Source: Clostridium sp. BNL1100 | GTDB lineage: Bacteria; Bacillota; Clostridia; Acetivibrionales; DSM-1351 | NCBI RefSeq assembly: GCF_000244875.1 | Contig: NC_016791.1 | Location: forward strand, 4,097,001 to 4,161,000 | DNA: 64,000 bases | Reading direction: 5' to 3' | Part shown: piece after piece, positions 1-64,000 of the stretch | How positions within the stretch are numbered: position 1 is the first letter of the stretch | Layout of the letters: each line of letters begins with the position of its first letter | Translations under genes and position numbers: made by a program | The notes under the pieces: generated by a model | The model's input: only the letters and a program-made list of their open reading frames with translations | What the model was told of the DNA's origin: nothing | Databases searched by the model: none

Positions 1-1733
1 TTGCAGAGCCATTAAAAATCTATAAGGGCGCAAGTGAAGGCGACAAAAAGGATAATAACATACAGAGCTATTTTGAGGACTATGTACTGACCCAAGTTAA
101 AAACGACTTGATGAAGAAATACAATTTATCCAGCAATAACGCTACTATAAAGCTCTATAACGGTGGTTTGAAGATTTACACAACTCAGGACAGCAACATT
201 CAGAAAATAATGAACGAGGAATTTACAAACCCTAAAAACTTTACTGCCAATGAAAAAATCAGCAATCCTGATATGCAGGCACAGGCTGCAATGCTTATTA
301 TGGATCCTGCTACAGGGCAAATCCGTGGTATGTACGGTGCATATGGCGAGAAAAAAGCTAATTTCACCCTAAACAGGGCTACGGATATGAAGAGACAGCC
401 GGGTTCAAGTTTCAAGCCTATAGCCGTTTACGGGCCTGCAATAGACCTTGGTATAATAACACCTGCTACTGTAATAGATGACGTACCTGTATATCTTGAT
501 AAAGAGCATCCTAATACACCGTATCCTAAGAATGCTGAGACGGGTGTATATGAGGGACTTCTCACTATCAGGAGAGCTATTCAAAAATCACAGAACGTTG
601 TAGCGGCTCAGGTATGGATGAATTTATTGGGAGCTCAGAATTCCATAAACTACCTCAAAAAGGTTAATATAGACAGGCCGAAAGAAGGCTATGTATCAAT
701 GGCCCTCGGTGGTTTGAACGAGGGGGTTAACCCTTTGGCTATGGCTGCTGCATATGTCCCCTTCGACAACAAGGGAGTTTATCTGGAACCAATATCCTAC
801 ACTAAAGTAACCGATGATAAAGGTAACGTTATTTTGGATAAGAAAGCAGATCAGAAGAGAAACATAGCATATAAGGAAACAACCGCATTCCTTATGACAA
901 GCATGATGAGAGACGTTGTAACAAACGGTACTGCTGCTATAGGCGGTGGCCTTGGAACTGTTAAGAATTCTACAGGTAAAGTTATTCCTACCGCAGGTAA
1001 AACCGGTACCACAAACGATACCTACGACAAATGGTTCGTGGGATATTCACCATACTACGTAGGGGCTACCTGGTACGGATACAATTACAATAAGACTCTG
1101 AAAGGTCAAGAAGTTTATCAGGCATTGCGCCTTTGGAACAAGGTCATGAACAGGGCACATGCAAAGCTTGAGCCAAAAGACTTCCCGCAACCTCAGGGAT
1201 TGGTAAAGAAGAGTATATGTATTTATTCCGGCAAGCTTGTTGGTCCAAATTGCAGTGGTGATCCTCGTGGCAATGCCATAAGGACGGAGTATTTTGCAAA
1301 AGGTACTGAGCCAACTGATACATGTGATGTTCACATTCTTGCGAAAGTGGATACAAGCTCAAAAGATATTTATGGGCGTCCGTTGTTGGCAAATCCATTC
1401 TGTCCGCCAAATTTGGTAAAGGAAAGAGTATTTATAAAGAGACCTGTACCGTATTTACCGAAAAGCCCACTAAAAGGCTCCTTGTCGGCAACAATCAAGG
1501 ACTGGATTTATCAGTTATCAGAGGAGGAATATTGTACCAAGCATGGAGGAGGAACCTCTAACGTAACTCCACCGAATAACTCGGAAACTCCTTCCCCGAA
1601 TACAGGCAACGGTGGTTCCGGTAATACGCAAACTGGAAATAACGGATCACCAAGCAAACCAACTAACAGTGTCGGAGGTAATCCTTCGGACAACTCAAAT
1701 AACACGGATAACATTGATGATATAATTCCATAA
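1..1733 (+). CDS. Class A penicillin-binding protein (PBP1A-type), 5'-truncated by the window edge
   Basis: The reading frame is open from base 3 to the stop at 1733, so the start and the N-terminal glycosyltransferase domain lie outside the window. About 576 residues are visible. The transpeptidase domain is complete: active-site SxxK in PGSSFKP (near base 405), the SQN motif (near 588) and KTGTT (near 999). Class A PBPs polymerise and cross-link peptidoglycan at the outer membrane face. The last ~60 residues are a Ser/Pro/Asn/Gly-rich low-complexity tail, common in clostridial PBP1A proteins. A strong bidirectional terminator follows. The family is certain; the exact paralogue is not. Confidence 0.95.
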   Translation, partial: AEPLKIYKGASEGDKKDNNIQSYFEDYVLTQVKNDLMKKYNLSSNNATIKLYNGGLKIYTTQDSNIQKIMNEEFTNPKNFTANEKISNPDMQAQAAMLIMDPATGQIRGMYGAYGEKKANFTLNRATDMKRQPGSSFKPIAVYGPAIDLGIITPATVIDDVPVYLDKEHPNTPYPKNAETGVYEGLLTIRRAIQKSQNVVAAQVWMNLLGAQNSINYLKKVNIDRPKEGYVSMALGGLNEGVNPLAMAAAYVPFDNKGVYLEPISYTKVTDDKGNVILDKKADQKRNIAYKETTAFLMTSMMRDVVTNGTAAIGGGLGTVKNSTGKVIPTAGKTGTTNDTYDKWFVGYSPYYVGATWYGYNYNKTLKGQEVYQALRLWNKVMNRAHAKLEPKDFPQPQGLVKKSICIYSGKLVGPNCSGDPRGNAIRTEYFAKGTEPTDTCDVHILAKVDTSSKDIYGRPLLANPFCPPNLVKERVFIKRPVPYLPKSPLKGSLSATIKDWIYQLSEEEYCTKHGGGTSNVTPPNNSETPSPNTGNGGSGNTQTGNNGSPSKPTNSVGGNPSDNSNNTDNIDDIIP

Positions 1734-1740
1734 ATATGAA

Positions 1741-1777
1741 AAAGGCTTTTGCATGTATAATGCAAAAGCCTTTTTTT
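1741..1777. terminator. Bidirectional rho-independent terminator between the PBP gene and proB
   Basis: A perfect 14-bp stem (1741-1754 with 1760-1773) has a 5-nt loop. T runs on the plus side and A runs on the minus side let it serve both convergent genes. Confidence 0.9.
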
Positions 1778-1790
1778 ATTGATTAAAAGT

Positions 1791-2609
1791 CTATTTTGAT
1801 CCAATAAACAGTGTACCAACCTGTTCTCCGCTTAATATGTCAAGAATTGCTTCGGGGTGACTACCGTTTGTCAGTACCACATCTACCCCTGCACCTGTAG
1901 CTATTTTTGCAGCACTAAGCTTTGTTACCATTCCTCCTGTGCCTCGTTTGGTTCCCGCACCTTCGGCACACTCCTCAATCTCAGGAGTAATTTTATCTAT
2001 AACGGATAACATCTTTGAATCGGGATTCTTCCTAGGATCAGAATCGTAAAAACCGTCTATATCCGATAAAATTATGAGTAAATCAGCCTCTATAATCTTT
2101 GCTACAATAGCAGACAGTGTATCGTTTTCGCTAAAGGTATCCTTTTGTCCTACTTTAAGTTCCACGGTAGAAACAGAGTCATTCTCATTTACTATAGGAA
2201 CAATACCCTTTTCTAAAAGAGTTTCAAATGTATTAACAACATTTTTACGGCATTTATCGTCACCCATTATGTCCCTTGTTAATAGGATTTGAGCAACAAT
2301 ATGTCCGTATTCTGAAAAGAATTTGCTGTACATATGCATAAGTTCACATTGTCCTACTGCTGCAACAGCCTGCTTTTCTCTAATGGTTTTAGGTCTTTCA
2401 GGCAATTTGAGTTTATCAACGCCTACCCCGATAGCTCCTGAAGTTACCAGTACTACCTCTTTGCCTTGATTTGATAAATCTGAAATAATTCTTGCCAGCT
2501 TATCTATACAAGTAAAATTAATTTTCCCGGTCTCATATGTCAAAGTAGAAGTACCTACTTTAATGACAATCCTTTGTGCATCCTGAAGTTTCTGTCTTTT
2601 GAAACACAT
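1791..2609 (-). CDS. proB: Glutamate 5-kinase without PUA domain
   Basis: This enzyme phosphorylates L-glutamate to gamma-glutamyl phosphate, the first step of proline synthesis. Family motifs include VIKVGTSTL near the N-terminus, VTSGAIGVG, NENDSV, SDIDGFYDSDP and GTGGMVTKLSAAKIA. The protein is about 272 residues, so it is only the amino-acid-kinase domain; many homologues (about 360-370 residues) add a C-terminal PUA domain that is absent here. ATG 2609 is preferred over TTG 2618 because AAGGGG at 2621-2626 lies 11 nt before the ATG but only 2 nt before the TTG. The usual partner proA is not adjacent. Confidence 0.95.
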   Translation of the reverse strand: MCFKRQKLQDAQRIVIKVGTSTLTYETGKINFTCIDKLARIISDLSNQGKEVVLVTSGAIGVGVDKLKLPERPKTIREKQAVAAVGQCELMHMYSKFFSEYGHIVAQILLTRDIMGDDKCRKNVVNTFETLLEKGIVPIVNENDSVSTVELKVGQKDTFSENDTLSAIVAKIIEADLLIILSDIDGFYDSDPRKNPDSKMLSVIDKITPEIEECAEGAGTKRGTGGMVTKLSAAKIATGAGVDVVLTNGSHPEAILDILSGEQVGTLFIGSK

Positions 2610-2681
2610 CTTTATCAATACCCCTTATACCAAAAATCGAAACACCTTTTAGATTATATAATAAATCCTTGAGATTTTCCA

Positions 2682-3374
2682 CTATGCTTCTTCCTGATAA
2701 GATGCACTTTTGTTTCTGATCAAATAAGAGTTTACAAAGTGTTCAATCTTACCGTACACATACCGGTTTTCAAAGACCAAAAACAATGCTATCCCTAGAA
2801 CCGTAGATGCAATTGCATCAAGAATACTATGCTGCTTGGTGAACCACGTAGACATATATATGGTTATACATATTGCTACTGATGAAAATCTCATAAGCAA
2901 CCCTTTACCATATTTTAATGTAAACATTGTTATCAAAATAGTATCCAGCATATGGATGCTTGGGAAACAATTATACGGCCTGTCATTCCCGTAGATAATC
3001 AGGACTGCCTTTTTTAGCAGGTTATCAGGTGTTACCTCCGGGCGTGGAACCGTTGTCGGGTAGATATAGTATATTGCAAAACAAACGAACATACCAATCA
3101 ATATACTGAACAAAAGCTTGTAATAGGTTTTCTCGTCATAGTATGCCATAATCAGCAGAATCCCAAAGGTATACAAATACCAGAATATATATGGTATGAT
3201 AAACCATTCGTTGAATGGTATCAATTTATCAAGAAATATAGTTACATCATGTGCGTTCTTAGTAGTAACATTAAGTAAAAAATATATGCCCTGTGCCATT
3301 GGTATTAATAACATCAGCAGAATCCTGCGAAAATACACCCGCAGATTGTCTCGATTTAAAGAATTATTAGTCAT
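2682..3374 (-). CDS. PAP2-superfamily integral membrane phosphatase
   Basis: This is a 230-residue protein with about six hydrophobic helices. The C-terminal half carries the PAP2 signature: PSIHM followed by STWFTKQHSILD, which supplies the catalytic histidines and aspartate, and an upstream RPEV. Such enzymes dephosphorylate lipid phosphates such as undecaprenyl pyrophosphate or phosphatidate at the membrane. The exact substrate cannot be read from the sequence; the spacing resembles the inositolphosphotransferase-like PAP2_3 group. It is transcribed in the same direction as proB but is separated from it by about 70 bp. Confidence 0.85.
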   Translation of the reverse strand: MTNNSLNRDNLRVYFRRILLMLLIPMAQGIYFLLNVTTKNAHDVTIFLDKLIPFNEWFIIPYIFWYLYTFGILLIMAYYDEKTYYKLLFSILIGMFVCFAIYYIYPTTVPRPEVTPDNLLKKAVLIIYGNDRPYNCFPSIHMLDTILITMFTLKYGKGLLMRFSSVAICITIYMSTWFTKQHSILDAIASTVLGIALFLVFENRYVYGKIEHFVNSYLIRNKSASYQEEA

Positions 3375-3445
3375 AAATTTTTCTCCATCAGAATATTCTA
3401 TATAACAAATAATTATACTCAGATTTTGAAAAATTGTTTACTTTT

Positions 3446-4324
3446 TTAGCAGGAAATATAAAGAAACTCGTATTCCCTTGACCATGTTTGTTTTTCACCC
3501 GGCTCAATATTGATATTAACAAATGACTCAGGGCTTGCAACATGTTTTGCTCCCCATAAGGCAAATTTCTGCGGAATAAAATTGTTTGTTTCCCTAACAC
3601 CAGCTCCTGACTTGCTGTCATATAACTCCCATGTACTGCTTCCGCCGCATTCAAAATCCTTAAACTGACTGTAGAATTCCCCACTGAAGCTGTCAGGCCA
3701 TGAGATTTCATTATCTTTAACAATAATCTCGCCACTGACATTATCCAGATGTATATCACAAGGAAGTTTTAATGAATAACTGCTTCCGATATTATTATTG
3801 TCTATTCCTATAAAATTGTGGCAGTACTCGGTAGTACTTATTTTTTTCTCACCGGTGTTCTCCAATAGATAGGTTATTTTTAACCTATTTTGGCACAAAC
3901 TTATACTTTTTTTATATATGTAGCCATAACCATTGTGTATGGGCATCACAGCTGACAAATCAACGGAAGTCTTATTGATAACGGCATTAAAATCAACGGG
4001 CTTTACCTCATATTTTCTGAAAAAGTCATAAGGTTCCATATCAGGCCTCTTCAAAAGACCGACGCCAATCTTTGGGAAGTATTCTCCCACGGGAGTTTCA
4101 TCAAAGCCTACAGGCTCACGTATTCCGAATTCCCCGCAGAGTCCGCAGCCTCCTGAACCCTTTCCTGCTTCCAAAGATTCCTTTACGCAAAAAGTATGTT
4201 TTCCGTCCAAAGTAACCTGAGTAATAAAACCACACCAGTCAAATCTGGAGCCATTGTATTTTTCTCCGGGGTATGATATTTCAACGGAAAGCCTCTCATT
4301 ACTTAAAACAATATTCTTACACAT
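3446..4324 (-). CDS. Galactose-mutarotase-fold protein (aldose 1-epimerase-like)
   Basis: The 292-residue soluble protein has the beta-rich, Trp/Tyr/Asn-containing character of the aldose 1-epimerase superfamily. It includes an N-terminal glycine-rich stretch (GKGSGGCGLCGEFG) and a central EYCHNFIGID segment with the kind of His/Asn residues found in the sugar site. Classical galM motifs are weak, so it is better called mutarotase-like than a true galactose mutarotase. AAGGAGGAT lies 4 nt before the ATG at 4324. There are no sugar genes next to it, so the substrate is unknown. Confidence 0.6.
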   Translation of the reverse strand: MCKNIVLSNERLSVEISYPGEKYNGSRFDWCGFITQVTLDGKHTFCVKESLEAGKGSGGCGLCGEFGIREPVGFDETPVGEYFPKIGVGLLKRPDMEPYDFFRKYEVKPVDFNAVINKTSVDLSAVMPIHNGYGYIYKKSISLCQNRLKITYLLENTGEKKISTTEYCHNFIGIDNNNIGSSYSLKLPCDIHLDNVSGEIIVKDNEISWPDSFSGEFYSQFKDFECGGSSTWELYDSKSGAGVRETNNFIPQKFALWGAKHVASPESFVNINIEPGEKQTWSREYEFLYISC

Positions 4325-4407
4325 AGTATCCTCCTTATAAATTGGCTTTAGCCAACATAATTACCTTATATTACAAGCAGGTGGGAGTCAATAGTTTTCA
4401 AAGCAAA

Positions 4408-4447
4408 AGGGCTGATGTTATGGGAACTCCCCCATAACAATCAGCCC
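4408..4447 (-). terminator. Terminator of the EF-G-like gene
   Basis: A hairpin pairs GGGCTGAT/ATCAGCCC and GTTATGGG/CCCATAAC with one bulged base. Read on the minus strand it is followed by TTTT. Confidence 0.8.
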
Positions 4448-4474
4448 TACAAAAATTCAGTTACATAAATTTAA

Positions 4475-6559
4475 CTACTCATCATCATCCTCAACCATGT
4501 GCTTTCTGGCCTCTTCAATGACTTTGTTTGCAACGATAGCTGGAGCTTCCTCATATCTTTCAAACCATAGCTTGAAGTAACCCCTGCCATGGGTCATGGA
4601 TCTCAAATCTGTAGCATATTTGAACATTTCAGACTGAGGAACCTCGGCTTCAACCTGCTGCTGTCCGTTATCCATGGGATTCATACCAAGAATTCTTCCA
4701 CGTCTTTTATTCAGGTCACCGATTATATCTCCCATATATTTTTCAGGTACATAAATCTCTACATGTACAATTGGTTCCAGTAATACGGGTGAAGCCATGG
4801 GCAAGCCTTTTTTATAAGCAAGTCTTGCAGCTATTTTAAAGGCCATTTCTGAAGAATCTACGTCATGATATGAACCGTCAACCAACGTCGCTTTAAGGTT
4901 TACAACCGGATACCCTGCAAGAACACCGTGTACGATGGCTTCCCGTAAACCCTTTTCTACGGCAGGATGATACGATTTTGGTACAGAACCTCCGAATATC
5001 TTTTCCTGGAACACAAGGTCCTCTGTATCACCACGCTCAAACTCAATCCATACATGGCCGTACTGACCATGCCCTCCAGATTGTTTCTTATGTTTTCCTT
5101 CGACCTTGACTTTTTTCTTTATTGTTTCTCTGTAGGGTATTTTAGGGTTAACGAGATTTACTGATACCCCGAACTTAGCTTTAAGTTTGCTGACAATAAC
5201 ATCCAGATGTTGTTCTCCTACACCTGAAATAAGGGTTTGATGGGTTTCTGTATTAATTGAGACTTTGAATGTAGGATCTTCGTCTTGCAGTTTATGCAAA
5301 CCAGAACTGATTTTTTCCTCGTCTCCTTTGGCTTTTGGTTCTACTGCCATTGAAATAGCCGGGTCTGGAAAAGCTATCTTATCCAGTATGACTTTGTTTG
5401 CCTGATCACAAAGAGTGTCGTTGGTATTTGTTCCGGCCAGTTTTGCAACTCCACCTATGTCACCTGCTATAAGCTTATCTGTCGGAATCTGCTTTTTACC
5501 TCTCATAATGAATATCTGACCGATTTTTTCCGACCTCTCTGTTGTAGAATTAAAAACAGAAGAATCTGCCTTTAAAGTTCCTGAATAAACTCTGAACATG
5601 GAGATTTTACCTACAAACGGGTCGGCGATAGTCTTGAATACCAGTGCAGCAAGAGGTGCAGATGCATCAGGCTTTATTTCAATATATTCATCCTTCCCTG
5701 CTTTTTGAGCTTTGACTTTTACGACTTCGGGAGATGGCATAAAAGAAACAATGGCATCCATCAACTCCTTAACCCCCAGGTTTTGGTACGCAGACCCACA
5801 AAATACAGGTGTTATTGTCCCATCAGCTATACCTGCCTTTATACCCTTTTGCAGTTCCTCAGCCGTGAACTCTTCTCCACTGAAAAACTTTTCCATAAGA
5901 GCTTCATCCGTTTCAGCTATTAATTCATTAAGTGAGTTTTTTATTTGAGAAATTCTATCTGTTAAATCCGAAGGAATATCTGATTCTGTTACTTTATCCT
6001 TCTGGAATTTTTTCGCAGTCATATTGATTATGTCTACATAACCAACATATTTATCAGCCTCATAGATTGGAAGCTGGAATGGTATAACGCTGTTGCCGAA
6101 AGTATCCAGCATTTTATCACAGGCAGCATTGAAATTGGCGTTTTCTTCGTCCATTTTATTAATAAAGAACATTCTGGCTGCACCATACTCTTTGGCGTAA
6201 GCCCATGATTTTTCTGTTCCAACGGAAACGCCACTTTTTGCAGAAACTACTATTACCGCACCCTCTGCCGCACGGATGCCCTGCATTACTTCTCCTACAA
6301 AGTCAAAATATCCGGGAGTGTCAATTACATTGATTTTATGATCCACCCATTCACAAGGTACCATAGAAGTGCTTATAGATATTTTTCTTTTAATTTCTTC
6401 GGGATCATAGTCAGACGTTGTAGTCCCGTCAGCAACTTTCCCAAATCTGTCCAATACACCGGTATTGAACATCATAGCCTCTGCCAGAGTAGTTTTTCCT
6501 CCCCCACCATGTGCCAAGAGGCATATGTTCCGTAATTTTTGCACGGAATAGTCCTTCAT
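4475..6559 (-). CDS. EF-G-like translational GTPase (FusA paralogue)
   Basis: The 694-residue protein has the full EF-G domain order: GTPase domain, beta-barrel domain II and the C-terminal domains III-V (for example GEQHLDVIVSKLK and GRGYFKLWFERYEE). The P-loop reads AHGGGGKTT instead of the canonical AHIDAGKTT. G3 is DTPGYFDF and G4 is NKMD. This variant P-loop marks the second EF-G class that many bacteria carry beside the main fusA of the str operon. Its role may be specialised (recycling or stress), which the sequence cannot settle. ATG 6559 is chosen over 6565 because AAGGGGG lies 7 nt upstream. No ribosomal genes are adjacent. Confidence 0.9.
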   Translation of the reverse strand: MKDYSVQKLRNICLLAHGGGGKTTLAEAMMFNTGVLDRFGKVADGTTTSDYDPEEIKRKISISTSMVPCEWVDHKINVIDTPGYFDFVGEVMQGIRAAEGAVIVVSAKSGVSVGTEKSWAYAKEYGAARMFFINKMDEENANFNAACDKMLDTFGNSVIPFQLPIYEADKYVGYVDIINMTAKKFQKDKVTESDIPSDLTDRISQIKNSLNELIAETDEALMEKFFSGEEFTAEELQKGIKAGIADGTITPVFCGSAYQNLGVKELMDAIVSFMPSPEVVKVKAQKAGKDEYIEIKPDASAPLAALVFKTIADPFVGKISMFRVYSGTLKADSSVFNSTTERSEKIGQIFIMRGKKQIPTDKLIAGDIGGVAKLAGTNTNDTLCDQANKVILDKIAFPDPAISMAVEPKAKGDEEKISSGLHKLQDEDPTFKVSINTETHQTLISGVGEQHLDVIVSKLKAKFGVSVNLVNPKIPYRETIKKKVKVEGKHKKQSGGHGQYGHVWIEFERGDTEDLVFQEKIFGGSVPKSYHPAVEKGLREAIVHGVLAGYPVVNLKATLVDGSYHDVDSSEMAFKIAARLAYKKGLPMASPVLLEPIVHVEIYVPEKYMGDIIGDLNKRRGRILGMNPMDNGQQQVEAEVPQSEMFKYATDLRSMTHGRGYFKLWFERYEEAPAIVANKVIEEARKHMVEDDDE

Positions 6560-7015
6560 AATCATTCCCCCTTATTTTTACAATTATTTCACACCTGTAT
6601 AATAAACCGAGTCTCCATGTGGAAACCGTTATCCGGGTCATACATACCGGCTTTATAGCCCGTTCTCATTTGTATAGAACCTAATACAAAAAGTAAAGTG
6701 AAACAGAATAAAAGGGTTAAAAATATCTAATGCATTTTGTATATTAAATTTTAAGAATAACAAATATAAATTATATTTATTATTATCTATTCTATATCAG
6801 TACAAATTTACCTTTTTTATATAATAAAAATTTTTAAATCTTGTAGCTTATAGCTGTTTATAATTTTTTAATGATGCTATATAATATAGATTAATATAGC
6901 AATCAAGATATATGATTGGCTATATACAAAGGGCTTAGGGCCCTTGTGTAATATGGTAGAATGGTGTATTTCAGATTTTAAAAAATGTAAAACGGTAGAA
7001 AGGTGTTGAATTTTA
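6560..7015. other. Divergent intergenic region between the EF-G-like gene and aroF
   Basis: This 456-bp A+T-rich region has no convincing ORF. It holds a candidate aroF promoter (6857-6885) and a short hairpin at 6926-6947 (ACAA-GGGC pairing with GCCC-TTGT, one bulge). The hairpin sits in what would be the aroF leader and lacks a following T run, so it is not an obvious attenuator. No T-box or known riboswitch core is recognisable. Confidence 0.5.
6857..6885 (+). promoter_or_regulatory. Candidate aroF promoter
   Basis: TTTATA and TATAAT are separated by 17 bp, about 130 bp upstream of the aroF start. The -35 is weak. Confidence 0.4.
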
Positions 7016-8041
7016 ATGATTATTGTAATGAATCCAAAATCAAATCAAATGCAGATTGATGATGTCATCAATGTCCTGAAAAATTCGGGGTTGGGGGTAC
7101 ATGTATCACAAGGTACCGAAAGAACTATTATCGGTATAATCGGTGATAAGACTGTCCTCCGTGATATTCCTCTTGAAATTATGCCGGGGGTTGAAAAACT
7201 TGTTCCAATCGTAGAATCCTTCAAGCTGGCAGGAAAAACATTTCAGCCTGAGCCCAGTGTTGTCGATGTAAACGGTGTGAAAATAGGCGGTAAGGAATTG
7301 GTTCTCATGGCTGGTCCATGTGCGGTAGAAAGCCGTGAACAGATAATAGAAGCAGCACAGGCAGTCAAAAGGTCCGGTGCCCAGTTTCTAAGAGGAGGAG
7401 CTTTTAAGCCAAGAACTTCTCCATATGCTTTTCAGGGTCTTGAAGAAGAAGGATTGAAGCTGCTCAAAGAAGCAAAGGATGCAACTGGCTTGCAAATAAT
7501 CACAGAAGTAACCAGCGATAAGGCAGTAGAGTTGTCTATACCATATGTGGATATGTTTCAGGTGGGGGCGCGTAATGTACAAAACTTCCAGCTTCTGAAA
7601 GAAATAGGAAAATCCATGAAGCCGGTACTTCTGAAAAGAGGATCTGCAACCACTATTGACGAATGGCTTAACGCTGCTGAATATATAATGAGTGAAGGCA
7701 ATTACAATGTTGTCCTTTGTGAAAGAGGTATCAGAACCTTTGAAACAGCTACAAGGAACACACTTGATTTAAGTGCTGTCCCTGTAGTTAAAAATATGAG
7801 TCATCTGCCTGTAATCGTTGACCCCAGCCATGCTGCCGGAAAGTCAAAATATGTAATTCCGCTATCCAGAGCTGCTATAGCAGCAGGTGCCGACGGCCTT
7901 ATAGTTGAAGTACACCCGAACCCAATGTGTGCTTTATCTGATGCAGCACAGCAGTTAAAGCCATCCGAATTTGATTCACTTTGCAAAGACATAAGTAAGC
8001 TTGCACCAATCCTGGAGAGAGAGTTTAACTATGGATGTTAA
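7016..8041 (+). CDS. aroF: 3-deoxy-7-phosphoheptulonate (DAHP) synthase
   Basis: The 341-residue enzyme condenses phosphoenolpyruvate with erythrose 4-phosphate to start the shikimate pathway. It begins with an ~80-residue ferredoxin-like regulatory domain, as in the type I-beta Thermotoga/Bacillus enzymes. The barrel follows with LMAGPCAVES, RGGAFKPRTSPYAFQG, VGARNVQNFQLL, LLKRG and VIVDPSHAAGKS. The N-terminal domain suggests aromatic amino acid feedback control. An AAAGGTG site precedes the ATG. The gene overlaps tyrA by 11 bp, so the two are translationally coupled. Confidence 0.97.
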   Translation: MIIVMNPKSNQMQIDDVINVLKNSGLGVHVSQGTERTIIGIIGDKTVLRDIPLEIMPGVEKLVPIVESFKLAGKTFQPEPSVVDVNGVKIGGKELVLMAGPCAVESREQIIEAAQAVKRSGAQFLRGGAFKPRTSPYAFQGLEEEGLKLLKEAKDATGLQIITEVTSDKAVELSIPYVDMFQVGARNVQNFQLLKEIGKSMKPVLLKRGSATTIDEWLNAAEYIMSEGNYNVVLCERGIRTFETATRNTLDLSAVPVVKNMSHLPVIVDPSHAAGKSKYVIPLSRAAIAAGADGLIVEVHPNPMCALSDAAQQLKPSEFDSLCKDISKLAPILEREFNYGC

Positions 8042-9131
8042 AAGTATATCTATTATTGGCCTCGGACTTATTGGTGGTTCATTAGCCAAGGCGTTCAGGC
8101 ACGAGTTTACGGATTTAAAAATATATGCAGTTGACAACTGTACTGAGTCCCTTAGAGTGGCTGAAAAAGAAGGAGTTTTAAACAAGGGTTTTAATAATTG
8201 CTGTGAAGAGATTTGGAATTCTGATATCATTTTCATTTGTACTCCGGTCAGCAAAACCATAGAATATGTAAATGAATTATCCTCTAAAATAAAAAAAGGC
8301 AGCATTTTGACGGATGTAGCCAGTACCAAGGGAGAATTGTTCAATTACATTGATGGACTTGCAAACCCTCCCCTATTTGTAGGAGGACACCCTATGGCCG
8401 GAACAGAAAAATCAGGCTATATAAATTCAATTGCTCATATGTTTGAAAATGCCTACTATGTTCTGACACCGACAAAGAGTTCCAGTGAAGATGCCATAAG
8501 CACATTGGAAAAATTTCTTAGGATGATAGGAGCCCTACCTATAGTGGTTTCCTCCCGAGAGCACGATACAGTCACAGGATGCATAAGCCATGTACCTCAT
8601 ATCATAGCTTCCGCATTGGTGTCTCTTGCTAAAAATAATGAAAATAGTCAAGGCCTAGTAAAGCTTCTTGCGGCAGGAGGGTTCAAGGATATTACCAGAA
8701 TTGCATCTTCAAATCCTTCCATGTGGGAGGACGTGGTTATAAGCAATGGGCCTGTTGTTGTAAAGCTTTTAGAGGATTTTAAACTTATAGTTAACGATAT
8801 GATAGACAATATCAAATCAAGTGAAAATAAAGAAATATATAGTTTTTTTGATAATGCTAAAGCCTTCAGGGATGGTTTTTCCAATACTGCTACTGGGTTG
8901 CTCCCAAAAAACTTCGAGCTGATTGTAGATGTTACAGATGAGCCCGGAATTATTGGTAAAATAGCAACTCTGCTGGGCAATAGCGGAATAAACATTAAAA
9001 ATATAAATGTATCCAACAGCCGTGAGTATGAGCAGGGATGCCTTAAAATCACCCTATCTGATCAGGCAAACACGGATAAAGCTTTTGAAATCCTAAAAGC
9101 TTCTTCATACATGGTATTCAGAAAAGATTAG
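8031..9131 (+). CDS. tyrA: Prephenate dehydrogenase with C-terminal ACT domain
   Basis: The enzyme oxidatively decarboxylates prephenate to 4-hydroxyphenylpyruvate for tyrosine synthesis. The N-terminal NAD-binding motif GLGLIGGSLAKA lies about ten residues in, followed by VGGHPMAGTEKSG and the helical dehydrogenase domain (CISHVPHIIASAL). The last ~75 residues form an ACT domain (VTDEPGIIGKIATLLG), expected to bind tyrosine. ATG 8031 inside the aroF stop region is preferred because GGAGAG lies upstream; the TTG at 8001 would deeply overlap aroF. With aroF it forms a small aromatic amino acid operon ending at a hairpin. Confidence 0.96.
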   Translation: MDVKSISIIGLGLIGGSLAKAFRHEFTDLKIYAVDNCTESLRVAEKEGVLNKGFNNCCEEIWNSDIIFICTPVSKTIEYVNELSSKIKKGSILTDVASTKGELFNYIDGLANPPLFVGGHPMAGTEKSGYINSIAHMFENAYYVLTPTKSSSEDAISTLEKFLRMIGALPIVVSSREHDTVTGCISHVPHIIASALVSLAKNNENSQGLVKLLAAGGFKDITRIASSNPSMWEDVVISNGPVVVKLLEDFKLIVNDMIDNIKSSENKEIYSFFDNAKAFRDGFSNTATGLLPKNFELIVDVTDEPGIIGKIATLLGNSGINIKNINVSNSREYEQGCLKITLSDQANTDKAFEILKASSYMVFRKD

Positions 9132-9148
9132 ATGTTTTAGGACACACA

Positions 9149-9177
9149 AAAGCCGGCATATTAAAAATGCCGGCTTT
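9149..9177. terminator. Bidirectional terminator between tyrA and rex
   Basis: An 11-bp perfect stem (9149-9159 with 9167-9177) carries A and T runs on its two sides. Confidence 0.9.
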
Positions 9178-9181
9178 CTTA

Positions 9182-9820
9182 TTATTCTCTTTCAAACTTG
9201 TCATTGAGTTTATATCCAAGCACCATAAGGCTGTCACTCAGATGTACGTTTTCCACTATTACATCGTATGGAATTTTTAAATCCATAGGTGAGAAGTTCC
9301 ACAATCCCTTTACCCCCAACCGAGCAACTCTGTCAGCAACGGTGGCTGTCTCCCTGTACGGAACACAAAGCATTGCAATATCAACAGGGTTATGTAGTAT
9401 AAACTCCTCAAGTAAATCAAGATTCATAACCTCAAGATTTTTGAGTTTTTTCCCTATTACTTCAGGATTAACATCGAAAATTCCGATTACTTTGAATCCT
9501 CTTTTTATAAAGTTTTCATAATTGGATAATGCCTGTCCCATATTTCCGGCACCAATTATAATACAATAAAATGTCTTGTTAATACCCAGTATATTACCTA
9601 TCTCATTATATAAAGACTCTACATTGTATCCATATCCCTGCTGTCCGAAACCGCCAAAGCAATTTAAGTCCTGTCTTATCTGGGAAGCAGTTATTCCCAT
9701 ACGGCTACTTAGCTCTTTAGAAGACACTCTCTTAATACCAAGTTCAAGTAAATAATTCAAGTATCTATGATAACGGGGAAGTCTTTTTATTACAGCCATG
9801 GAAATTTTCTTTGAAGCCAT
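9182..9820 (-). CDS. rex: Redox-sensing transcriptional repressor Rex
   Basis: The 212-residue protein has an N-terminal winged helix (RLPRYHRYLNYLLELGIKRV; SSKELSSRMGITASQIRQD; GGFGQQGYGY) and a Rossmann domain with GAGNMGQAL that binds NADH/NAD+. Rex represses fermentation and respiration genes when NADH is low. ATG 9820 is preferred over GTG 9832 because GAGGTGA is then correctly spaced and the GTG sits inside that site. The gene has a near-perfect promoter with a Rex-operator-like palindrome overlapping its -35, which suggests autoregulation. Confidence 0.97.
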   Translation of the reverse strand: MASKKISMAVIKRLPRYHRYLNYLLELGIKRVSSKELSSRMGITASQIRQDLNCFGGFGQQGYGYNVESLYNEIGNILGINKTFYCIIIGAGNMGQALSNYENFIKRGFKVIGIFDVNPEVIGKKLKNLEVMNLDLLEEFILHNPVDIAMLCVPYRETATVADRVARLGVKGLWNFSPMDLKIPYDVIVENVHLSDSLMVLGYKLNDKFERE

Positions 9821-9853
9821 TAAAATCTTCACCTCATAATTATTAGTGTTCGT

Positions 9854-9883
9854 ATTATATCATCTTTGTTATTTTATTGTCAA
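9854..9883 (-). promoter_or_regulatory. rex promoter overlapped by a Rex-operator-like palindrome
   Basis: On the minus strand TTGACA (9878-9883) and TATAAT (9854-9859) are 18 bp apart. The 18-bp element 9866-9883 reads TTGTTA-N6-TGTCAA on the plus strand and resembles the clostridial Rex site TTGTTAA-N4-TTAACAA in its outer bases. Confidence 0.75.
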
Positions 9884-10059
9884 TATCAAGGCTCTACCCT
9901 CTGTTGCTACATTTCTCCTTAGTTATTTTACCATATTATTCAGGCTTTATACTTATTTATATACTTGTTGATTATAGAAAATAGGTTAGTGTCATACTGT
10001 TAATTGTGATAAAATAGTACTTGTGTCATTTACAAAAGATTTTTAAAGGAGAAATTTTA

Positions 10060-12297
10060 ATGAAGGTTTTGCACTTAATTGGCGGAGGGGATGTTGGAGG
10101 CGCTAAAGTACATGTCCTGTCACTTGTAAAGGAACTTACTTCCCATATAGATGTTACTCTTCTTAGTCTAAGACCTGGAGCCTTTGCAGATGAAGCCCGT
10201 GCAATGGGAATAAACGTAAAAGTTATAAAGTCCTCAAATATAATTACAGATATACGTAACGCAATACAGTTTGTAAAAAAGAATAACTTTGATATTATTC
10301 ATTCACATGGTGCCAAGGCAAATATTTTTGCCTACGCTATTAAAAAAGCCTGCCATATACCGGTAATAACAACAATGCACAGCGACTATAAACTTGATTA
10401 TCTCCAAAGTCTGCCTAAAAGGCTTTCTATAGGGTTATTCAATTCATGGGTACTTCACAGTCTGGATTATTATATTGTAGTTACCTCTGCTTTCAGAAAA
10501 ATGCTTATAGACAGAGGATTTGACACAAATTCAATATATACAATTCTTAACGGAATAGATTTTGATAAAAAGCTCAATGACTATTCAAGGGAAGAATTTG
10601 CTTTAAAATTCGGAATTCAATTAAATAAAAACGATATACTTGTAGGAATAGCTGCTAGATTGACCCCTGTTAAGGGCATAAGTACTCTTTTGGAGGCAGC
10701 AAAGCTGGTTGTTGAGAAGAATCCTAACGTAAAATTCCTTATAGGGGGAGACGGAGAAGATTATAAGTCTCTTACCACCCGATGTCATCAACTGGGTCTG
10801 GAAAACAATGTATTTTTTCTCGGTTGGCTCAATGACCCCTACGAATTAATGAGTATCATTGACATAAGTGTATTAACCTCTATAAGTGAGGGTTTTCCAT
10901 ATTCTATTTTAGAGGGCGCTCGCTTTTCCAAGGCTACTGTAAGCAGCAGGGTTGGAGGAATTCCTGACCTTATAGATTCCTCAGTGAATGGTTACCTTTT
11001 TGAACCACTTGATTATAATACTCTTGCCGAATATCTTCTGGAGCTGTCATTAGACCATGAAAGACGAATAGAATTCGGAAAAAGGATTTATGAAAAGGCA
11101 TATAAGAACTTCTCTCTGGATGCCATGTGCAAAACTCAGCTTGAAATCTATACAGAGATACAAAATGACGTTTTAAATAAGTCCAAGGGAAAAAAATATG
11201 ACGTAATCGTGTCAGGTTACTATGGTTTTGGCAATATTGGGGATGATGCAATGCTCAGGTCAATTGTTGACAATCTCAAAGAACAAAAGCCCGGCATATC
11301 TATCCTTGCCCTCTCCAGGAATCCTGTAGAAACTGCCCGCAATTATGGGGTAAGCGCCATAAACAGGAAGAATATGTTCAAGGTCTATTCATCAATGAAA
11401 AAGGCTAAACTTTTTGTATACGGCGGAGGTAATATAATTCAGGATAGTACAAGCTCACGCTCCCTGATGTTTTATCTCGGAACAGCATGGCTTGCAAAAA
11501 AGCTAAAGCTAAAAATAATGTTTTACGCAAATGGGATTGGCCCAATAAATAAATCAGGTAATACAGAACATTCTCGTAAAATATTGAATATGGCTGATGT
11601 AATTACTGTAAGAGAAAGATTTTCATTGAATGAACTTAAAAAAATGGGTATTACGGGGCCTAAAATTGCTTTGACGGCTGATGCGGCTTTTGCCGTCAAT
11701 ATTAACCCTGATGAACTTAATGACAGCCGCAATTTTTCGGGGTTGTCCCCTGATAAAAAATATGCAGGGTTCTCAGTACGAAGATGTCCCGGTTTGGAAG
11801 AACAACAGCATGTTAAATATGAGCAGGCTATTGCAGAAGCTGCAGATTACGTTTTTAACAAATATGGCCTTGAACCTGTATTTATCCCAATGGAATACAA
11901 TGTTGACATATTGACTATTAAAAACATAATCGCAAAAATGAAAACTAAAAATTATATTATAAGCAATAATCACACTGTTCCTGAAACATTCTCCGTAATA
12001 CATAAAATGGACATCATGGTGTCCATGAGGCTTCATGCTTTAATTTTTGCGGCTTATTTGAAAGTCCCCTTTATGGGAATCAGTTATCAGCCAAAGGTTG
12101 ACGGCTTTTTGGAATATATTAATCAACCATCTGCCGGAAATGTCAAGGAAATCACTTTTGAACGTTTGCGCTCAAAAATTGATAATGTCCTGCAGAATCG
12201 TGAACCGATTAAGGCTGTTTTGGAAAGCTCCGTGGAAGGCCTTATAAGTAAAGCCCGTGAGAACTCACACTACGCAATTGAATTAATTTCTGATTAA
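10060..12297 (+). CDS. Fusion of a GT4 glycosyltransferase and a CsaB-type polysaccharide pyruvyltransferase
   Basis: Two enzymes are joined in one 745-residue chain. Residues ~1-370 form a GT-B glycosyltransferase (GGGDVGGAKVHVLSL; IAARLTPVKG; ISEGFPYSILEGARFSKATVSSRVGG with the GT4 Glu motif). Residues ~375-745 match CsaB (VSGYYGFGNIGDDA; VYGGGNIIQD; SMRLHALIFAAY). CsaB ketal-pyruvylates secondary cell-wall polysaccharide so that SLH-domain S-layer proteins can bind. ATG 10060 is used because AAAGGAGA lies 7-8 nt upstream; the TTG at 10021 has no site. It stands alone, divergent from rex, with its own terminator. The fusion suggests that one protein both adds a sugar and pyruvylates the cell-wall glycan (inference). 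Confidence 0.88.
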   Translation: MKVLHLIGGGDVGGAKVHVLSLVKELTSHIDVTLLSLRPGAFADEARAMGINVKVIKSSNIITDIRNAIQFVKKNNFDIIHSHGAKANIFAYAIKKACHIPVITTMHSDYKLDYLQSLPKRLSIGLFNSWVLHSLDYYIVVTSAFRKMLIDRGFDTNSIYTILNGIDFDKKLNDYSREEFALKFGIQLNKNDILVGIAARLTPVKGISTLLEAAKLVVEKNPNVKFLIGGDGEDYKSLTTRCHQLGLENNVFFLGWLNDPYELMSIIDISVLTSISEGFPYSILEGARFSKATVSSRVGGIPDLIDSSVNGYLFEPLDYNTLAEYLLELSLDHERRIEFGKRIYEKAYKNFSLDAMCKTQLEIYTEIQNDVLNKSKGKKYDVIVSGYYGFGNIGDDAMLRSIVDNLKEQKPGISILALSRNPVETARNYGVSAINRKNMFKVYSSMKKAKLFVYGGGNIIQDSTSSRSLMFYLGTAWLAKKLKLKIMFYANGIGPINKSGNTEHSRKILNMADVITVRERFSLNELKKMGITGPKIALTADAAFAVNINPDELNDSRNFSGLSPDKKYAGFSVRRCPGLEEQQHVKYEQAIAEAADYVFNKYGLEPVFIPMEYNVDILTIKNIIAKMKTKNYIISNNHTVPETFSVIHKMDIMVSMRLHALIFAAYLKVPFMGISYQPKVDGFLEYINQPSAGNVKEITFERLRSKIDNVLQNREPIKAVLESSVEGLISKARENSHYAIELISD

Positions 12298-12307
12298 AAA
12301 GATACTT

Positions 12308-12345
12308 AAAAACACGCAGATCAAATTGGCTGCGTGTTTTTTTAA
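12308..12345 (+). terminator. Terminator of the GT4-CsaB gene
   Basis: A 12-bp stem AAAAACACGCAG/CTGCGTGTTTTT has a 10-nt loop and is followed by T residues. It is probably shared with the convergent ABC-F gene. Confidence 0.85.
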
Positions 12346-12351
12346 TGGTTT

Positions 12352-14256
12352 TTATGCTTCCAGCTGCTCTGTAACCTCAGACCACACTTCATACAACTCT
12401 TCAAGCTTATGCTGTGCCTGCTGCTGTTCCTCATTCAAATCCAGAAGCTTCTCATGGTCGGTGGCAAACCTGACCATCTCTTCTTCTAACTCTTTCAAAC
12501 GGGTTTCAGTTTTCTCTATTGCCTTTTCAGTGTCGGAAAGCTGTTTCTCAAGCTTACGTATCCTGCTACGTTCTTCTTTTGTAGCAATATGGCTCTGTTT
12601 TGCCTCTGAAATTACAGGCTGCTCTTTTCGTACCGAAGCAACATTCTTTTTGTAATGTTCGGTAAAATAAGTATAGTTTCCAAAACAGTCTATTGCAGGA
12701 GTTGTCCCTATATCAATAATTCTTGTGGCCAGTTTGTCTATAAAATATCTGTCATGGGAAACAACCAAAAGAGTTCCCTCATAGCTACTTAGGGCATCCT
12801 CTAAGATTTCCCTTGAATTTATATCCAGATGGTTTGTAGGCTCATCAAGGATTATAAAGTTGGAATCCGAGAAAATCAACTTGAGCATTGCAACCCTGCT
12901 CTTTTCACCGCCACTTAGAACGGATATCTTCTTGAACACATCTTCACCTGTGAACAGAAACGCACCCAGTGCCGTTCTGACTTCTGACTGTATTAGCTTC
13001 TGGTCTACACTCCACACCTCATCGAGAACCGTATTGTTTTCGTTCAAATCAGACATTTCCTGATCGTAGTAGCCAAGGTTGACCTTTGCCCCATAGCTGT
13101 ATCTGCCGGAGGATGCCTGAAGCCTTCCTGCAAGTATTTTTAAAAGTGTTGATTTTCCGCAACCGTTAGGCCCAAGCAGAAATACCCTTTCAGCTTTTTT
13201 AACTTTAAAGCTGACATTTTTAAAAAGCTCCTTATTGTCAAATGACTTTGAAACACCCTCTACGTCCAGAACATCATTACCGCTTGCAATTGTCTGTCTG
13301 AATTTTATCCTGATAGTAGATGGCAAGTCGCTTGGCTTTTCTACCTTTTCCATCCTGTCCAGTGCCTTCTGACGGCTTTCGGCAGCAATTATATTTCTTT
13401 CCCTGTTCCACCTTCTCTGCTGCTCTATATAGGCTTCCTGACGGGCTATTTCCTTTTGCTGCTGTATATAGTGTTTTTCTTGAATCTCACGGTTTACTGC
13501 CTTTTGTTTTACGTAGTTTGAGTAATTGCAATTGTAAACTGTGCTTGTGCAGTTTTCTATCTCAATTGTACGGCCGGTTACAGAATCCAGAAAATAACGG
13601 TCATGAGATATTATAAAAAGACACTTTTTATAACTTTTAAGATAATCCTCCAGCCACTCTACCGCCGCTATATCCAAATGGTTGGTAGGCTCATCCAGCA
13701 TAAGTATGTCCGGTTCCTCCAAAAGTACCTTTGCCAGAGCAAGCCTTGTTTTCTGACCTCCGCTTAAAATGCTTATCTTACAGTCAAACTCATGTTCTTC
13801 AAAGCCAAGGCCTCGCAGCACACCCCTTATACGGCTGTTGTACTCAAAGCCTCCCAGATATGAAAAACGTTCAGTCAGGCGACTGTATTCCTTCATAAGT
13901 GATTCCAATTTTACCTGCTCCGTGGTAGCGCTTATTTCCTTTTCCACCCTGTTGATTGACTTTTCCATTTCAACCAACTCCCTGAAAACATCACGAAGTT
14001 CATCCCATAATGTATTATCTGAGTTTAAAGCAGAGTTCTGCTTTAAATAGCTTACATTAAGATCTTTTGAAATAAATATTTCTCCGTTTTCCTGCTGCAG
14101 TTCACCGATTATAAGCTTGAACAAAGTAGACTTTCCAGCACCGTTGACACCCACCAGCCCTACCTTGTCATTTTCCTGTAGACTAAAGGAAACATTATTT
14201 AAAATGGTTTCTGTACCATATGAAAAATCAACATTATTACAGTTTAGTACTATCAC
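12352..14256 (-). CDS. ABC-F family ATPase (ribosome-associated type)
   Basis: The 634-residue protein has two ABC domains in tandem and no membrane segments. The first has GVNGAGKST and LSGGQKTRLALAK with LDEPTNHLD. The second has GPNGCGKST and LSGGEKSRVAML with LDEPTNHLD. A basic, helical linker (~residues 240-310) and a charged C-terminal coiled coil (~540-630) match the YdiF/Uup-like ABC-F group, which acts on the ribosomal E site rather than in transport. Whether it is housekeeping or antibiotic-protective cannot be read. The start is GTG 14256, with GGAGAA upstream. Confidence 0.88.
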   Translation of the reverse strand: MIVLNCNNVDFSYGTETILNNVSFSLQENDKVGLVGVNGAGKSTLFKLIIGELQQENGEIFISKDLNVSYLKQNSALNSDNTLWDELRDVFRELVEMEKSINRVEKEISATTEQVKLESLMKEYSRLTERFSYLGGFEYNSRIRGVLRGLGFEEHEFDCKISILSGGQKTRLALAKVLLEEPDILMLDEPTNHLDIAAVEWLEDYLKSYKKCLFIISHDRYFLDSVTGRTIEIENCTSTVYNCNYSNYVKQKAVNREIQEKHYIQQQKEIARQEAYIEQQRRWNRERNIIAAESRQKALDRMEKVEKPSDLPSTIRIKFRQTIASGNDVLDVEGVSKSFDNKELFKNVSFKVKKAERVFLLGPNGCGKSTLLKILAGRLQASSGRYSYGAKVNLGYYDQEMSDLNENNTVLDEVWSVDQKLIQSEVRTALGAFLFTGEDVFKKISVLSGGEKSRVAMLKLIFSDSNFIILDEPTNHLDINSREILEDALSSYEGTLLVVSHDRYFIDKLATRIIDIGTTPAIDCFGNYTYFTEHYKKNVASVRKEQPVISEAKQSHIATKEERSRIRKLEKQLSDTEKAIEKTETRLKELEEEMVRFATDHEKLLDLNEEQQQAQHKLEELYEVWSEVTEQLEA

Positions 14257-14360
14257 CGTAGTTCTCCATTTGCATATATTTTGTATTACTGAGTTTTTAT
14301 TTATTATAACAAACTATACCCCTATAAGCATAGTCTTTTTAGTCTGTCCATTTACAGCAA

Positions 14361-14396
14361 AAAAGCCGGGTTATGTTATAACAACACAATCCCGGC
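14361..14396 (-). terminator. Terminator of the first KAS-III-like gene
   Basis: A GCCGGG/CCCGGC-based hairpin (14365-14370 with 14391-14396) has partial inner pairing. On the minus strand a run of T residues follows it. Confidence 0.75.
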
Positions 14397-14414
14397 ATAT
14401 ATCGGGGTAAATAT

Positions 14415-15413
14415 TTAGAATTTATAAAGAAGAGCACCCATTGTATATCCGGAACCCACGGAACAGAGTATGGCATATGAGCCTTCAACTATTTTATTGG
14501 TCTTTTTTGCCTCGTTAAGCGCAAGTATTGGGCTTGTCGGGCCAGTGTAGCCATATTTATTCCCTACATAAATTATTCTCTCTTCCATTACATTAAGTTT
14601 TTCTATAGTAGCCATAATATCGGCCTTGGAAAACTGAGAGAATAAATAAAGTGATACGTCCTCCGGTGTGAGACTATTCTTATCCAACAGATTATAAATT
14701 AATTTACACCAGTTATCGGACAAGAAGCTAAAATCAAACTGATTCCATTCCATCATTTTCATTCTTGTATCCACAGAATTGTCAGTAATTCTTGAAAAGC
14801 CACAAGCCGGATTTTTTATAGTCCAGTTATAGCTACAGTCGGTGTAAAACCCTGAATCAATTACTCCACTCCTGTTCCTCTCTGGAATTTTCTGTAGTAC
14901 GACGGCTGCTGATGCATCTGCCGTTGAAGGATATACAACTATATCGTCTTCTCTTGCAAACGGGGTAATCATGCAGCTGGAAACCAATAAAACATTATTT
15001 ATATCTTTATTCTTAATATATGAGTCTATTATATCTAATGCTGAAATCATACTTATGCAGTTTGAATTCATATCAAATACAATATTTGCCCGTGAGTTAA
15101 GTTTACTACTTATCATCAGCGCATTGGACGGTGATACATACTCCGGAAAATCCGATGCAAATACTATCATATCTATATCATCGATATCAATATTTGCATC
15201 AGCAATTGCTTTTTTAGACGCTTCTAACGCCATTGTTACCGAATTCTCACTTCCGAATTTTTTTGCCTTAAACCTCCTTTCCCTACCTAGGTGTTTCAGT
15301 AAGGGCCTTGGGTCCTTATTCATTTTTTTAAAGTGTTCGACAAAATATTTGTTGTCGATTTCGTTTTTTGGGTGATATGTTCCCACACCCACAATTTTAA
15401 GATTGCAAAACAT
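14415..15413 (-). CDS. Ketoacyl-ACP synthase III-like protein, copy A, with altered catalytic triad
   Basis: The 332-residue protein has the thiolase/KAS-III fold signature: IVGVGTYHP at the start, NIVFDMNSNCISMISAL with the nucleophile-position Cys, and a C-terminal GSGYTMGALLYKF. In place of FabH HQAN it reads FSQFS, and in place of YGNTSA it reads YGYTGP. The catalytic His and Asn are therefore Ser and Tyr. It should not run a normal FabH condensation; acyl transfer, priming or another thioester reaction is possible. AGGAGGA lies before the ATG. It is divergent from a membrane chemoreceptor-like gene, and the pair is repeated immediately downstream. Confidence 0.8.
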   Translation of the reverse strand: MFCNLKIVGVGTYHPKNEIDNKYFVEHFKKMNKDPRPLLKHLGRERRFKAKKFGSENSVTMALEASKKAIADANIDIDDIDMIVFASDFPEYVSPSNALMISSKLNSRANIVFDMNSNCISMISALDIIDSYIKNKDINNVLLVSSCMITPFAREDDIVVYPSTADASAAVVLQKIPERNRSGVIDSGFYTDCSYNWTIKNPACGFSRITDNSVDTRMKMMEWNQFDFSFLSDNWCKLIYNLLDKNSLTPEDVSLYLFSQFSKADIMATIEKLNVMEERIIYVGNKYGYTGPTSPILALNEAKKTNKIVEGSYAILCSVGSGYTMGALLYKF

Positions 15414-15551
15414 CAGAAATCCTCCTAATTTTTATATTTTTTTATATTTTTTCGTATTTTGCGCCATTTATTTACTTAATTATATAATAATAGACATTTT
15501 TCCAAAAATCAATACGTTTTAACAAATTTTACAGAAAATGTAACAATTATG

Positions 15552-15580
15552 TTGAACAATGTTAACTTAAAGGATATAAT
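15552..15580 (+). promoter_or_regulatory. Promoter of chemoreceptor-like gene A
   Basis: TTGAAC and TATAAT are spaced 17 bp apart. The block AAAGGATATAATAT is conserved at the second module. Confidence 0.7.
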
Positions 15581-15671
15581 ATTAACTATAAATTTTTTTT
15601 TAGCCTTACCGCACTAAATCTTTCTGCTTTTTGTTTTTCAACTTTGTAAACATTGGTTTGGGGGTAGATTA

Positions 15672-17156
15672 ATGAACATGCTTAGTCGTTTGGTAGAAGA
15701 ACAGCTGCATCAGAAAAATAAGATTGTGTTGCTGTGTTTGCTTGCTTCAATTTCATTAAGAGTGACAGTGGATTCCATTTTTAAAATGCCTCTTGATGAT
15801 ATCCTGATTTTAGCCATTGTAGGATATGCCTTATGTGCAATTGGCGCTGTGTTCTCGTTTAAGAAGTTATATCCGAAAGCAATTATGTATTACTTTACAA
15901 TTACTATGGGAACCATCAGTTTTATCATGATCAGCAATAATCCAAGTCTTACTACATACCTTACAGTTTTTCTAGCCATTGTCATCGTAAGTATTTATAG
16001 CGATATCAGGCCTGTTCTCGTTTGTTCCGTAATCGGTTGTTTTCTTACTACTTATTCCTTCTATAACTATAAGCCGGAAATATTTGCAAAAAACACATTT
16101 ATCGATATGATCTTTTTTAATTTATACATATTTGTATCAGCATTTGTTCTATTTTTCCTGAGTTATCTTACAAAGAAATTATATATTCAGTTGGAGAATA
16201 CTGCCGTAAACGCAATTTCTTCCAAGGAGAAGGCCGAAGGTCTGTATAACGAGATAAAAGCGGCCAGCCAAAGTCTAGCCGTGATAAGTGGGGACATAAA
16301 GGACAGTATAATTTCCACACAGGAAATATCTGATGGTATTGGTCAGGCTATCACCGTTGTAGCGGAAGAAGCCCAAATGGAAGTAACAAGTATCCATAAA
16401 ATAAAAGAATTATTTGAAAGCGGTAAAAACAAAATGGTTGTCTCCATGGAAGCGTCCAATGACATGGATTCTGCAGTGAAAAGTGCTGTATCTAACATTG
16501 AGAGCGGCAGTGATTATGTAGATAATTTATCAAAAGAAATGAAAGAAGCTTTAAATACAATGACCTTGGTAGAAAAGCTTGCTACAGACTTAATCGGAAA
16601 AAATAAAATTATAAATAATATATTAACCTCTGTTAATAATATTTCAAAGCAAACAAACCTGCTTTCGCTAAATGCTTCTATAGAGGCGGCCAGAGCCGGT
16701 GATGCCGGAAAAGGTTTTTCAATTGTAGCTCAGGACGTTAGGAAGCTGGCTGAAGAATCAAATATTCTGACCCATAGAATAGAAAGCATCTTGAAAGAAA
16801 TGGAAGAAAATGCACTTAATGTATCGAAAGAGATTGTTAAGGAAAAAAATTACATTGATAACAGTAACTCCATTACTGAGGCAACAAAAGAAATCTTTAA
16901 CAAAATCAAAGATGAAATCCACTGCATAGAGGAAAAAACCAATAATATTAAAGTGACTTCGTTAAATTTGTACCAGTCCTTTGAATCAACTGACGATGAG
17001 GTAAATGCAATAAGCGATAATACCGAGAAAAATGCTGCCACAGCAGAAGAAGTTACAGCATGTATCAGCGAACAGAATAGCCGTATGAATATTATTGAGG
17101 AAAACTATATAAAGCTCAATTCATTAATAGACGAGTTGAACAATTTCAACGGTTAG
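15672..17156 (+). CDS. Six-helix membrane methyl-accepting chemotaxis-like protein, copy A
   Basis: The 494-residue protein starts with about six hydrophobic helices (roughly residues 18-36, 44-63, 70-90, 93-112, 115-133 and 145-166) and has no obvious extracytoplasmic ligand domain or HAMP. A long cytoplasmic coiled coil follows, with the MCP hairpin tip [20 protein letters not shown] and [17 protein letters not shown]. The tip binds CheA/CheW in known receptors. Without a periplasmic domain the signal should be sensed in or near the membrane. The GGGGGT site precedes ATG 15672. The divergent neighbour is a KAS-III-like enzyme, suggesting enzyme and sensor share a ligand or pathway (inference). 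Confidence 0.85.
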
Positions 17157-17174
17157 GAAAAAATAATAAAAACT

Positions 17175-17217
17175 AAATGCCGGATTTTATGATAAAACAT
17201 CATAAAATCCGGCATTT
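17175..17217. terminator. Bidirectional terminator between receptor A and KAS-III-like B
   Basis: A perfect 19-bp stem (17175-17193 with 17199-17217) has a 5-nt loop and is flanked by A- and T-rich ends. Confidence 0.92.
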
Positions 17218-17234
17218 GATTTATGTAATTTAAT

Positions 17235-18233
17235 TTAAAACTTATAGAGAAGTGCTCCCATGGTATACCCCGAACCCACAGAACACATTACTGCATATGA
17301 GCCTTCAACTATTTTGTTGTTTTCCTTAGCCTCATTAAGGGCCAAAATCGGACTCGTGGGTCCGGTATATCCATATTTATTTCCAACAAAAATCACCTTT
17401 TCCTCCCTTACCTGTAAATTAGCAATAGTGGATAATATATCTGCCCTTGAAAATTGTGAAAACAAGTACAAAGACACATCTTCAGGTTTAAGGCTATTGG
17501 TTTCAAGGAGACTGCTTATCAATTTAGTCCAATTTTCGGATAAAAAGCTAAAATCAAATTGATTCCATTCCATCATTCTCATTCTTGCTTCAACGGAAGT
17601 GTCGGTAATCCGAGAAAATCCGCATGCAGGCATCTTTATAGTCCAATTGTAGCTAGAATCAGTAAAGAATTTTGAATCAATAACACCGCTTCTTTTTTCA
17701 TCCTGGATTTTTTGAAGAACTACCGCCGCAGATGCGTCTGCCGTAGATGGGTAAACAACTATATCGTCTTCTTTTGCAAAAGGGGTTATCATACAACTTG
17801 AAACCAATAGAGCATTTTTAATACTTTTGTTTTGAATATATGAATTTATGATGTCCAGAGCTGAAATCATGCTTATACAATTAGAATTCATATCAAAAAC
17901 AATATTAGCTTTTGATTTTAGCATACTACTAATCATTAATGCATTGGTGGGGGATACATACTCGGGGAAATCAGATGCATATACAATCATGTCAAGGTCT
18001 TCAGCACAAATTCCTGCATCCGATATGGCTTTTTGGGATGCTTCAAAAGCCATTGTTAACGAATTCTCATTTCCGAACTTTTTTGCTTTAAATCTCTTTT
18101 CCCTTCCTAAATGGTTCATTAATGCACTTGGATCCTGATCCATTTTCTTAAAATGATCTACAAAGTATCCATTATCAATCTCTTCTTCCGGGTGGTAAGT
18201 CCCCACTCCAATAATTTTAAGATTGCTGAACAT
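17235..18233 (-). CDS. Ketoacyl-ACP synthase III-like protein, copy B
   Basis: This is a 332-residue paralogue of the gene at 14415-15413, of identical length and roughly three quarters identical by eye. It keeps the same unusual features: SNCISM with the nucleophile-position Cys, LFSQFSRADI where FabH has HQAN, and KYGYTGPTSP where FabH has YGNTS. Conservation of these substitutions in both copies argues for a distinct selected activity, not decay. ATG 18233 is preferred over TTG 18239 because AAGGAGGT then has about 10-nt spacing and the length matches copy A. It is divergent from receptor copy B. Confidence 0.8.
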   Translation of the reverse strand: MFSNLKIIGVGTYHPEEEIDNGYFVDHFKKMDQDPSALMNHLGREKRFKAKKFGNENSLTMAFEASQKAISDAGICAEDLDMIVYASDFPEYVSPTNALMISSMLKSKANIVFDMNSNCISMISALDIINSYIQNKSIKNALLVSSCMITPFAKEDDIVVYPSTADASAAVVLQKIQDEKRSGVIDSKFFTDSSYNWTIKMPACGFSRITDTSVEARMRMMEWNQFDFSFLSENWTKLISSLLETNSLKPEDVSLYLFSQFSRADILSTIANLQVREEKVIFVGNKYGYTGPTSPILALNEAKENNKIVEGSYAVMCSVGSGYTMGALLYKF

Positions 18234-18575
18234 TAGCAAATACCTCCTTAAATAGTATATCGAGTTACAATTTAACTAGGATGTAATAATTATGCTAATC
18301 ATATACTAATAAACAATTTGTCATAAATCAATATGAATTTCTTATAAATTTCGTCAGATAATCCTATTAATCTTTATTATGTGATATATTTTTACGAAAA
18401 AATTTGTATATTTTTGTAATGTTTGTGTTGTATTACTAAAGTTGAAAGGATATAATATGAATTGTAAATTTTATATTTTTTCTTAAAATATTGGATTTAC
18501 ATTTTCTCAAAATTCCACTCTTCTTGTACAACTTCATAATTATTTTATTTTTTTTATTCTAGGGGGTAAGTGCTA
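18234..18575. other. Divergent promoter region of module B
   Basis: The 342 bp contain no ORF. The region carries the receptor B promoter and, toward the KAS-like gene, a block near 18290-18335 that resembles the corresponding part of module A (around 15479-15513). The duplication therefore included the regulatory DNA. Confidence 0.55.
18428..18456 (+). promoter_or_regulatory. Promoter of chemoreceptor-like gene B
   Basis: TTGTAT and TATAAT are spaced 17 bp apart, with the same AAAGGATATAATAT block as module A. Confidence 0.7.
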
Positions 18576-20063
18576 ATGAATATGTTCAGTCATTTGGTCG
18601 AAGAACAGCTTTATCAAAAAAATAAGATTGTGCTGCTTTGCTTACTTGCTTCAATATCTTTACGAGTTGCAGTTGATTCTATTTTTAAAATGCCTTTAAA
18701 GGGTATTCTTCTTCTGGGATTAATAGGATATCCCTTGTGTGCTGTAGGTGGTTTTCTTATATTAAAAAAATTATTCCCGAAAGCCACTATGTATTACTTT
18801 ACCTGTACTATGGGGATTATTAGTTTTATTATGATAACCAGTAATCCGAGTCTCACAACGTATCTCACCGTTTTTCTTGCTATAGTTATTGTCAGTATTT
18901 ACAGCGATATCAGACCTGTCCTCGTTTGTTCACTTATAGGTTGTTTCCTTACTACTTACTCATTTTTCAATTTTAAAACAGAAATTTTTCAAGATAATAA
19001 CATTGTTGATCTGGTCTTTTTCAATATGTACATATTTGTATCTGCTTTTGTATTGTTTTTCCTTAGCTATTTAACAAAGAAATTGTACATCAAGTTGGAA
19101 AACACTGCTGTAAATGCAATATCCTCAAAAGAAAAGGTCGAAAATCTCTATAAAGAGATTAGAGTAACAAGCCAAAGTCTTTCAAAAATAAGTTCAGACA
19201 TAAAAGTGAGCATAAATTCTACAAAAGAAATCGCCGAAGAAATCGGAAAGGCTTTTAATATTGTAGCCGAAGAAGCTGAAAAGGAAGTAGAAAGTATCCA
19301 TAAAATAAAAGATTTGTTCCAGACCGGTAAAACAAAAATGGAACTATCAATAGAGGCTTCAAATGCCATGAATTCAGCTGTAGAAAGTGCAGTATTAAAC
19401 ATCGGAAACGGAAGCGATTGTGTAGATAATTTATCCGAAGAGATGATAGGTGCCTTCAATACAATTAATTTAGTGGAAAAATTAGCTACTGACTTGATTG
19501 GCAAAAATAAAATGATACATAATATTTTAATCTCAGTTAACAATATCTCTACTCAAACCAACCTATTGTCTCTGAATGCTTCCATAGAAGCCGCAAGAGC
19601 AGGCGAGGCCGGTAAGGGGTTCTCAGTTGTAGCTGAAGAAGTAAGAAAACTGGCTGAAGAGTCAAATAACCTTACTCATCAGATAGAGGCTATACTAAAG
19701 GAGATGGAAAAAAATGCGCTGGATGTAACCAAGGAGATTATAAAAGAAAAAAAATACATAGATAACAGTAAGTCTGTAACTGAAAAAACCAAGGACATAT
19801 TTAATCAAATAAAGGGTGAAATTCACACTATCGAAATGAAAAACAATCATATTAAGGATACTTCTTACGATTTGTATAAATCCTTTGAACTTACTGATGA
19901 TGAGGTAATGCTTATCAGTAATAACACTGAAAAGAATGCAGCCACGGCGGAAGAAGTAACTGCAAGCGTTAATGAGCAAAATAACAGAATGGATGTAATT
20001 GAGGATAACTATTTGAAGCTGGATAAACTTATTGAAGAACTTAACAGCTTTAAGGGCTTATAA
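18576..20063 (+). CDS. Six-helix membrane methyl-accepting chemotaxis-like protein, copy B
   Basis: This 495-residue paralogue of the gene at 15672-17156 has the same architecture: about six membrane helices in the first ~170 residues, no HAMP, and an MCP signalling coiled coil with [20 protein letters not shown] and [17 protein letters not shown]. The membrane part is very similar between copies, with near-identical stretches such as [20 protein letters not shown], so both probably see related ligands. The cytoplasmic arms differ more. ATG 18576 is chosen because AGGGGGT lies 8 nt upstream; GTG 18570 is too close to it. Confidence 0.85.
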
Positions 20064-20080
20064 CTAAGATTTTAGACAAA

Positions 20081-20117
20081 ATAATTGCATGGCTTTGCCA
20101 CTAAGCCATGCAATTAT
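20081..20117. terminator. Bidirectional terminator between receptor B and the amidase gene
   Basis: A 15-bp perfect stem (20081-20095 with 20103-20117) is followed by TTTT on the plus side. Confidence 0.9.
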
Positions 20118-20128
20118 TTTAATATATT

Positions 20129-20920
20129 TTAGTCAGAGCTTCCGGCACTGCTCTGGTTCTTCTGGATATCGTTAGCGCCTTTCTTGTAATAGCTGTCTAT
20201 TCCCTGCTTAATTGCAGATGCCAGCTTATTCTGATAATCCTCCGTAGCGAGCTTTTTTTCCTCGTCTGCATTTGAAAGGAACCCACATTCAACAACAACT
20301 GTAGTTGTTTTCAGGTTTTTAAGAATTATTATAGGATCCTTTTTTACAAGAGCAACCCTGTCGTTGGCGTTATCAACATTAAGCCTGATTGCATTTTGAA
20401 TTTCATCTGCCAGTTTTTTGCTTGCATCGGATTTTGGTGGAAAGAAAACCTGCGCCCCGTGGTACTGCGCCTGTGGAAATTTATTAAGATGAACGCTTAC
20501 TACCAGATCAGCACCGGAATCATCCATTATTCCTTTTCTCCTTGTTAAATCCTCTTTTCTTTTCTGGATTATGTTATTACTCTCAGTAGTATAAATAAGA
20601 CGGTCTGAATCCCTTGTCAGGATAACCTTATAATTGTCCTTTTCCATCATGCTCTTTAACAGCATAATTATATTAAGGTTTATATCCTTTTCTTTTAGTC
20701 CGGTGTAATCACTTACTGCCCCCGGATCCTCTCCTCCGTGGCCTGCATCCAGTATAACTGTTCTTACGGCAGGTGCTGTACCTTCTCCGGGAGCCTGATT
20801 ACCATCTGCTGTTACTGGTTTTGAGTAATTAACTGTCAATCCGATGCTTAAAACTGTTATGGACATAAGTAATAGTAAAACAACAAATAATATATTCTTT
20901 TTGCTTATTAATACAATCAT
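20129..20920 (-). CDS. N-acetylmuramoyl-L-alanine amidase, CwlD-like
   Basis: The 263-residue protein has one N-terminal hydrophobic helix (signal or anchor) and an Amidase_3 domain. Zinc-ligand motifs are visible: VILDAGHGGEDPGA, LKEKDINL and VVSVHLNKF, with VVVECGFLSN carrying the catalytic Glu. Such enzymes cut the amide bond between muramic acid and the peptide stem. Size and single-domain form fit CwlD, which makes the muramic-lactam precursor in spore cortex, but a vegetative amidase is possible. ATG 20920 has AAGGAAGG about 6 nt upstream; ATG 20941 lacks a site. Confidence 0.85.
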   Translation of the reverse strand: MIVLISKKNILFVVLLLLMSITVLSIGLTVNYSKPVTADGNQAPGEGTAPAVRTVILDAGHGGEDPGAVSDYTGLKEKDINLNIIMLLKSMMEKDNYKVILTRDSDRLIYTTESNNIIQKRKEDLTRRKGIMDDSGADLVVSVHLNKFPQAQYHGAQVFFPPKSDASKKLADEIQNAIRLNVDNANDRVALVKKDPIIILKNLKTTTVVVECGFLSNADEEKKLATEDYQNKLASAIKQGIDSYYKKGANDIQKNQSSAGSSD

Positions 20921-21023
20921 GGGTATCCTTCCTTCAATCATTTTTGAGTATCTTATTATTATGGATATTCAACTTAGTCCCACTTATGCATAAAAGCAAA
21001 ACAAATTGTCCTCAAAGCAAAAA

Positions 21024-21172
21024 GGGAGTGTCTCAAAACAGAAAGTTTTTCTATTTTAACACCGGTACTCCCGTATAAAATTATATCAATGATTGCTTCC
21101 AAGCTTCCATTGATACAATTTATACTCTAAGTACAGGTTAAAAAAGATAGAAATTAATTTTGCGACAACCCC
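21024..21172. mobile_element. Candidate non-autonomous inverted-repeat element (MITE-like)
   Basis: The 149-bp segment begins GGGAGTGTCTCAAAA and ends with a sequence whose complement is GGGGTTGTCGCAAAA, an imperfect 15-bp terminal inverted repeat. It has no ORF and lies in a non-coding gap. The ends resemble those of IS1182-type elements as I remember them (not checked). No clear target duplication is visible. Confidence 0.4.
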
Positions 21173-21198
21173 ATCTCTAAACCGATTTATATATTAAC

Positions 21199-22062
21199 TT
21201 ATTTAGTGTAAACCAGATCTTCTATTTCTCCACCCAACTTTTTAATTATTGCTCTCATCTGATTAAAGATAGCAGCATCAATTTTATCGATATTTTTTAG
21301 AACATAACCCCTTAATAACGGAATTGCCCTACCATCCCCATAATCACCAAGTATTTCTACTATGAGATTGAGGTTTGAAACTGAACGGAAGGCGTTTTTC
21401 ATGAAATAGAAAACCTCGTCGGATTTGTACTTATTTTCATTGCAAATTTCAGCAACACATACCAAAAAGTGTTCCTTTGACGTCTGATCCTGTGTAGTGT
21501 CAAAGGCATTTATCACATCGTCCAGAATGCTTACACCATATGCAACTATTGCAGCACAAATTGCTTCTGAAATCATTTCATACTGTTTGTTTTCAATTAA
21601 CAAATTAATGAGCTTTTGCTTATACTCTTCCTCTTGGAGGCATCCAATTGCATACACTGATTGAGAAACAGCAGGGTAAAAATCATCCTGATTCTTATCC
21701 TTAGATGAAAGTGAATTATCTACATAGTCGAATAACCTGTCAGAAGCAGCTTTCCCACCATAAGATTTAAACCTTTCAATCAGAATATCAGGAACTCCGA
21801 CATCTGAAGCATTTGCAATGCTCAAGAAAAATTCAAACAATTCATCCAAAGAGGACAGTGAATTTATAAATTCTCCCGGTGTTATTCCATCCAGCTCCTG
21901 TAAACCCGTTACAAGCCATTTTCCTTCTATATCTGCAATCAACGCTTCTTCGTCTATTTTTATTTCGCTGTTTTCAGCAGCGGCTTTTTCTTCAAGGTAT
22001 TGATTAAAACCCTCTTCTATTGCCTTATTGTAGCTATTTGAAATAATCAAATTTTTATCCAT
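21199..22062 (-). CDS. HEAT-like helical repeat protein of unknown function
   Basis: The 287-residue, acidic, all-helical protein has no signal peptide. The second half shows repeated helix pairs of HEAT type (for example LINLLIENKQYEMISEAICAAIVAYG, spread over residues ~140-260, and ILGDYGDGRAIPLLRGYVLKN). This suggests a protein-interaction scaffold. Its ATG abuts the TAA of the upstream membrane protein gene with no gap, so the two are translationally coupled and probably work together. No enzymatic motif is visible and the function is unknown. Confidence 0.7.
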   Translation of the reverse strand: MDKNLIISNSYNKAIEEGFNQYLEEKAAAENSEIKIDEEALIADIEGKWLVTGLQELDGITPGEFINSLSSLDELFEFFLSIANASDVGVPDILIERFKSYGGKAASDRLFDYVDNSLSSKDKNQDDFYPAVSQSVYAIGCLQEEEYKQKLINLLIENKQYEMISEAICAAIVAYGVSILDDVINAFDTTQDQTSKEHFLVCVAEICNENKYKSDEVFYFMKNAFRSVSNLNLIVEILGDYGDGRAIPLLRGYVLKNIDKIDAAIFNQMRAIIKKLGGEIEDLVYTK

Positions 22063-22599
22063 TTAAAAAAACCTTCTATTCCTTTTTGGTTTTGGCTTCC
22101 TTGGCTGTAACCCAAGCATCTTTCTTACATATTCAGTAATGTCAAACTTCTTGTAGCCTGCAAAATAACCTAAAAACGAAATCAATATAACTGTGAACCA
22201 TGCCACAATATAACCTGCTACTGAATAATGTATGGATTTTTCAATAAATAGCATTGGTGCGGCAAGTCCCTTAATAAGATTAGCCTTTAGTACCGGGAAA
22301 TTAACTCCCTCAATTGAAAAATTAAGAAACGATATTATTATCTGAATAATTGCAAAGGGTATTACGGCAAAAATTCCGTATATTAATCCGTCGTAATACT
22401 TTACAGAACCATGCCGACGCTTGTCCACACCTGTTAAATGATGAAGTTCCGCATAAATAAACGCAATCATTATTACAAATACAAAAACTGAAAACAAGCT
22501 CAGTCTTTTATAAAACCCTAGAAAAAATATGTAGAAAATAAGCATGGAAATTAAATATGATTTTATAACTGCCCAGCTTCCGTATAAATACTTTTTCAT
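22063..22599 (-). CDS. Four-helix integral membrane protein of unknown function
   Basis: The 178-residue protein has hydrophobic segments near residues 12-30, 35-52, 73-95 and 125-150 and ends in a very basic tail (RKPKPKRNRRFF). GAAAGGAGAATT precedes its ATG. It is directly followed by the HEAT-like gene with abutting stop and start codons. I recognise no family; a Yip1-like membrane organisation is one possibility only. Confidence 0.65.
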   Translation of the reverse strand: MKKYLYGSWAVIKSYLISMLIFYIFFLGFYKRLSLFSVFVFVIMIAFIYAELHHLTGVDKRRHGSVKYYDGLIYGIFAVIPFAIIQIIISFLNFSIEGVNFPVLKANLIKGLAAPMLFIEKSIHYSVAGYIVAWFTVILISFLGYFAGYKKFDITEYVRKMLGLQPRKPKPKRNRRFF

Positions 22600-22675
22600 A
22601 ATTCTCCTTTCAAAACCACAAATAAATCAGCTTCAATATTATATCATTATGACAAAACAAAGTAACTATTTCAAG

Positions 22676-24439
22676 TTAAAAATCACATTCAATCAGGCCT
22701 TTTTTTATTGTTTGAAGCTTAGTATAGTTTGTCAATTTATTGCCCTTAAGATACAGTATATTTAAATTTTTTAGCTTTGCTACAGGTGAATAATCAGTTA
22801 TGATATTTTCCCTGATATAAAGCTCTGTAAGATTAGTCAACCCTGCTAAAGCACTTATATTAGAAACCTTATTCCCATTTATCGAAAGTACTTCCAGCTT
22901 TGTCAGCCCTTTAAGCGGAGAAATATCTTTTATACTGTTTTTATACAAATAAAGTACTCTAAGGTTTTTTAACGAAACCAAAGAAGAAACACTTGTAAGC
23001 TTTGTATTGCTTAAATCCAGGTACTCCAGATTTGTAAGCAGCTTTAAATCATTTAAGGTCTTGTACCCTGTCGGAATCTTTAATCTGTACACTTTCGCCA
23101 AATCCAACTTATATAACGTGCCGGAAGGTTTGGATATTTTTGTTCTTACAGCTTTTTCAACAACTTTATCTGTAAAGGTTACTTTTGTCTGTGATACCGG
23201 AGCTGTTGCCGGAAGGGATTTAATAATTGTATCCCAAACATCAAGACCATAAGTCTTTGCAGTTTTATCAGTATAGTCAGGAACATTCGAAAGGCTCCAC
23301 AGGGATATTCCGCCTATGCCGTACTGTTTTGAAATATCTATCTTAGCCTTTACGCTTCTGCTGTTTTCATAAAGACAAATGTTTTGTGTATTATTGCTTG
23401 TATTGAAATATTGCATAACAGGACTTTCAAGTTCATTATTATAACCATATGTAATCGACTTACCATTGCCGTCCTTATTTATAATCCTGTCATATAGCAT
23501 CTTATACGTCGGAGGGGGAAGAACTTCCAAGCTCAAAGCCTTTTTCCCCACCTTTTTCCATGTAGAGCCCTTTGGAACCTGAAATCTCCATTGTGCAGCA
23601 TCAAAGCTTATCTGAAGCATTATTTTATTCAAATTAGTCTTACTGACGTATTTTTTCACATCCTCCATTACACGCTGAATTTCTTTTATAGGAGCAAGAC
23701 TGTCTATCGGATTTAGGCTATCATAGCCGGAATACTGCATCACCTGTTCTTTTGTGAGTTTTGTCAAAGGCTCATAGTCATGGGCCATTATTATCATTCT
23801 GTCAGCTATCTGAGATATTGTAGAATAATCGTATCCGGAATAATAACGTAAAGGATTAACTGCAACATACAATTTTTTATTTATTTGAGTGAGCTTTGGT
23901 TTAAGTTCTTTCAGGAATTGGTTAAAGAAGCTGCTCATTTTCTGCCCGTTGAGCCCTTCTATGTCAATAACAACTCCGTCAAAATAAATATTGCTCCCAT
24001 GTGATATATCTCTTTTCATTAAATCTACTATGGATTGAATGGCTTTATCCCTCTGCTCCTTGTAAGGAAGGAATTTTTCAGCGTTTGCACTATCAGAGAA
24101 AATTCCCATTTGAATTGACTTGTTCTTACTTTTTGCGTATTTAAGAACCTCAATATAATCATTGGGATAATAAAAATCAGTATTTCCATTCTTTCCATAG
24201 GTAGTATTTATACCGTCTGTCAGGTCACCGTATAGTCTGCCCCACAAAAAGCTGGCAGAGTCAATAGAATCTATGTATTTTTTTAAATTATCGGAAAAAG
24301 TTGCCCTTGCAGGATAAAAAGCATGTAGTTCCAGCTTTTTTACGGCTGCAGCCTGTGCCGCAGGTGCTATCGGCCAAACAAAACCAAAAGCCATAGCCAG
24401 TATAAGTATAACGCAGATAAGTGTTCTATATATTTTCAT
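22676..24439 (-). CDS. Secreted GH18-like glycosidase domain fused to leucine-rich repeats
   Basis: The 587-residue protein starts with a clear signal peptide (basic start, hydrophobic core, AQAAA cleavage region near residue 30). Residues ~35-400 form a TIM-barrel of the GH18 type with the catalytic pattern DGVVIDIE (DxxDxDxE-like), so cleavage of chitin or peptidoglycan glycan is plausible. Residues ~440-587 carry about six internalin-style LRR units with LxxLxxLxLxxN spacing (NLEYLDLSNTKLTSVSSL). LRRs usually bind protein or glycan partners. The fusion points to an envelope- or surface-acting hydrolase with its own targeting module. There is no dockerin or SLH domain. Confidence 0.8.
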   Translation of the reverse strand: MKIYRTLICVILILAMAFGFVWPIAPAAQAAAVKKLELHAFYPARATFSDNLKKYIDSIDSASFLWGRLYGDLTDGINTTYGKNGNTDFYYPNDYIEVLKYAKSKNKSIQMGIFSDSANAEKFLPYKEQRDKAIQSIVDLMKRDISHGSNIYFDGVVIDIEGLNGQKMSSFFNQFLKELKPKLTQINKKLYVAVNPLRYYSGYDYSTISQIADRMIIMAHDYEPLTKLTKEQVMQYSGYDSLNPIDSLAPIKEIQRVMEDVKKYVSKTNLNKIMLQISFDAAQWRFQVPKGSTWKKVGKKALSLEVLPPPTYKMLYDRIINKDGNGKSITYGYNNELESPVMQYFNTSNNTQNICLYENSRSVKAKIDISKQYGIGGISLWSLSNVPDYTDKTAKTYGLDVWDTIIKSLPATAPVSQTKVTFTDKVVEKAVRTKISKPSGTLYKLDLAKVYRLKIPTGYKTLNDLKLLTNLEYLDLSNTKLTSVSSLVSLKNLRVLYLYKNSIKDISPLKGLTKLEVLSINGNKVSNISALAGLTNLTELYIRENIITDYSPVAKLKNLNILYLKGNKLTNYTKLQTIKKGLIECDF

Positions 24440-24594
24440 TTTTCTGTTACCACCTCTTTTAATTATATACTGATTCTATCACATCAGGCTTAGTCCATAT
24501 GTTAAAAATTAGTTACAGAGCAAAGAACAAATACATGCCTGTCATCATACAATACACTATGCAATCAAAAGCCGTTTATAAAGGAGTGTTTGCA

Positions 24595-24927
24595 ATGAAT
24601 ATAGGTGATAAGGCAAAAGAACTTACAAATGCAGTAATGGGTACAAAGGAATATACAGAGCTTAAACAGGCTAAATCCGTTATTGATAAAAATAAGGAAT
24701 TACGTTCTAAAATTGAGGATTTCAAGAAAAAAGAGGATGCCTTATACAAAGGTAAGCTTTCCTCCAGTGAAGCCCAAAAAAGAGCAACAGAGTTGAACAA
24801 AATCTTTGAAAATCTGAATAGTATACCTGAGGTTAACAGGTTTGTTAATGCAGAGAAGTCCTTCAATGATATGCTTCAAAAAGTTTATAGACAAGTCAAC
24901 GATACTCTTGAAGCATCCTTAAAATAA
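24595..24927 (+). CDS. YlbF/YmcA-family protein
   Basis: The 110-residue, mostly helical charged protein starts MNIGDKAKELTNAVMGTKEY and carries the family core DxxxxLrxKIEdF and a C-terminal VNDTLEASLK. YlbF/YmcA proteins in Bacillus form a complex with YaaT that affects RNase Y, competence, biofilm and sporulation. ATG 24595 is chosen because AAGGAG lies 8 nt upstream; an earlier in-frame ATG at 24499 would add 32 residues without a site. It is divergent from the GH18-LRR gene and followed by a terminator. Confidence 0.78.
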   Translation: MNIGDKAKELTNAVMGTKEYTELKQAKSVIDKNKELRSKIEDFKKKEDALYKGKLSSSEAQKRATELNKIFENLNSIPEVNRFVNAEKSFNDMLQKVYRQVNDTLEASLK

Positions 24928-24945
24928 TTAATTTTTTTTAATTCC

Positions 24946-24983
24946 GCTAAAAAGCCGGATTTCATTTTCCGGCCTTTTTAGCT
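24946..24983. terminator. Terminator after the YlbF-like gene
   Basis: A GCTAAAAAG-CCGGA stem with one bulged base closes on TCCGGCCTTTTTAGC and is followed by T residues. It is convergent with the coat-like gene. Confidence 0.85.
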
Positions 24984-24991
24984 TTTAATTA

Positions 24992-25441
24992 TTATACTGC
25001 ATTATGAACAAAGGAAACTATCGATGCTACCGGTATATCAGTTACCGAACCTACTGTATAAACAGGTAAAGAGTCCCAACCGCCTGCAGTTGCAGCTCCG
25101 TTTATACTTGCCGGTAAAACTGGTCCCATGCCATATGCTCCGGCTGAATATCCTCCGGAACAGCCGCATGATCCGCCGCCCATACCAGCTCCACCGCCGT
25201 GACCATATCCTGTATTAAATCCGGTACATGCATTACCTAATGAACATCCCGGTGGTGGACCAATTCTAGTTATCAGTCTTACAAAGACAGGGTTTACAGC
25301 TAATAAAACTCCGGTAAAACCAGAGCCGGATTGACCACCGCTGCTTGTGAAAATTGTTACGGTCTGACCTATATGACTTGCAAGCAGTGCGTCCCAATTA
25401 CCTACTAGCGATGCTCCAGCAAATCCACATCCTTCTCCCAT
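24992..25441 (-). CDS. Probable spore coat protein with LSm-like halves and a Gly/Cys-rich insert, copy 1
   Basis: The 149-residue protein is first of three paralogues. Residues ~20-65 (IGQTVTIFTSSGGQSGSGFTG, VFVRLI, GPPPGCSLGN) and the last ~25 residues (VYTVGSVTDIPVASIVSFV) look like the two parts of a small beta-barrel of the DUF2642/LSm-like kind. Between them lies a Gly/Cys/Tyr-rich linker. ATG 25441 follows AAAGGAG. An AC-N17-CATAATATG element upstream fits the mother-cell sigma-K promoter, so a late spore-coat or exosporium role is inferred. Confidence 0.72.
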   Translation of the reverse strand: MGEGCGFAGASLVGNWDALLASHIGQTVTIFTSSGGQSGSGFTGVLLAVNPVFVRLITRIGPPPGCSLGNACTGFNTGYGHGGGAGMGGGSCGCSGGYSAGAYGMGPVLPASINGAATAGGWDSLPVYTVGSVTDIPVASIVSFVHNAV

Positions 25442-25488
25442 TTGAAAAACTCCTTTCAAGATACATTTATCGAGTAACCACTCTAGTT

Positions 25489-25516
25489 CATATTATGTTG
25501 ACACTATACATAATGT
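25489..25516 (-). promoter_or_regulatory. Sigma-K-like promoter, coat-like copy 1
   Basis: AC (25515-25516) is followed by exactly 17 bp and CATAATATG (25489-25497); the consensus is AC-N16/17-CATAnnnTA. Confidence 0.65.
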
Positions 25517-25560
25517 TACTTTTATATAATTTAATCCTTTAAAAAGCTCCCAAAAATATA

Positions 25561-25583
25561 GAGACTGGTAAAAACCCAGTCTC
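25561..25583 (-). terminator. Hairpin after coat-like copy 2
   Basis: GAGACTGG/CCAGTCTC forms an 8-bp stem. On the minus strand it is followed by a short T-rich stretch. Confidence 0.65.
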
Positions 25584-25617
25584 AAAAAAATTGTAGCCAT
25601 TCATCCTATTCCATTTC

Positions 25618-26118
25618 TTAAACTGCATTATGGACAAAGGAAACTATTGATGCTACAGGTATATCTGTTACTGAACCCACAGTATATACCGGAATCGAAT
25701 CCCAGCCTCCCGCTGTTACAGCACCGCTTACACTCCCCGGAACTATCGGACCCGACATTCCGGTACCAAAAGCGCCGTAGCCGGAACCGCCCCAATTTCC
25801 TGAACCGTAACCACCGCCGCAACCACCTCCGCAACTTCCTCCGCAACTTCCTCCGTAGCCTTCTCCTACTGAAAAGTTCGAACAAGAATTCCCAAGCGAA
25901 CATCCCGGAGGAGGGCCTATTCTGGTGAGAAGTCTTACAAATACAGAATTAACAGTCATTAGTACACCTGTGAAACCTGATCCGGACTCGCCGCCGCTGC
26001 TTGTAAAAATGGTTACAGTCTGACCTATATATTTTGCGAGCAAAGCTTCCCAGTTCACAACGGGTGAACACGCTGCTGCCTTTGTCACTCCACGTTCAAA
26101 TTCAAATTCTTCTGACAT
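25618..26118 (-). CDS. Probable spore coat protein with LSm-like halves and a Gly/Cys-rich insert, copy 2
   Basis: This 166-residue paralogue of the genes at 24992 and 26580 has conserved N- and C-terminal blocks (YIGQTVTIFTSSGG; IGPPPGCSLGN; GGWDSIPVYTVGSVTDIPVA). The linker (~residues 78-115) is the longest of the three, with repeated GGSCGG units rich in Cys and Gly that could be cross-linked in a coat. The start follows AGGAGGA. The upstream AC-N17-CATAAGATA matches sigma-K fully. A high-Gly minus-strand frame makes long spurious ORFs here on other frames. Confidence 0.74.
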   Translation of the reverse strand: MSEEFEFERGVTKAAACSPVVNWEALLAKYIGQTVTIFTSSGGESGSGFTGVLMTVNSVFVRLLTRIGPPPGCSLGNSCSNFSVGEGYGGSCGGSCGGGCGGGYGSGNWGGSGYGAFGTGMSGPIVPGSVSGAVTAGGWDSIPVYTVGSVTDIPVASIVSFVHNAV

Positions 26119-26150
26119 TCCACTTCCTCCTTAAATACTTAAATCTAATT

Positions 26151-26178
26151 TATCTTATGTGAACTTAAGAATAAATGT
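26151..26178 (-). promoter_or_regulatory. Sigma-K-like promoter, coat-like copy 2
   Basis: AC (26177-26178), 17 bp, then CATAAGATA (26151-26159): a full match to AC-N17-CATAnnnTA. Confidence 0.72.
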
Positions 26179-26192
26179 GACTAATTGAAATT

Positions 26193-26234
26193 AAAAACAA
26201 CAACCTGGCGGTGTCCCGTCAGGTTGTTGTTTTT
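26193..26234 (-). terminator. Terminator after the Gly/Tyr-rich gene
   Basis: A 15-bp stem AAAAACAACAACCTG/CAGGTTGTTGTTTTT closes a 12-nt loop and ends in T residues on either strand. Confidence 0.88.
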
Positions 26235-26247
26235 AACTAAATCAGGC

Positions 26248-26556
26248 TCAATAACCGTAGTTATTGTAACCATAATCGTTATATCCTTCGTAATTGTTGC
26301 CATAGCCAAAGCCGTAGTCATTATCTCTGCCAAAGCCGAAATTCCCATAATTACCGAAAGGGGAACCATAGTTATTTCCACAGCACAGGTTTCCATATCC
26401 ACCGAATGACCCGAATCCGCCGAAACCCATGTTTCCGTAGAGTCCAAACGGGGATCCATAATTATAACCGCTGTAAAGTGAATAAAGATAGGGCTGCATG
26501 GATCCTCCATAGAGTCCTCCGTAAAAAGGTAAATATCTTGTATCCGCAGTACTCAC
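26248..26556 (-). CDS. Gly/Tyr/Asn/Phe-rich low-complexity protein
   Basis: The protein of up to 102 residues is almost entirely Gly, Tyr, Asn, Phe and Ser (YGNYGNFGFG and similar), with a single CC pair. Such composition is typical of structural coat or exosporium proteins that can be tyrosine cross-linked. The first start is GTG 26556, which lies inside its own AGGAGGTGA site. ATG 26499 with GGAGGA just upstream would give a shorter form, so the start is uncertain. It lies 24 bp after coat-like copy 3 and probably shares its sigma-K-like promoter; the hairpin at 26193-26234 ends the unit. Confidence 0.6.
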   Translation of the reverse strand: MSTADTRYLPFYGGLYGGSMQPYLYSLYSGYNYGSPFGLYGNMGFGGFGSFGGYGNLCCGNNYGSPFGNYGNFGFGRDNDYGFGYGNNYEGYNDYGYNNYGY

Positions 26557-26579
26557 CTCCTAGCGAAAATTGCTTTTTA

Positions 26580-27005
26580 TTAAACTGCATTGTGTACAAA
26601 AGAAACAATTGCTGCAATAGGTATATCAACTACAGAACCAACAGTATAAACGGGCAGATTGCTCCAGCCGCCTGCATTAACAGCTCCAACCTGTCCTGCC
26701 GGGCCACCCGCTCCATAACCTGAACAACATCCTGAGCCAAAGCCTGCTCCGAATCCTCCACCATAGCCTCCCTGTGAAAATCCACTGCATGAATTACCCA
26801 GAGAACATCCGGGAGGTGGGCCAATTCTGGATATTAATCTTACAAAAACAGGATTTACCGTTAGAATTACTCCTGTAAAACCTGAACCTGACTGACCACC
26901 GCTACTTGTAAAAATTGTTACTGTCTCTCCAACATAGTTTGCAAGTAAGGCACCCCAATTTGCTACATGGGATATACCTCCGCCACATCCACAACCATCT
27001 GACAT
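26580..27005 (-). CDS. Probable spore coat protein with LSm-like halves and a Gly-rich insert, copy 3
   Basis: This 141-residue third paralogue has the same flanking blocks (YVGETVTIFTSSGGQSGSGF; GPPPGCSLGNSC; LPVYTVGSVVDIPIAAIVSF) and a shorter Gly-rich linker. The N-terminus is Cys-rich (SDGCGCGGG). The upstream AC-N17-CATAAAGTA is a full sigma-K match. With the Gly/Tyr-rich gene it forms a two-gene unit. The strict conservation of the ends and drift of the linker suggest that the folded barrel is functional and the linker is a structural spacer. Confidence 0.74.
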   Translation of the reverse strand: MSDGCGCGGGISHVANWGALLANYVGETVTIFTSSGGQSGSGFTGVILTVNPVFVRLISRIGPPPGCSLGNSCSGFSQGGYGGGFGAGFGSGCCSGYGAGGPAGQVGAVNAGGWSNLPVYTVGSVVDIPIAAIVSFVHNAV

Positions 27006-27037
27006 AGTACGCTATCTCCTTTCATTATTCTATACTC

Positions 27038-27065
27038 TACTTTATGTCTACCAATTAACCTGTGT
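27038..27065 (-). promoter_or_regulatory. Sigma-K-like promoter, coat-like copy 3 unit
   Basis: AC (27064-27065), 17 bp, then CATAAAGTA (27038-27046): a full consensus match. Confidence 0.72.
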
Positions 27066-27082
27066 TACTTTTGAAATATCTT

Positions 27083-27454
27083 TTAGTCTTGTGTATCCTT
27101 GGATATTTCTATCCTGACTTTTTCGTAAGGTTCTTCGTCCCTGCCTTTTGATTGTGAAAAAACATGGATATCCATACATGTGTTTTGCATGTTTTCATAA
27201 CCGGTACCATCATTTGATATCACATCATAGTTTGTTATATTATGGAAATTGAATGGTATTATGTTGCCGGAATCATCCATATAGTTGATTTCCAGTTTTT
27301 CAATCTTTGAATCCACAGGACTGGTCCAATACGGCTTAAAACCAACTCCTATAATTCTTCCGTTAATACCATGGGAAGGTATATTCAGCCTGCACCCTTG
27401 CCTGGCAAGATTCAAGAGTGCAAACTTTAGATTTTCGATCCGTTTATAATTCAT
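27083..27454 (-). CDS. Small protein of unknown function in the coat locus
   Basis: The 123-residue soluble protein has alternating beta-type segments (IIGVGFKPYW; KLEINYMDDSGNIIPFNFHNI; KVRIEISKD). I recognise no family. ATG 27454 is preferred because GGAAG lies about 7 nt upstream; GTG 27463 sits next to that site. The upstream AC-N17-CATAAGATG is the same type of element found at the three coat-like genes, so it probably belongs to the same late-sporulation regulon. Confidence 0.6.
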   Translation of the reverse strand: MNYKRIENLKFALLNLARQGCRLNIPSHGINGRIIGVGFKPYWTSPVDSKIEKLEINYMDDSGNIIPFNFHNITNYDVISNDGTGYENMQNTCMDIHVFSQSKGRDEEPYEKVRIEISKDTQD

Positions 27455-27496
27455 TAACGTCACTTCCGTAAACCTACCACCAATAATCAGCTACTA

Positions 27497-27524
27497 CATC
27501 TTATGTTTACTGGGCTGTTTAGGT
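27497..27524 (-). promoter_or_regulatory. Sigma-K-like promoter of the unknown small gene
   Basis: AC (27523-27524), 17 bp, then CATAAGATG (27497-27505); this has the TG variant also seen at coat-like copy 1. Confidence 0.6.
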
Positions 27525-27591
27525 TACATAAATTATTTACCAGGTCAGAGAATGTCGATATTCTCCCTAATTTTTGAAATGAAAAGGTATG

Positions 27592-27999
27592 CTATATCTG
27601 TTGGTATAGATTAGAATTTTCTTTTGCTATTCTTTGTTCAAGAAGGGCAAAAATTCTTTGTGATTCACTTACAAACAAATCTATGTCATTAGTTATTTTA
27701 GTTCTTGTATTAAACCGATCTTTATACGCCATAAATTCTGTACTTATAGTTCCCATTTCATCTATGTAAGCCTGCGCTGTTGTCCGCACTTCAGAATTAC
27801 TGCTTTTAAGGAGCTGCGGATACATGTACTGGTCTTCTGTACTAAGGTGAACTTTAAGTTTACCGGCAAGATTGCTTATTTTTGATGAAATCTCAAGAGC
27901 CTCTTTGGCAATATCCTTATCACTTATATAGAATTTAATATCTGATAGAATTTCAGCAATCTCCTCATGCTGTCTTTTTAAGGTTTCTAAATATAACAT
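27592..27999 (-). CDS. Hemerythrin-like HHE-domain protein
   Basis: The 135-residue four-helix protein has metal-ligand patterns KRQHEEI near residue 10, KVHLSTEDQYMYP near 60, and late Glu/His-type positions on the last helices. Hemerythrin-like domains bind a di-iron centre and sense or bind O2 or NO, or store iron. ATG 27999 is chosen because GGAGGG lies upstream; the frame continues to an earlier ATG at 28041 that would overlap a palindrome. Two inverted repeats upstream (28040-28073) suggest repressor control. Confidence 0.75.
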   Translation of the reverse strand: MLYLETLKRQHEEIAEILSDIKFYISDKDIAKEALEISSKISNLAGKLKVHLSTEDQYMYPQLLKSSNSEVRTTAQAYIDEMGTISTEFMAYKDRFNTRTKITNDIDLFVSESQRIFALLEQRIAKENSNLYQQI

Positions 28000-28039
28000 T
28001 ATTCGTCCCTCCTGCAATTTTATATTCCTTATATACCCC

Positions 28040-28073
28040 ATGTTATAGCTCTATAACATACTACACTGTAGTA
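28040..28073. promoter_or_regulatory. Two abutting palindromes upstream of the hemerythrin-like gene
   Basis: ATGTTATAG-CT-CTATAACAT (28040-28059) is a 9-bp-arm inverted repeat. TACTACA-C-TGTAGTA (28059-28073) directly adjoins it. Both lie about 40-75 bp before the start, where operators are expected. Confidence 0.55.
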
Positions 28074-28080
28074 TAAACAA

Positions 28081-28116
28081 AAAAACCTACAAAACACTTA
28101 AATTCTGTAGGTTTTT
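28081..28116 (-). terminator. Terminator of the padR-DUF2812 operon
   Basis: An 11-bp stem AAAAACCTACA/TGTAGGTTTTT is followed by eight T residues on the minus strand. Confidence 0.85.
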
Positions 28117-28144
28117 GATGCATCCCTCTAAAAATTATCTTTTG

Positions 28145-28702
28145 TTACTCATGAAGTTGTTTTTCCTTCTTTAACTTGCTAACCTTCCTTAAATACCCTA
28201 TTACCAACCAAGTAAGGCATACACCGAATATTCCATTAACACAAACCAGAGGGGAAATATAAGTCAGATAGCTGCTGTTATATTTAAGAATTGAAACTAT
28301 TCCGTTAACAATATTAACTAAAAATACAAACAGGTTTAATAATCCTATTGTACCCAAAAAGGTACTTACCCTACTATAATGATTAATCTTTGACTCTATA
28401 TCTGAATATATGTCAAAGGGACCTTCTGATGATTTCTTTCGCAGAAAAATCCAGCGATAGTATGTAGCGACACATTCAATACCACTTTCCTCTAAAAACC
28501 TTATATATGCCACACTTTCAGCGTGGGAGGGGGTATGCTCCAGAAGTTCAAGTCTGTAAATATAATCATTGTTCGGTGTTTCAGTAAAAACGTACCTGCA
28601 CCATGAGTAATCTGTTAATGCCATTCCCTTGGATGACATTTCATTAAGCCATTTTTCCTCTTTTTCAAAATCCCAATATGCTTTCCATACAACATGTTTC
28701 AT
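28145..28702 (-). CDS. DUF2812 membrane protein, partner of PadR
   Basis: The 185-residue protein has an N-terminal soluble part starting MKHVVWKAYWDFEKEEKWLN, typical of DUF2812, and two to three membrane helices between ~115 and 170. Its start overlaps the padR stop (TAATG), so they are co-translated. PadR-DUF2812 pairs are common in Firmicutes. The DUF2812 protein is thought to act with the regulator in sensing envelope or drug stress, but its biochemical role is unknown. Confidence 0.78.
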   Translation of the reverse strand: MKHVVWKAYWDFEKEEKWLNEMSSKGMALTDYSWCRYVFTETPNNDYIYRLELLEHTPSHAESVAYIRFLEESGIECVATYYRWIFLRKKSSEGPFDIYSDIESKINHYSRVSTFLGTIGLLNLFVFLVNIVNGIVSILKYNSSYLTYISPLVCVNGIFGVCLTWLVIGYLRKVSKLKKEKQLHE

Positions 28703-29028
28703 TAAAACTCCCCCCCTGTAATCTTCTTGCCGTTTTCAACTAACTCTTCCAATCTAACTATCTCGCCACTGATAATCTCTTTACCCAAGTCAGTTATTTC
28801 ATATTCCTTTTTCCTTGAGTCCTTTTCTACACTAATAGATTTAATCCAATTTTTATCTAACAATGTATTAATTGCTCCATACAAAGTACCTGCTCCTAGA
28901 TTAACTCTTTGCTTGCTTAAATCCTTTACATTTTGCATTATCCCATATCCATGCAGCGGTCTATACAGTGAGAGGAGAATATAAAATACGGCTTCTGTTA
29001 AAGCACCTCGTTCTTGACTTTCAGGCAT
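28702..29028 (-). CDS. PadR-family transcriptional regulator
   Basis: The 108-residue winged-helix protein has the PadR core FYILLSLYRPLHGYGIMQ, GTLYGAINTLLDKNWI and RKKEYEITDLGKEI. Such regulators repress their own operon. AAGGAGTG precedes ATG 29028. The promoter upstream is buried in a 15-bp tandem-repeat array (29051-29125), a likely binding platform for this protein. Confidence 0.9.
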   Translation of the reverse strand: MPESQERGALTEAVFYILLSLYRPLHGYGIMQNVKDLSKQRVNLGAGTLYGAINTLLDKNWIKSISVEKDSRKKEYEITDLGKEIISGEIVRLEELVENGKKITGGEF

Positions 29029-29050
29029 CTAAATCACTCCTTGCTTTGGC

Positions 29051-29125
29051 AATTCTATCGGCGACTGTTATATCGTCTCCCGTTATATCTGATTACATTA
29101 TATCGGCTTCCGTTACATATGTCAA
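29051..29125 (-). promoter_or_regulatory. padR promoter inside a 5 x 15-bp tandem-repeat array
   Basis: The minus-strand -35 TTGACA (29120-29125) and -10 TATAAT (29097-29102) are 17 bp apart. On the plus strand TTCTATC, TTATATC, TTATATC, TTATATC and TTACATA recur at 29053, 29068, 29083, 29098 and 29113, exactly every 15 bp. Confidence 0.75.
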
Positions 29126-29226
29126 TAATTTGGTAAAAAAAAGAAGCTTAAATGTAATTTTCTAAAAAGTTACATTCAGACTTCCTTAATGCTGCTATTT
29201 TCCCTGTAGCATAACAAATTTAATTA

Positions 29227-29712
29227 TTATTTGGGAAAAGCTGATTTAAACAGTTCAATATTTCTATCAATTAGCTTTTTGTGAAAGTCAACATGCTCTA
29301 TATATTGATTAAGTGCCTCTTCCAAATTCACTTTGCCTTTCTTATCATGTATATAGGCATACTTGGTCCAATCAGAATCAATAATTGTTTTTAGATGGTT
29401 TACCATGTAGCTTCTCACTAATTTCATTAGCTCCATAGACATTTTTAGATCTGAAAGCTGGTAGTCTAAATTTCTTGTCCAGATTTGATCAAATGAAAGG
29501 ACAGGAGTATCAGGTTGTGCAATTGCCTTCCTATAACGATGGAAATTGGCAATATCAACCTCCATGCAATGAATTATCTGCTCCTTTATAGACCAAGCAT
29601 CTTCTAATGGCCTATATAGTATAAGCTCATCAGATAGTTCAAGTACATAATCAAAATCATGTGATAGAAGTTCAAATTGTTGTAAAAGACTGATCTTTTC
29701 CTCTTTTGTCAT
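29227..29712 (-). CDS. DinB-like four-helix metalloprotein
   Basis: The 161-residue helical protein matches the DinB/YfiT type: an early DAWSIKEQIIHCMEVDIANFHRY-like segment (split here over residues ~38-60) gives the first metal His, and EHVDFHKKLI near residue 140 gives the HxxxH pair. DinB proteins are nickel- or zinc-binding and many act as thiol transferases; the substrate is unknown. The ribosome site is weak. It stands alone between two other units. Confidence 0.75.
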   Translation of the reverse strand: MTKEEKISLLQQFELLSHDFDYVLELSDELILYRPLEDAWSIKEQIIHCMEVDIANFHRYRKAIAQPDTPVLSFDQIWTRNLDYQLSDLKMSMELMKLVRSYMVNHLKTIIDSDWTKYAYIHDKKGKVNLEEALNQYIEHVDFHKKLIDRNIELFKSAFPK

Positions 29713-30064
29713 TTCACCAGTTCCTCACTTTTTTTGGAATGTAAACTATTTTTATATATAATTGTAATATTTTACAATATTACCGTCAAATAATAGGTTC
29801 ATTTCCATAGGCATATATCGGCACTTAATGGCTATCCTTAACATAAAAATATTAGGCGGATGTGGAAAAACACCCGCCTAATATTTTTATGTTTTTATTG
29901 AAAATTAAACTGATAAATTACCTACCATGTAGCTCCCCCCTTTTCAAAATAATTATTGTTTCCGGAACAATATATATGTACTTCGAAGTACCACAAATTA
30001 AACACTTGCCTTGATATAAAACATGTTCGTCATTCTATGTTTATCCAAACTACGACTTCCTTTT
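29713..30064. other. Intergenic gap at the end of the biosynthetic cluster
   Basis: The 352 bp hold a strong hairpin (29843-29890), a perfect 14-bp palindrome GTACTTCGAAGTAC (29978-29991) and, on the minus strand, a strong AAGGGGGGAG site followed by a 7-codon ORF (29905-29928). No normal gene is visible. Confidence 0.5.
29843..29890 (-). terminator. Terminator of the biosynthetic cluster
   Basis: A 17-bp perfect stem (29843-29859 with 29874-29890) is extended by an inner GTG/CAC and carries A/T runs on both sides. Confidence 0.88.
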
Positions 30065-31063
30065 TCATTGATCAATCAAAATCTTTGAGTCATTATTCAG
30101 GTAGATATCGTGAATTATATCTTCTATTGCTTTTTCCTTTATTTCAATATCCGCTATTTCAGCAATCTTTGATATTTCAAAGAGCAAATGACCGGCTGAG
30201 GATACGGTTTTATCAACAACAAAGCTCCATTTTAATCCGTTTAATTCAGGCACACCCTTTACGCCGGGAATATCAAATTCATTTACCGGCGACAGAAGGT
30301 TTACCGTTACGACGCTTGTTTTATTATAGCTATCTCTAAGATTAGTCATAGGACAATCAACAACGATGACTCCCTTATCAATTAAAATAATCCTCTCACA
30401 AATTTCTTCTATATCCTTCATATCATGAGAAGTGAGAATTACTGTGGTTTTGTACTCTCGGTTAAGCTTCAGAATAAACTCACGTATTTGACGTTTCGCC
30501 ACGATATCCAAGCCTATCGTAGGTTCATCAAGAAAAAGCAATTCCGGATTGTGCAATATGGAAGCAGCAATTTCCGCCCGCATACGCTGTCCGAGACTGA
30601 GTTGGCGAACAGGCTGGTTCCATATACTTTCAAGATCAAGGTACTCCTTGAAAAGATCCAGATTTTTTTCATAAACACTATCCTGAATCCTATATATCTT
30701 CTTCAAAAGCTTAAAAGTATCATTTATGGGTAAATCCCACCACAGCTGACTTCGTTGTCCAAATACAACACCTATATGATAAGCATTTTGTTTTCTCTTT
30801 TTAAAAGGGTCATTCCCCATAACGGTTATATTCCCTGATGTAGGAGCAAGAATTCCACTAAGCATTTTTATGGTAGTAGACTTTCCTGCTCCGTTAGGGC
30901 CCACAAATCCCACAAGACTGCCTTTTGAGATTGAAAAATTAATATCTTTAACAGCATTTATCATCTCAAACTTTCTGGAAAACATAAATTTTAAAATGCC
31001 ACCTTCACGCTTTGCTATTTTATAATCACGAGTCAATCCTTTAACATTTATAAGTTGTTCCAT
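30065..31063 (-). CDS. ABC transporter ATP-binding protein of an ABC-2 exporter
   Basis: The 332-residue ATPase has Walker A GPNGAGKST, a Q-loop region FGQRSQLWWDLP, signature LSLGQRMRAEIAA, Walker B LLFLDEPTIGLD and an H-loop TSHD, plus a ~100-residue C-terminal accessory domain. The NatA/DrrA-like form with two separate ABC-2 permeases upstream makes an export complex. ATG 31063 is used because GGGAGG lies about 7 nt before it; the ORF start at 31090 overlaps the preceding gene. It is the last gene of the minus-strand cluster and should export its product. Confidence 0.9.
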   Translation of the reverse strand: MEQLINVKGLTRDYKIAKREGGILKFMFSRKFEMINAVKDINFSISKGSLVGFVGPNGAGKSTTIKMLSGILAPTSGNITVMGNDPFKKRKQNAYHIGVVFGQRSQLWWDLPINDTFKLLKKIYRIQDSVYEKNLDLFKEYLDLESIWNQPVRQLSLGQRMRAEIAASILHNPELLFLDEPTIGLDIVAKRQIREFILKLNREYKTTVILTSHDMKDIEEICERIILIDKGVIVVDCPMTNLRDSYNKTSVVTVNLLSPVNEFDIPGVKGVPELNGLKWSFVVDKTVSSAGHLLFEISKIAEIADIEIKEKAIEDIIHDIYLNNDSKILIDQ

Positions 31064-31086
31064 ATATATTCCTCCCGTAACCGATA

Positions 31087-32154
31087 TCATGAAAAGTCTT
31101 CAGTAGTGTATTGATAATACTTCAATTCAATCAGCAATTCGTTCAGGAACTGTTTAAAGAGTTCTTTGCTGTCCATTATCATATTACTTACCCTGTCTCT
31201 GGAGGTCATTGCAAGCTCTTTATTTGGGGATATAGTTACTTTCGTAAATAAGTTTAATGCAGTCTGAAGAGTTGTAACTATATTTTGAATTTTACCTTGG
31301 AGTAAATCTTGTTTGCGTAAAATGTATTTATTATCAATTAAATATTTTAGACGCCTTAGCCATAATGTTGACATATCCTTAATAAGTCCAAGGGGTCTGA
31401 ATCTGTTAAATTCAATATCTTTAATTTGCTTTGCAATCAAATCAAAGCTATCTGCACCAAAGAAAAAATCTCCCTTTTCTTTAATGCTAATTGAATTAAA
31501 ATTGAAATTAATATTTTCGCCTGCCATATTCCTAAATATATTTTCACATGACATGAATTGTTCAATCGAATGTATCAGTTCAGCTATACTGACAACAAAA
31601 GTATATTCCTCTCTATACCTCAATAACATGACATTTGAATTTTTACGGAATCCTTCAAATTCGTGAACTCCGTAGAACCCATTATGCATTTCCTCATATG
31701 AGCAAACATAGCATCCGAATTTACCTCCGGGCATATCCTTATAAGGGAAAAAATCGCCCAGATAGAACTCTCTTTTTTCACTGTCATAACCATAAACAAT
31801 CAGATTGTGTGTCTCAGCATTATACCCCTTATAAGCATTCATATCCTGTCTGTTTACTGCTATATAAATATAAAAATCATTATTTAAAGCGAATTCAAGG
31901 TATTCAACAATATCATACTTCATATTGTCAATATAATCATAAGTTACTCCTGATATAGTAAGAAACGGGCAATTAAAAAACTCGGTGGTTCTTGCAAACC
32001 CATCCAATACCAAGGATTTAGCTATATAAATGTTAACCATATTGTTTACCATCCAAGGAGTTGCTTGTGGATAGCTATCTAGAATTGCCATTAAATATGT
32101 GTCCGCCGGTAAGTGAGATATATCCGGCTTCGTAAATGGTAATATTTTATTCAT
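31087..32154 (-). CDS. BtrH/C39-like protein 1 in the biosynthetic cluster
   Basis: The 355-residue protein has an N-terminal ~180-residue domain with the layout of the butirosin BtrH N-terminal (C39 peptidase-like) fold: a helical start, then DFYIYIAVNRQDM, HNLIVYGYDSEKREFYLGDF with the conserved His/Tyr/Asp region. The remainder is helical. BtrH moves an acyl group from a carrier protein to an amine. Here no Cys is visible at the usual N-terminal nucleophile site, so activity may differ. It shares layout with the divergent protein at 37710-38819. It sits between permease and ATPase genes. The family call is moderate and the function is inference. Confidence 0.55.
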   Translation of the reverse strand: MNKILPFTKPDISHLPADTYLMAILDSYPQATPWMVNNMVNIYIAKSLVLDGFARTTEFFNCPFLTISGVTYDYIDNMKYDIVEYLEFALNNDFYIYIAVNRQDMNAYKGYNAETHNLIVYGYDSEKREFYLGDFFPYKDMPGGKFGCYVCSYEEMHNGFYGVHEFEGFRKNSNVMLLRYREEYTFVVSIAELIHSIEQFMSCENIFRNMAGENINFNFNSISIKEKGDFFFGADSFDLIAKQIKDIEFNRFRPLGLIKDMSTLWLRRLKYLIDNKYILRKQDLLQGKIQNIVTTLQTALNLFTKVTISPNKELAMTSRDRVSNMIMDSKELFKQFLNELLIELKYYQYTTEDFS

Positions 32155-32198
32155 CTTTATCCTCTTTCTTTTTGAACTCAGTTTTCAATTCCCGTAAA

Positions 32199-32999
32199 TT
32201 AACTGCCACTGCCTGAATAACGCCTCAACCCTCGGTTAAAAACAAGTATGGACAGCCCAAAAATCATAACCCCTATAAGTGGTGACAATAATCCTATTAT
32301 TAAATCCGAACATGTCTGGACTTTCATTAATATTATAAGACTTGGATAGTAATTGATAATGGCATAGGGCAGTACAAAAGTTAATATAAATCCTATATAC
32401 TGCGGAAATATTGTTAGCGGATATTGAATCATGGAGCGTATGTCATAATACAAAGTCATAGACAGAGAATCTGTCCGTAACAGCCAGAAGCTTAAACTTC
32501 CCAGAATAATCATAGCACCTGCCTGAAAGAAAATACCTCCGATTATGGCAAAAACCAAATAAATATATGAAAAAAATGTCATCCTATAATTGATTTTATA
32601 TATTGCAAGAATCATAAATATTATTGTTACAAGAATTTGTCCGAGAAATGTATCTCCAAAGCGGCGACACATCATTTGCTTTATAACTCCCATTGGTCGT
32701 ATGAGATAGCTGTCGAGGTTTCCCGAAGTTATCTCATTTTCAAGATGGTACACTGTATACCAAAAAAATATGCCTGCGATTGCGTAGGTTACTACATTTA
32801 AGCCGTATAACAATGTCATTTCTTCAAAACTCCAGCCTTCAATACTATTGAACCGCTGTACTAATGCCCAAAACGTTATATAGGAAATAAAGTATCTGTA
32901 AAAATTTACGGTCAGGCCAGTAAAAAAACTTATGCGATATTCCATTCTAGACTTTAAAAATATCTTTACATAACTGCCATATATACTTAAAAACTCCAT
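32199..32999 (-). CDS. ABC-2 family permease, second of two
   Basis: The 266-residue protein has about six membrane helices and the DUF990-type motif EITSGNLDSYLIRPM near residues 95-110. ATG 32999 lies one base after the stop of the upstream permease, with GGGAGGG inside that gene's end, so the pair is coupled. Together with the neighbouring permease and the ATPase at 30065-31063 it should form the export channel for the cluster product. Confidence 0.85.
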   Translation of the reverse strand: MEFLSIYGSYVKIFLKSRMEYRISFFTGLTVNFYRYFISYITFWALVQRFNSIEGWSFEEMTLLYGLNVVTYAIAGIFFWYTVYHLENEITSGNLDSYLIRPMGVIKQMMCRRFGDTFLGQILVTIIFMILAIYKINYRMTFFSYIYLVFAIIGGIFFQAGAMIILGSLSFWLLRTDSLSMTLYYDIRSMIQYPLTIFPQYIGFILTFVLPYAIINYYPSLIILMKVQTCSDLIIGLLSPLIGVMIFGLSILVFNRGLRRYSGSGS

Positions 33000-33000
33000 A

Positions 33001-33759
33001 TTACCCTCCCTGTACAACCGCTTTCCTTAATGCCATCTTATATACGATAAAATTGAGAACGATAAAAACGCAAATCCATGCAAGCAGGATTAAGTAATTT
33101 ATAAGAATGCTATTTCCTTGTACCTTTGCAAACAAAAGCTCTAGGGGAAAAGAATATAAAAATCTAAACGGTAAAACTGTTGCTATAGATTTCAGAAAGC
33201 CGGGCAGAATAGCAATGGGTAAAAAAGATCCGGCAAAGAGTCTTATTGTATCTTCTATTAATAATTTCAGTGGCCAGATCTCAATTATTGCAAATGCCAG
33301 AAAACCAATCAAGGCATAAATCAGCACCAATAATATATGACCTAATATTAATGCTAAAAGAACCAATAAAATATTACTGTATACACCGCGATAAAGCAGC
33401 GGTATGAAAATAATTGCTACAGGCAGACCCTGGACAATGAATTTTGAGACGGTTTTTGCCAGTTCCGTTTGCCACGACATGGCAAAGATATTTATCGGCC
33501 TCAGCAGGTCAATAACAAACGCACCGGAGGATACTTTACCTCCTATACTATCCGATATACCCGGAGTATAAATCATTGCTATAATATTTGACATTATCGT
33601 ATACCGGATCATATATTGGATCATCTCTGTATTTTCTTTGTACAAGGATTTCCACAGCAGTATATTAATATAAATTACCAGTATGGAGCCTAAGCAAGAA
33701 AAAAACATAGAATAACGGTATACAAAAGAATTCTTTAAAGAAATATAAAATAAATACAT
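33001..33759 (-). CDS. ABC-2 family permease, first of two
   Basis: The 252-residue protein has about six hydrophobic helices and the related DUF990-like segment KVSSGAFVIDLLRPINIF. It is a diverged partner of the next permease; such heterodimeric pairs with one ATPase are a common exporter layout. It lies about 20 bp after the adenylation gene, in one operon. Confidence 0.85.
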   Translation of the reverse strand: MYLFYISLKNSFVYRYSMFFSCLGSILVIYINILLWKSLYKENTEMIQYMIRYTIMSNIIAMIYTPGISDSIGGKVSSGAFVIDLLRPINIFAMSWQTELAKTVSKFIVQGLPVAIIFIPLLYRGVYSNILLVLLALILGHILLVLIYALIGFLAFAIIEIWPLKLLIEDTIRLFAGSFLPIAILPGFLKSIATVLPFRFLYSFPLELLFAKVQGNSILINYLILLAWICVFIVLNFIVYKMALRKAVVQGG

Positions 33760-33781
33760 GTTTTATTCTTCCTCTATTTAA

Positions 33782-35320
33782 TTATGGTATTACATATTCT
33801 GCCTTCAGTTTAGCCATATCAATTTTCCCATTATCAGTAAGTTCAAAATTATCTTTTTGTATTAAAGTTGTTGGCAGCATATATTGAGGGAGACTTAGCC
33901 TTAAATCGTTAAGTATCCTCTGTTTTATTTGTGTAACGTCAATGAACTTTTCGGATGTTTTATAAAAAGCAATAATTATGTCCGCATTTATCTTATTCTT
34001 CGCAACCAAAACTGCGGACATTTCTATATACTGTAACCTGTTTAGTTGATTCCTTATCTCGCCCAATTCAACCCTGTTTCCATTTATTTTGACAAACTGG
34101 TCGTCTCTACCCAGATATACCAGCTCACCGTTTACATATTTAGCCTTATCCCCTGTTTTATAAAGAACCGGCGACTCATCCAAGTGATTCTGTAAAAAGG
34201 CTTCTCTGGTTTGCTCAGGTAGGTTTAAATAACCTTTTCCTACACATATACCCGAAATATATATTTCTCCTTCTACATCATTTGCAGTTATAACACGTTT
34301 ATTGGAATCTAATAAATAAACCCTCACATTGTCAACAGGCTCACCCAAGGACACATATTCGTCGCCATATGATATATCAAATTCTTTTGCTGTAACACAA
34401 ATAGACGTCTCTGTTGGCCCGTAAAAATTGTATAGTTTACACTCCGGCAGTACCTTCACAAATTTCTTAATACAAGTGGGAGTCAATTCCTCACCACTAC
34501 TTACTACTCTACGCAGTGAGCTTAGTGAAATATTTGGCATACTGCTGATTTTTTCAATAAAAATACTAAGAAGTGAAGGAACAAATTGGACTACTGAAAC
34601 TTTCTTTTGTATAATCAAGCTGGTTATAAATGATATATTTTTATATGAAGTATCCTTGGTAACAATTAATCTGGCTCCTGAAACCAAGGGCAGAAAAATC
34701 TCCCATAAGGATATATCAAAGCCAATAGGTGCTTTAAACAAGCAACATTGCTCCTCATCCATCTGAAAGTAATTTTTTTGCCACATTATTCGGTTAGAGA
34801 ATCCGGCCTGATGAATCAATACCCCTTTGGGAGAGCCACTTGAGCCGGATGTATACAATAAATAAGCCAAATCATCCTCAGTACCTTGATACTTCGGAAA
34901 ATCGACAACTTCAGATTCCTCAGCCGGTAAAGAAATTATTTTGACATTGCTTTGGAAAGGGTTTGCATTCGGCTCATCTGTTAATACAAAACTAATTTTT
35001 GCATCATCAACAATAAATTGAACCCTTTTTTCTGGATACTCCCGTGAAATTGGAACGTACACTCCTCCCAGTTTTAAAATTGCCAATAATGCATAAATGT
35101 AGTAATCGGATTTTTTTGCAAATAACCCGATAAAGTCCCCTTTTCTTGCACCATTTAAATATAGTTGGCAGGCTACCTGGTTAGCTTTATTATTTATGTC
35201 AGAGTATGTAAACTGCAGGTCATTAAACTCCAGACAAACTCGTTCTGGAAATGCCTGTACAGCGTTTTCAAACATATCTACAACCGTAGTAAAACCTTTT
35301 TGTGCTGGAGACGTTAGCAT
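33782..35320 (-). CDS. Stand-alone NRPS-type adenylation protein
   Basis: The 512-residue amino-acid-activating enzyme has core motifs in order: LKLGGVYVPI (A2), YTSGSSGSPKG (A3), FDIS (A4), NFYGPTE (A5), YKTGD (A7), GRDDQFVKINGNRVELGEI (A8) and NGKID (A10). The FDIS aspartate indicates an alpha-amino acid substrate. Read by eye against GrsA, the specificity code is about D-I-W-Q-V-S-F-I-C-K; I cannot assign an amino acid safely. It has no condensation, carrier or thioesterase domain, so it must load the free carrier protein at 36896. ATG 35320 is preferred over TTG 35326. Confidence 0.92.
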   Translation of the reverse strand: MLTSPAQKGFTTVVDMFENAVQAFPERVCLEFNDLQFTYSDINNKANQVACQLYLNGARKGDFIGLFAKKSDYYIYALLAILKLGGVYVPISREYPEKRVQFIVDDAKISFVLTDEPNANPFQSNVKIISLPAEESEVVDFPKYQGTEDDLAYLLYTSGSSGSPKGVLIHQAGFSNRIMWQKNYFQMDEEQCCLFKAPIGFDISLWEIFLPLVSGARLIVTKDTSYKNISFITSLIIQKKVSVVQFVPSLLSIFIEKISSMPNISLSSLRRVVSSGEELTPTCIKKFVKVLPECKLYNFYGPTETSICVTAKEFDISYGDEYVSLGEPVDNVRVYLLDSNKRVITANDVEGEIYISGICVGKGYLNLPEQTREAFLQNHLDESPVLYKTGDKAKYVNGELVYLGRDDQFVKINGNRVELGEIRNQLNRLQYIEMSAVLVAKNKINADIIIAFYKTSEKFIDVTQIKQRILNDLRLSLPQYMLPTTLIQKDNFELTDNGKIDMAKLKAEYVIP

Positions 35321-35362
35321 TGACAATTCCCACTTTCCATCTATGTCTATAATATTACACTA

Positions 35363-36796
35363 TTATTTTTTTCTCAGATTCTTACCCAACCTGACTTCGT
35401 TACCTATATTTTTCAAAATTGATTTAACTTCGTCCAATTCAAACCCCTGTGCCAGCATTTCAAATACATGATGAGTCTGTATCGTTTTAATCGTTGAATT
35501 TGTAATACGTTTAGGGAACTCATTACACAATTCTTCTGCCTTACTGTAATCCATTGTAGCATGGGACCATTGGTAATTATTTCCAACAAGGTTATAGGCT
35601 TCCTTTTGTTTTGAAATTGGTGTAGTAATGTCGTAATACCAAGGTACAACAGCATAGAAGTCAGGAGCAGCGTTATTTATGAAATTAATTGTATCGTTCA
35701 CGCTTTCCTCAGTCTCTCCCGGAAAGCCCACAAAGAAGAATCCCATTGTAGCAATACCATGTTTTTTTAGAATTGATATTCCTCTGGTCAGATCCTCGAC
35801 AGTGGTTTTTTTGTTCATCCTGTTAAGCATCTCCTGATTACCGGATTCCAACCCCAATATTACAGCGACACATCCTGTTTCCTTCATCAGCTGTGCCAGT
35901 TCATCAGTAATAAACTGACAGCGTACATATGAAAACCATTTAAAGTTATATTGATTTCTTTTCATCATAAGCAACATATCTTTAAACCGCTCTGTTGGTA
36001 CATTGAGATTATCATCAATAAAATGTACAATCTGCGTCTTTCCCATTTCATAGATCTGGTTTAATTCCTGCTCCACGTTATCAATTGTTCTGATTTGATG
36101 TTTTCCGCTATGAATTGGATAAGCACAGAAAGTACAGGAGTATGGACATGATATGGACGCTCTGATTGGAACTATCTTTAAATTTTGATCACCAAACAGC
36201 TTCCAATCCAAATTACAATCTTCTAAAGATTCATATTCAGTTTCGTTTTCATTCTTAATAAACTGGTTACCACTACGGAAAGTGATATTTTTTATATCTG
36301 ATAATTCCCTTTTGCCATTTAATGCCTCAAGGATTTCTATAAGCTTGTCTGCACCTGCATAAGAATTGAAATATATATCCGCACCAATTTTTTTATAAAG
36401 GAGCTGCAGTTCTCTCAGTGTAAACTGTTTGGTTTTTGCAACAATAAAAGGACCTCCAACAAATATAGTAGCCGAAGGTTTATACTTTTTAACAAATGCT
36501 GCTATTTTTTCAAGAGATTCAAAATCAGTAATATGCGTAGTTGAAATACCAACATACTTGTAATCATTAGTTGTTAATTTTTCTTTGAGTTCATCTTTAA
36601 AATCTTCAAATGAAGACAGGTAATCACATGTGTATCCGTTTCTTATAAGTTTTGTACCCAAATGTGCCAAAGCACCCGGGAATGAAACATTTAATTCAAC
36701 CTCTTTTTCATCATATACTCTTCCTATTCTTTCCAACTCTTTAGATACGTTGGAGCCTGTAAAGCTGATTAACAGAACATCATACATCTTATCCAT
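35363..36796 (-). CDS. Cobalamin-binding-domain radical SAM enzyme
   Basis: The 477-residue enzyme has an N-terminal Rossmann-like B12-type domain (residues ~1-160; VGISTTHITDFESL, IFVGGPFI) and a radical SAM core with SCPYSCTFC (CxxxCxxC) near residue 220 plus an Elp3-like region (VILGLESGNQEMLNRMNKKT; FFVGFPGETEESV). Class B enzymes of this kind methylate unreactive carbons or rearrange carbon chains. It sits between the adenylation and carrier protein genes, so a carrier-bound amino acid or the finished product is a plausible substrate (inference). ATG 36796 with AGGGGTG upstream is favoured over ATG 36844. Confidence 0.88.
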   Translation of the reverse strand: MDKMYDVLLISFTGSNVSKELERIGRVYDEKEVELNVSFPGALAHLGTKLIRNGYTCDYLSSFEDFKDELKEKLTTNDYKYVGISTTHITDFESLEKIAAFVKKYKPSATIFVGGPFIVAKTKQFTLRELQLLYKKIGADIYFNSYAGADKLIEILEALNGKRELSDIKNITFRSGNQFIKNENETEYESLEDCNLDWKLFGDQNLKIVPIRASISCPYSCTFCAYPIHSGKHQIRTIDNVEQELNQIYEMGKTQIVHFIDDNLNVPTERFKDMLLMMKRNQYNFKWFSYVRCQFITDELAQLMKETGCVAVILGLESGNQEMLNRMNKKTTVEDLTRGISILKKHGIATMGFFFVGFPGETEESVNDTINFINNAAPDFYAVVPWYYDITTPISKQKEAYNLVGNNYQWSHATMDYSKAEELCNEFPKRITNSTIKTIQTHHVFEMLAQGFELDEVKSILKNIGNEVRLGKNLRKK

Positions 36797-36895
36797 TGTC
36801 ACACCCACCCCTAACTTATTTTTAACTGTCTGGAAAAAGGCCATTCCCTTATCAGTGTCTTTTATTTTGGTATTATATTTTGTAGTTGAAACTAC

Positions 36896-37168
36896 TTATA
36901 TTTGCGCCCGGGATTTTACATAGGATATAAAGTCCTCTAGAGTTTTAAATGAAGATATAGCTAACATTTCATCATCAAATATAAAATTAAATGTCGTCTC
37001 CAGAGATGCACATATTTTAATAAAACTCATTGAGTCAATATTGATACTGCTTAAATCAAGGTCAGGTCTTATATCGCTGTAAAGCATATCTAAATTTGCT
37101 TCAATTGCCTTCTTGACCTCATTCTCTACAACATCCAATTTCTCATTTTTTTCAATTTGTTCATTCAT
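36896..37168 (-). CDS. Acyl/peptidyl carrier protein
   Basis: The 90-residue acidic four-helix protein has the phosphopantetheine site NIDSMSFIKI, in which the Ser of DSM receives the arm. ATG 37168 follows GGGGGAGA. It is the first gene of the minus-strand cluster. Together with the stand-alone adenylation enzyme it makes a minimal thiotemplate system. A phosphopantetheinyl transferase is not in the window and must be supplied elsewhere. Confidence 0.9.
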   Translation of the reverse strand: MNEQIEKNEKLDVVENEVKKAIEANLDMLYSDIRPDLDLSSINIDSMSFIKICASLETTFNFIFDDEMLAISSFKTLEDFISYVKSRAQI

Positions 37169-37363
37169 TATATCTCCCCCTATTATCAATTTTAAAAAAT
37201 ATATTTATAATTCAGCTCAGATTCTTTACCGGATATTCTTTTTATACAATATAAGTAAAGAATCGCTTCCATTTTACTAGTCAATATTCCATAACTTCCA
37301 AAATCCTACATAATGTAACTAATAACATTCTACACAAAAGAACAATTACTACCTTATTTTTTT

Positions 37364-37392
37364 ATATTATACATATTATTTCTATTTGTCAA
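37364..37392 (-). promoter_or_regulatory. Candidate promoter of the biosynthetic operon
   Basis: On the minus strand TTGACA (37387-37392) precedes TAATAT with 17-bp spacing, or TATAAT with 15-bp spacing. Confidence 0.5.
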
Positions 37393-37491
37393 TATTTTAC
37401 CAGAATATGCAATTATTTGGTACTATCTTGCCATGACATACCGAATACCTCAATTATGGTATTTACTATTTTATGTACTTTTTGTAAACTG

Positions 37492-37521
37492 TTGACATTA
37501 TAAAATGGTTTGGATTATAAT
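37492..37521 (+). promoter_or_regulatory. Promoter of the divergent BtrH-like gene
   Basis: TTGACA (37492-37497) and TATAAT (37516-37521) are 18 bp apart, about 190 nt before the start codon. Confidence 0.72.
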
Positions 37522-37709
37522 TAGGGCAAATTTGTTTTTTACCATTAGGAATTAATATTACGCCTTACCATTCCGGCTTGAATTTGTAAATAACCTCAAC
37601 TACCGTTATCAATTTCAAATTCATCCAGGTATCTGATTGCTCGTAGGGTAATCCTCGGAACACCGAAGTATCGGATTTTAAAAGATTGAGAATGGAGATG
37701 AAATGACAG

Positions 37710-38819
37710 GTGGAAATTGATGATTTGCCAAGGTTTAAAAAATATAGTTCTTCTAATAAAGAATTAAATGTTAAATTACAAAAAGAAATCACTACCTACC
37801 TAAATTACAGCTTGCCGTTATGCGCAATTCTTTGGGATAGAAAAAAGGAAAATTGGGCTTATGAGCATTTTACACAGCTCTATTGTATGAAGGATAAAAG
37901 TGGTTACTTATGGCTTGACTATCTGGAAGAGCTTCTATTTCCCCAAGATGTTTCCAACTACATATTTATCCCTTCAGATGATTTAAAAAATGTAAATGAT
38001 ATTATTTTCTTCATAAAGGAAAAAGTAAGCCTCGGCAATTGTCTGATGATTTTTTTAGATAAATATTATATCAGCAATTCAAGAAATTACCTAAAAAAAC
38101 ATGATATATTTCAAGCTTTTATATATGGGTACGATGATGTGTCAAATGAGCTCCTGGGAATCGGATTTCTGGATAATAACACATTTGATTATTTGCGTTA
38201 TTCTTATTCAGATGTGTTAGAAGCTTACACTTCATGTAGAAACGAATATGAGTCCTCTCCATTATGGGTCCGGTTATATGCGTGCGTTCTTATAAAAGTA
38301 AAAAACTTAGGTGAAGAACATAAGTGCAATTTTACTAAAATAATATCCGATATGAAAAATTATGTATCCTCCATTGGATGTGAATCCGACTTAAGATATG
38401 AAATAAAAATATGCCGAGGAACAAATGCTACATATGGAATAAATGTAATTAATGAAGTCATTGATCATTTGAAGCGATTATTAGATGATACTTGGACTAT
38501 AGATTATCGACAAATACATTTACTATATGAACATAAAAGGCTCATGAAAAAACGAATTGAGTTCCTTGGTCAAATATATGGTTTCAAGGATGAAAAATTT
38601 TGTAAGTCCCTATCAATATATACAAGTATAGAAAAAAGCTTTGAAACCGCTAAAGCAATTTATATGAAAAGCATTTTGGCTCAAACCAATTACAAAAGCA
38701 TTTATGGTTGTCTCAAAGACACTGATACCATTAAAAAGATTATAAGTATATATGAAAACGAAATACCCCGAGAAGGGGAAATATTAAACTATATTATATA
38801 TCGCTGTACAAACGGGTAA
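37710..38819 (+). CDS. BtrH/C39-like protein 2, divergent from the cluster
   Basis: The 369-residue protein is built like the cluster member at 31087-32154: an early LCAILWDR..W segment aligns with LMAILDSY..W, and NCLMIFLDKYYIS with QAFIYGYDDVSNELLGIGFL aligns with DFYIYIAVNRQDM and HNLIVYGYDSEKREFYLGDF. The helical C-terminal half also corresponds. Overall identity is low. An in-frame TGA lies two codons before GTG 37710, so this GTG is the first possible start; GGAG lies about 12 nt upstream. The role is unknown; acyl transfer from the carrier protein or self-protection are both open. Confidence 0.6.
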   Translation: MEIDDLPRFKKYSSSNKELNVKLQKEITTYLNYSLPLCAILWDRKKENWAYEHFTQLYCMKDKSGYLWLDYLEELLFPQDVSNYIFIPSDDLKNVNDIIFFIKEKVSLGNCLMIFLDKYYISNSRNYLKKHDIFQAFIYGYDDVSNELLGIGFLDNNTFDYLRYSYSDVLEAYTSCRNEYESSPLWVRLYACVLIKVKNLGEEHKCNFTKIISDMKNYVSSIGCESDLRYEIKICRGTNATYGINVINEVIDHLKRLLDDTWTIDYRQIHLLYEHKRLMKKRIEFLGQIYGFKDEKFCKSLSIYTSIEKSFETAKAIYMKSILAQTNYKSIYGCLKDTDTIKKIISIYENEIPREGEILNYIIYRCTNG

Positions 38820-38859
38820 TAGTAGGTTAATCAAATAAACACATTATTACATACAAATA

Positions 38860-38905
38860 TAAAGAAAAAGCATTGACTTTAACAGCCAGTCAATACTTTT
38901 CTTTA
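38860..38905. terminator. Bidirectional terminator between the BtrH-like gene and hcp
   Basis: A long stem of about 18 bp with one bulge (38860-38878 with 38888-38905) serves the two convergent genes. Confidence 0.8.
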
Positions 38906-38950
38906 CATGTCTATTATTACCTAATTCTGAGGAATTTTAAATCCTTCATA

Positions 38951-40654
38951 TTATGCTAAGAACATTTTAATATCTTCATCTACAGTTCCTATTCCTGCTA
39001 TTCCAAAATTCTCTACTAATACTTTAGCTACATTTGGTGATAAGAAGGCCGGAAGTGTTGGCCCCAGGTGAATATTCTTAACTCCAAGATATAATAAGGA
39101 TAATAATACTATTACAGCCTTTTGCTCATACCATGCAATATTATAGGATATTGGAAGCTTATTAACATCATCCAATCCAAATACTTCTTGAAGCTTTAAT
39201 GCAATTACAACTAATGAGTATGAATCATTACATTGCCCGGCGTCAAGTACTCTTGGAATTCCACCAATATCTCCAAGATTCAATTTATTATATTTATATT
39301 TTGCGCAACCAGCAGTTAATATAACTGTATCCTTTGGAAGCTTTTCTGCAAATTCAGTATAGTAGTTTCTTGATTTAGCTCTGCCATCGCAGCCAGCCAT
39401 TACAAAGAATCTCTTTATAGCCCCCGTCTTAACAGCATCTACTACCTTGTCAGCCAAAGCTAATACTTGGTTGTGAGCAAAGCCTCCTATGATTTCTCCC
39501 TTTTCAATTTCAGTTGGCGCCTTACACTTTTTAGCCATAGCAATTAATTCTGAGAAATCCTTATTTCCATTTTCATCTGCAACAATGTGTTTGCAGCCTG
39601 GTACACCAGTTGCTCCTGTTGTAAATAATCTATTCTTATATGAATCCTTCGGAGGAACAATACAGTTTGTAGTCATTAGAACTACTCCGTTGAATTTTTC
39701 AAATTCTTCTCCTTGCTTCCACCATGCATTACCGTAATTTCCTGCAAAGTGTGAATATTTCTTAAAAGCCGGATAATATTGTCCTGCCAGCATTTCACTG
39801 TGCGTATAAACATCTACTCCTGTTCCTTCTGTTTGCTCTAATAACATTTGAAGGTCTCTTAAATCATGTCCGGAAATTAATATTCCGGGGTTATTTCTAA
39901 CTCCAATATTAACTTTTGTAATCTCAGGATTTCCATAAGTTTCTGTGTTTGCTTTATCAAGTAATGCCATTGCAGAAACTCCATATTTTCCTGCTTCTAA
40001 TGCAAGCGCCACTAAATCCTCTGCAGATAATGAATTATCTAATGTTGCAGCCAAAGCTTTCGCCATAAATCCATGAACCTCTATATCATTGTATCCTAAG
40101 TTCATAGCGTGCTTCATATATGCTGATAAACCTTTCAGTCCATAGATTATAAGCTCTCTTAAGCTCCTTACATCTTCATTTTCAGTCGCCAATACTCCTA
40201 CTTTTTCAGCTTTTGCATCAAATTCACTTACATTATTAGCTGACCATACTGCTGCATCTGGAATAACTATTTCATTTGATGCCATTCCAAATAATTTTTT
40301 AAAGAAATTGCTTATACCTTTAGTTTCTCCTATTTGTCCGCCGGCCTTTACAACCTTACTTTTTAAATCTTCTCTTAAATTCAAAGTTTCCTTAACTCTT
40401 TCTATAAGTGCTTCTCTATCAAAGTTAGCATTTGTAATTGTTGAGAATAAGCTTTCAGTAATATATTTGTCTACATTGCCATCAACTACACCAACTTTTC
40501 TTCCTTCATTGCTTACTACTGCTAAGCCTTTAGTTACAAAAACTAATAAGTCCTGAGCTTTTGCTACGTCCGCAGTTTTACCGCAGACACCATTTACAGT
40601 ACACCCCTTACCACCCGCAGCTTCTTGACATTGATAACAAAACATATTTGACAT
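38951..40654 (-). CDS. hcp: Hydroxylamine reductase (hybrid-cluster protein)
   Basis: The 567-residue protein has an N-terminal cluster motif [20 protein letters not shown] that binds the cubane Fe-S cluster and later hybrid-cluster ligands ([11 protein letters not shown] region, [31 protein letters not shown]). Hcp reduces hydroxylamine and acts as an NO reductase or S-nitrosylase in anaerobes. AAGGAGGAT precedes the ATG. The usual partner hcr is not adjacent. There is a hairpin after the gene but no recognisable operator before it. Confidence 0.96.
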
Positions 40655-40888
40655 AACATCCTCCTTATAATAACGTTCATTTATTCATATATAATATTTA
40701 TAATTTTTTATTACTGCTTGCATTTTTCCATGAGTTAATTATATTAGTTTACAAAGATAAATTCGGTATCTGAGGATACAAAAAGTAGACCTTTTTGGAG
40801 AAATGTGTTCTTCAACAAAAGATATGGCGGGTAATGGTGATGGCATACATTGATTTTAATTGTGAAAAGTTATTGTGAATAAAAAAAT

Positions 40889-40915
40889 AAAAAGCCCTTT
40901 TATCAAGGACTTTTT
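40889..40915 (-). terminator. Terminator of the tRNA operon
   Basis: A 9-bp stem AAAAAGTCC/GGGCTTTTT (one G-U pair) is followed by a T run on the minus strand. Confidence 0.8.
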
Positions 40916-40919
40916 AATT

Positions 40920-40994
<75 letters not shown>

Positions 40995-41038
40995 ATCAAT
41001 ATTGAGACAGACCACGTAAGCAATCTGCCTCATTTGTT

Positions 41039-41113
41039 TGGAGCGGGTTACGAGATTTGAACTCGCGACTTTCACCTTGGCAAGGTGACACTCTACCGCT
41101 GAGTTAAACCCGC
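41039..41113 (-). tRNA. tRNA-Gly (anticodon GCC)
   Basis: The acceptor GCGGGTT pairs with AACCCGC. The anticodon loop TTGCCAA reads GCC, and CCA is encoded. Confidence 0.96.
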
Positions 41114-41152
41114 ATGTTAAACTGAAAAGCTTTTTGACTTATCAATTTAATT

Positions 41153-41228
41153 TGGTGCCCAGAGCCGGAATCGAACCAGCGACACGGGGATTTTCAGTCC
41201 CCTGCTCTACCGACTGAGCTATCTGGGC
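41153..41228 (-). tRNA. tRNA-Phe (anticodon GAA)
   Basis: The acceptor GCCCAGA pairs with TCTGGGC. The anticodon loop CTGAAAA reads GAA, and ACCA is encoded. Confidence 0.96.
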
Positions 41229-41232
41229 AAAT

Positions 41233-41309
41233 TGGCGACCCGGAACGGGCTCGAACCGTCGACCTCCAGCGTGACAGGCTGGCATTCTAACCAACTGAAC
41301 TACCGGGCC
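41233..41309 (-). tRNA. tRNA-Asp (anticodon GTC)
   Basis: The acceptor GGCCCGG pairs with CCGGGTC. The anticodon loop CTGTCAC reads GTC, and CCA is encoded. Confidence 0.96.
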
Positions 41310-41331
41310 AATTTGTATCTCTCACGGAAAA

Positions 41332-41407
41332 TGGTGGGAACTATAGGGCTCGAACCTATGACCCTCTGCTTGTAAGGCAGATGCTCTCCCAGCTGAGCTA
41401 AGCTCCC
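41332..41407 (-). tRNA. tRNA-Val (anticodon TAC)
   Basis: The acceptor GGGAGCT pairs with AGTTCCC, including a G-U pair. The anticodon loop CTTACAA reads TAC, and CCA is encoded. It is first in the five-tRNA operon. Confidence 0.95.
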
Positions 41408-41555
41408 AAGGTTATTTCCGTGAGCGACAATTGATAGTATACATTGCTTGCTTATTAAAGTCAACAAGTTTTTTGTCTTTTTTTTAAAAATATTTTAAAT
41501 ACACTTTAAAATACTCTATAAAGCTTAAAATATCAAGCTTTTATTAATTATATCA

Positions 41556-42431
41556 TTAAACATTTTCCTTTATAATATCCTCAATGTCCTGATGAGAAAA
41601 ATTGTATTTTGTATTGCAGAAATGGCATTGCAGCTCAGCACCTTTGCCATCTTCAAGTATCTCAAGCAAATCATTTTTACCGATACTTATTAGATTTCTC
41701 TCCATTCTTTCTCTTGAACAATTACACTTGAAACTACAAGGAACTGTTTCAACTATCTTGGGGTCCATGCCTTCTAAAAGCATATTCAATATCTCCTCAG
41801 GGGTTGTCCCTTCCGATATGAGTTTTGAAATAGGAGGAAAACCTATAAGGCGTTTTTCCAAGGCTGCAACTGTTTCTTCCTCTGCCCCGGGCATCATTTG
41901 TATTATAAATCCCCCTGAACTCGTTACTCCTGAAGAATCAATTAAAACGCCTAATGCTACCGTAGAAGGTACTTGTTCAGATGTTGCGAAGTAATATGTC
42001 AGGTCATCGGCTATTTCTCCTGAAACAAGCTGTGAAAGGCCAACATAAGGTTCCTTAAGACCCATATCCTTTATAACGTTAATATAACCTTCGCCCATTG
42101 CAGTTCTTATATCAAGCTTACCTCGTTCGTTAAGTGGAAGATAAACATTTGGATTATGCACATAACCTCTGACATTTGCCTTGGAATCAGATGCTACAAC
42201 TACTCCTCCCAACGGCCCGTCCCCTTTTATCTGTATGGTAAGCTTATCTTTTTCCCCTTTAAGCATCCTGGACATCATGCCCGCCGCTGTCAGTGTCCTC
42301 CCTAAAGCAGCTGTTGCTATGGGGGACAGTCCGTGTATATCAGAAGCCTGTCCAACCATTTCGGTAGTCATGGCCGCAAAAGCTCTCACCGTTCCCTGGG
42401 CAGCAGTTACCCTTACTATATAATCACCCAT
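41556..42431 (-). CDS. hslO: Redox-regulated chaperone Hsp33
   Basis: The 291-residue chaperone is activated by oxidation. The C-terminal zinc switch is clear: CNC near residue 238 and CHFC near residue 270, the CxC and CxxC pairs that form disulfides under oxidative stress. The N-terminal part (RVTAAQGTVRAFAAMTTEMV; GPLGGVVVASD) fits the substrate-binding domain. GGAGGATAT precedes the ATG. It stands alone downstream (on the minus strand) of the cold-shock gene hairpin. Confidence 0.96.
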   Translation of the reverse strand: MGDYIVRVTAAQGTVRAFAAMTTEMVGQASDIHGLSPIATAALGRTLTAAGMMSRMLKGEKDKLTIQIKGDGPLGGVVVASDSKANVRGYVHNPNVYLPLNERGKLDIRTAMGEGYINVIKDMGLKEPYVGLSQLVSGEIADDLTYYFATSEQVPSTVALGVLIDSSGVTSSGGFIIQMMPGAEEETVAALEKRLIGFPPISKLISEGTTPEEILNMLLEGMDPKIVETVPCSFKCNCSRERMERNLISIGKNDLLEILEDGKGAELQCHFCNTKYNFSHQDIEDIIKENV

Positions 42432-42518
42432 ATATCCTCCGTACTCTGTAGCTGTATTGTTACAGATTCCATAATATTTATTAAATGTGTGAACATAAAT
42501 GGCCCATATATATTGAAA

Positions 42519-42543
42519 GCCCCGATATCTATAATATCGGGGC
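42519..42543 (-). terminator. Hairpin downstream of the cold-shock gene
   Basis: A 10-bp perfect stem GCCCCGATAT/ATATCGGGGC has a short loop. The T run on the minus strand is short, so termination strength is uncertain. Confidence 0.7.
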
Positions 42544-42579
42544 GTTAATGGCTACTTCAGTATATAGTTAAAGCAATAA

Positions 42580-42780
42580 TTATGCTCTCTGAACGTTTGC
42601 AGCCTGAGGACCCTTAGCTCCTTCAACAACGTCAAATATTACTTCTGAGCCTTCCTCAAGTGTTTTGTATCCATCCATAGTGATTGCTGAAAAATGAACA
42701 AATACGTCATTTCCGCCATCTCTTTCGATAAATCCAAATCCTTTTTCAGCGTTGAACCACTTAACTCTACCTTTTTCCAT
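42580..42780 (-). CDS. Cold-shock protein (CspA/CspB family)
   Basis: The 66-residue OB-fold protein has RNP1 KGFGFIER and RNP2 DVFVHFSAI, the nucleic-acid-binding motifs of the family. It binds single-stranded RNA/DNA and acts as an RNA chaperone. AGGAGGAA precedes the ATG. The 5' leader contains a small hairpin GGCGA/TCGCC (42815-42830), which may matter for cold regulation. Confidence 0.96.
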
Positions 42781-43036
42781 TATTAAATTCCTCCTGAATA
42801 TAACTAAACTGTGCGGCGAGCAATGTCGCCACTTTTTGATAACATATAGAAGTTTAACACATAAGACTTAAACTGTCAAATTATATTTAACTTATAATAT
42901 GCCATTTATAAATCTATTCACCCGATGAATTTGATTCAAGCTTATTTTTTCACTATTATCAGCATTTATTCTTCTTCTTCTTTGGAATCTCTTTCAAATT
43001 GAGAACGTAAATTCCAAACAATTTATGTAACACATT

Positions 43037-43783
43037 TTATTTCCTACAAACATAAAAATTTCTTTGGCTGATGGGAGAAGGTTTTCTCAAAGTTAATTCT
43101 CCAAAACGGGATACAAACTCCATACCTGAATTTTTGATAAAATCCATTATTTCACTATCGGAGTAAGCCTTTTCATAGTGGGTCTCATCAAACCTTTCAT
43201 ATAATCCATCCTTCATTACAAAAAAAGTAAGATCAAATCTTGCTTTTCTTGTCTTTGGGTTATAAGCATTCTCCCATATATATGTAACCTCATCGTTAAT
43301 TTCATAAAAAAGATTGTCGGCAATTGTGTTTTCAAATTTGTACTGGGTATTTATATCAAAAATAAATAATCCTCCGGGATTGAGGTAATTCTTTACCAAC
43401 TTGAACATTTTATTTATTTGTGACGGATTAGTCAGATAATTAAAACTGTCCAAAAGACATACGATTGCATCCACTGTTCCGTAAAGTTCAAAGCTGCACA
43501 TATTCTGATTTAAGAAAAGTATATCCAGACCCTCTTTTTCAGCCTTTTCAGCTGCACAGTCCAACATATCAGAGGATAAATCAAGGCATATCATATCGTA
43601 ACCCCTGCGGGCCATTTCAACTCCGAAGCTGCCTGTACCACAACCAAGCTCAAGTATCATAGAAGCATTCAGATTATTCTTTTTTAAGATACTTTCAACA
43701 TAATCCGCCCATTTTTTATAATCAATATCCAGAGTTAATTTATCGTAAACATATGCAAAATTATTATAAATAATTAAACACAC
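43037..43783 (-). CDS. Class I SAM-dependent methyltransferase
   Basis: The roughly 245-residue enzyme has motif I LELGCGTGSFG, an acidic motif II end (MICLDLSSDML) and motif IV-like VDAIVCLLDSFNYL, followed by GGLFIFDIN. The substrate is unknown. The frame stays open to 43909, but that region overlaps the SASP gene, so the start must be downstream of 43851. GTG 43783 is given, but AGAAGG directly abuts it. An ATT at 43774 or 43771, just before YNNFAYVYDKL, has better spacing, and homologues of this type usually begin about there. The start is therefore uncertain. Confidence 0.78.
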   Translation of the reverse strand: MCLIIYNNFAYVYDKLTLDIDYKKWADYVESILKKNNLNASMILELGCGTGSFGVEMARRGYDMICLDLSSDMLDCAAEKAEKEGLDILFLNQNMCSFELYGTVDAIVCLLDSFNYLTNPSQINKMFKLVKNYLNPGGLFIFDINTQYKFENTIADNLFYEINDEVTYIWENAYNPKTRKARFDLTFFVMKDGLYERFDETHYEKAYSDSEIMDFIKNSGMEFVSRFGELTLRKPSPISQRNFYVCRK

Positions 43784-43842
43784 CCTTCTGATTTTTATAT
43801 TATTGAAATAGTACCATATTATACTTAACATATACAAGAAAG

Positions 43843-43866
43843 CCAGCAAATTATATCTGCTGACTT
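43843..43866 (-). terminator. Terminator overlapping the SASP stop codon
   Basis: An 8-bp stem AGTCAGCA/TGCTGGCT (one G-U pair) lies across the TAA of the SASP gene and is followed by TTTCTT. Confidence 0.65.
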
Positions 43867-44018
43867 TCCTGAACTTGCATTTTTTTTCTTTTTGTAACCA
43901 ATCCTCCAATGCGTCCTGTTTCTTTTGGAGTAAGGCTTTTCCAACCGTTTTTCATAACCTTTTCTATTAAGCCCAGTTCCCGAGCAATTTCATACTTTAA
44001 TTTTTCATTATCATCCAC
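43851..44018 (-). CDS. Small acid-soluble spore protein, alpha/beta type
   Basis: This is a 55-residue ORF. Family hallmarks are in order: KYEIARELGL, KVMKNGWKSLTPKETG and RIGGLVTKRKK, matching the two helix segments by which alpha/beta SASPs coat spore DNA and protect it from UV and heat. The EIA/E-type germination-protease site region is present in the first helix. GTG 44018 has AGGAGG 10 nt upstream. A sigma-G-like promoter lies directly before it. The ORF is short enough to be missed by length filters and is overlapped by a false N-terminal extension of the methyltransferase. Confidence 0.88.
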   Translation of the reverse strand: MDDNEKLKYEIARELGLIEKVMKNGWKSLTPKETGRIGGLVTKRKKMQVQESQQI

Positions 44019-44039
44019 TTTATCAACACCTCCTATTGG

Positions 44040-44070
44040 TATTATGTGGATAATAATAGATATTTATACC
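44040..44070 (-). promoter_or_regulatory. Sigma-G/F-like promoter of the SASP gene
   Basis: GGTATA (44065-44070), 18 bp, then CATAATA (44040-44046), close to the forespore consensus with CATACTA. It adjoins the end of ctpA. Confidence 0.6.
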
Positions 44071-44079
44071 TATTTTGTA

Positions 44080-45315
44080 TTATTTTTGACTAATAACCTC
44101 TATGGCTTTTTGAAGCTGTAAGTCATCTTCTCTTGGAATTGCCGCAACATCTGTATCTTTATACTTCTCAGGTAACTTAATTTCAATATCAGGCTTTATA
44201 CCCTGTCCCTGGATACAAACACCTGACGGTGTATAATATCTTGCTATTGTTACCTTTAATCCCGTACCGTCCTTAAAGGAATAAGTTGTTTGAACCAGCC
44301 CTTTTCCAAAGGTTTTTGTTCCTATTAGTGTTCCTTTTTTAAAGTCCTTAAGAGCACCGGCAAGAATTTCAGAGGCACTTGCACTGTTGCCGTTTGTAAG
44401 TACTGCTATTGGCATATTTAATTCTGTTGCATCTGATGGCTGTACATGTTTTTTGCCACTTTTGTCCTTTGTGAATACTATAGTTCCCTTGGGCAAAAGT
44501 CGGTCTGCCAGTGACACTACTTCATCGTATAATCCTCCCGGATTATCTCTTACATCTATTATTAACCCTTTAGCCCCCTGCTTTACTAAGGTATTTAATT
44601 GACTTATAAAGTTCTTGCTTATATTTTTATCGAACATTTTCAGCTTGATATATGCAATATTACCATTGAGCATTTCACTTCGAATATTTACCAAAGCTTT
44701 AATCTTTTTTCGCATAACAGGGATATCTTTAGTACTACTTTCCGATTCTCTGAGTATAGTGAGAACAGTTTCTGTATTTTCAGGACCCTTTATCATGCTT
44801 GCTATTAGTGTTTCATCCTTGATACCCGTAATGTCTTTACCGTCAATTTTAAGAATCTTGTCCCCTTGCTTTATTCCTGCGGCTTTTGCCGGAGAATTAT
44901 CATATGGCTCCAAAACGGTTACTACTCCATTTTTATCAAGCATTATAGGCAAGCCAACACCTACGTACTCATTCTCCGTATTGTTCTGAAGGCCAGTAAA
45001 CCATTTCATTTGCTGCTTATTGTAATATACTGTATAGGGGTCGTTCAGTGAATCTGCCATACCGCTTATTGCACCTTCTACAAGCTTGTTTGTATCTACA
45101 TTTTCATAGTAGGCTTTCTGTAGTATGCTCCTTGCTTCGTTAAATTTTAGTATAGTGCTCCTGTCTACACTTTTTTTATTAAAAGTAAGGGAGTAACTTC
45201 CATTAAAATACATTAAACCGCCGTACACCAGAATTGATATTGTAAAACATACTATTGCTGTCATTGTTATGACTGAAAACAAACGTTTTGTTTCTTGGTC
45301 TTTCATATTCAGCAT
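44080..45315 (-). CDS. C-terminal processing peptidase (S41) with PDZ domain
   Basis: The 411-residue protein has one N-terminal membrane helix (residues ~12-35), a PDZ domain (~110-190; LEPYDNSPAKAAGIKQGDKI) and a tail-specific protease core. Catalytic Ser lies in NSASASEIL and the Lys about 25 residues on in TFGKG. It cleaves exported proteins at the outer membrane face; CtpA/CtpB-type enzymes also act in sporulation signalling. ATG 45315 is preferred over GTG 45324, which sits in the AGAGGTG site. It follows the ftsE-ftsX-M23 genes but is separated from them by a hairpin. Confidence 0.93.
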   Translation of the reverse strand: MLNMKDQETKRLFSVITMTAIVCFTISILVYGGLMYFNGSYSLTFNKKSVDRSTILKFNEARSILQKAYYENVDTNKLVEGAISGMADSLNDPYTVYYNKQQMKWFTGLQNNTENEYVGVGLPIMLDKNGVVTVLEPYDNSPAKAAGIKQGDKILKIDGKDITGIKDETLIASMIKGPENTETVLTILRESESSTKDIPVMRKKIKALVNIRSEMLNGNIAYIKLKMFDKNISKNFISQLNTLVKQGAKGLIIDVRDNPGGLYDEVVSLADRLLPKGTIVFTKDKSGKKHVQPSDATELNMPIAVLTNGNSASASEILAGALKDFKKGTLIGTKTFGKGLVQTTYSFKDGTGLKVTIARYYTPSGVCIQGQGIKPDIEIKLPEKYKDTDVAAIPREDDLQLQKAIEVISQK

Positions 45316-45412
45316 TGAGAACACCTCTTATTTGATTTTTTCTTAGTAATATTCTTCCATATTTTCCGACTTTTAAGTATACAATAATAGATATGTCTAA
45401 AAATATAATATT

Positions 45413-45439
45413 AAACCCGCATTTATATTATGCGGGTTT
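45413..45439 (-). terminator. Hairpin between the M23 peptidase gene and ctpA
   Basis: A 10-bp stem AAACCCGCAT/ATGCGGGTTT has a 7-nt loop. The T-rich tail on the minus strand is interrupted, so read-through is possible. Confidence 0.7.
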
Positions 45440-45454
45440 GTCTGAATATATATT

Positions 45455-46582
45455 TTATTTATAGTAAGCAAGCGGGTCTTTTGTCTCTCCACTTTTTCTG
45501 ACTTCAAAATGCAAATGCGGCCCGGTAGACAAGCCCGTACTTCCAACCTTTCCTACGGTATCACCTTTTTTCAGATAATCTCCCTCCTGTACCAGTATCT
45601 TGCTCTGGTGAGCATACAGTGTTGCAAGGCCTCCACCATGGTCTATTATGACACAATTACCGTAACCGCCGTTCCAACCCGCCATAATTACCTTGCCGCT
45701 ATTGGCAGCAACAATTGTTGCACCTGATGGAGCATCTATATCGATACCTGTATGGAACTTTCTGACTTTATATATAGGATGTATTCTATATCCAAATGGA
45801 GATGAAATTCTGGTATACCCCGGTGTAGGCCAGGATAGTACTCCTCCCGCATATTTCGCTGTGGTACTGCTCAGCTGGGTTATCTTTTTTGCCAATTGCT
45901 TAGATAAGGCTATCATTTCATCTTCTTTTTTTTCAAGGTCTTTCAGCTTTGATTTTGATGCCTCTATTTCAGATTGAACCTTTTTACTTGTGCTTTTAAT
46001 ATCTGCAACCTTATTAGTCAAAGTTTTTAACTGTTCATTTTTTTCCTGAAGTTCTCTCAGCTTATCCTGCTTTTGAAGTTCAGTGCTCTCTCTTCCTGTT
46101 ATAATTTCCTGTATAAGCTTGCTGTCATTTTCCTTTACCAGTGAAATTATCTCCAATCTGGAAAAAAATTCGCTCAGGCTCTTTGATTCTACAAAAACCT
46201 CAAAGGGAGATTGATTCATATTCTGATACATAATTCTCATTCTAGTCTTAAAAAGCTCTGTTTTAGCCTTATAATCCCTATCTATCTGCTCAATCTCATT
46301 TGTAATACGTTCAATATCCGACTTTACATCAGAAATCTCCACTGACTTTTTATTCAAATTGCTCTGAGCCTTCTGAGCCTGGGAATCCAGATTATCCTTG
46401 TCTTCTTTACCCTGCTCAATCTGATTTGACAAGGCCTTCTTTTCACCGGCTATCTGACTAAGCTCACCTTTGACATTTTTCTGCTGCTCTTTCGCTTTAT
46501 CCAAAGTGGATGCACTGGTAGGTATAACTACACTTGAAAATATGTACAATATAACCATTAACAAAGTTAACCGTTTTTTCAT
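45455..46582 (-). CDS. Secreted M23 peptidase with N-terminal coiled coil (EnvC/PcsB-like)
   Basis: The 375-residue protein starts with a signal peptide, followed by a long coiled coil (residues ~25-245, Lys/Glu/Gln-rich heptads) and a C-terminal LytM/M23 domain. Zinc-site residues are present: HTGIDIDAPSG (HxxxD) and GPHLHFEV (HxH). Position directly after ftsE-ftsX identifies it as the likely peptidoglycan hydrolase controlled by FtsEX, as EnvC/PcsB/CwlO are. The coiled coil is the part expected to touch FtsX. Confidence 0.92.
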   Translation of the reverse strand: MKKRLTLLMVILYIFSSVVIPTSASTLDKAKEQQKNVKGELSQIAGEKKALSNQIEQGKEDKDNLDSQAQKAQSNLNKKSVEISDVKSDIERITNEIEQIDRDYKAKTELFKTRMRIMYQNMNQSPFEVFVESKSLSEFFSRLEIISLVKENDSKLIQEIITGRESTELQKQDKLRELQEKNEQLKTLTNKVADIKSTSKKVQSEIEASKSKLKDLEKKEDEMIALSKQLAKKITQLSSTTAKYAGGVLSWPTPGYTRISSPFGYRIHPIYKVRKFHTGIDIDAPSGATIVAANSGKVIMAGWNGGYGNCVIIDHGGGLATLYAHQSKILVQEGDYLKKGDTVGKVGSTGLSTGPHLHFEVRKSGETKDPLAYYK

Positions 46583-46635
46583 TTTACCCCCCTATTTATC
46601 ATACGTATAAAATTAACTAAAAATCATAAATCATA

Positions 46636-47550
46636 CTAAACATGGAGGTGCTTACGGATTGACATTACACTTCCGGATGCACCTATCAAAGCACTAACCC
46701 CCAGGTAGAAGAAAACAAGCGTACTCCATACATACTTGTAATCCATTATTTCAAATCCATCACCCAATGTAGCAAGATTGCTGGTTACTCTTGGCTGAGT
46801 AAACCCGTAAAGATATGAAATAATTATAAACGCAAATAAAGCCCCGGTTAACCCTATGAGAATTCCCTCAAATATAAACGGCCATCTTATAAACCAATCG
46901 GTAGCACCTATGTATTTCATAATATTTATTTCCTTACGCCTTGCAAAGACTGTAAGCTTTATTGTGTTTGAAATTATAAACAGCGAAACAATTAATAATA
47001 CTCCAATCAGAACAAGGCTTACTATTCTCACCCATCTTGAAATAGTAGCAATCAGGTCTATAGTTTGTTGAGAATATTTCACATTTTCCATCCCTGCCAA
47101 AGCACGGAGTTGGCTCGCTACGAGCTTGCTGTTCTGAGGGTCTTTCACCTTTATTATAAAAGATACGTTCATGGAGCTTTCGTCGTATCCTTCAAGTATA
47201 TTTGCTCCACCCTCGTTCGACTTGTCATTGGCAAGAAATTTTTTAAATTGCTCAAAAGCTTCTTTTTTTGTTACTATAGAATAGTTCTCAATATATTTGT
47301 TATTTTTTATCTCAGTCTCTATTCCGGAAATCTGCTGGTCTGTCAGTGTAGGTAAACAGTATGCCTGCATCTGGGGCTGAGCGTACAATATATCAAGATT
47401 ATGATTTAGATTGACAAGTATCAGGTAAAACCCTCCAAAAAGAATCAAAGCCGCACTTATTATACTGATTGAAGCCAGTGACATAAGTTTGTTTCTATAT
47501 GCATTTTTAAAACTCTCTTTAAGAATATATTTTAAACTCCGTATCTTCAT
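46636..47550 (-). CDS. ftsX: Cell division protein FtsX
   Basis: The 304-residue permease-like protein has the FtsX layout: one N-terminal helix (~25-47), a ~120-residue extracytoplasmic loop, and three C-terminal helices (~175-200, 220-245, 275-295). It transmits ATP hydrolysis by FtsE to a wall hydrolase. It overlaps ftsE by 32 bp, so expression is coupled. Confidence 0.95.
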   Translation of the reverse strand: MKIRSLKYILKESFKNAYRNKLMSLASISIISAALILFGGFYLILVNLNHNLDILYAQPQMQAYCLPTLTDQQISGIETEIKNNKYIENYSIVTKKEAFEQFKKFLANDKSNEGGANILEGYDESSMNVSFIIKVKDPQNSKLVASQLRALAGMENVKYSQQTIDLIATISRWVRIVSLVLIGVLLIVSLFIISNTIKLTVFARRKEINIMKYIGATDWFIRWPFIFEGILIGLTGALFAFIIISYLYGFTQPRVTSNLATLGDGFEIMDYKYVWSTLVFFYLGVSALIGASGSVMSIRKHLHV

Positions 47551-48232
47551 CCACGTAAAGCCCTTTCTGCTGATCCCTTATTATCTTGCCTTTCTCAATG
47601 GCTATTACCCTTTTCTTCATTGCATCGACTATGCTTCTTTCATGAGTAGCTACCACAACAGTAGTTCCTCTCTGATTTACCTCCGTCAGAAGCTTTACAA
47701 TCTCCCATGAATTTTCAGGGTCAAGATTTCCTGTAGGTTCGTCCGCAATAAGCAGGGCAGGATTATTTACCAAAGACCTTGCAATAGCCACTCGCTGCTG
47801 CTCTCCACCAGACAACTGGTGAGGGTATGCATTCGCTTTTCGGCTCAAACCCACAAGTGCAAGGGACATAGGTACCTGTCTGCGTATTTCACGAGGGAGA
47901 CACTCTGTTATTTCCATTGCAAATGCAATATTTTCATATACAGTTTTGTTGGGCAGAAGTCTGAAATCCTGAAACACCATACCTATACCCCGGCGCAAAT
48001 ATGGCACCTGTCGTGTATGCAGTTTTGAGAGCTGGTACCCGTTTACAATGACCTCGCCCTGAGTTACGGATTCTTCCTTCATTAAAAGTTTAAGTAAAGT
48101 AGATTTACCTGAACCGCTGGAGCCGATTATAAAAGCAAAATCCCCCTTATTTATTTTAAGGTTAATTCCTTTTAATGCTACAGTACCGTTCGGGTATTTT
48201 TTATACACGTCAATAAATTCTACCACCTGCAA
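47519..48232 (-). CDS. ftsE: Cell division ATP-binding protein FtsE
   Basis: The 237-residue ABC ATPase has Walker A GSSGSGKST, Q-loop MVFQDFRLL, signature LSGGEQQRVAIARSL, Walker B LLIADEPTGNLD and an H-loop TH. It heads the ftsE-ftsX-M23 unit controlling septal or side-wall peptidoglycan hydrolysis. Confidence 0.96.
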   Translation of the reverse strand: MQVVEFIDVYKKYPNGTVALKGINLKINKGDFAFIIGSSGSGKSTLLKLLMKEESVTQGEVIVNGYQLSKLHTRQVPYLRRGIGMVFQDFRLLPNKTVYENIAFAMEITECLPREIRRQVPMSLALVGLSRKANAYPHQLSGGEQQRVAIARSLVNNPALLIADEPTGNLDPENSWEIVKLLTEVNQRGTTVVVATHERSIVDAMKKRVIAIEKGKIIRDQQKGLYVDEDTEFKIYS

Positions 48233-48277
48233 TTAACTCCCTTGTTTGGATTTTGTGACAGTGCCTCACAGCTTTTG

Positions 48278-49357
48278 CTAACCATTAATGTTAGCCAGAT
48301 ACTTTTTGACAAGTATTGCAACTTTAAATATTACTGCATCATCAAAGCTTGTAAGTTCAAGGCCTGTGAGTCTCTTAATTTTTTCCAGTCTATATACAAG
48401 AGTATTTCTGTGAATATAGAGCTGTCTTGCAGTTTCGCTGACATTCAAATTATTCTCAAAGAATTTCTGTATTGTCAGCATTGTCTCATTGTCCAGAGAA
48501 TCTGCAGAGTTGTCCTTGAAAACCTCGTCAAGGAAAAGCTGGCACAAGGTGGTTGGAATATGATATATCAGACGTCCCATACCCAAATTATTATAATCAT
48601 ATATATTTTTATCTCCACTGAATATATTTCCGATTATCATGGACATCTGTGCTTCTTTATAAGATTTTGTAATATCTTTAAGGTTATCTATAATAGTACC
48701 TATTCCTATATAGGCTTTTACCATAAGTTCGGAATTAAGTGTATCTACAAGCACTCTTGCGAGTTTATATACTTCCTTGTAGTCATCCTTATTCTTGACC
48801 TCTTTTACAAGAACTACGTTGTCATCGTCAATAACCACAACGAAGTCCTTTCCTTTATTCGGGAAAAGACTTTCTATAACCTCATGGACATGAACATCCT
48901 TGTCACTGGTGGCATTTATCAGATATACAACTCTCATTGCATTATAATCAATATGAAGTTCTTTTGACTTTACAAGAATGTCACCGGGTAAGATATTTTC
49001 AACTACAATATTTTTGACAAAAGTATTTTTATCATACTTTTCATCATAATAGCTTTTAAGGTTAAGTATATTTAAAGTAAATAATTCAAGAAATTTTGAA
49101 TCCTGCGGATCAGCCGCCTGTATAAATGTAATAAACTCTATCTTATTCTTCAAGATAACCTTATTATATAATTTCCCGTCTATAAGCGATTGTTGTGCCC
49201 TTTCCAGTACAAAAGAAGCAGCTTGCTGGTCTTGTTGTCCTATCATCTGAAAGTTCGAATGGGCTATAACAACACCACTGTCGTCTGTTACCCCAACCTC
49301 TTTGCCGAGTATTTCACTATATTTGTCAGACAGCGTCTGAAATAATTTTACAGACAT
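48278..49357 (-). CDS. CdaR/PucR-type transcriptional regulator
   Basis: The 359-residue protein has an N-terminal sugar-diacid-recognition-like domain (EILGKEVGVTDDSGVVIAHS), a middle GGDEF-like/CdaR segment and a C-terminal PucR HTH (NVSETARQLYIHRNTLVYRL, then EKIKRLTG). Such regulators respond to sugar acids or related small molecules, but the target genes are not evident. The MFS gene at 49493 lies upstream in the same direction and is a possible target. Of two adjacent ATGs the second (49357) is better spaced to GGGAGG. Confidence 0.85.
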   Translation of the reverse strand: MSVKLFQTLSDKYSEILGKEVGVTDDSGVVIAHSNFQMIGQQDQQAASFVLERAQQSLIDGKLYNKVILKNKIEFITFIQAADPQDSKFLELFTLNILNLKSYYDEKYDKNTFVKNIVVENILPGDILVKSKELHIDYNAMRVVYLINATSDKDVHVHEVIESLFPNKGKDFVVVIDDDNVVLVKEVKNKDDYKEVYKLARVLVDTLNSELMVKAYIGIGTIIDNLKDITKSYKEAQMSMIIGNIFSGDKNIYDYNNLGMGRLIYHIPTTLCQLFLDEVFKDNSADSLDNETMLTIQKFFENNLNVSETARQLYIHRNTLVYRLEKIKRLTGLELTSFDDAVIFKVAILVKKYLANING

Positions 49358-49492
49358 CATAAACCTCCCTGCTTAAAATGAGCATAGTAAATTGCCGTAA
49401 ATGTATCACAATTAATTAGAATTATACACTATATCATTTTTTTTTACTACAACGCATATTGTAAATTTATTTTTAATGGCCTTCAAATATCA

Positions 49493-50740
49493 CTATCTGT
49501 TGATAATTGCAGGCTTATTCTTATTCTTAAATAAGCTTAGTCCCATAATCATTAAAAGCGGAAATACAGTTGCAGCAAATATCCCTGTCTTTAAACCGAC
49601 TTGTTGAGCATCCAATCCATAAATAGCTCCAAACTCAACAAGTTTAGCTGATTTTTGGGAATAGTCCGATATTAGTCCGGCAACCCATGGTCCCACAGAA
49701 CAGCCCAGATCCCCAAAGATTGCAAGTATCCCAAACATTGCGGTACCTCCACCGGGATATTTTTCAGAAGTAAGGCTGAAAATGCCCGGCCACATGAGAC
49801 TCACTGACAAACCACACAATGCACAGCTAAGCAAAGATATAATCGGTATCTGTACAAAAACAGCAGTTGTATAGCAGATTACGCACAAGACACTACTTGC
49901 CAACAAAGCCTTTTTAAGGTTAATCTTATGTCCATATATACCATAGAGAATCCTCACCAGTCCCATTAAAACTGCAAACAAACACGGCCCCAGCAAATCT
50001 CCCATAATTTTTGACACCTTTAGACCTTTTTGAGCAAATAGTGATGACCATTGGGACATCGCCAATTCAGAGGCACCTGCACATACCATAAGTAACATGG
50101 CAATCAAAAAGAGCCTTGACTTCAGCAGCCGTTTTACCGGAACCCTTTCGTGCTCAGGCATGGCAGGAACCAGTGGTACTCCCATAAATTTGAAAAAGTT
50201 GTATGCAGGAACAGCCGCCCAGATTATGGGCAATATATACCAGAATCCTTCCCCGGCTATTTTAATAAATAATGTAGATATTAATACTACAGCAACCTGT
50301 CCCCAGCAGTAAAAAGAATGGAGGAGGCTCATAGCAGAAGCCTTTGCATCACCGGGAATAGAATCTACAATGGGACTAACCAACACCTCAATCAAGCCCC
50401 CGCCTATTGCATACAGCACTACAGCCATGACCAGACCGATATATGGCGTTGGCAATAATCCCGGCAATGTACCAAGACCTACTAGCCCTGCAGCGCAAAA
50501 GAAATGTGCGGTTACAACAGATATTCTATACCCTATCTTATCCACAAATCTCACCGCTAAAGCATCTACGACAAGTTGTGTCCCAAAATTTATCAATATC
50601 AATCTTCCTATCATTTCGAATGAAATATTATATTGATTTTGAAAGATAATAAAAAGAAGCGGTGCAAGATTATTTACAATTGCTTGTGAAATGTACCCGA
50701 GATAGCAGGCGTGTAGAGTATTTTTATATGTCTTGGTCAT
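49493..50740 (-). CDS. MFS transporter (FucP/sugar-like)
   Basis: The 415-residue protein has about twelve membrane helices in two halves. The mid-protein loop near residue 200 is basic (PEHERVPVKRLLKSR). GGGLIEVLVSPIVDSIPGD and the second-half pattern resemble the fucose-permease-like MFS group, which imports sugars with protons; the substrate is unknown. It may be co-regulated with the CdaR-type gene downstream of it on the same strand. Confidence 0.85.
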   Translation of the reverse strand: MTKTYKNTLHACYLGYISQAIVNNLAPLLFIIFQNQYNISFEMIGRLILINFGTQLVVDALAVRFVDKIGYRISVVTAHFFCAAGLVGLGTLPGLLPTPYIGLVMAVVLYAIGGGLIEVLVSPIVDSIPGDAKASAMSLLHSFYCWGQVAVVLISTLFIKIAGEGFWYILPIIWAAVPAYNFFKFMGVPLVPAMPEHERVPVKRLLKSRLFLIAMLLMVCAGASELAMSQWSSLFAQKGLKVSKIMGDLLGPCLFAVLMGLVRILYGIYGHKINLKKALLASSVLCVICYTTAVFVQIPIISLLSCALCGLSVSLMWPGIFSLTSEKYPGGGTAMFGILAIFGDLGCSVGPWVAGLISDYSQKSAKLVEFGAIYGLDAQQVGLKTGIFAATVFPLLMIMGLSLFKNKNKPAIINR

Positions 50741-51024
50741 TTATGCTCCCCTTAATTTTTAGTTTTCTTTATACAAACTTAGTTTTAAATTGATTATAGC
50801 ATCTTAAATTAAAAAATTCAGTTGTTAATAACATATTAGAGGTTACAAAATAAATTTGTCTCTTGTTTGTAACTTGTCTATGTATCAAGTTAACTATACC
50901 CTTAAAGCTTAAATCTTTTAGTAATATCGTACATTTTCAAGAATATAATTGTTTAATATACCTATATTTATTCTATAGTTAGCCCAGCTGAATAATATTA
51001 CAAATGGAAAAGGAGAGAATTTTA

Positions 51025-51501
51025 ATGGTACAGATTGAAAGAGAAAAAAGCTTTAAAGCAGAGAATGTTTTATCCTTACGCAGAAAAATCACGCAGTCCC
51101 AAGCAAATGAAGAGATGAATAAAATAGCCAAGTATTTAGGCGAAAATAATCTAAAGCAAACCGGTCCAATTATCACGGCTACGTTTGCCGTTGATTCGGG
51201 ATTGAGTGAACCTTTAATGGACATGGAGATACTTGTTCCAATAGACAAAAAAATAACCTCACCGGCAGAATATAAATTTAAAGATATTTTTCATATCAAA
51301 CATGCTGTCCATGCTAAACACGTAGGCACCCCTGCAACATTACATAAAACCTATAATGATCTTTTTACCTATTTAAAGGAAAACAACCTCCAGCAGATTA
51401 CAACCGCATATAATGTTTATATTAAAAATATTGAGTCAAGGCAGCCTGCTGATAATCTGAATATAGATGTATATATCGGAGTTAACCCGTCTGTTTTATA
51501 G
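51025..51501 (+). CDS. Effector-binding-domain-like protein (GyrI/DUF5085-like)
   Basis: The 158-residue soluble protein has no DNA-binding part. It has the repeated beta-alpha layout of SOUL/GyrI-type small-molecule-binding domains (SEPLMDMEILVPIDKKI; HIKHAVHAKHVGTPATLH; LQQITTAYNVYIKNI). DUF5085 proteins, which share this pattern, occur next to toxin or secretion genes. ATG 51025 follows AAGGAG by 8-9 nt; ATG 51004 lacks a site. It is the first gene of an operon with two DUF2589-like genes and a GIY-YIG-like gene. The family call is tentative. Confidence 0.6.
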   Translation: MVQIEREKSFKAENVLSLRRKITQSQANEEMNKIAKYLGENNLKQTGPIITATFAVDSGLSEPLMDMEILVPIDKKITSPAEYKFKDIFHIKHAVHAKHVGTPATLHKTYNDLFTYLKENNLQQITTAYNVYIKNIESRQPADNLNIDVYIGVNPSVL

Positions 51502-51539
51502 CCATAATCATATACATTTTTACAATGGAGGAAAATATC

Positions 51540-52040
51540 ATGATATTTGATAAAAACAAAGAAAAGAACGTTAATGCTACTCTCTCCGACATAGTGAGAG
51601 GAATGCTGCATTCTGTCAATTGTAGTCAGGAAATTCTGGATCAACATTTTAATAAGATCATTGAGAAATATTTTAATTCAGACGGAACTCCGATAACTAA
51701 GTCATTTAATGTAGATTCTGAAAGATGCGTTGAAATACCTTTAATTACATTAATAAATCCCTCTGCACTGGCACTTAAGGAAATAGATCTGGAAATGTCT
51801 CTTCATATTGACCAGGTCAATGTTAAAAAGCATATATGCTCCAACTTGGCTGATATTCTCGACAGGGGAAGTTTTAACGTTTCTGTAGTTCCATCAAATA
51901 AGTCCAACGACAAACAATCAGATATGGTGGATATTTCAATGAAATTCAGAGCAATAGAGCCGTCAGAGGGAGTATCAAGGTTTTTGGATGAATTCATTAA
52001 AAAGATTAGTCCAAGACATTGTGAACCTAACAAAGATTAA
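51540..52040 (+). CDS. DUF2589-like protein 1
   Basis: The 166-residue acidic soluble protein has a helical N-terminal half and a beta-type middle, VEIPLITLINPSALALKEID followed by LEMSLHID. This repeats the layout of the next gene (VQAPFIGLVPIPSLLIDNVT and FQMEVTD), so the two are probably distant paralogues of the DUF2589 group, whose function is unknown. ATG 51540 follows GGAGGA. Genes of this operon are closely spaced and share direction. Confidence 0.6.
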   Translation: MIFDKNKEKNVNATLSDIVRGMLHSVNCSQEILDQHFNKIIEKYFNSDGTPITKSFNVDSERCVEIPLITLINPSALALKEIDLEMSLHIDQVNVKKHICSNLADILDRGSFNVSVVPSNKSNDKQSDMVDISMKFRAIEPSEGVSRFLDEFIKKISPRHCEPNKD

Positions 52041-52112
52041 ATATCCTGTTTTCAAAGTTTCTACTACGGTAGAAGATAAAAATATATATCACAAAATAGG
52101 AGGTATTTTTCT

Positions 52113-52667
52113 ATGGCTATAGGAGATAATTTCAAAGATTTGCCAATGGCGGAATTGATAGGTGCTCCTCTTCAGGCAGTTTGCCAGTCACAGGTTCAGC
52201 TTGCATCAGCATCCTGGCAGTTTATGCAAACCATAGCCTTTCAAGAAGACGGCACACCAAGGTTATTAAATTTCGAACTGGAACGTCCTGTTGAGAGCGA
52301 AGCCGGAATAGTGGTAAATAAGGTAAATGTACAGGCACCCTTTATCGGTCTTGTACCCATTCCGTCACTTCTAATCGATAATGTTACAATCGATTTCCAA
52401 ATGGAAGTTACTGATGTAGTATCCAGCAAGGACACCTCCCAAAGCGAAGGTAGTATAGATGCCAGTTATAAGAGTTTCTGGGGGCTTTCCGTACAAATAC
52501 ACGGCAAAGTATCATCCAGTAGAGAGAATACCAGAAGTACCAATCAAACTGCAAAATATCAAGTTCATGTTGGAGCAAGTCAGCAGCCTCCTACGGAAGG
52601 TTTAAGCAAGCTTATGGATATCATGGCAAGCTGTACAGCACCACTTTCCGTCACAAAAGGTTCATAA
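52113..52667 (+). CDS. DUF2589-family protein 2
   Basis: The 184-residue protein has the DUF2589 signature: an N-terminal helix MAELIGAPLQAVCQSQVQLA followed by the beta domain (LNFELERPV; NKVNVQAPFIGLVPIPSL; IDFQMEVTDVV). A Ser/Thr-rich linker and a C-terminal helix follow (LSKLMDIMASC). There is no signal peptide or membrane helix. The family has no known activity. The site is AGGAGGT, about 10 nt before ATG 52113. Confidence 0.75.
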   Translation: MAIGDNFKDLPMAELIGAPLQAVCQSQVQLASASWQFMQTIAFQEDGTPRLLNFELERPVESEAGIVVNKVNVQAPFIGLVPIPSLLIDNVTIDFQMEVTDVVSSKDTSQSEGSIDASYKSFWGLSVQIHGKVSSSRENTRSTNQTAKYQVHVGASQQPPTEGLSKLMDIMASCTAPLSVTKGS

Positions 52668-52789
52668 TAAATAATTCATACCCTTGGGATTTTGATGGAT
52701 ATTTATACTCTGGATTAAGCTTATATATCTATACCCTTTATATTAAAAATTACTAAAAGGTGTATTAAAGGCCGAGATAAGGAGGAAAA

Positions 52790-53384
52790 ATGGGGTACAT
52801 ATTTTATGCGTTAAACAACTCCGCCAATTGTGCCGGCATGGCACCTCCTGCCCTTGCAGGAGGTGCCTTTGGGGTCGCTGCACTTCCTCCTGCCATGAAC
52901 ATGGCAGGAACATACATAATTGTTAATACCATGACTAATAACAGATACATAGGTATTGCGGCAAATATTCAAAATCGATTTCAAACACGACTTGCTACTG
53001 TTACCGAGATGGGGTTCGGTCCCGCTGTATTAGCTAATATCGGAGTAACCTGGGGGGGTCGCTCATTGTCGAAATACTTTACCTGTACCTCCTCTAGTTC
53101 CTGCAGCAGCGCCGGTGCCCGGTAGTATTCCGATTGCACCCGCTGCCGGGGCCCCATATACTGCAATTATAGACGGCGCAGTCATAAATCTGGAGCATTT
53201 GTTGATTCGTTTCATATTAACACGGCTCGGTGCCGGAGGTACGGTATCAAACAATCTAATGGTAGGCCCTTATGTTAACCCTACACCGTATCCCATTACC
53301 GTTGCATTACAATGGGGTGCCATGGGAGGACTTTTTGTAGCAAATACCATGCAAGCTATCTGGGGGGCCGGTGTAGCTTGGTAA
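52790..53384 (+). pseudogene. GIY-YIG-like protein gene split by a frameshift in a G7 tract
   Basis: Two overlapping frames make one protein. Frame one starts at ATG 52790 (AAGGAGG upstream) and contains the GIY-YIG core GTYIIVN, RYIGIA and NIQNRFQTR, then runs out at TAG 53123. In the +1-shifted frame, open from 53049, the sequence continues with a Pro/Ala-rich linker and INLEHLLIRFIL, which supplies the conserved GIY-YIG Glu, to TAA 53384. Removing one G from GGGGGGG (53052-53058) joins them into ~197 residues. This is a recent frameshift, a sequencing error or a phase-variable tract. The family cuts or binds nucleic acids; the active residues visible are intact. Confidence 0.72.
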
Positions 53385-53420
53385 GAACAGCTAAACATTA
53401 TAAGACCAACAAATAAACAA

Positions 53421-53449
53421 GCCTGACACCTCTTTTAAAGGTGTCAGGC
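53421..53449. terminator. Terminator of the DUF2589/GIY-YIG operon
   Basis: A 10-bp stem GCCTGACACC/GGTGTCAGGC is followed by a T-rich plus strand. It is convergent with ugpC. Confidence 0.85.
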
Positions 53450-53509
53450 CGCTATTTTTCAATATAACTTATTCTTTTTAGTCCAAACCATACGGCTCAT
53501 TAACTAATA

Positions 53510-54628
53510 TTAGTTAATAATTGTACGCTCAGTTTCCTTGTCAAATATATGAAGCTTGTTAGCGTCTATTGCAACCTTAATAACATCACCAGACTGAGTC
53601 TTTGTTCTAGCATTAACTCTTGCAGTAACAGTTCCAGTTGCACCTTCAATTATCATATAGAGATAAGTTTCAGCACCCAGCATTTCAACCAAGTCAACTT
53701 TAGCTTCTACCATACTGTCTGGCATTGATTCAATGTACATTGCCTCATCATGAAGATGTTCAGGTCTAACACCAACAACAACTTCCTTACCGATGTAATC
53801 AGTTCCTTCCAATTTCTTAGCCTTACCTTCAGGAATCTTAATATCATTCTTACCGAATACGAGATGTAAGTCATTTCCTCTCTTAGTAAGAACAGCATTC
53901 ATAAAGTTCATTTGAGGGCTTCCTATGAAACCTCCAACGAATATGTTGCATGGTCTGTCATACAGAGCTGTTGGTGAATCAACCTGTTGGATGTATCCAT
54001 CCTTCATAACAACGATTCTTGTACCCATTGTCATAGCTTCTGTCTGGTCATGTGTTACATATATAAATGTTGTGTTAAGTCTGTTGTGTAGTCTTCCTAT
54101 CTCAGTTCTCATCTGAACTCTGAGCTTAGCATCCAAGTTTGAGAGAGGTTCGTCCATTAAGAATACTTTAGGTTCACGAACGATAGCACGTCCTAACGCA
54201 ACTCTCTGTCTCTGACCACCTGATAAAGCCTTTGGCTTTCTGTCAAGCAAATGTTCGATATCGAGGATTTTTGCTGCTTCCTGAACACGCTTCTTTATTT
54301 CTTCCTTTGGAGTCTTTCTCAATTTTAAACCAAAAGCCATGTTATCAAATACTGTCATGTGAGGATACAATGCATAGTTCTGGAAAACCATCGCTATATC
54401 TCTATCCTTTGGAGCAACATCGTTTACTAATTTATCACCAATGTACAATTCGCCTTCTGAAATTTCTTCCAAACCAGCTATCATTCTAAGTGTAGTAGTC
54501 TTACCACATCCTGAAGGACCAACCAGAACAAGGAATTCATTGTGTTCGATATCAAGATTAAAATCATTAACAGCAGTAACCCCACCTGCATATCTTTTGT
54601 AAATATTCTTTAGCTTTAAACTAGCCAT
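53510..54628 (-). CDS. ugpC: Sugar ABC transporter ATPase (UgpC/MsmX/MalK type)
   Basis: The 372-residue ATPase has Walker [11 protein letters not shown]-loop [20 protein letters not shown], signature [15 protein letters not shown], Walker [13 protein letters not shown] and a C-terminal TOBE/regulatory domain ([13 protein letters not shown]). It stands alone without permease or binding-protein genes, as the multitask ATPase MsmX/UgpC does in Firmicutes, where it energises several carbohydrate importers. ATG 54628 follows GGGAGG by about 9 nt. Confidence 0.92.
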
Positions 54629-54836
54629 TTTTATACCTCCCTGAAACATCCTTATAAATTTAAGTTATCAACGTATCACGATTTATATATATTATGATAC
54701 ACTGCTGACCTTTTACAAACCATATTGTTTTTTAACAAAATTAAATTTTTGCTTTTAGTACTTTTGTATAGTATTAAAAATATAATTCTTATATTGCATA
54801 AAATTTGCATAAATAAAATAAAAATCCTCTGTTATA

Positions 54837-54865
54837 TTGAATTTTTATGCATCGCATTGTATAAT
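54837..54865 (+). promoter_or_regulatory. argC promoter with overlapping ARG-box-like operator
   Basis: TTGAAT and TATAAT are 17 bp apart. TGAATTTTTATGCA (54838-54851) covers the -35 and fits the ArgR consensus TGAAT-N4-ATTCA in most positions. The argD promoter has the same design. Confidence 0.7.
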
Positions 54866-54886
54866 TATAAAATAATATTAATTTTA

Positions 54887-54900
54887 TGCATAAATTTTCA
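54887..54900 (+). promoter_or_regulatory. Second ARG-box-like site upstream of argC
   Basis: TGCATAAATTTTCA lies just downstream of the -10. Paired boxes are typical for hexameric ArgR. Confidence 0.55.
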
Positions 54901-54965
54901 ATATCCGAAATTTTATTGTGAATATATCTATCTGCTATCTATTATATAGAAAGGATTGAATCTAT

Positions 54966-55907
54966 ATGAAATATAAAATTTATGTAGACGGAAGTGAAGG
55001 TACTACAGGATTAAAGATAAATGAAAGATTGGAAAAAAGAAACGACATTGAAATTCTAAGGATAGACCCTGATAAACGTAAAGATATTAATGAAAGAAAA
55101 AAATACATAAATAGTGCAGATATAGTTTTTCTTTGTCTGCCGGATTCCGCTGCTAAGGAAGCAGTATCACTTACAGAAAATCCTTCTACTAAAATTATTG
55201 ATGCAAGTACGGCTCACAGGATTGACCCTGACTGGGCTTATGGTTTGCCTGAATTAAGCAGTGGTCACCGTGAGAAGATACAAAATTCAAAAAGGGTTGC
55301 TGTTCCGGGCTGTTATGCAACAGGATTTATCAGTATAGTCCATCCACTTGTTGCAGGCAACATTCTTCCAAAGGATTACCCTGTAACCTGCCATGCTCTT
55401 TCCGGGTACAGCGGCGGAGGAAAAAAACTCATAGCACAGTACGAATCTCCTGAAGGACACAATTTTGAGAGTCCACAGCTTTATGCCCTAGGCCTGTCAC
55501 ACAAACATATTCCTGAAATGACTGTTATCAGCGGACTTGAACACTCACCTATTTTTTCTCCTATAGTATGTTCATATTTCAAGGGTATGTCGGTATGTGT
55601 GCCTTTATACAGAAAACTTCTTTCAGGAACTCCTTCTATTGAAAAGATTCATGAGTACATTACTAATTACTATAGTAATCAAAAATTTATGAAGGTCATG
55701 CCACTAGGTACGGAAAAGGAGTTTCCCAACAGTTTTCTTGGTGCTACCCGTGTCAATGATACAAACTACCTTGAAATCTATGTTACAGGAAATGAAGAAC
55801 AAATCATGCTTGTATCTGTTCTGGATAATTTGGGAAAAGGTTCTTCCGGTGCCGCCATACAAAATATGAATATAATGTTGGGATTTGACGAGGATACCGG
55901 ACTTTAA
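54966..55907 (+). CDS. argC: N-acetyl-gamma-glutamyl-phosphate reductase
   Basis: The 313-residue enzyme reduces N-acetylglutamyl phosphate to the semialdehyde, the third step of arginine synthesis. The N-terminal VDGSEGTTGLKI, catalytic Cys in VPGCYATG and SGYSGGGKKL fit the shorter type-2 ArgC (about 310 residues rather than ~345). It is first gene of the argC-argB unit. Confidence 0.95.
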   Translation: MKYKIYVDGSEGTTGLKINERLEKRNDIEILRIDPDKRKDINERKKYINSADIVFLCLPDSAAKEAVSLTENPSTKIIDASTAHRIDPDWAYGLPELSSGHREKIQNSKRVAVPGCYATGFISIVHPLVAGNILPKDYPVTCHALSGYSGGGKKLIAQYESPEGHNFESPQLYALGLSHKHIPEMTVISGLEHSPIFSPIVCSYFKGMSVCVPLYRKLLSGTPSIEKIHEYITNYYSNQKFMKVMPLGTEKEFPNSFLGATRVNDTNYLEIYVTGNEEQIMLVSVLDNLGKGSSGAAIQNMNIMLGFDEDTGL

Positions 55908-55958
55908 TAATAATTTAAATATCTGAGCCATATTTCAGATTTAACGGAGGTCAATTTT

Positions 55959-56870
55959 ATGAATTATGATAATTTGATTAAGAAAGCAGAAATATTAATT
56001 GAAGCACTTCCTTACATACAGAAACTTTATGGTAAAACCGTTGTAATAAAATACGGCGGCAATGCAATGATTAATGATGAACTTAAAAATTCGGTAATGG
56101 AAGATATTACGCTTTTAAAATATATCGGAATGAACCCTGTGTTGGTACACGGTGGCGGGCCCGACATAAACAAGGCACTTCAGAATTACAACGTAAAGAG
56201 TGAGTTTGTAAACGGTTTAAGAGTTACGGACGCACAGACTATAGAAGTTGCTCAGATGGTTCTGGTTGGAAAAACCAACAAGCAGATTGTATCAATGCTC
56301 AACCACAAAGGCGGAAAAGCCATAGGCTTGTGTGGTATCGACGGAAAGCTCATTGAATGTGAACAGTATAAAACGGAAATCGACGGAGAGCTAAAGGACA
56401 TAGGATATGTCGGAACAATTACAAAAATTAATTCAAAGGTTCTTGAGCTTATCTCAAAAGATGAATACATACCGGTTGTAGCTCCAATAGGTGTGGGCCC
56501 CGACGGTGAGAGCTACAATATAAACGCAGATACCGTAGCAGGTGAAATTGCGGCTGCACTGAAAGCGGAAAAGCTCATGCTTCTCACAGATGTAGAAGGT
56601 GTCAAGCCTTCAAAGGACAGCGAATCAATAATTCCCGCCCTTACTATTGACGAGGTTTATGACCTTATTGATAAAAAGGTAATTGCCGGAGGTATGATAC
56701 CAAAAGTTTTAGGTTGTGTTGAAGCACTTGAAAAGGGCGTTGGCAGAACACACATAATTGACGGACGTATTCCCCACTGTATTCTTCTTGAAATTTTCAC
56801 TTACAAGGGAATCGGTACAATGATTATGAAAGATAAGCATCTTTACCACGAAAACGAGGCTTTGTATTAA
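55959..56870 (+). CDS. argB: Acetylglutamate kinase
   Basis: The 303-residue amino-acid kinase has [33 protein letters not shown] and DVEGV. The extended N-terminal helix (about 25 residues before the first motif) is the type found in arginine-inhibited hexameric enzymes, so this is probably the feedback-controlled step. GGAGG precedes the ATG. Confidence 0.96.
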
Positions 56871-56984
56871 TATTAATTATTAAAACCCGGTCTAAAGTAA
56901 TTTTATAAGGCATTTGACACTTCCTGTACTGGCTTAGCATAGGAAGTGTATTAATTTATAAAGAAAATCACATACATAAATTGG

Positions 56985-57013
56985 TTGCATTTTTATGCAT
57001 ATTAATGTATAAT
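56985..57013 (+). promoter_or_regulatory. argD operon promoter with overlapping ARG-box-like operator
   Basis: TTGCAT and TATAAT are 17 bp apart. TGCATTTTTATGCA (56986-56999), nearly a perfect palindrome, overlaps the -35. Confidence 0.72.
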
Positions 57014-57066
57014 TATAAATTATAAATAACGCAATAATATATTTTAGGCATGAAGGAGTGATTATC

Positions 57067-58269
57067 ATGGGTTTTGAAAAAATACAGGAATATGATGATA
57101 AATATTACATGAATACATTTGGTAAAAGGATACCTGTTGCCTTTAAAAGAGGTAAGGGTATACACTTATGGAGTACAGAAGGAGAAAAGTACACAGACTT
57201 TTTCTCAGGAATTGCAGTGAATTCCATAGGTTACGGCCATCCGATTTTTACTGAAATGGTCAGTGAGCAGTTGAATAATCTTGTACACTGTTCGAATCTT
57301 TACTACATAGAGCCACAGGCTCAGCTTGCTAAAGAGCTGGTAGAAAACTCCTGTGCAGATAAGATATTTTTTGCCAACAGCGGCGCTGAAGCCAACGAAG
57401 GTGCAATCAAGCTTGCAAGAATTTACTTTAAAAAACAAGGTATGCCGGAAAAATACGAGATTATAACCCTTAATAAGTCCTTTCATGGAAGAACCATAAC
57501 AACTCTTAGCGCTACAGGTCAGGAAAAGTATGCAAAGCCCTTTGAGCCACTTACACAAGGTTTTAAAAAAGTTCCTCAAAACGATATAGCTGCTTTGGAA
57601 GCTGCCATTACTGAAAATACGTGTGCAATTATGTTGGAACCCATTCAAGGAGAAAGCGGAGTTTACCCGTGTGATTGCGAGTATATGAAAAAAGTCAGGA
57701 ATTTGTGCAATGACAAAAACCTGCTGCTTATATTCGATGAAGTTCAGACCGGCATGGGAAGAACCGGCAAACTCTTCGGATACCAAAACTTTGACATCGA
57801 GCCTGATATATTTACTCTTGCAAAGGCTTTGGGAGGAGGAATTCCTATAGCTGCGGTATGTGCTAAAGAATCGGTTGCAGAGGCATTTGCCCCCGGCGAC
57901 CACGGTTCAACTTTCGGAGGAAATCCTTTAGCCTGCACAGCGGGTCTTGCAGTTATGAAAATAATGAAGGACGAGAAGCTTCCTGAAAATGCTGAGAAAA
58001 TCGGCAGCTACATTAAGAGCGAACTGGAAAAAATGGCATCCGCTTCCTACCCCATAATTTCTGAAGTGAGGGCGGCAGGCCTTATGATTGGCATAGAGCT
58101 TAACAAGGCTATCGCTCCTAATGTCAAAAACAAAATGTTTGAAAAGAAATACCTTATTGCCAATATAGGTCAAAATATTTTGAGAATACTTCCGCCTCTT
58201 ATTATTACGCAGGAAGACGCAGATGATTTTATTAAAACATTAAAAGAATCATTGGAAGAATTAAATTAA
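57067..58269 (+). CDS. argD: Acetylornithine aminotransferase
   Basis: The 400-residue class III aminotransferase has FFANSGAEANEGAIKLAR, the cofactor-binding LIFDEVQTGMGRTG, the PLP lysine in TLAKALGGG and FGGNPLACTAG. It transaminates N-acetylglutamate semialdehyde to N-acetylornithine. ATG 57067 follows AAGGAG; ATG 57058 is inside the site. It heads the second arginine unit with carA, carB and argF. Confidence 0.95.
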   Translation: MGFEKIQEYDDKYYMNTFGKRIPVAFKRGKGIHLWSTEGEKYTDFFSGIAVNSIGYGHPIFTEMVSEQLNNLVHCSNLYYIEPQAQLAKELVENSCADKIFFANSGAEANEGAIKLARIYFKKQGMPEKYEIITLNKSFHGRTITTLSATGQEKYAKPFEPLTQGFKKVPQNDIAALEAAITENTCAIMLEPIQGESGVYPCDCEYMKKVRNLCNDKNLLLIFDEVQTGMGRTGKLFGYQNFDIEPDIFTLAKALGGGIPIAAVCAKESVAEAFAPGDHGSTFGGNPLACTAGLAVMKIMKDEKLPENAEKIGSYIKSELEKMASASYPIISEVRAAGLMIGIELNKAIAPNVKNKMFEKKYLIANIGQNILRILPPLIITQEDADDFIKTLKESLEELN

Positions 58270-58313
58270 ACAAATTAGCGAGTCGCTTTCAGGCTCACGG
58301 AGGTTTATATATA

Positions 58314-59369
58314 ATGAAAGCAGTTCTATTACTTGAAGACGGTACATATTTCTCAGGAGAAGGTTTTGGAAAAAGCGGAGAAACAGCCGGAGAAATTGTT
58401 TTTAATACTTGTATGACAGGGTATCAGGAAATAACTACTGACCCTTCCTATAACGGGCAGATTGTAACCATGACATACCCCCTTGTCGGGAACTACGGAT
58501 TCAATTCTATCGACAATGAATCCTACAAGCCTCATGTTCAGGGCTTTATAGTTAAGGAACTTTGCTCTACTCCCAGCAACTGGAGAAATGATATGGACCC
58601 GGATCAATATTTTGCAAAACACAATATTGTAGGTATTAAAAGTATTGATACCAGAGCGTTAACCCAGCATATACGTAAGCATGGGAGCATGTACGGAATC
58701 ATATCTACAGAATGTGGGAATCTGGATACCCTACGCAAAAACCTTGAAAACTATAAAAGTGTCCCAAGAAACCTTGTAATGGAGGTTACGTCAAAAACTC
58801 CGACTCATCTTCCCGGCTCTGGTAAAAAGGTGGTACTACTGGATTTCGGTGTAAAAAGCAACATAATACGTTCTCTTGAAAGCAGAGACTGCGATATACA
58901 CATTCTCCCTGCTTTCAGTACCTTTGATGAGATTATGGAATTAAATCCTGACGGTATTCTTCTTTCCAACGGACCCGGTGACCCAAGGGATTTAACTGTT
59001 GCTAAAAAAACAGTTCAAAAGCTTCTGGGAATAAAACCAATCATGGGAATTTGCCTTGGACATCAACTTTTGGGACTCTCATTGGGATGCAATGTTAAAA
59101 AACTCAAATTTGGCCACCACGGCGGCAACCATCCTGTTAAGGATTACATTACAGGAAGATGTTATATTACTTCTCAGAATCACAATTATGCAATAGACAG
59201 CAGTTCCAACGATGATATCGTAATAACACACAGGAATGTAAATGATGATACAATTGAAGGCTTCAGACACAAAACGCTTCCATTGATAAGCGTACAGTAC
59301 CATCCTGAAGCAGCACCGGGTCCACAGGATTCCGCATACATTTTTGATGACTTTGTAAAAATGCTTTAG
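58314..59369 (+). CDS. carA: Carbamoyl-phosphate synthase small subunit
   Basis: The 351-residue glutaminase subunit supplies ammonia to CarB. The C-terminal class I glutaminase has the catalytic Cys in [11 protein letters not shown] and the His/Glu pair in [10 protein letters not shown]. The N-terminal half is the CPS-specific domain ([17 protein letters not shown]). It is placed in an arginine operon and is thus probably the arginine-regulated form. Confidence 0.96.
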
Positions 59370-59437
59370 TTTTTAAAATTTTTAACAAGCAGTTAATACA
59401 TCATATTACCGCATTGCGGCTCATGGAGGCGAATGGT

Positions 59438-62400
59438 ATGCCAAGGAATATAAATATAAAAAAAGTTTTGGTAATAGGTTCAGGGCCGATCGTAATAGGC
59501 CAGGCTGCAGAGTTTGACTATTCCGGTACTCAAGCCTGCAAGTCCTTACGGGAAGAAGGTATTGAGGTTGTTCTGATTAACAGTAACCCAGCCACAATTA
59601 TGACTGATACCCAATCAGCAGATAAGGTATATATTGAACCCATTACTCTTGAATTTGTTAAGAAAATCATATATAAGGAAAAGCCTGATGGAATTCTCGC
59701 ATCACTCGGCGGTCAAACCGGCCTTAACATGGCTGTTGAACTTGCTGAAGACGGAATTCTTGACGAGCTTAACATAGAACTTCTGGGAACTTCCCTCTCC
59801 TCTATAAAAAAAGCAGAGGACAGAGAGCTTTTCAAGGAGACAATGCAAGAAATTGATGAAAAGGTTGCACCAAGTAAAATTGTAACAACCATGCAGGATG
59901 CTATTGAATTTGCAAAAGAAATCGGATTCCCTATTATTATCAGACCTGCTTACACACTGGGAGGTTCCGGCGGTGGAATAGCAAATAATATGGAAGAATT
60001 TAAATATATTTGCGGAAAAGGCCTCAAGCTTAGTATGATTAGTCAGGTTCTACTTGAGCAAAGTGTTGCAGGCTGGAAAGAAATTGAATATGAAGTAATG
60101 CGTGATAGCAATGACAACTGCATTATTATATGTAATATGGAAAACTTTGACCCGGTTGGAGTACATACCGGGGACAGTATAGTTGTTGCTCCCAGCCAGA
60201 CCCTGTCTGACGTTGAGTACCAGATGCTGAGAACCGCTTCCATAAAGATAATAAGGGCTTTGGATATAAAGGGTGGCTGCAACATACAGTTTGCTTTAAA
60301 TCCCGACAGCTTTGAGTATGTAGTTATTGAGGTGAATCCAAGAGTCAGCCGTTCAAGTGCATTGGCATCAAAAGCGACTGGATATCCTATTGCAAGAGTT
60401 ACGGCAAAAATAGCTATAGGAATGACACTTGACGAAATAAAGAACTCTGTTACAAAAACCACCAGTGCGTGCTTTGAGCCGTCATTGGACTATGTTGTAA
60501 CAAAGGTTCCCCGTTGGCCTTTTGACAAGTTCGCCAATGCTGACAGAAGCCTTGGAACACAGATGAAAGCTACCGGTGAGGTTATGGCCATCGGACGTAC
60601 ATTTGAGGAATCCTTGCTTAAAGCAATTGACTCTCTTGATATTAAATTTAATTATCAGCTGGGTCTCAGCCTGTTTGACAGTATGAGCCGAGAAGACCTT
60701 GTTGAGTATATAAAGCACCCTAATGATCAACGAATATTCGCAATTTGCAAAGCTATACAAAAGGGTGTTTCAGCAGGTGAAATAGTCAGAATTACAAAAA
60801 TTGACGACTTCTTTATAAGAAAACTTAAAAAGATTGTAAGACTGGGAGAAGAAATAACAAATGCAGGTATTGCATGGCTTGATTATGATTTATATGCAAG
60901 GGCAAAGAAAATAGGGTTTGGTGATTCCTATATAGCCAATCTTGCCAACGTACCTCTTGAAAAAATACTTGAATTGAGACAAAAGTATCCTATCAACCCT
61001 GTTTACAAGATTGTTGATACCTGTGCAGGTGAATTCGAAGCCGCTACTCCGTACTATTATTCAACATATGAAGAAAAAGACGATGTTGAGGTTACCACAG
61101 GTGATAAGGTTCTGGTTATAGGCTCAGGCCCCATAAGAATCGGTCAGGGTATAGAATTCGATTATTGCAGCGTACATTCCGTTGAAACCCTTAAAGAAAT
61201 GGGAATTGAATCAATTATTATAAATAATAATCCCGAAACTGTTAGCACGGACTTCGATACCTCCGACAAGCTGTATTTTGAACCTCTTACAAAGGAATGT
61301 GTTCTGGATATTATAGAAAAGGAAAAACCACTTGGGGTTATTGTTCAATTTGGCGGTCAGACTGCAATAAATCTGGCTGAAACCCTGCATCAAGAAGGTG
61401 TAAAGATTCTCGGAACATCAGTCCGCAGTATAGACGTTGCAGAGGACAGGGATAAATTCTTAAAGCTTCTGGAGTCTTTGGATATTCCTATTCCGGAAGG
61501 TAATACAGCCTATTCCTTCCAACATGCAAAGGAGATTGCCAATAAAATCGGTTATCCCGTTCTGGTAAGGCCATCTTATGTACTTGGGGGCCGTGCCATG
61601 GAAATTGTATATAACGACAAGACTCTTGAAGAATACATCACTATGGCTTCTGAAATTTCTACAGAACACCCTATTCTAATTGACAAATATGTAGTTGGTA
61701 AAGAAATGGAAGTTGACGGAATATGTGATGAAAATGAGGTCCTTATTCCGGGAATCATGGAACATATAGAACGTGCGGGAGTTCATTCCGGAGACAGTAT
61801 TGCCGTTTATCCTCCGAGAAATCTTTCTCAAAAGGTAAAAGATACTATTGAGGACTATACTATCCGTCTTGCCAAGGCTCTAAAAGTAAAAGGTTTGTTT
61901 AATATACAATTCGTTATGGATAGCAATGAAAAAGTCTATGTAATTGAGGTTAATCCCCGTGCCAGCAGAACTGTCCCTATAATGAGCAAGATAACGGGAA
62001 TTCCTATGGTAGGCGTAGCCACTAAGTTGATTATGGGCAAAACCCTTAAAGAATTGGGTTATAAAAATGGCCTTGCTAAAGAAACCGATTTTTACGCAGT
62101 AAAAGCACCTGTCTTTTCATTTGCAAAGCTGACTACAGTTGATACATTCCTAGGGCCTGAAATGAAATCTACAGGCGAGGTTATGGGTGTTGACAGAGAT
62201 TACTACAATGCGTTGTACAAGGCAGTAGCTGCTTCCGGTACTAAGATACCATCCGGCGGAAATGTTCTTTTGTCGGTTGCTGACAGGGATAAAAATGAAT
62301 GCAGAGATATAGCCAATAAATTACTGGAGCTTGGATTCAGACTATCGGCTACAAAAGGAACATATGAAGCATTAAAGTATGCAAACCTTCCTGTTGAATT

Positions 62401-62650
62401 TATTGAAGATGAAAAAGTTCTTGATTTGATAAAGGAAGATAAAATTACACTGGTTATTAATACTCCAACAAGAGGTAAAATGCCTGAAAGAAAAGGTTTT
62501 GTCCTCAGAAGAACCGCAATGGAATACAATATTCCGTGCATAACTTCTCTGGATACAACCAATGCGGTTTTAAGTATTTTGGAACGTCTCATAGCAGACA
62601 ATAAGGCCGACGTTTATGCCCTTGATGAATATTCAGTATATAGAGGTTAA
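59438..62650 (+). CDS. carB: Carbamoyl-phosphate synthase large subunit
   Basis: The 1070-residue enzyme makes carbamoyl phosphate. Two homologous halves are visible, each opening with a [10 protein letters not shown] motif (residues ~8 and ~555; [13 protein letters not shown] and [13 protein letters not shown]) and an ATP-grasp domain, followed by a C-terminal allosteric MGS-like domain (~940-1070). ATG 59438 is chosen because GGAGG lies 8 nt upstream; the ORF extends to 59414. Confidence 0.97.
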
Positions 62651-62677
62651 AATCTATTTAATGGAGGTAATATTGTT

Positions 62678-63595
62678 ATGAAACATTTATTAAGTCTTAA
62701 TGATTTAAGCACTGATGAGATACATGATTTATTAAAGCTTTCTGGAAAGCTCAAGAGGCAGACCAAGGAAGGAGTGCAGCACCATCTTCTAAAGGGTAAG
62801 ACACTTGGAATGATTTTTACAAAGTCATCCACCAGAACCAGGGTTTCCTTTGAAGTTGGTATGTATCAACTGGGTGGGTATTCCCTCTTTCTAAGCTCAA
62901 ACGATATACAGCTTGGCCGGGGTGAGTCTATTTTTGATACTGCTAATGTTCTGTCCCGTTACATAGACGGAATTATGATAAGAACCTTCAAGCAGAGCGA
63001 CGTTGAAGACCTTGCAAAGTACGGAACTATCCCGGTAATAAACGGTTTAACTGATGAAATGCATCCGTGTCAGATACTTGCAGATCTGCTGACTGTTTAT
63101 GAACACAAAGGGAAACTTGAGGGTCTGAAGCTTGCATATATAGGTGACGGGAATAATGTTGCCCACTCCCTGCTACATGGCTGTGCCAAAACGGGAATGG
63201 ACATTGCAATAGCTTCTCCTAAAGGCTATGAATGTGACAGCAGATATGTGGATGAAGCAAAAGAAGCTGCAAAGTCCAGCGGTTCCAAGGTAGTACTAAC
63301 TCAAGACCCTGTTGAGGCAATTGCTAATGCGGACGTTGTTTATGCAGATACATGGATAAGCATGGGTCAGGAAGACCAAAAGAAAGAAAAGCTTAATATA
63401 TTCATGCCCTATCAGATTAATTCCCAGTTGTTTGCTAAAGCAAAGGAGGACGCAATATTCCTCCACTGCCTGCCGGCATACAGAGGCTACGAAGTAACCG
63501 ATGACGTTATTGACGGAGCTCAATCAGTTATTTTTGACGAAGCAGAAAATCGTCTGCACGCTCAGAAGGCAGTGATGGCAACCCTAATAGGTTAA
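62678..63595 (+). CDS. argF: Ornithine carbamoyltransferase
   Basis: The 305-residue enzyme joins carbamoyl phosphate and ornithine to citrulline. It carries the carbamoyl-phosphate loop SSTRTRVSFE, MHPCQILADLLT and the ornithine-loop HCLPAYRG. GGAGGTAA precedes the ATG. It is the fourth gene of the argD operon. Confidence 0.97.
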   Translation: MKHLLSLNDLSTDEIHDLLKLSGKLKRQTKEGVQHHLLKGKTLGMIFTKSSTRTRVSFEVGMYQLGGYSLFLSSNDIQLGRGESIFDTANVLSRYIDGIMIRTFKQSDVEDLAKYGTIPVINGLTDEMHPCQILADLLTVYEHKGKLEGLKLAYIGDGNNVAHSLLHGCAKTGMDIAIASPKGYECDSRYVDEAKEAAKSSGSKVVLTQDPVEAIANADVVYADTWISMGQEDQKKEKLNIFMPYQINSQLFAKAKEDAIFLHCLPAYRGYEVTDDVIDGAQSVIFDEAENRLHAQKAVMATLIG

Positions 63596-63615
63596 AATCA
63601 GAATGAGGGATTAAC

Positions 63616-64000
63616 ATGAATTATTCATTTATTATCAGAAAAGCTACTATAGAAGATGCCCCTGCTATTGCAACTATTATACAGGAAGCTTTTAAGAAAT
63701 ATATGCAGGATGCAGGTTTATCTGTAATGATGGATGCTTTGACAGAAAGTATCGATACTATAGAAGCCGATATTGCTGAAAAAGAAGTTTACATAGCCCT
63801 TATTGACAATAATCCGGTAGGTACTATCAGGATTAAGATATTGCCGGATAAATCAGCGTATATAAGCCGTTTTGGAGTCATGCTTGATTACCACAATATA
63901 GGTATTGGAAAATCCCTTATGAACCTTGCAGATAAGATTTTAAAACATCATGGGGTAAAAAAGGTAAGCCTCCATACTGCCTCAAAATACCGTGACCTTA
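63616..64000 (+). CDS. GNAT-family N-acetyltransferase, cut by the window end
   Basis: The first 128 residues are visible and the frame is open to the window edge. GNAT features include an N-terminal IIRKATIEDAPAIATII, beta4-like VGTIRIKIL and the acetyl-CoA loop region YHNIGIGKSLMNLA (QxxGxG/A-like). It begins 21 bp after argF with GAGGGA upstream, so it is in the arginine operon. Because no argJ or argA is seen in the window, an N-acetylglutamate synthase role is possible but unproven; protein or small-molecule acetylation are alternatives. Confidence 0.8.
   Translation, partial: MNYSFIIRKATIEDAPAIATIIQEAFKKYMQDAGLSVMMDALTESIDTIEADIAEKEVYIALIDNNPVGTIRIKILPDKSAYISRFGVMLDYHNIGIGKSLMNLADKILKHHGVKKVSLHTASKYRDL

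Follow-up and report, generated by a model that had tools for sequence, protein, structure and literature searches.

The locus lies on NC_016791.1 of Clostridium sp. BNL1100, at positions 30065-38819 of the window, the whole stretch of 64,000 nt that was analysed; seven of its genes are on the minus strand and the eighth is divergent. Two BtrH-like proteins, referred to below as BtrH1 and BtrH2, are encoded by this eight-gene set together with a radical SAM enzyme, a free adenylation protein and a carrier protein; the remaining genes encode two PF06182 permeases and an ATPase. The features are as follows.

29840-29893, no strand: hairpin closing the operon on its downstream side, probable terminator (24-nt arms, 96% complementary)
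30065-31090, minus: ABC transporter ATPase, 341 aa (ABC_tran, 100.8 bits)
31087-32154, minus: BtrH1, Cys-less BtrH-like protein, 355 aa (weak BtrH_N match, profile alignment, relatives; His116 and Asp134 kept)
32199-33017, minus: ABC-2 permease PF06182 (ABC2_membrane_6), 272 aa (147.5 bits, cut-off 22)
33001-33759, minus: ABC-2 permease PF06182 (ABC2_membrane_6), 252 aa (40.2 bits, cut-off 22)
33782-35326, minus: free-standing adenylation protein, 514 aa (TIGR01733, 355.7 bits, cut-off 317.4; core motifs; code DIWQVSFICK)
35363-36844, minus: PhpK-family cobalamin radical SAM enzyme, 493 aa (TIGR04479, 642.2 bits, cut-off 600; tree; CPYSCTFC at 233)
36896-37189, minus: free carrier protein, 97 aa (PF00550, 27.9 bits, cut-off 20.8; predicted phosphopantetheine Ser53)
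37492-37521, plus: sigma-70-type promoter match upstream of BtrH2 (12/12 consensus match, predicted function only)
37710-38819, plus: BtrH2, divergent Cys-less BtrH-like protein, 369 aa (profile comparison, homologues)
38866-38900, no strand: core arms of a hairpin after BtrH2 (13-nt arms, 92% complementary; fold of the surrounding stretch)

Each gene was found where the original prediction had placed it, as a seven-gene minus-strand unit with a divergent BtrH-like gene, and the gene set as then observed is confirmed to be real. Comparison with Ruminiclostridium papyrosolvens C7 reveals purifying selection on all eight genes, with dN/dS of 0.045-0.151 (the row named Hcp in the dN/dS table is void, two unrelated genes having been paired), which indicates that the reading frames are not due to chance. 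The BtrH2 frame of C7 starts 9 codons further upstream, and a perfect sigma-70-type match is present at the corresponding place in that genome (L008 9354-9326). Complementary arms are found at both ends of the unit, in keeping with the strong bounding hairpins that had been described, although a terminator scan reports neither hairpin among its predictions. A search of 37100-37800 against Rfam gave no match up to E 1.

The adenylation domain (TIGR01733) and the carrier protein (PF00550) are of the modular-NRPS type. The condensation domain, a hallmark of modular NRPS, is absent from the Pfam matches of the eight proteins and so is a thioesterase domain, as had been claimed; the eight-gene set likewise contains no acceptor-making enzyme.

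The PhpK-family enzyme and the amino acid predicted to be loaded

The radical SAM enzyme matches Radical_SAM in Pfam with 93.2 bits, and the CxxxCxxC motif noticed earlier is CPYSCTFC at residue 233. Residues 58-483 align with positions 74-503 of TIGR04479, the profile of a rare family of cobalamin radical SAM enzymes named after the “P-methyltransferase” PhpK. The proposed N-terminal B12-type domain is below the Pfam cut-off when considered alone (25.2 vs 32.1 bits), whereas the whole protein is above that of TIGR04479. Seventeen PhpK-family genes were compared, G040 and G013 being left out as distant; 14 of these exceed the TIGR04479 cut-off and three are below it (578.4, 551.5 and 470.7 bits). 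The solved structures include distant radical SAM relatives only (best 64.8 bits), and the plasmid records contain no relative of the protein at E 1e-50.

The biosynthetic route to phosphonates and phosphinates needs PEP mutase. PEP mutase (PF13714) above the cut-off is present in none of the 10 genomes that encode a PhpK-family protein; the five weaker matches in these genomes are panB, as is the best match of the BNL1100 genome itself (19.8 bits, cut-off 31.5). This makes methylation of a phosphinate by the window's enzyme unlikely, and C-methylation of a carrier-bound amino acid is a better guess, compatible with the methylation by a B12 radical SAM enzyme that had been thought probable. 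PhpK-family identity, the lack of PEP mutase above the cut-off and the related clusters in the same genome are additions to the original prediction.

The pocket code of the adenylation protein (AMP-binding, 246.6 bits), DIWQVSFICK, retains the Asp and Lys of alpha-amino-acid activators. No known match for this code was found, and the substrate suggested by it, an alpha-amino acid that is perhaps serine-like, depends on that code. An identical code is found in a second cluster of BNL1100 (C1:639-660 kb). Of the eight adenylation domains closest to that of the window, leaving aside those of the two clusters with this code, four have DVWHFSLVDK and one has DVWHFGLVDK. We also note that the known substrate of PhpK is a glutamate analogue. 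A glutamine or glutamate substrate was rejected: the Glu/Gln code DAQDLGVVDK adjoins a PhpK-family gene in only 4 of the 17 loci and is not that of the window.

BtrH-like proteins and related clusters

The weakest point of the original prediction was the label “BtrH-like”. Neither protein exceeds the Pfam cut-off for BtrH_N (PF14399): BtrH1 scores 14.3 bits (cut-off 29.7) and BtrH2 has no Pfam match to this family. In the profile comparison, the label is upheld for BtrH2, which matches the BtrH_N family at 97.7% over 241 columns, whereas BtrH1 gives a local match only (55.7% over 47 columns). BtrH1 and the BtrH2 family match at 36.2% over 267 columns, and the two proteins share a homologue, L064, each at ~1e-10.

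Of the 30 BtrH_N loci of the genus, 28 were aligned (L110 and L111 were left out for their long frames), and Cys, His and Asp are each conserved in 27 of these rows; the last row is a mis-picked frame. At these sites, BtrH1 is missing the Cys and keeps the His and Asp, and BtrH2 is missing all three, including the His that its own relatives keep. The position of the nucleophile is taken by Asn32 in BtrH2 and by Pro16 or Ala17 in BtrH1. The comparison of BtrH-like domains comprised 16 domains, with five overlapping pieces and five weaker relatives left out. The missing Cys in both proteins weakens the BtrH-type acyl transfer that had been predicted, and BtrH2, devoid of even the relatives' His, may not be catalytic. 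Homologues of BtrH2 occur as C-terminal domains of peptide synthetases, located behind carrier or condensation domains, and some of these are encoded in the same genome. No relative of BtrH1 is found among solved structures up to E 5, and BtrH2 gives one row at E 0.32. The predicted models, built from two-row alignments, have a mean pLDDT of 41.5 for BtrH1 and 38.0 for BtrH2 and are unusable.

The neighbourhood test that the original prediction had set for itself gives a mixed result, co-occurrence being borne out for types of component rather than for the exact set. The full eight-gene set was seen in only 2 of 58 genomes of the order, but its component types are repeatedly found together. 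BtrH-like genes are situated within 15 kb of 18 of the 29 PF06182 loci, compared with 1.8 expected by chance; since the orthologous loci of the 11 genomes are not independent, this count overstates the number of separate events. It leaves out a broken fragment (G016:C2:56534), three short pieces and rows outside the genus. Of the 17 PhpK-family genes, 7 are flanked by a BtrH-like gene; the other 10 have none in the flank examined.

True BtrH_N proteins are encoded within two related clusters of the same genome, and the window's ATPase is 50% identical over 321 aa to that of the cluster at C1:761-777 kb. The second cluster at C1:639-660 kb (L145, L059) resembles the eight-gene set in having the very same adenylation code, together with carrier proteins, B12 radical SAM enzymes, a BtrH-type protein and a PF06182 pair with ATPase. 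It differs in its extra aminotransferase, asparagine synthetase, aldehyde dehydrogenase and second adenylation protein, in a BtrH_N protein that has the Cys, and in radical SAM enzymes that are far under the PhpK cut-off (102.2 and 107.4 bits). The set could not be matched to any characterised cluster. None of the literature titles among the matches listed concerns this cluster; the radical SAM cluster that PMC3132745, in the portion considered, describes from C. papyrosolvens DSM 2782 is a different one, of a sactibiotic-like kind.

Proposed pathway and alternatives

From the genes and their families, the missing catalytic residues, the selection and the recurrent association, all read from sequence, we infer the chemical steps, the acceptor and the product of a condensation-free thiotemplate pathway that comprises amino acid loading, carrier-bound modification, BtrH-like release or transfer, and export. 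We regard this reading as evenly balanced between right and wrong. The adenylation protein would activate an alpha-amino acid, perhaps a serine-like one, and load it on the carrier protein, where the PhpK-family enzyme would modify it, with methylation of a carbon as the most likely reaction. Either BtrH-like protein, or both, would then dock to the charged carrier and assist in releasing the amino acid or in passing it to some acceptor by a route that dispenses with a papain-type cysteine, through the His-Asp pair of BtrH1 or with both proteins as non-catalytic partners. The PF06182 pair and the ATPase would export the small product. Several points weigh against this pathway: the lack of an acceptor maker, a thioesterase and a condensation enzyme in the set, the scarcity of the exact set, the unmatched adenylation code behind the substrate guess, the His lost from BtrH2, and the 10 PhpK-family genes with no BtrH-like neighbour. 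The original interpretation is supported in part: the carrier-protein route devoid of condensation domains and the export, as originally predicted, fit the findings; BtrH-type acyl transfer, in the form then given, is not supported.

In that transfer, the carrier's acyl group would be passed to an amine by a papain-type Cys-His-Asp triad in the BtrH-like proteins. It draws on the family resemblance by profile and on the true BtrH_N proteins of the two related clusters; with the nucleophilic Cys missing in both proteins, and the His and Asp missing as well in BtrH2, we consider it quite improbable. A supply module would also account for the lack of an acceptor maker in the set and for the BtrH2 homologues that are fused, within this genome, to synthetases and carrier proteins. 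The set would then provide a modified amino acid on its carrier for a large peptide synthetase encoded elsewhere in the genome, with the BtrH-like proteins as carrier-to-carrier shuttles. The set, however, includes an exporter, is bounded by ends of its own and contains no synthetase gene, and a supply role appears rather unlikely.

A free adenylation protein next to a free carrier protein is reminiscent of Dlt systems, in which case the loaded amino acid would be put on an envelope polymer. The DltA models do match the adenylation protein (PRK04813, 285.0 bits; TIGR01734, 269.7 bits), but under their cut-offs of 476 and 559.85, respectively; DltB and DltD are absent from the set and, to our knowledge, the radical SAM enzyme and the PF06182 pair have no place in Dlt. 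We judge such a modification very unlikely. The PEP mutase results, both for the 10 genomes and for BNL1100 itself, argue against true P-methylation of a phosphinate, whether imported or otherwise made, and despite the family name and the score above the TIGR04479 cut-off this reading is extremely improbable.

Two points can be tested with this locus: that some of the enzymes carrying the name P-methyltransferase, as a branch, have another methylation target, and that BtrH-like domains, which also form the ends of peptide synthetases, do not need the papain-type cysteine to function. A broader proposal is that the clostridial PhpK-family proteins are carrier-dependent C-methyltransferases rather than P-methyltransferases and that the Cys-less BtrH-like proteins, expanded in Ruminiclostridium both as free proteins and as end domains of synthetases, are a new class of proteins that release or transfer carrier-bound acyl groups, acting through a His-Asp pair or as binding platforms; jointly these would make a new class of condensation-free amino-acid conjugates. 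We put it forward as speculative and unlikely.

Comparison with known systems

The window's radical SAM enzyme resembles PhpK, the P-methyltransferase of phosphinothricin peptides, in its score above the TIGR04479 cut-off. It differs in the genomic setting, which is without a detected PEP mutase, and in adjoining a free adenylation protein and a carrier protein. In butirosin biosynthesis, BtrH moves an acyl group to the aminoglycoside. A carrier-bound amino acid and a BtrH-type protein are common to the butirosin side-chain pathway and the pathway proposed here; the eight-gene set differs in having no acceptor genes, no Cys at the site and an added cobalamin radical SAM enzyme. BtrH is named as an acyl carrier protein:aminoglycoside acyltransferase in the excerpted source (PMC10318531).

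Closthioamide of Ruminiclostridium cellulolyticum is made by an NRPS-independent route with free carrier proteins and a free adenylate-forming enzyme, and its amides are formed by a peptidyl transferase and a transglutaminase, according to the part of the account considered (PMC6772006). Besides acceptor-making genes, the closthioamide cluster contains an AANH thioamide synthetase and an ATP-grasp ligase, and that part of the account names no radical SAM enzyme in it (PMC6772006); neither the AANH thioamide synthetase nor the ATP-grasp ligase is among the families matched by the eight proteins. The putative CtaG frame (L088 8307-9245), assigned by size, order and motifs, contains a YNC motif with the Cys and scores 20.7 bits against Peptidase_C39 (cut-off 22). 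The locus shares with the closthioamide cluster the free carrier protein, the free adenylate-forming enzyme, the independence from NRPS and the genus (PMC6772006, as excerpted). Clusters of its type recur in the genus to which the closthioamide producer belongs, and of the forms seen here its gene set is the smallest.

Gene set, boundaries and distribution

The window corresponds to C1:4097001-4161000 of a single-contig genome of 4.61 Mb, and the closest named relative found in this comparison is Ruminiclostridium papyrosolvens C7 (L008). The eight-gene set is real and unusual. Pfam and NCBIfam assign an ABC ATPase, BtrH1 (weakly, as BtrH-like), two PF06182 permeases, an adenylation protein, a radical SAM enzyme and a carrier protein; for the divergent gene, BtrH2, the same search gave no match of note. 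The domains listed for the eight proteins include neither a condensation nor a thioesterase domain.

Features of the set
30065-38819, seven genes on the minus strand and divergent BtrH2: eight-gene set
29840-29893: hairpin with 24-nt arms, operon end
3' of BtrH2: shorter hairpin
~190 nt upstream of BtrH2: perfect sigma-70-type promoter match

Three pieces of alignment with the DNA of C7 together span 26703 to 38824 of the window, and alignment resumes at 40920. The gap at 37273-37596 lies between the two divergent genes, and in C7 a perfect sigma-70-type match likewise precedes BtrH2, within DNA that is non-alignable between the two. The dN/dS values against C7 range from 0.045 (ATPase) to 0.151 (BtrH2) for the eight genes, and the set is, judged from sequence, kept by selection. 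The stretch 38825-40919, which contains a Prismane-family gene (38951-40654) and ends beside five tRNA genes (40923-41407), is missing at the corresponding place in C7. Two overlapping open frames on the same strand, one Gly/Tyr-rich, occupy 26181-26556 and are flanked by two Gly-rich proteins.

Within the order (58 genomes), close matches to BtrH1 (834 bits, next best 55.6) and to the adenylation protein (100 and 94%, next 46%) are confined to the own genome and C7 (G022), and the exact set is thus seen in 2 of the 58. The PhpK family (TIGR04479) exceeds its cut-off in 8 of these genomes. Samples of the class and of the phylum gave 4 of 391 and 1 of 398 genomes, respectively, the latter being the own genome. 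A tree built from 22 proteins, with long branches for several outgroups, joins the radical SAM enzyme of the window to that of C7 and then to that of genome G018 (99/97).

Radical SAM enzyme and adenylation protein

The radical SAM enzyme scores 642.2 bits against TIGR04479, "PhpK family radical SAM P-methyltransferase" (cut-off 600). As far as is known, phosphinate biosynthesis requires PEP mutase. The PEP mutase model PF13714 was over its cut-off in none of the 10 genomes that encode a PhpK-family protein (nine over the cut-off plus G018 at 470.7 bits; some are drafts of 90-98% completeness), compared with 9 of 14 control genomes, which renders the name "P-methyltransferase" doubtful for these proteins. 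Weaker hits, at 26.6-28.8 bits against the cut-off of 31.5, came from five of the 10; they were rejected as PEP mutases, since all are panB, which belongs to another pathway, in agreement with the favoured non-phosphinate reading. The best match of the own genome (19.8 bits) was likewise rejected as panB. C-methylation appears more likely than P-methylation for these proteins; according to PMC7277169, PhpK itself carries out P-methylation, and other enzymes of its class methylate unactivated carbon.

The ten-residue pocket code of the adenylation protein, located through the GrsA positions, is DIWQVSFICK. It retains the first Asp and last Lys, which are kept in alpha-amino-acid activators according to PMC12283262. 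The 12 rows in which codes were read comprise the window gene and its copy in C7, two second-cluster proteins and eight further adenylation domains. The second-cluster proteins (own genome and C7) have a code identical to that of the window at 46% identity. The eight further domains (35-38% identity; at most 26 candidates scored per genome, so that rich genomes may hold nearer ones) read DVWHFSLVDK (4), presumably a serine code, DVWHFGLVDK (1), DVANFCIIYK (2) and DVSNIALIYK (1). Serine codes in PMC12283262 include DVWHLSLVDK and DVWHMSLVDK. Our low-confidence guess for the substrate is a serine-like amino acid.

BtrH-like proteins

Cys, His and Asp are each present in 27 of 28 rows aligned around BtrH_N (PF14399) matches in the genus, the 28th (L092) being a mis-picked frame. 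The BtrH2 family matches the BtrH_N profile at 97.7% over 241 columns in profile-profile alignment. The nucleophile site, which lies beyond that alignment and was placed, less surely than the His and Asp sites, by N-terminal motif reading, is occupied in the strict set of 16 domains by H (12), N (3: window, C7, L005) or C (1). Fourteen domains keep the His, in place of which the proteins of the window and of C7 have F, and the Asp site holds G (14), S (1) or A (1). The alignment of BtrH1 with BtrH_N is confined to the His/Asp region, where His116 and Asp134 are both kept, and BtrH1 has no Cys before residue 62. Nine of its 14 relatives outside the cluster were read (L137-L143, L064, L065; L144 was mis-picked): His is kept in all nine and Asp in eight, and no Cys was found by eye at the nucleophile site. 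A papain-type mechanism in its usual form thus seems unavailable to BtrH1 and BtrH2.

Homologues of BtrH2 in the own genome stand directly behind carrier or condensation domains, which argues for action of BtrH2-type proteins on carrier-bound groups.

BtrH2 fusions of the own genome
477 aa: carrier-BtrH2
1211 aa: partial condensation-adenylation-carrier-BtrH2
1944 aa: adenylation with methyltransferase insert-carrier-condensation-BtrH2

In Ruminiclostridium, BtrH2-like domains, barely detected by Pfam, are found C-terminally in peptide synthetases or next to carrier domains (L080, L081, L068, L069), as a tandem pair in L068 and L069.

Cluster type and relation to closthioamide

PF06182 loci number 29 in 11 genomes of the genus, 28 of them pairs, and 18 have a BtrH-like gene within 15 kb, against 1.8 (sd 1.3) expected under uniform placement. 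Such a gene lies near four of five pairs of the own genome, counting that of the window, and two of the other loci are rich clusters.

Clusters elsewhere in the own genome
C1:761-777 kb: ATPase (50% identity to that of the window), PF06182 pair, carrier protein, two BtrH_N, adenylation protein
C1:639-660 kb (L145 9142-19999, L059 1-11375), second cluster: two B12 radical SAM enzymes (both far under the PhpK cut-off), adenylation-carrier protein (code identical to that of the window), PF06182 pair with ATPase, carrier protein, BtrH_N with Cys, second adenylation protein

The second cluster is larger than the set in the window. At a further locus (L082, G000:C1:3683-3703 kb), a PF06182 pair is accompanied by two BtrH2-like proteins along with a short protein that is carrier-like; by eye, a radical-SAM-looking and a sugar-transferase-looking gene adjoin them.

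With home-made profiles and flanks of unequal length, a BtrH-like gene is seen in the flank of 7 of the 17 PhpK-family genes (own, C7 twice, G021, G027a, G019, G018), and it is absent from the examined flank of 10 (three in G026, G027b, two in G032, G016 with a contig of only 4.7 kb, three in G249). In the sister cluster of G018, the PhpK-family protein is accompanied by another B12 radical SAM enzyme, a free carrier protein, a synthetase module and a BtrH_N that scores 41.6 bits and so exceeds the cut-off.

In the likeliest account, an amino acid would be loaded onto the carrier protein and modified there by radical chemistry, the BtrH-like proteins would help to release or transfer it, and the product would be exported. 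Family evidence points to the loading and on-carrier modification; for the BtrH-like proteins, association suggests the role.

The closthioamide locus was placed by motifs at L088 in G017. The window set shares the condensation-free logic of the closthioamide pathway and differs from it in having none of its thioamide, ATP-grasp and acceptor-making genes, as far as these are described in PMC6772006. By kind, the eight-gene set falls among the condensation-free thiotemplate pathways, as a variant of them.
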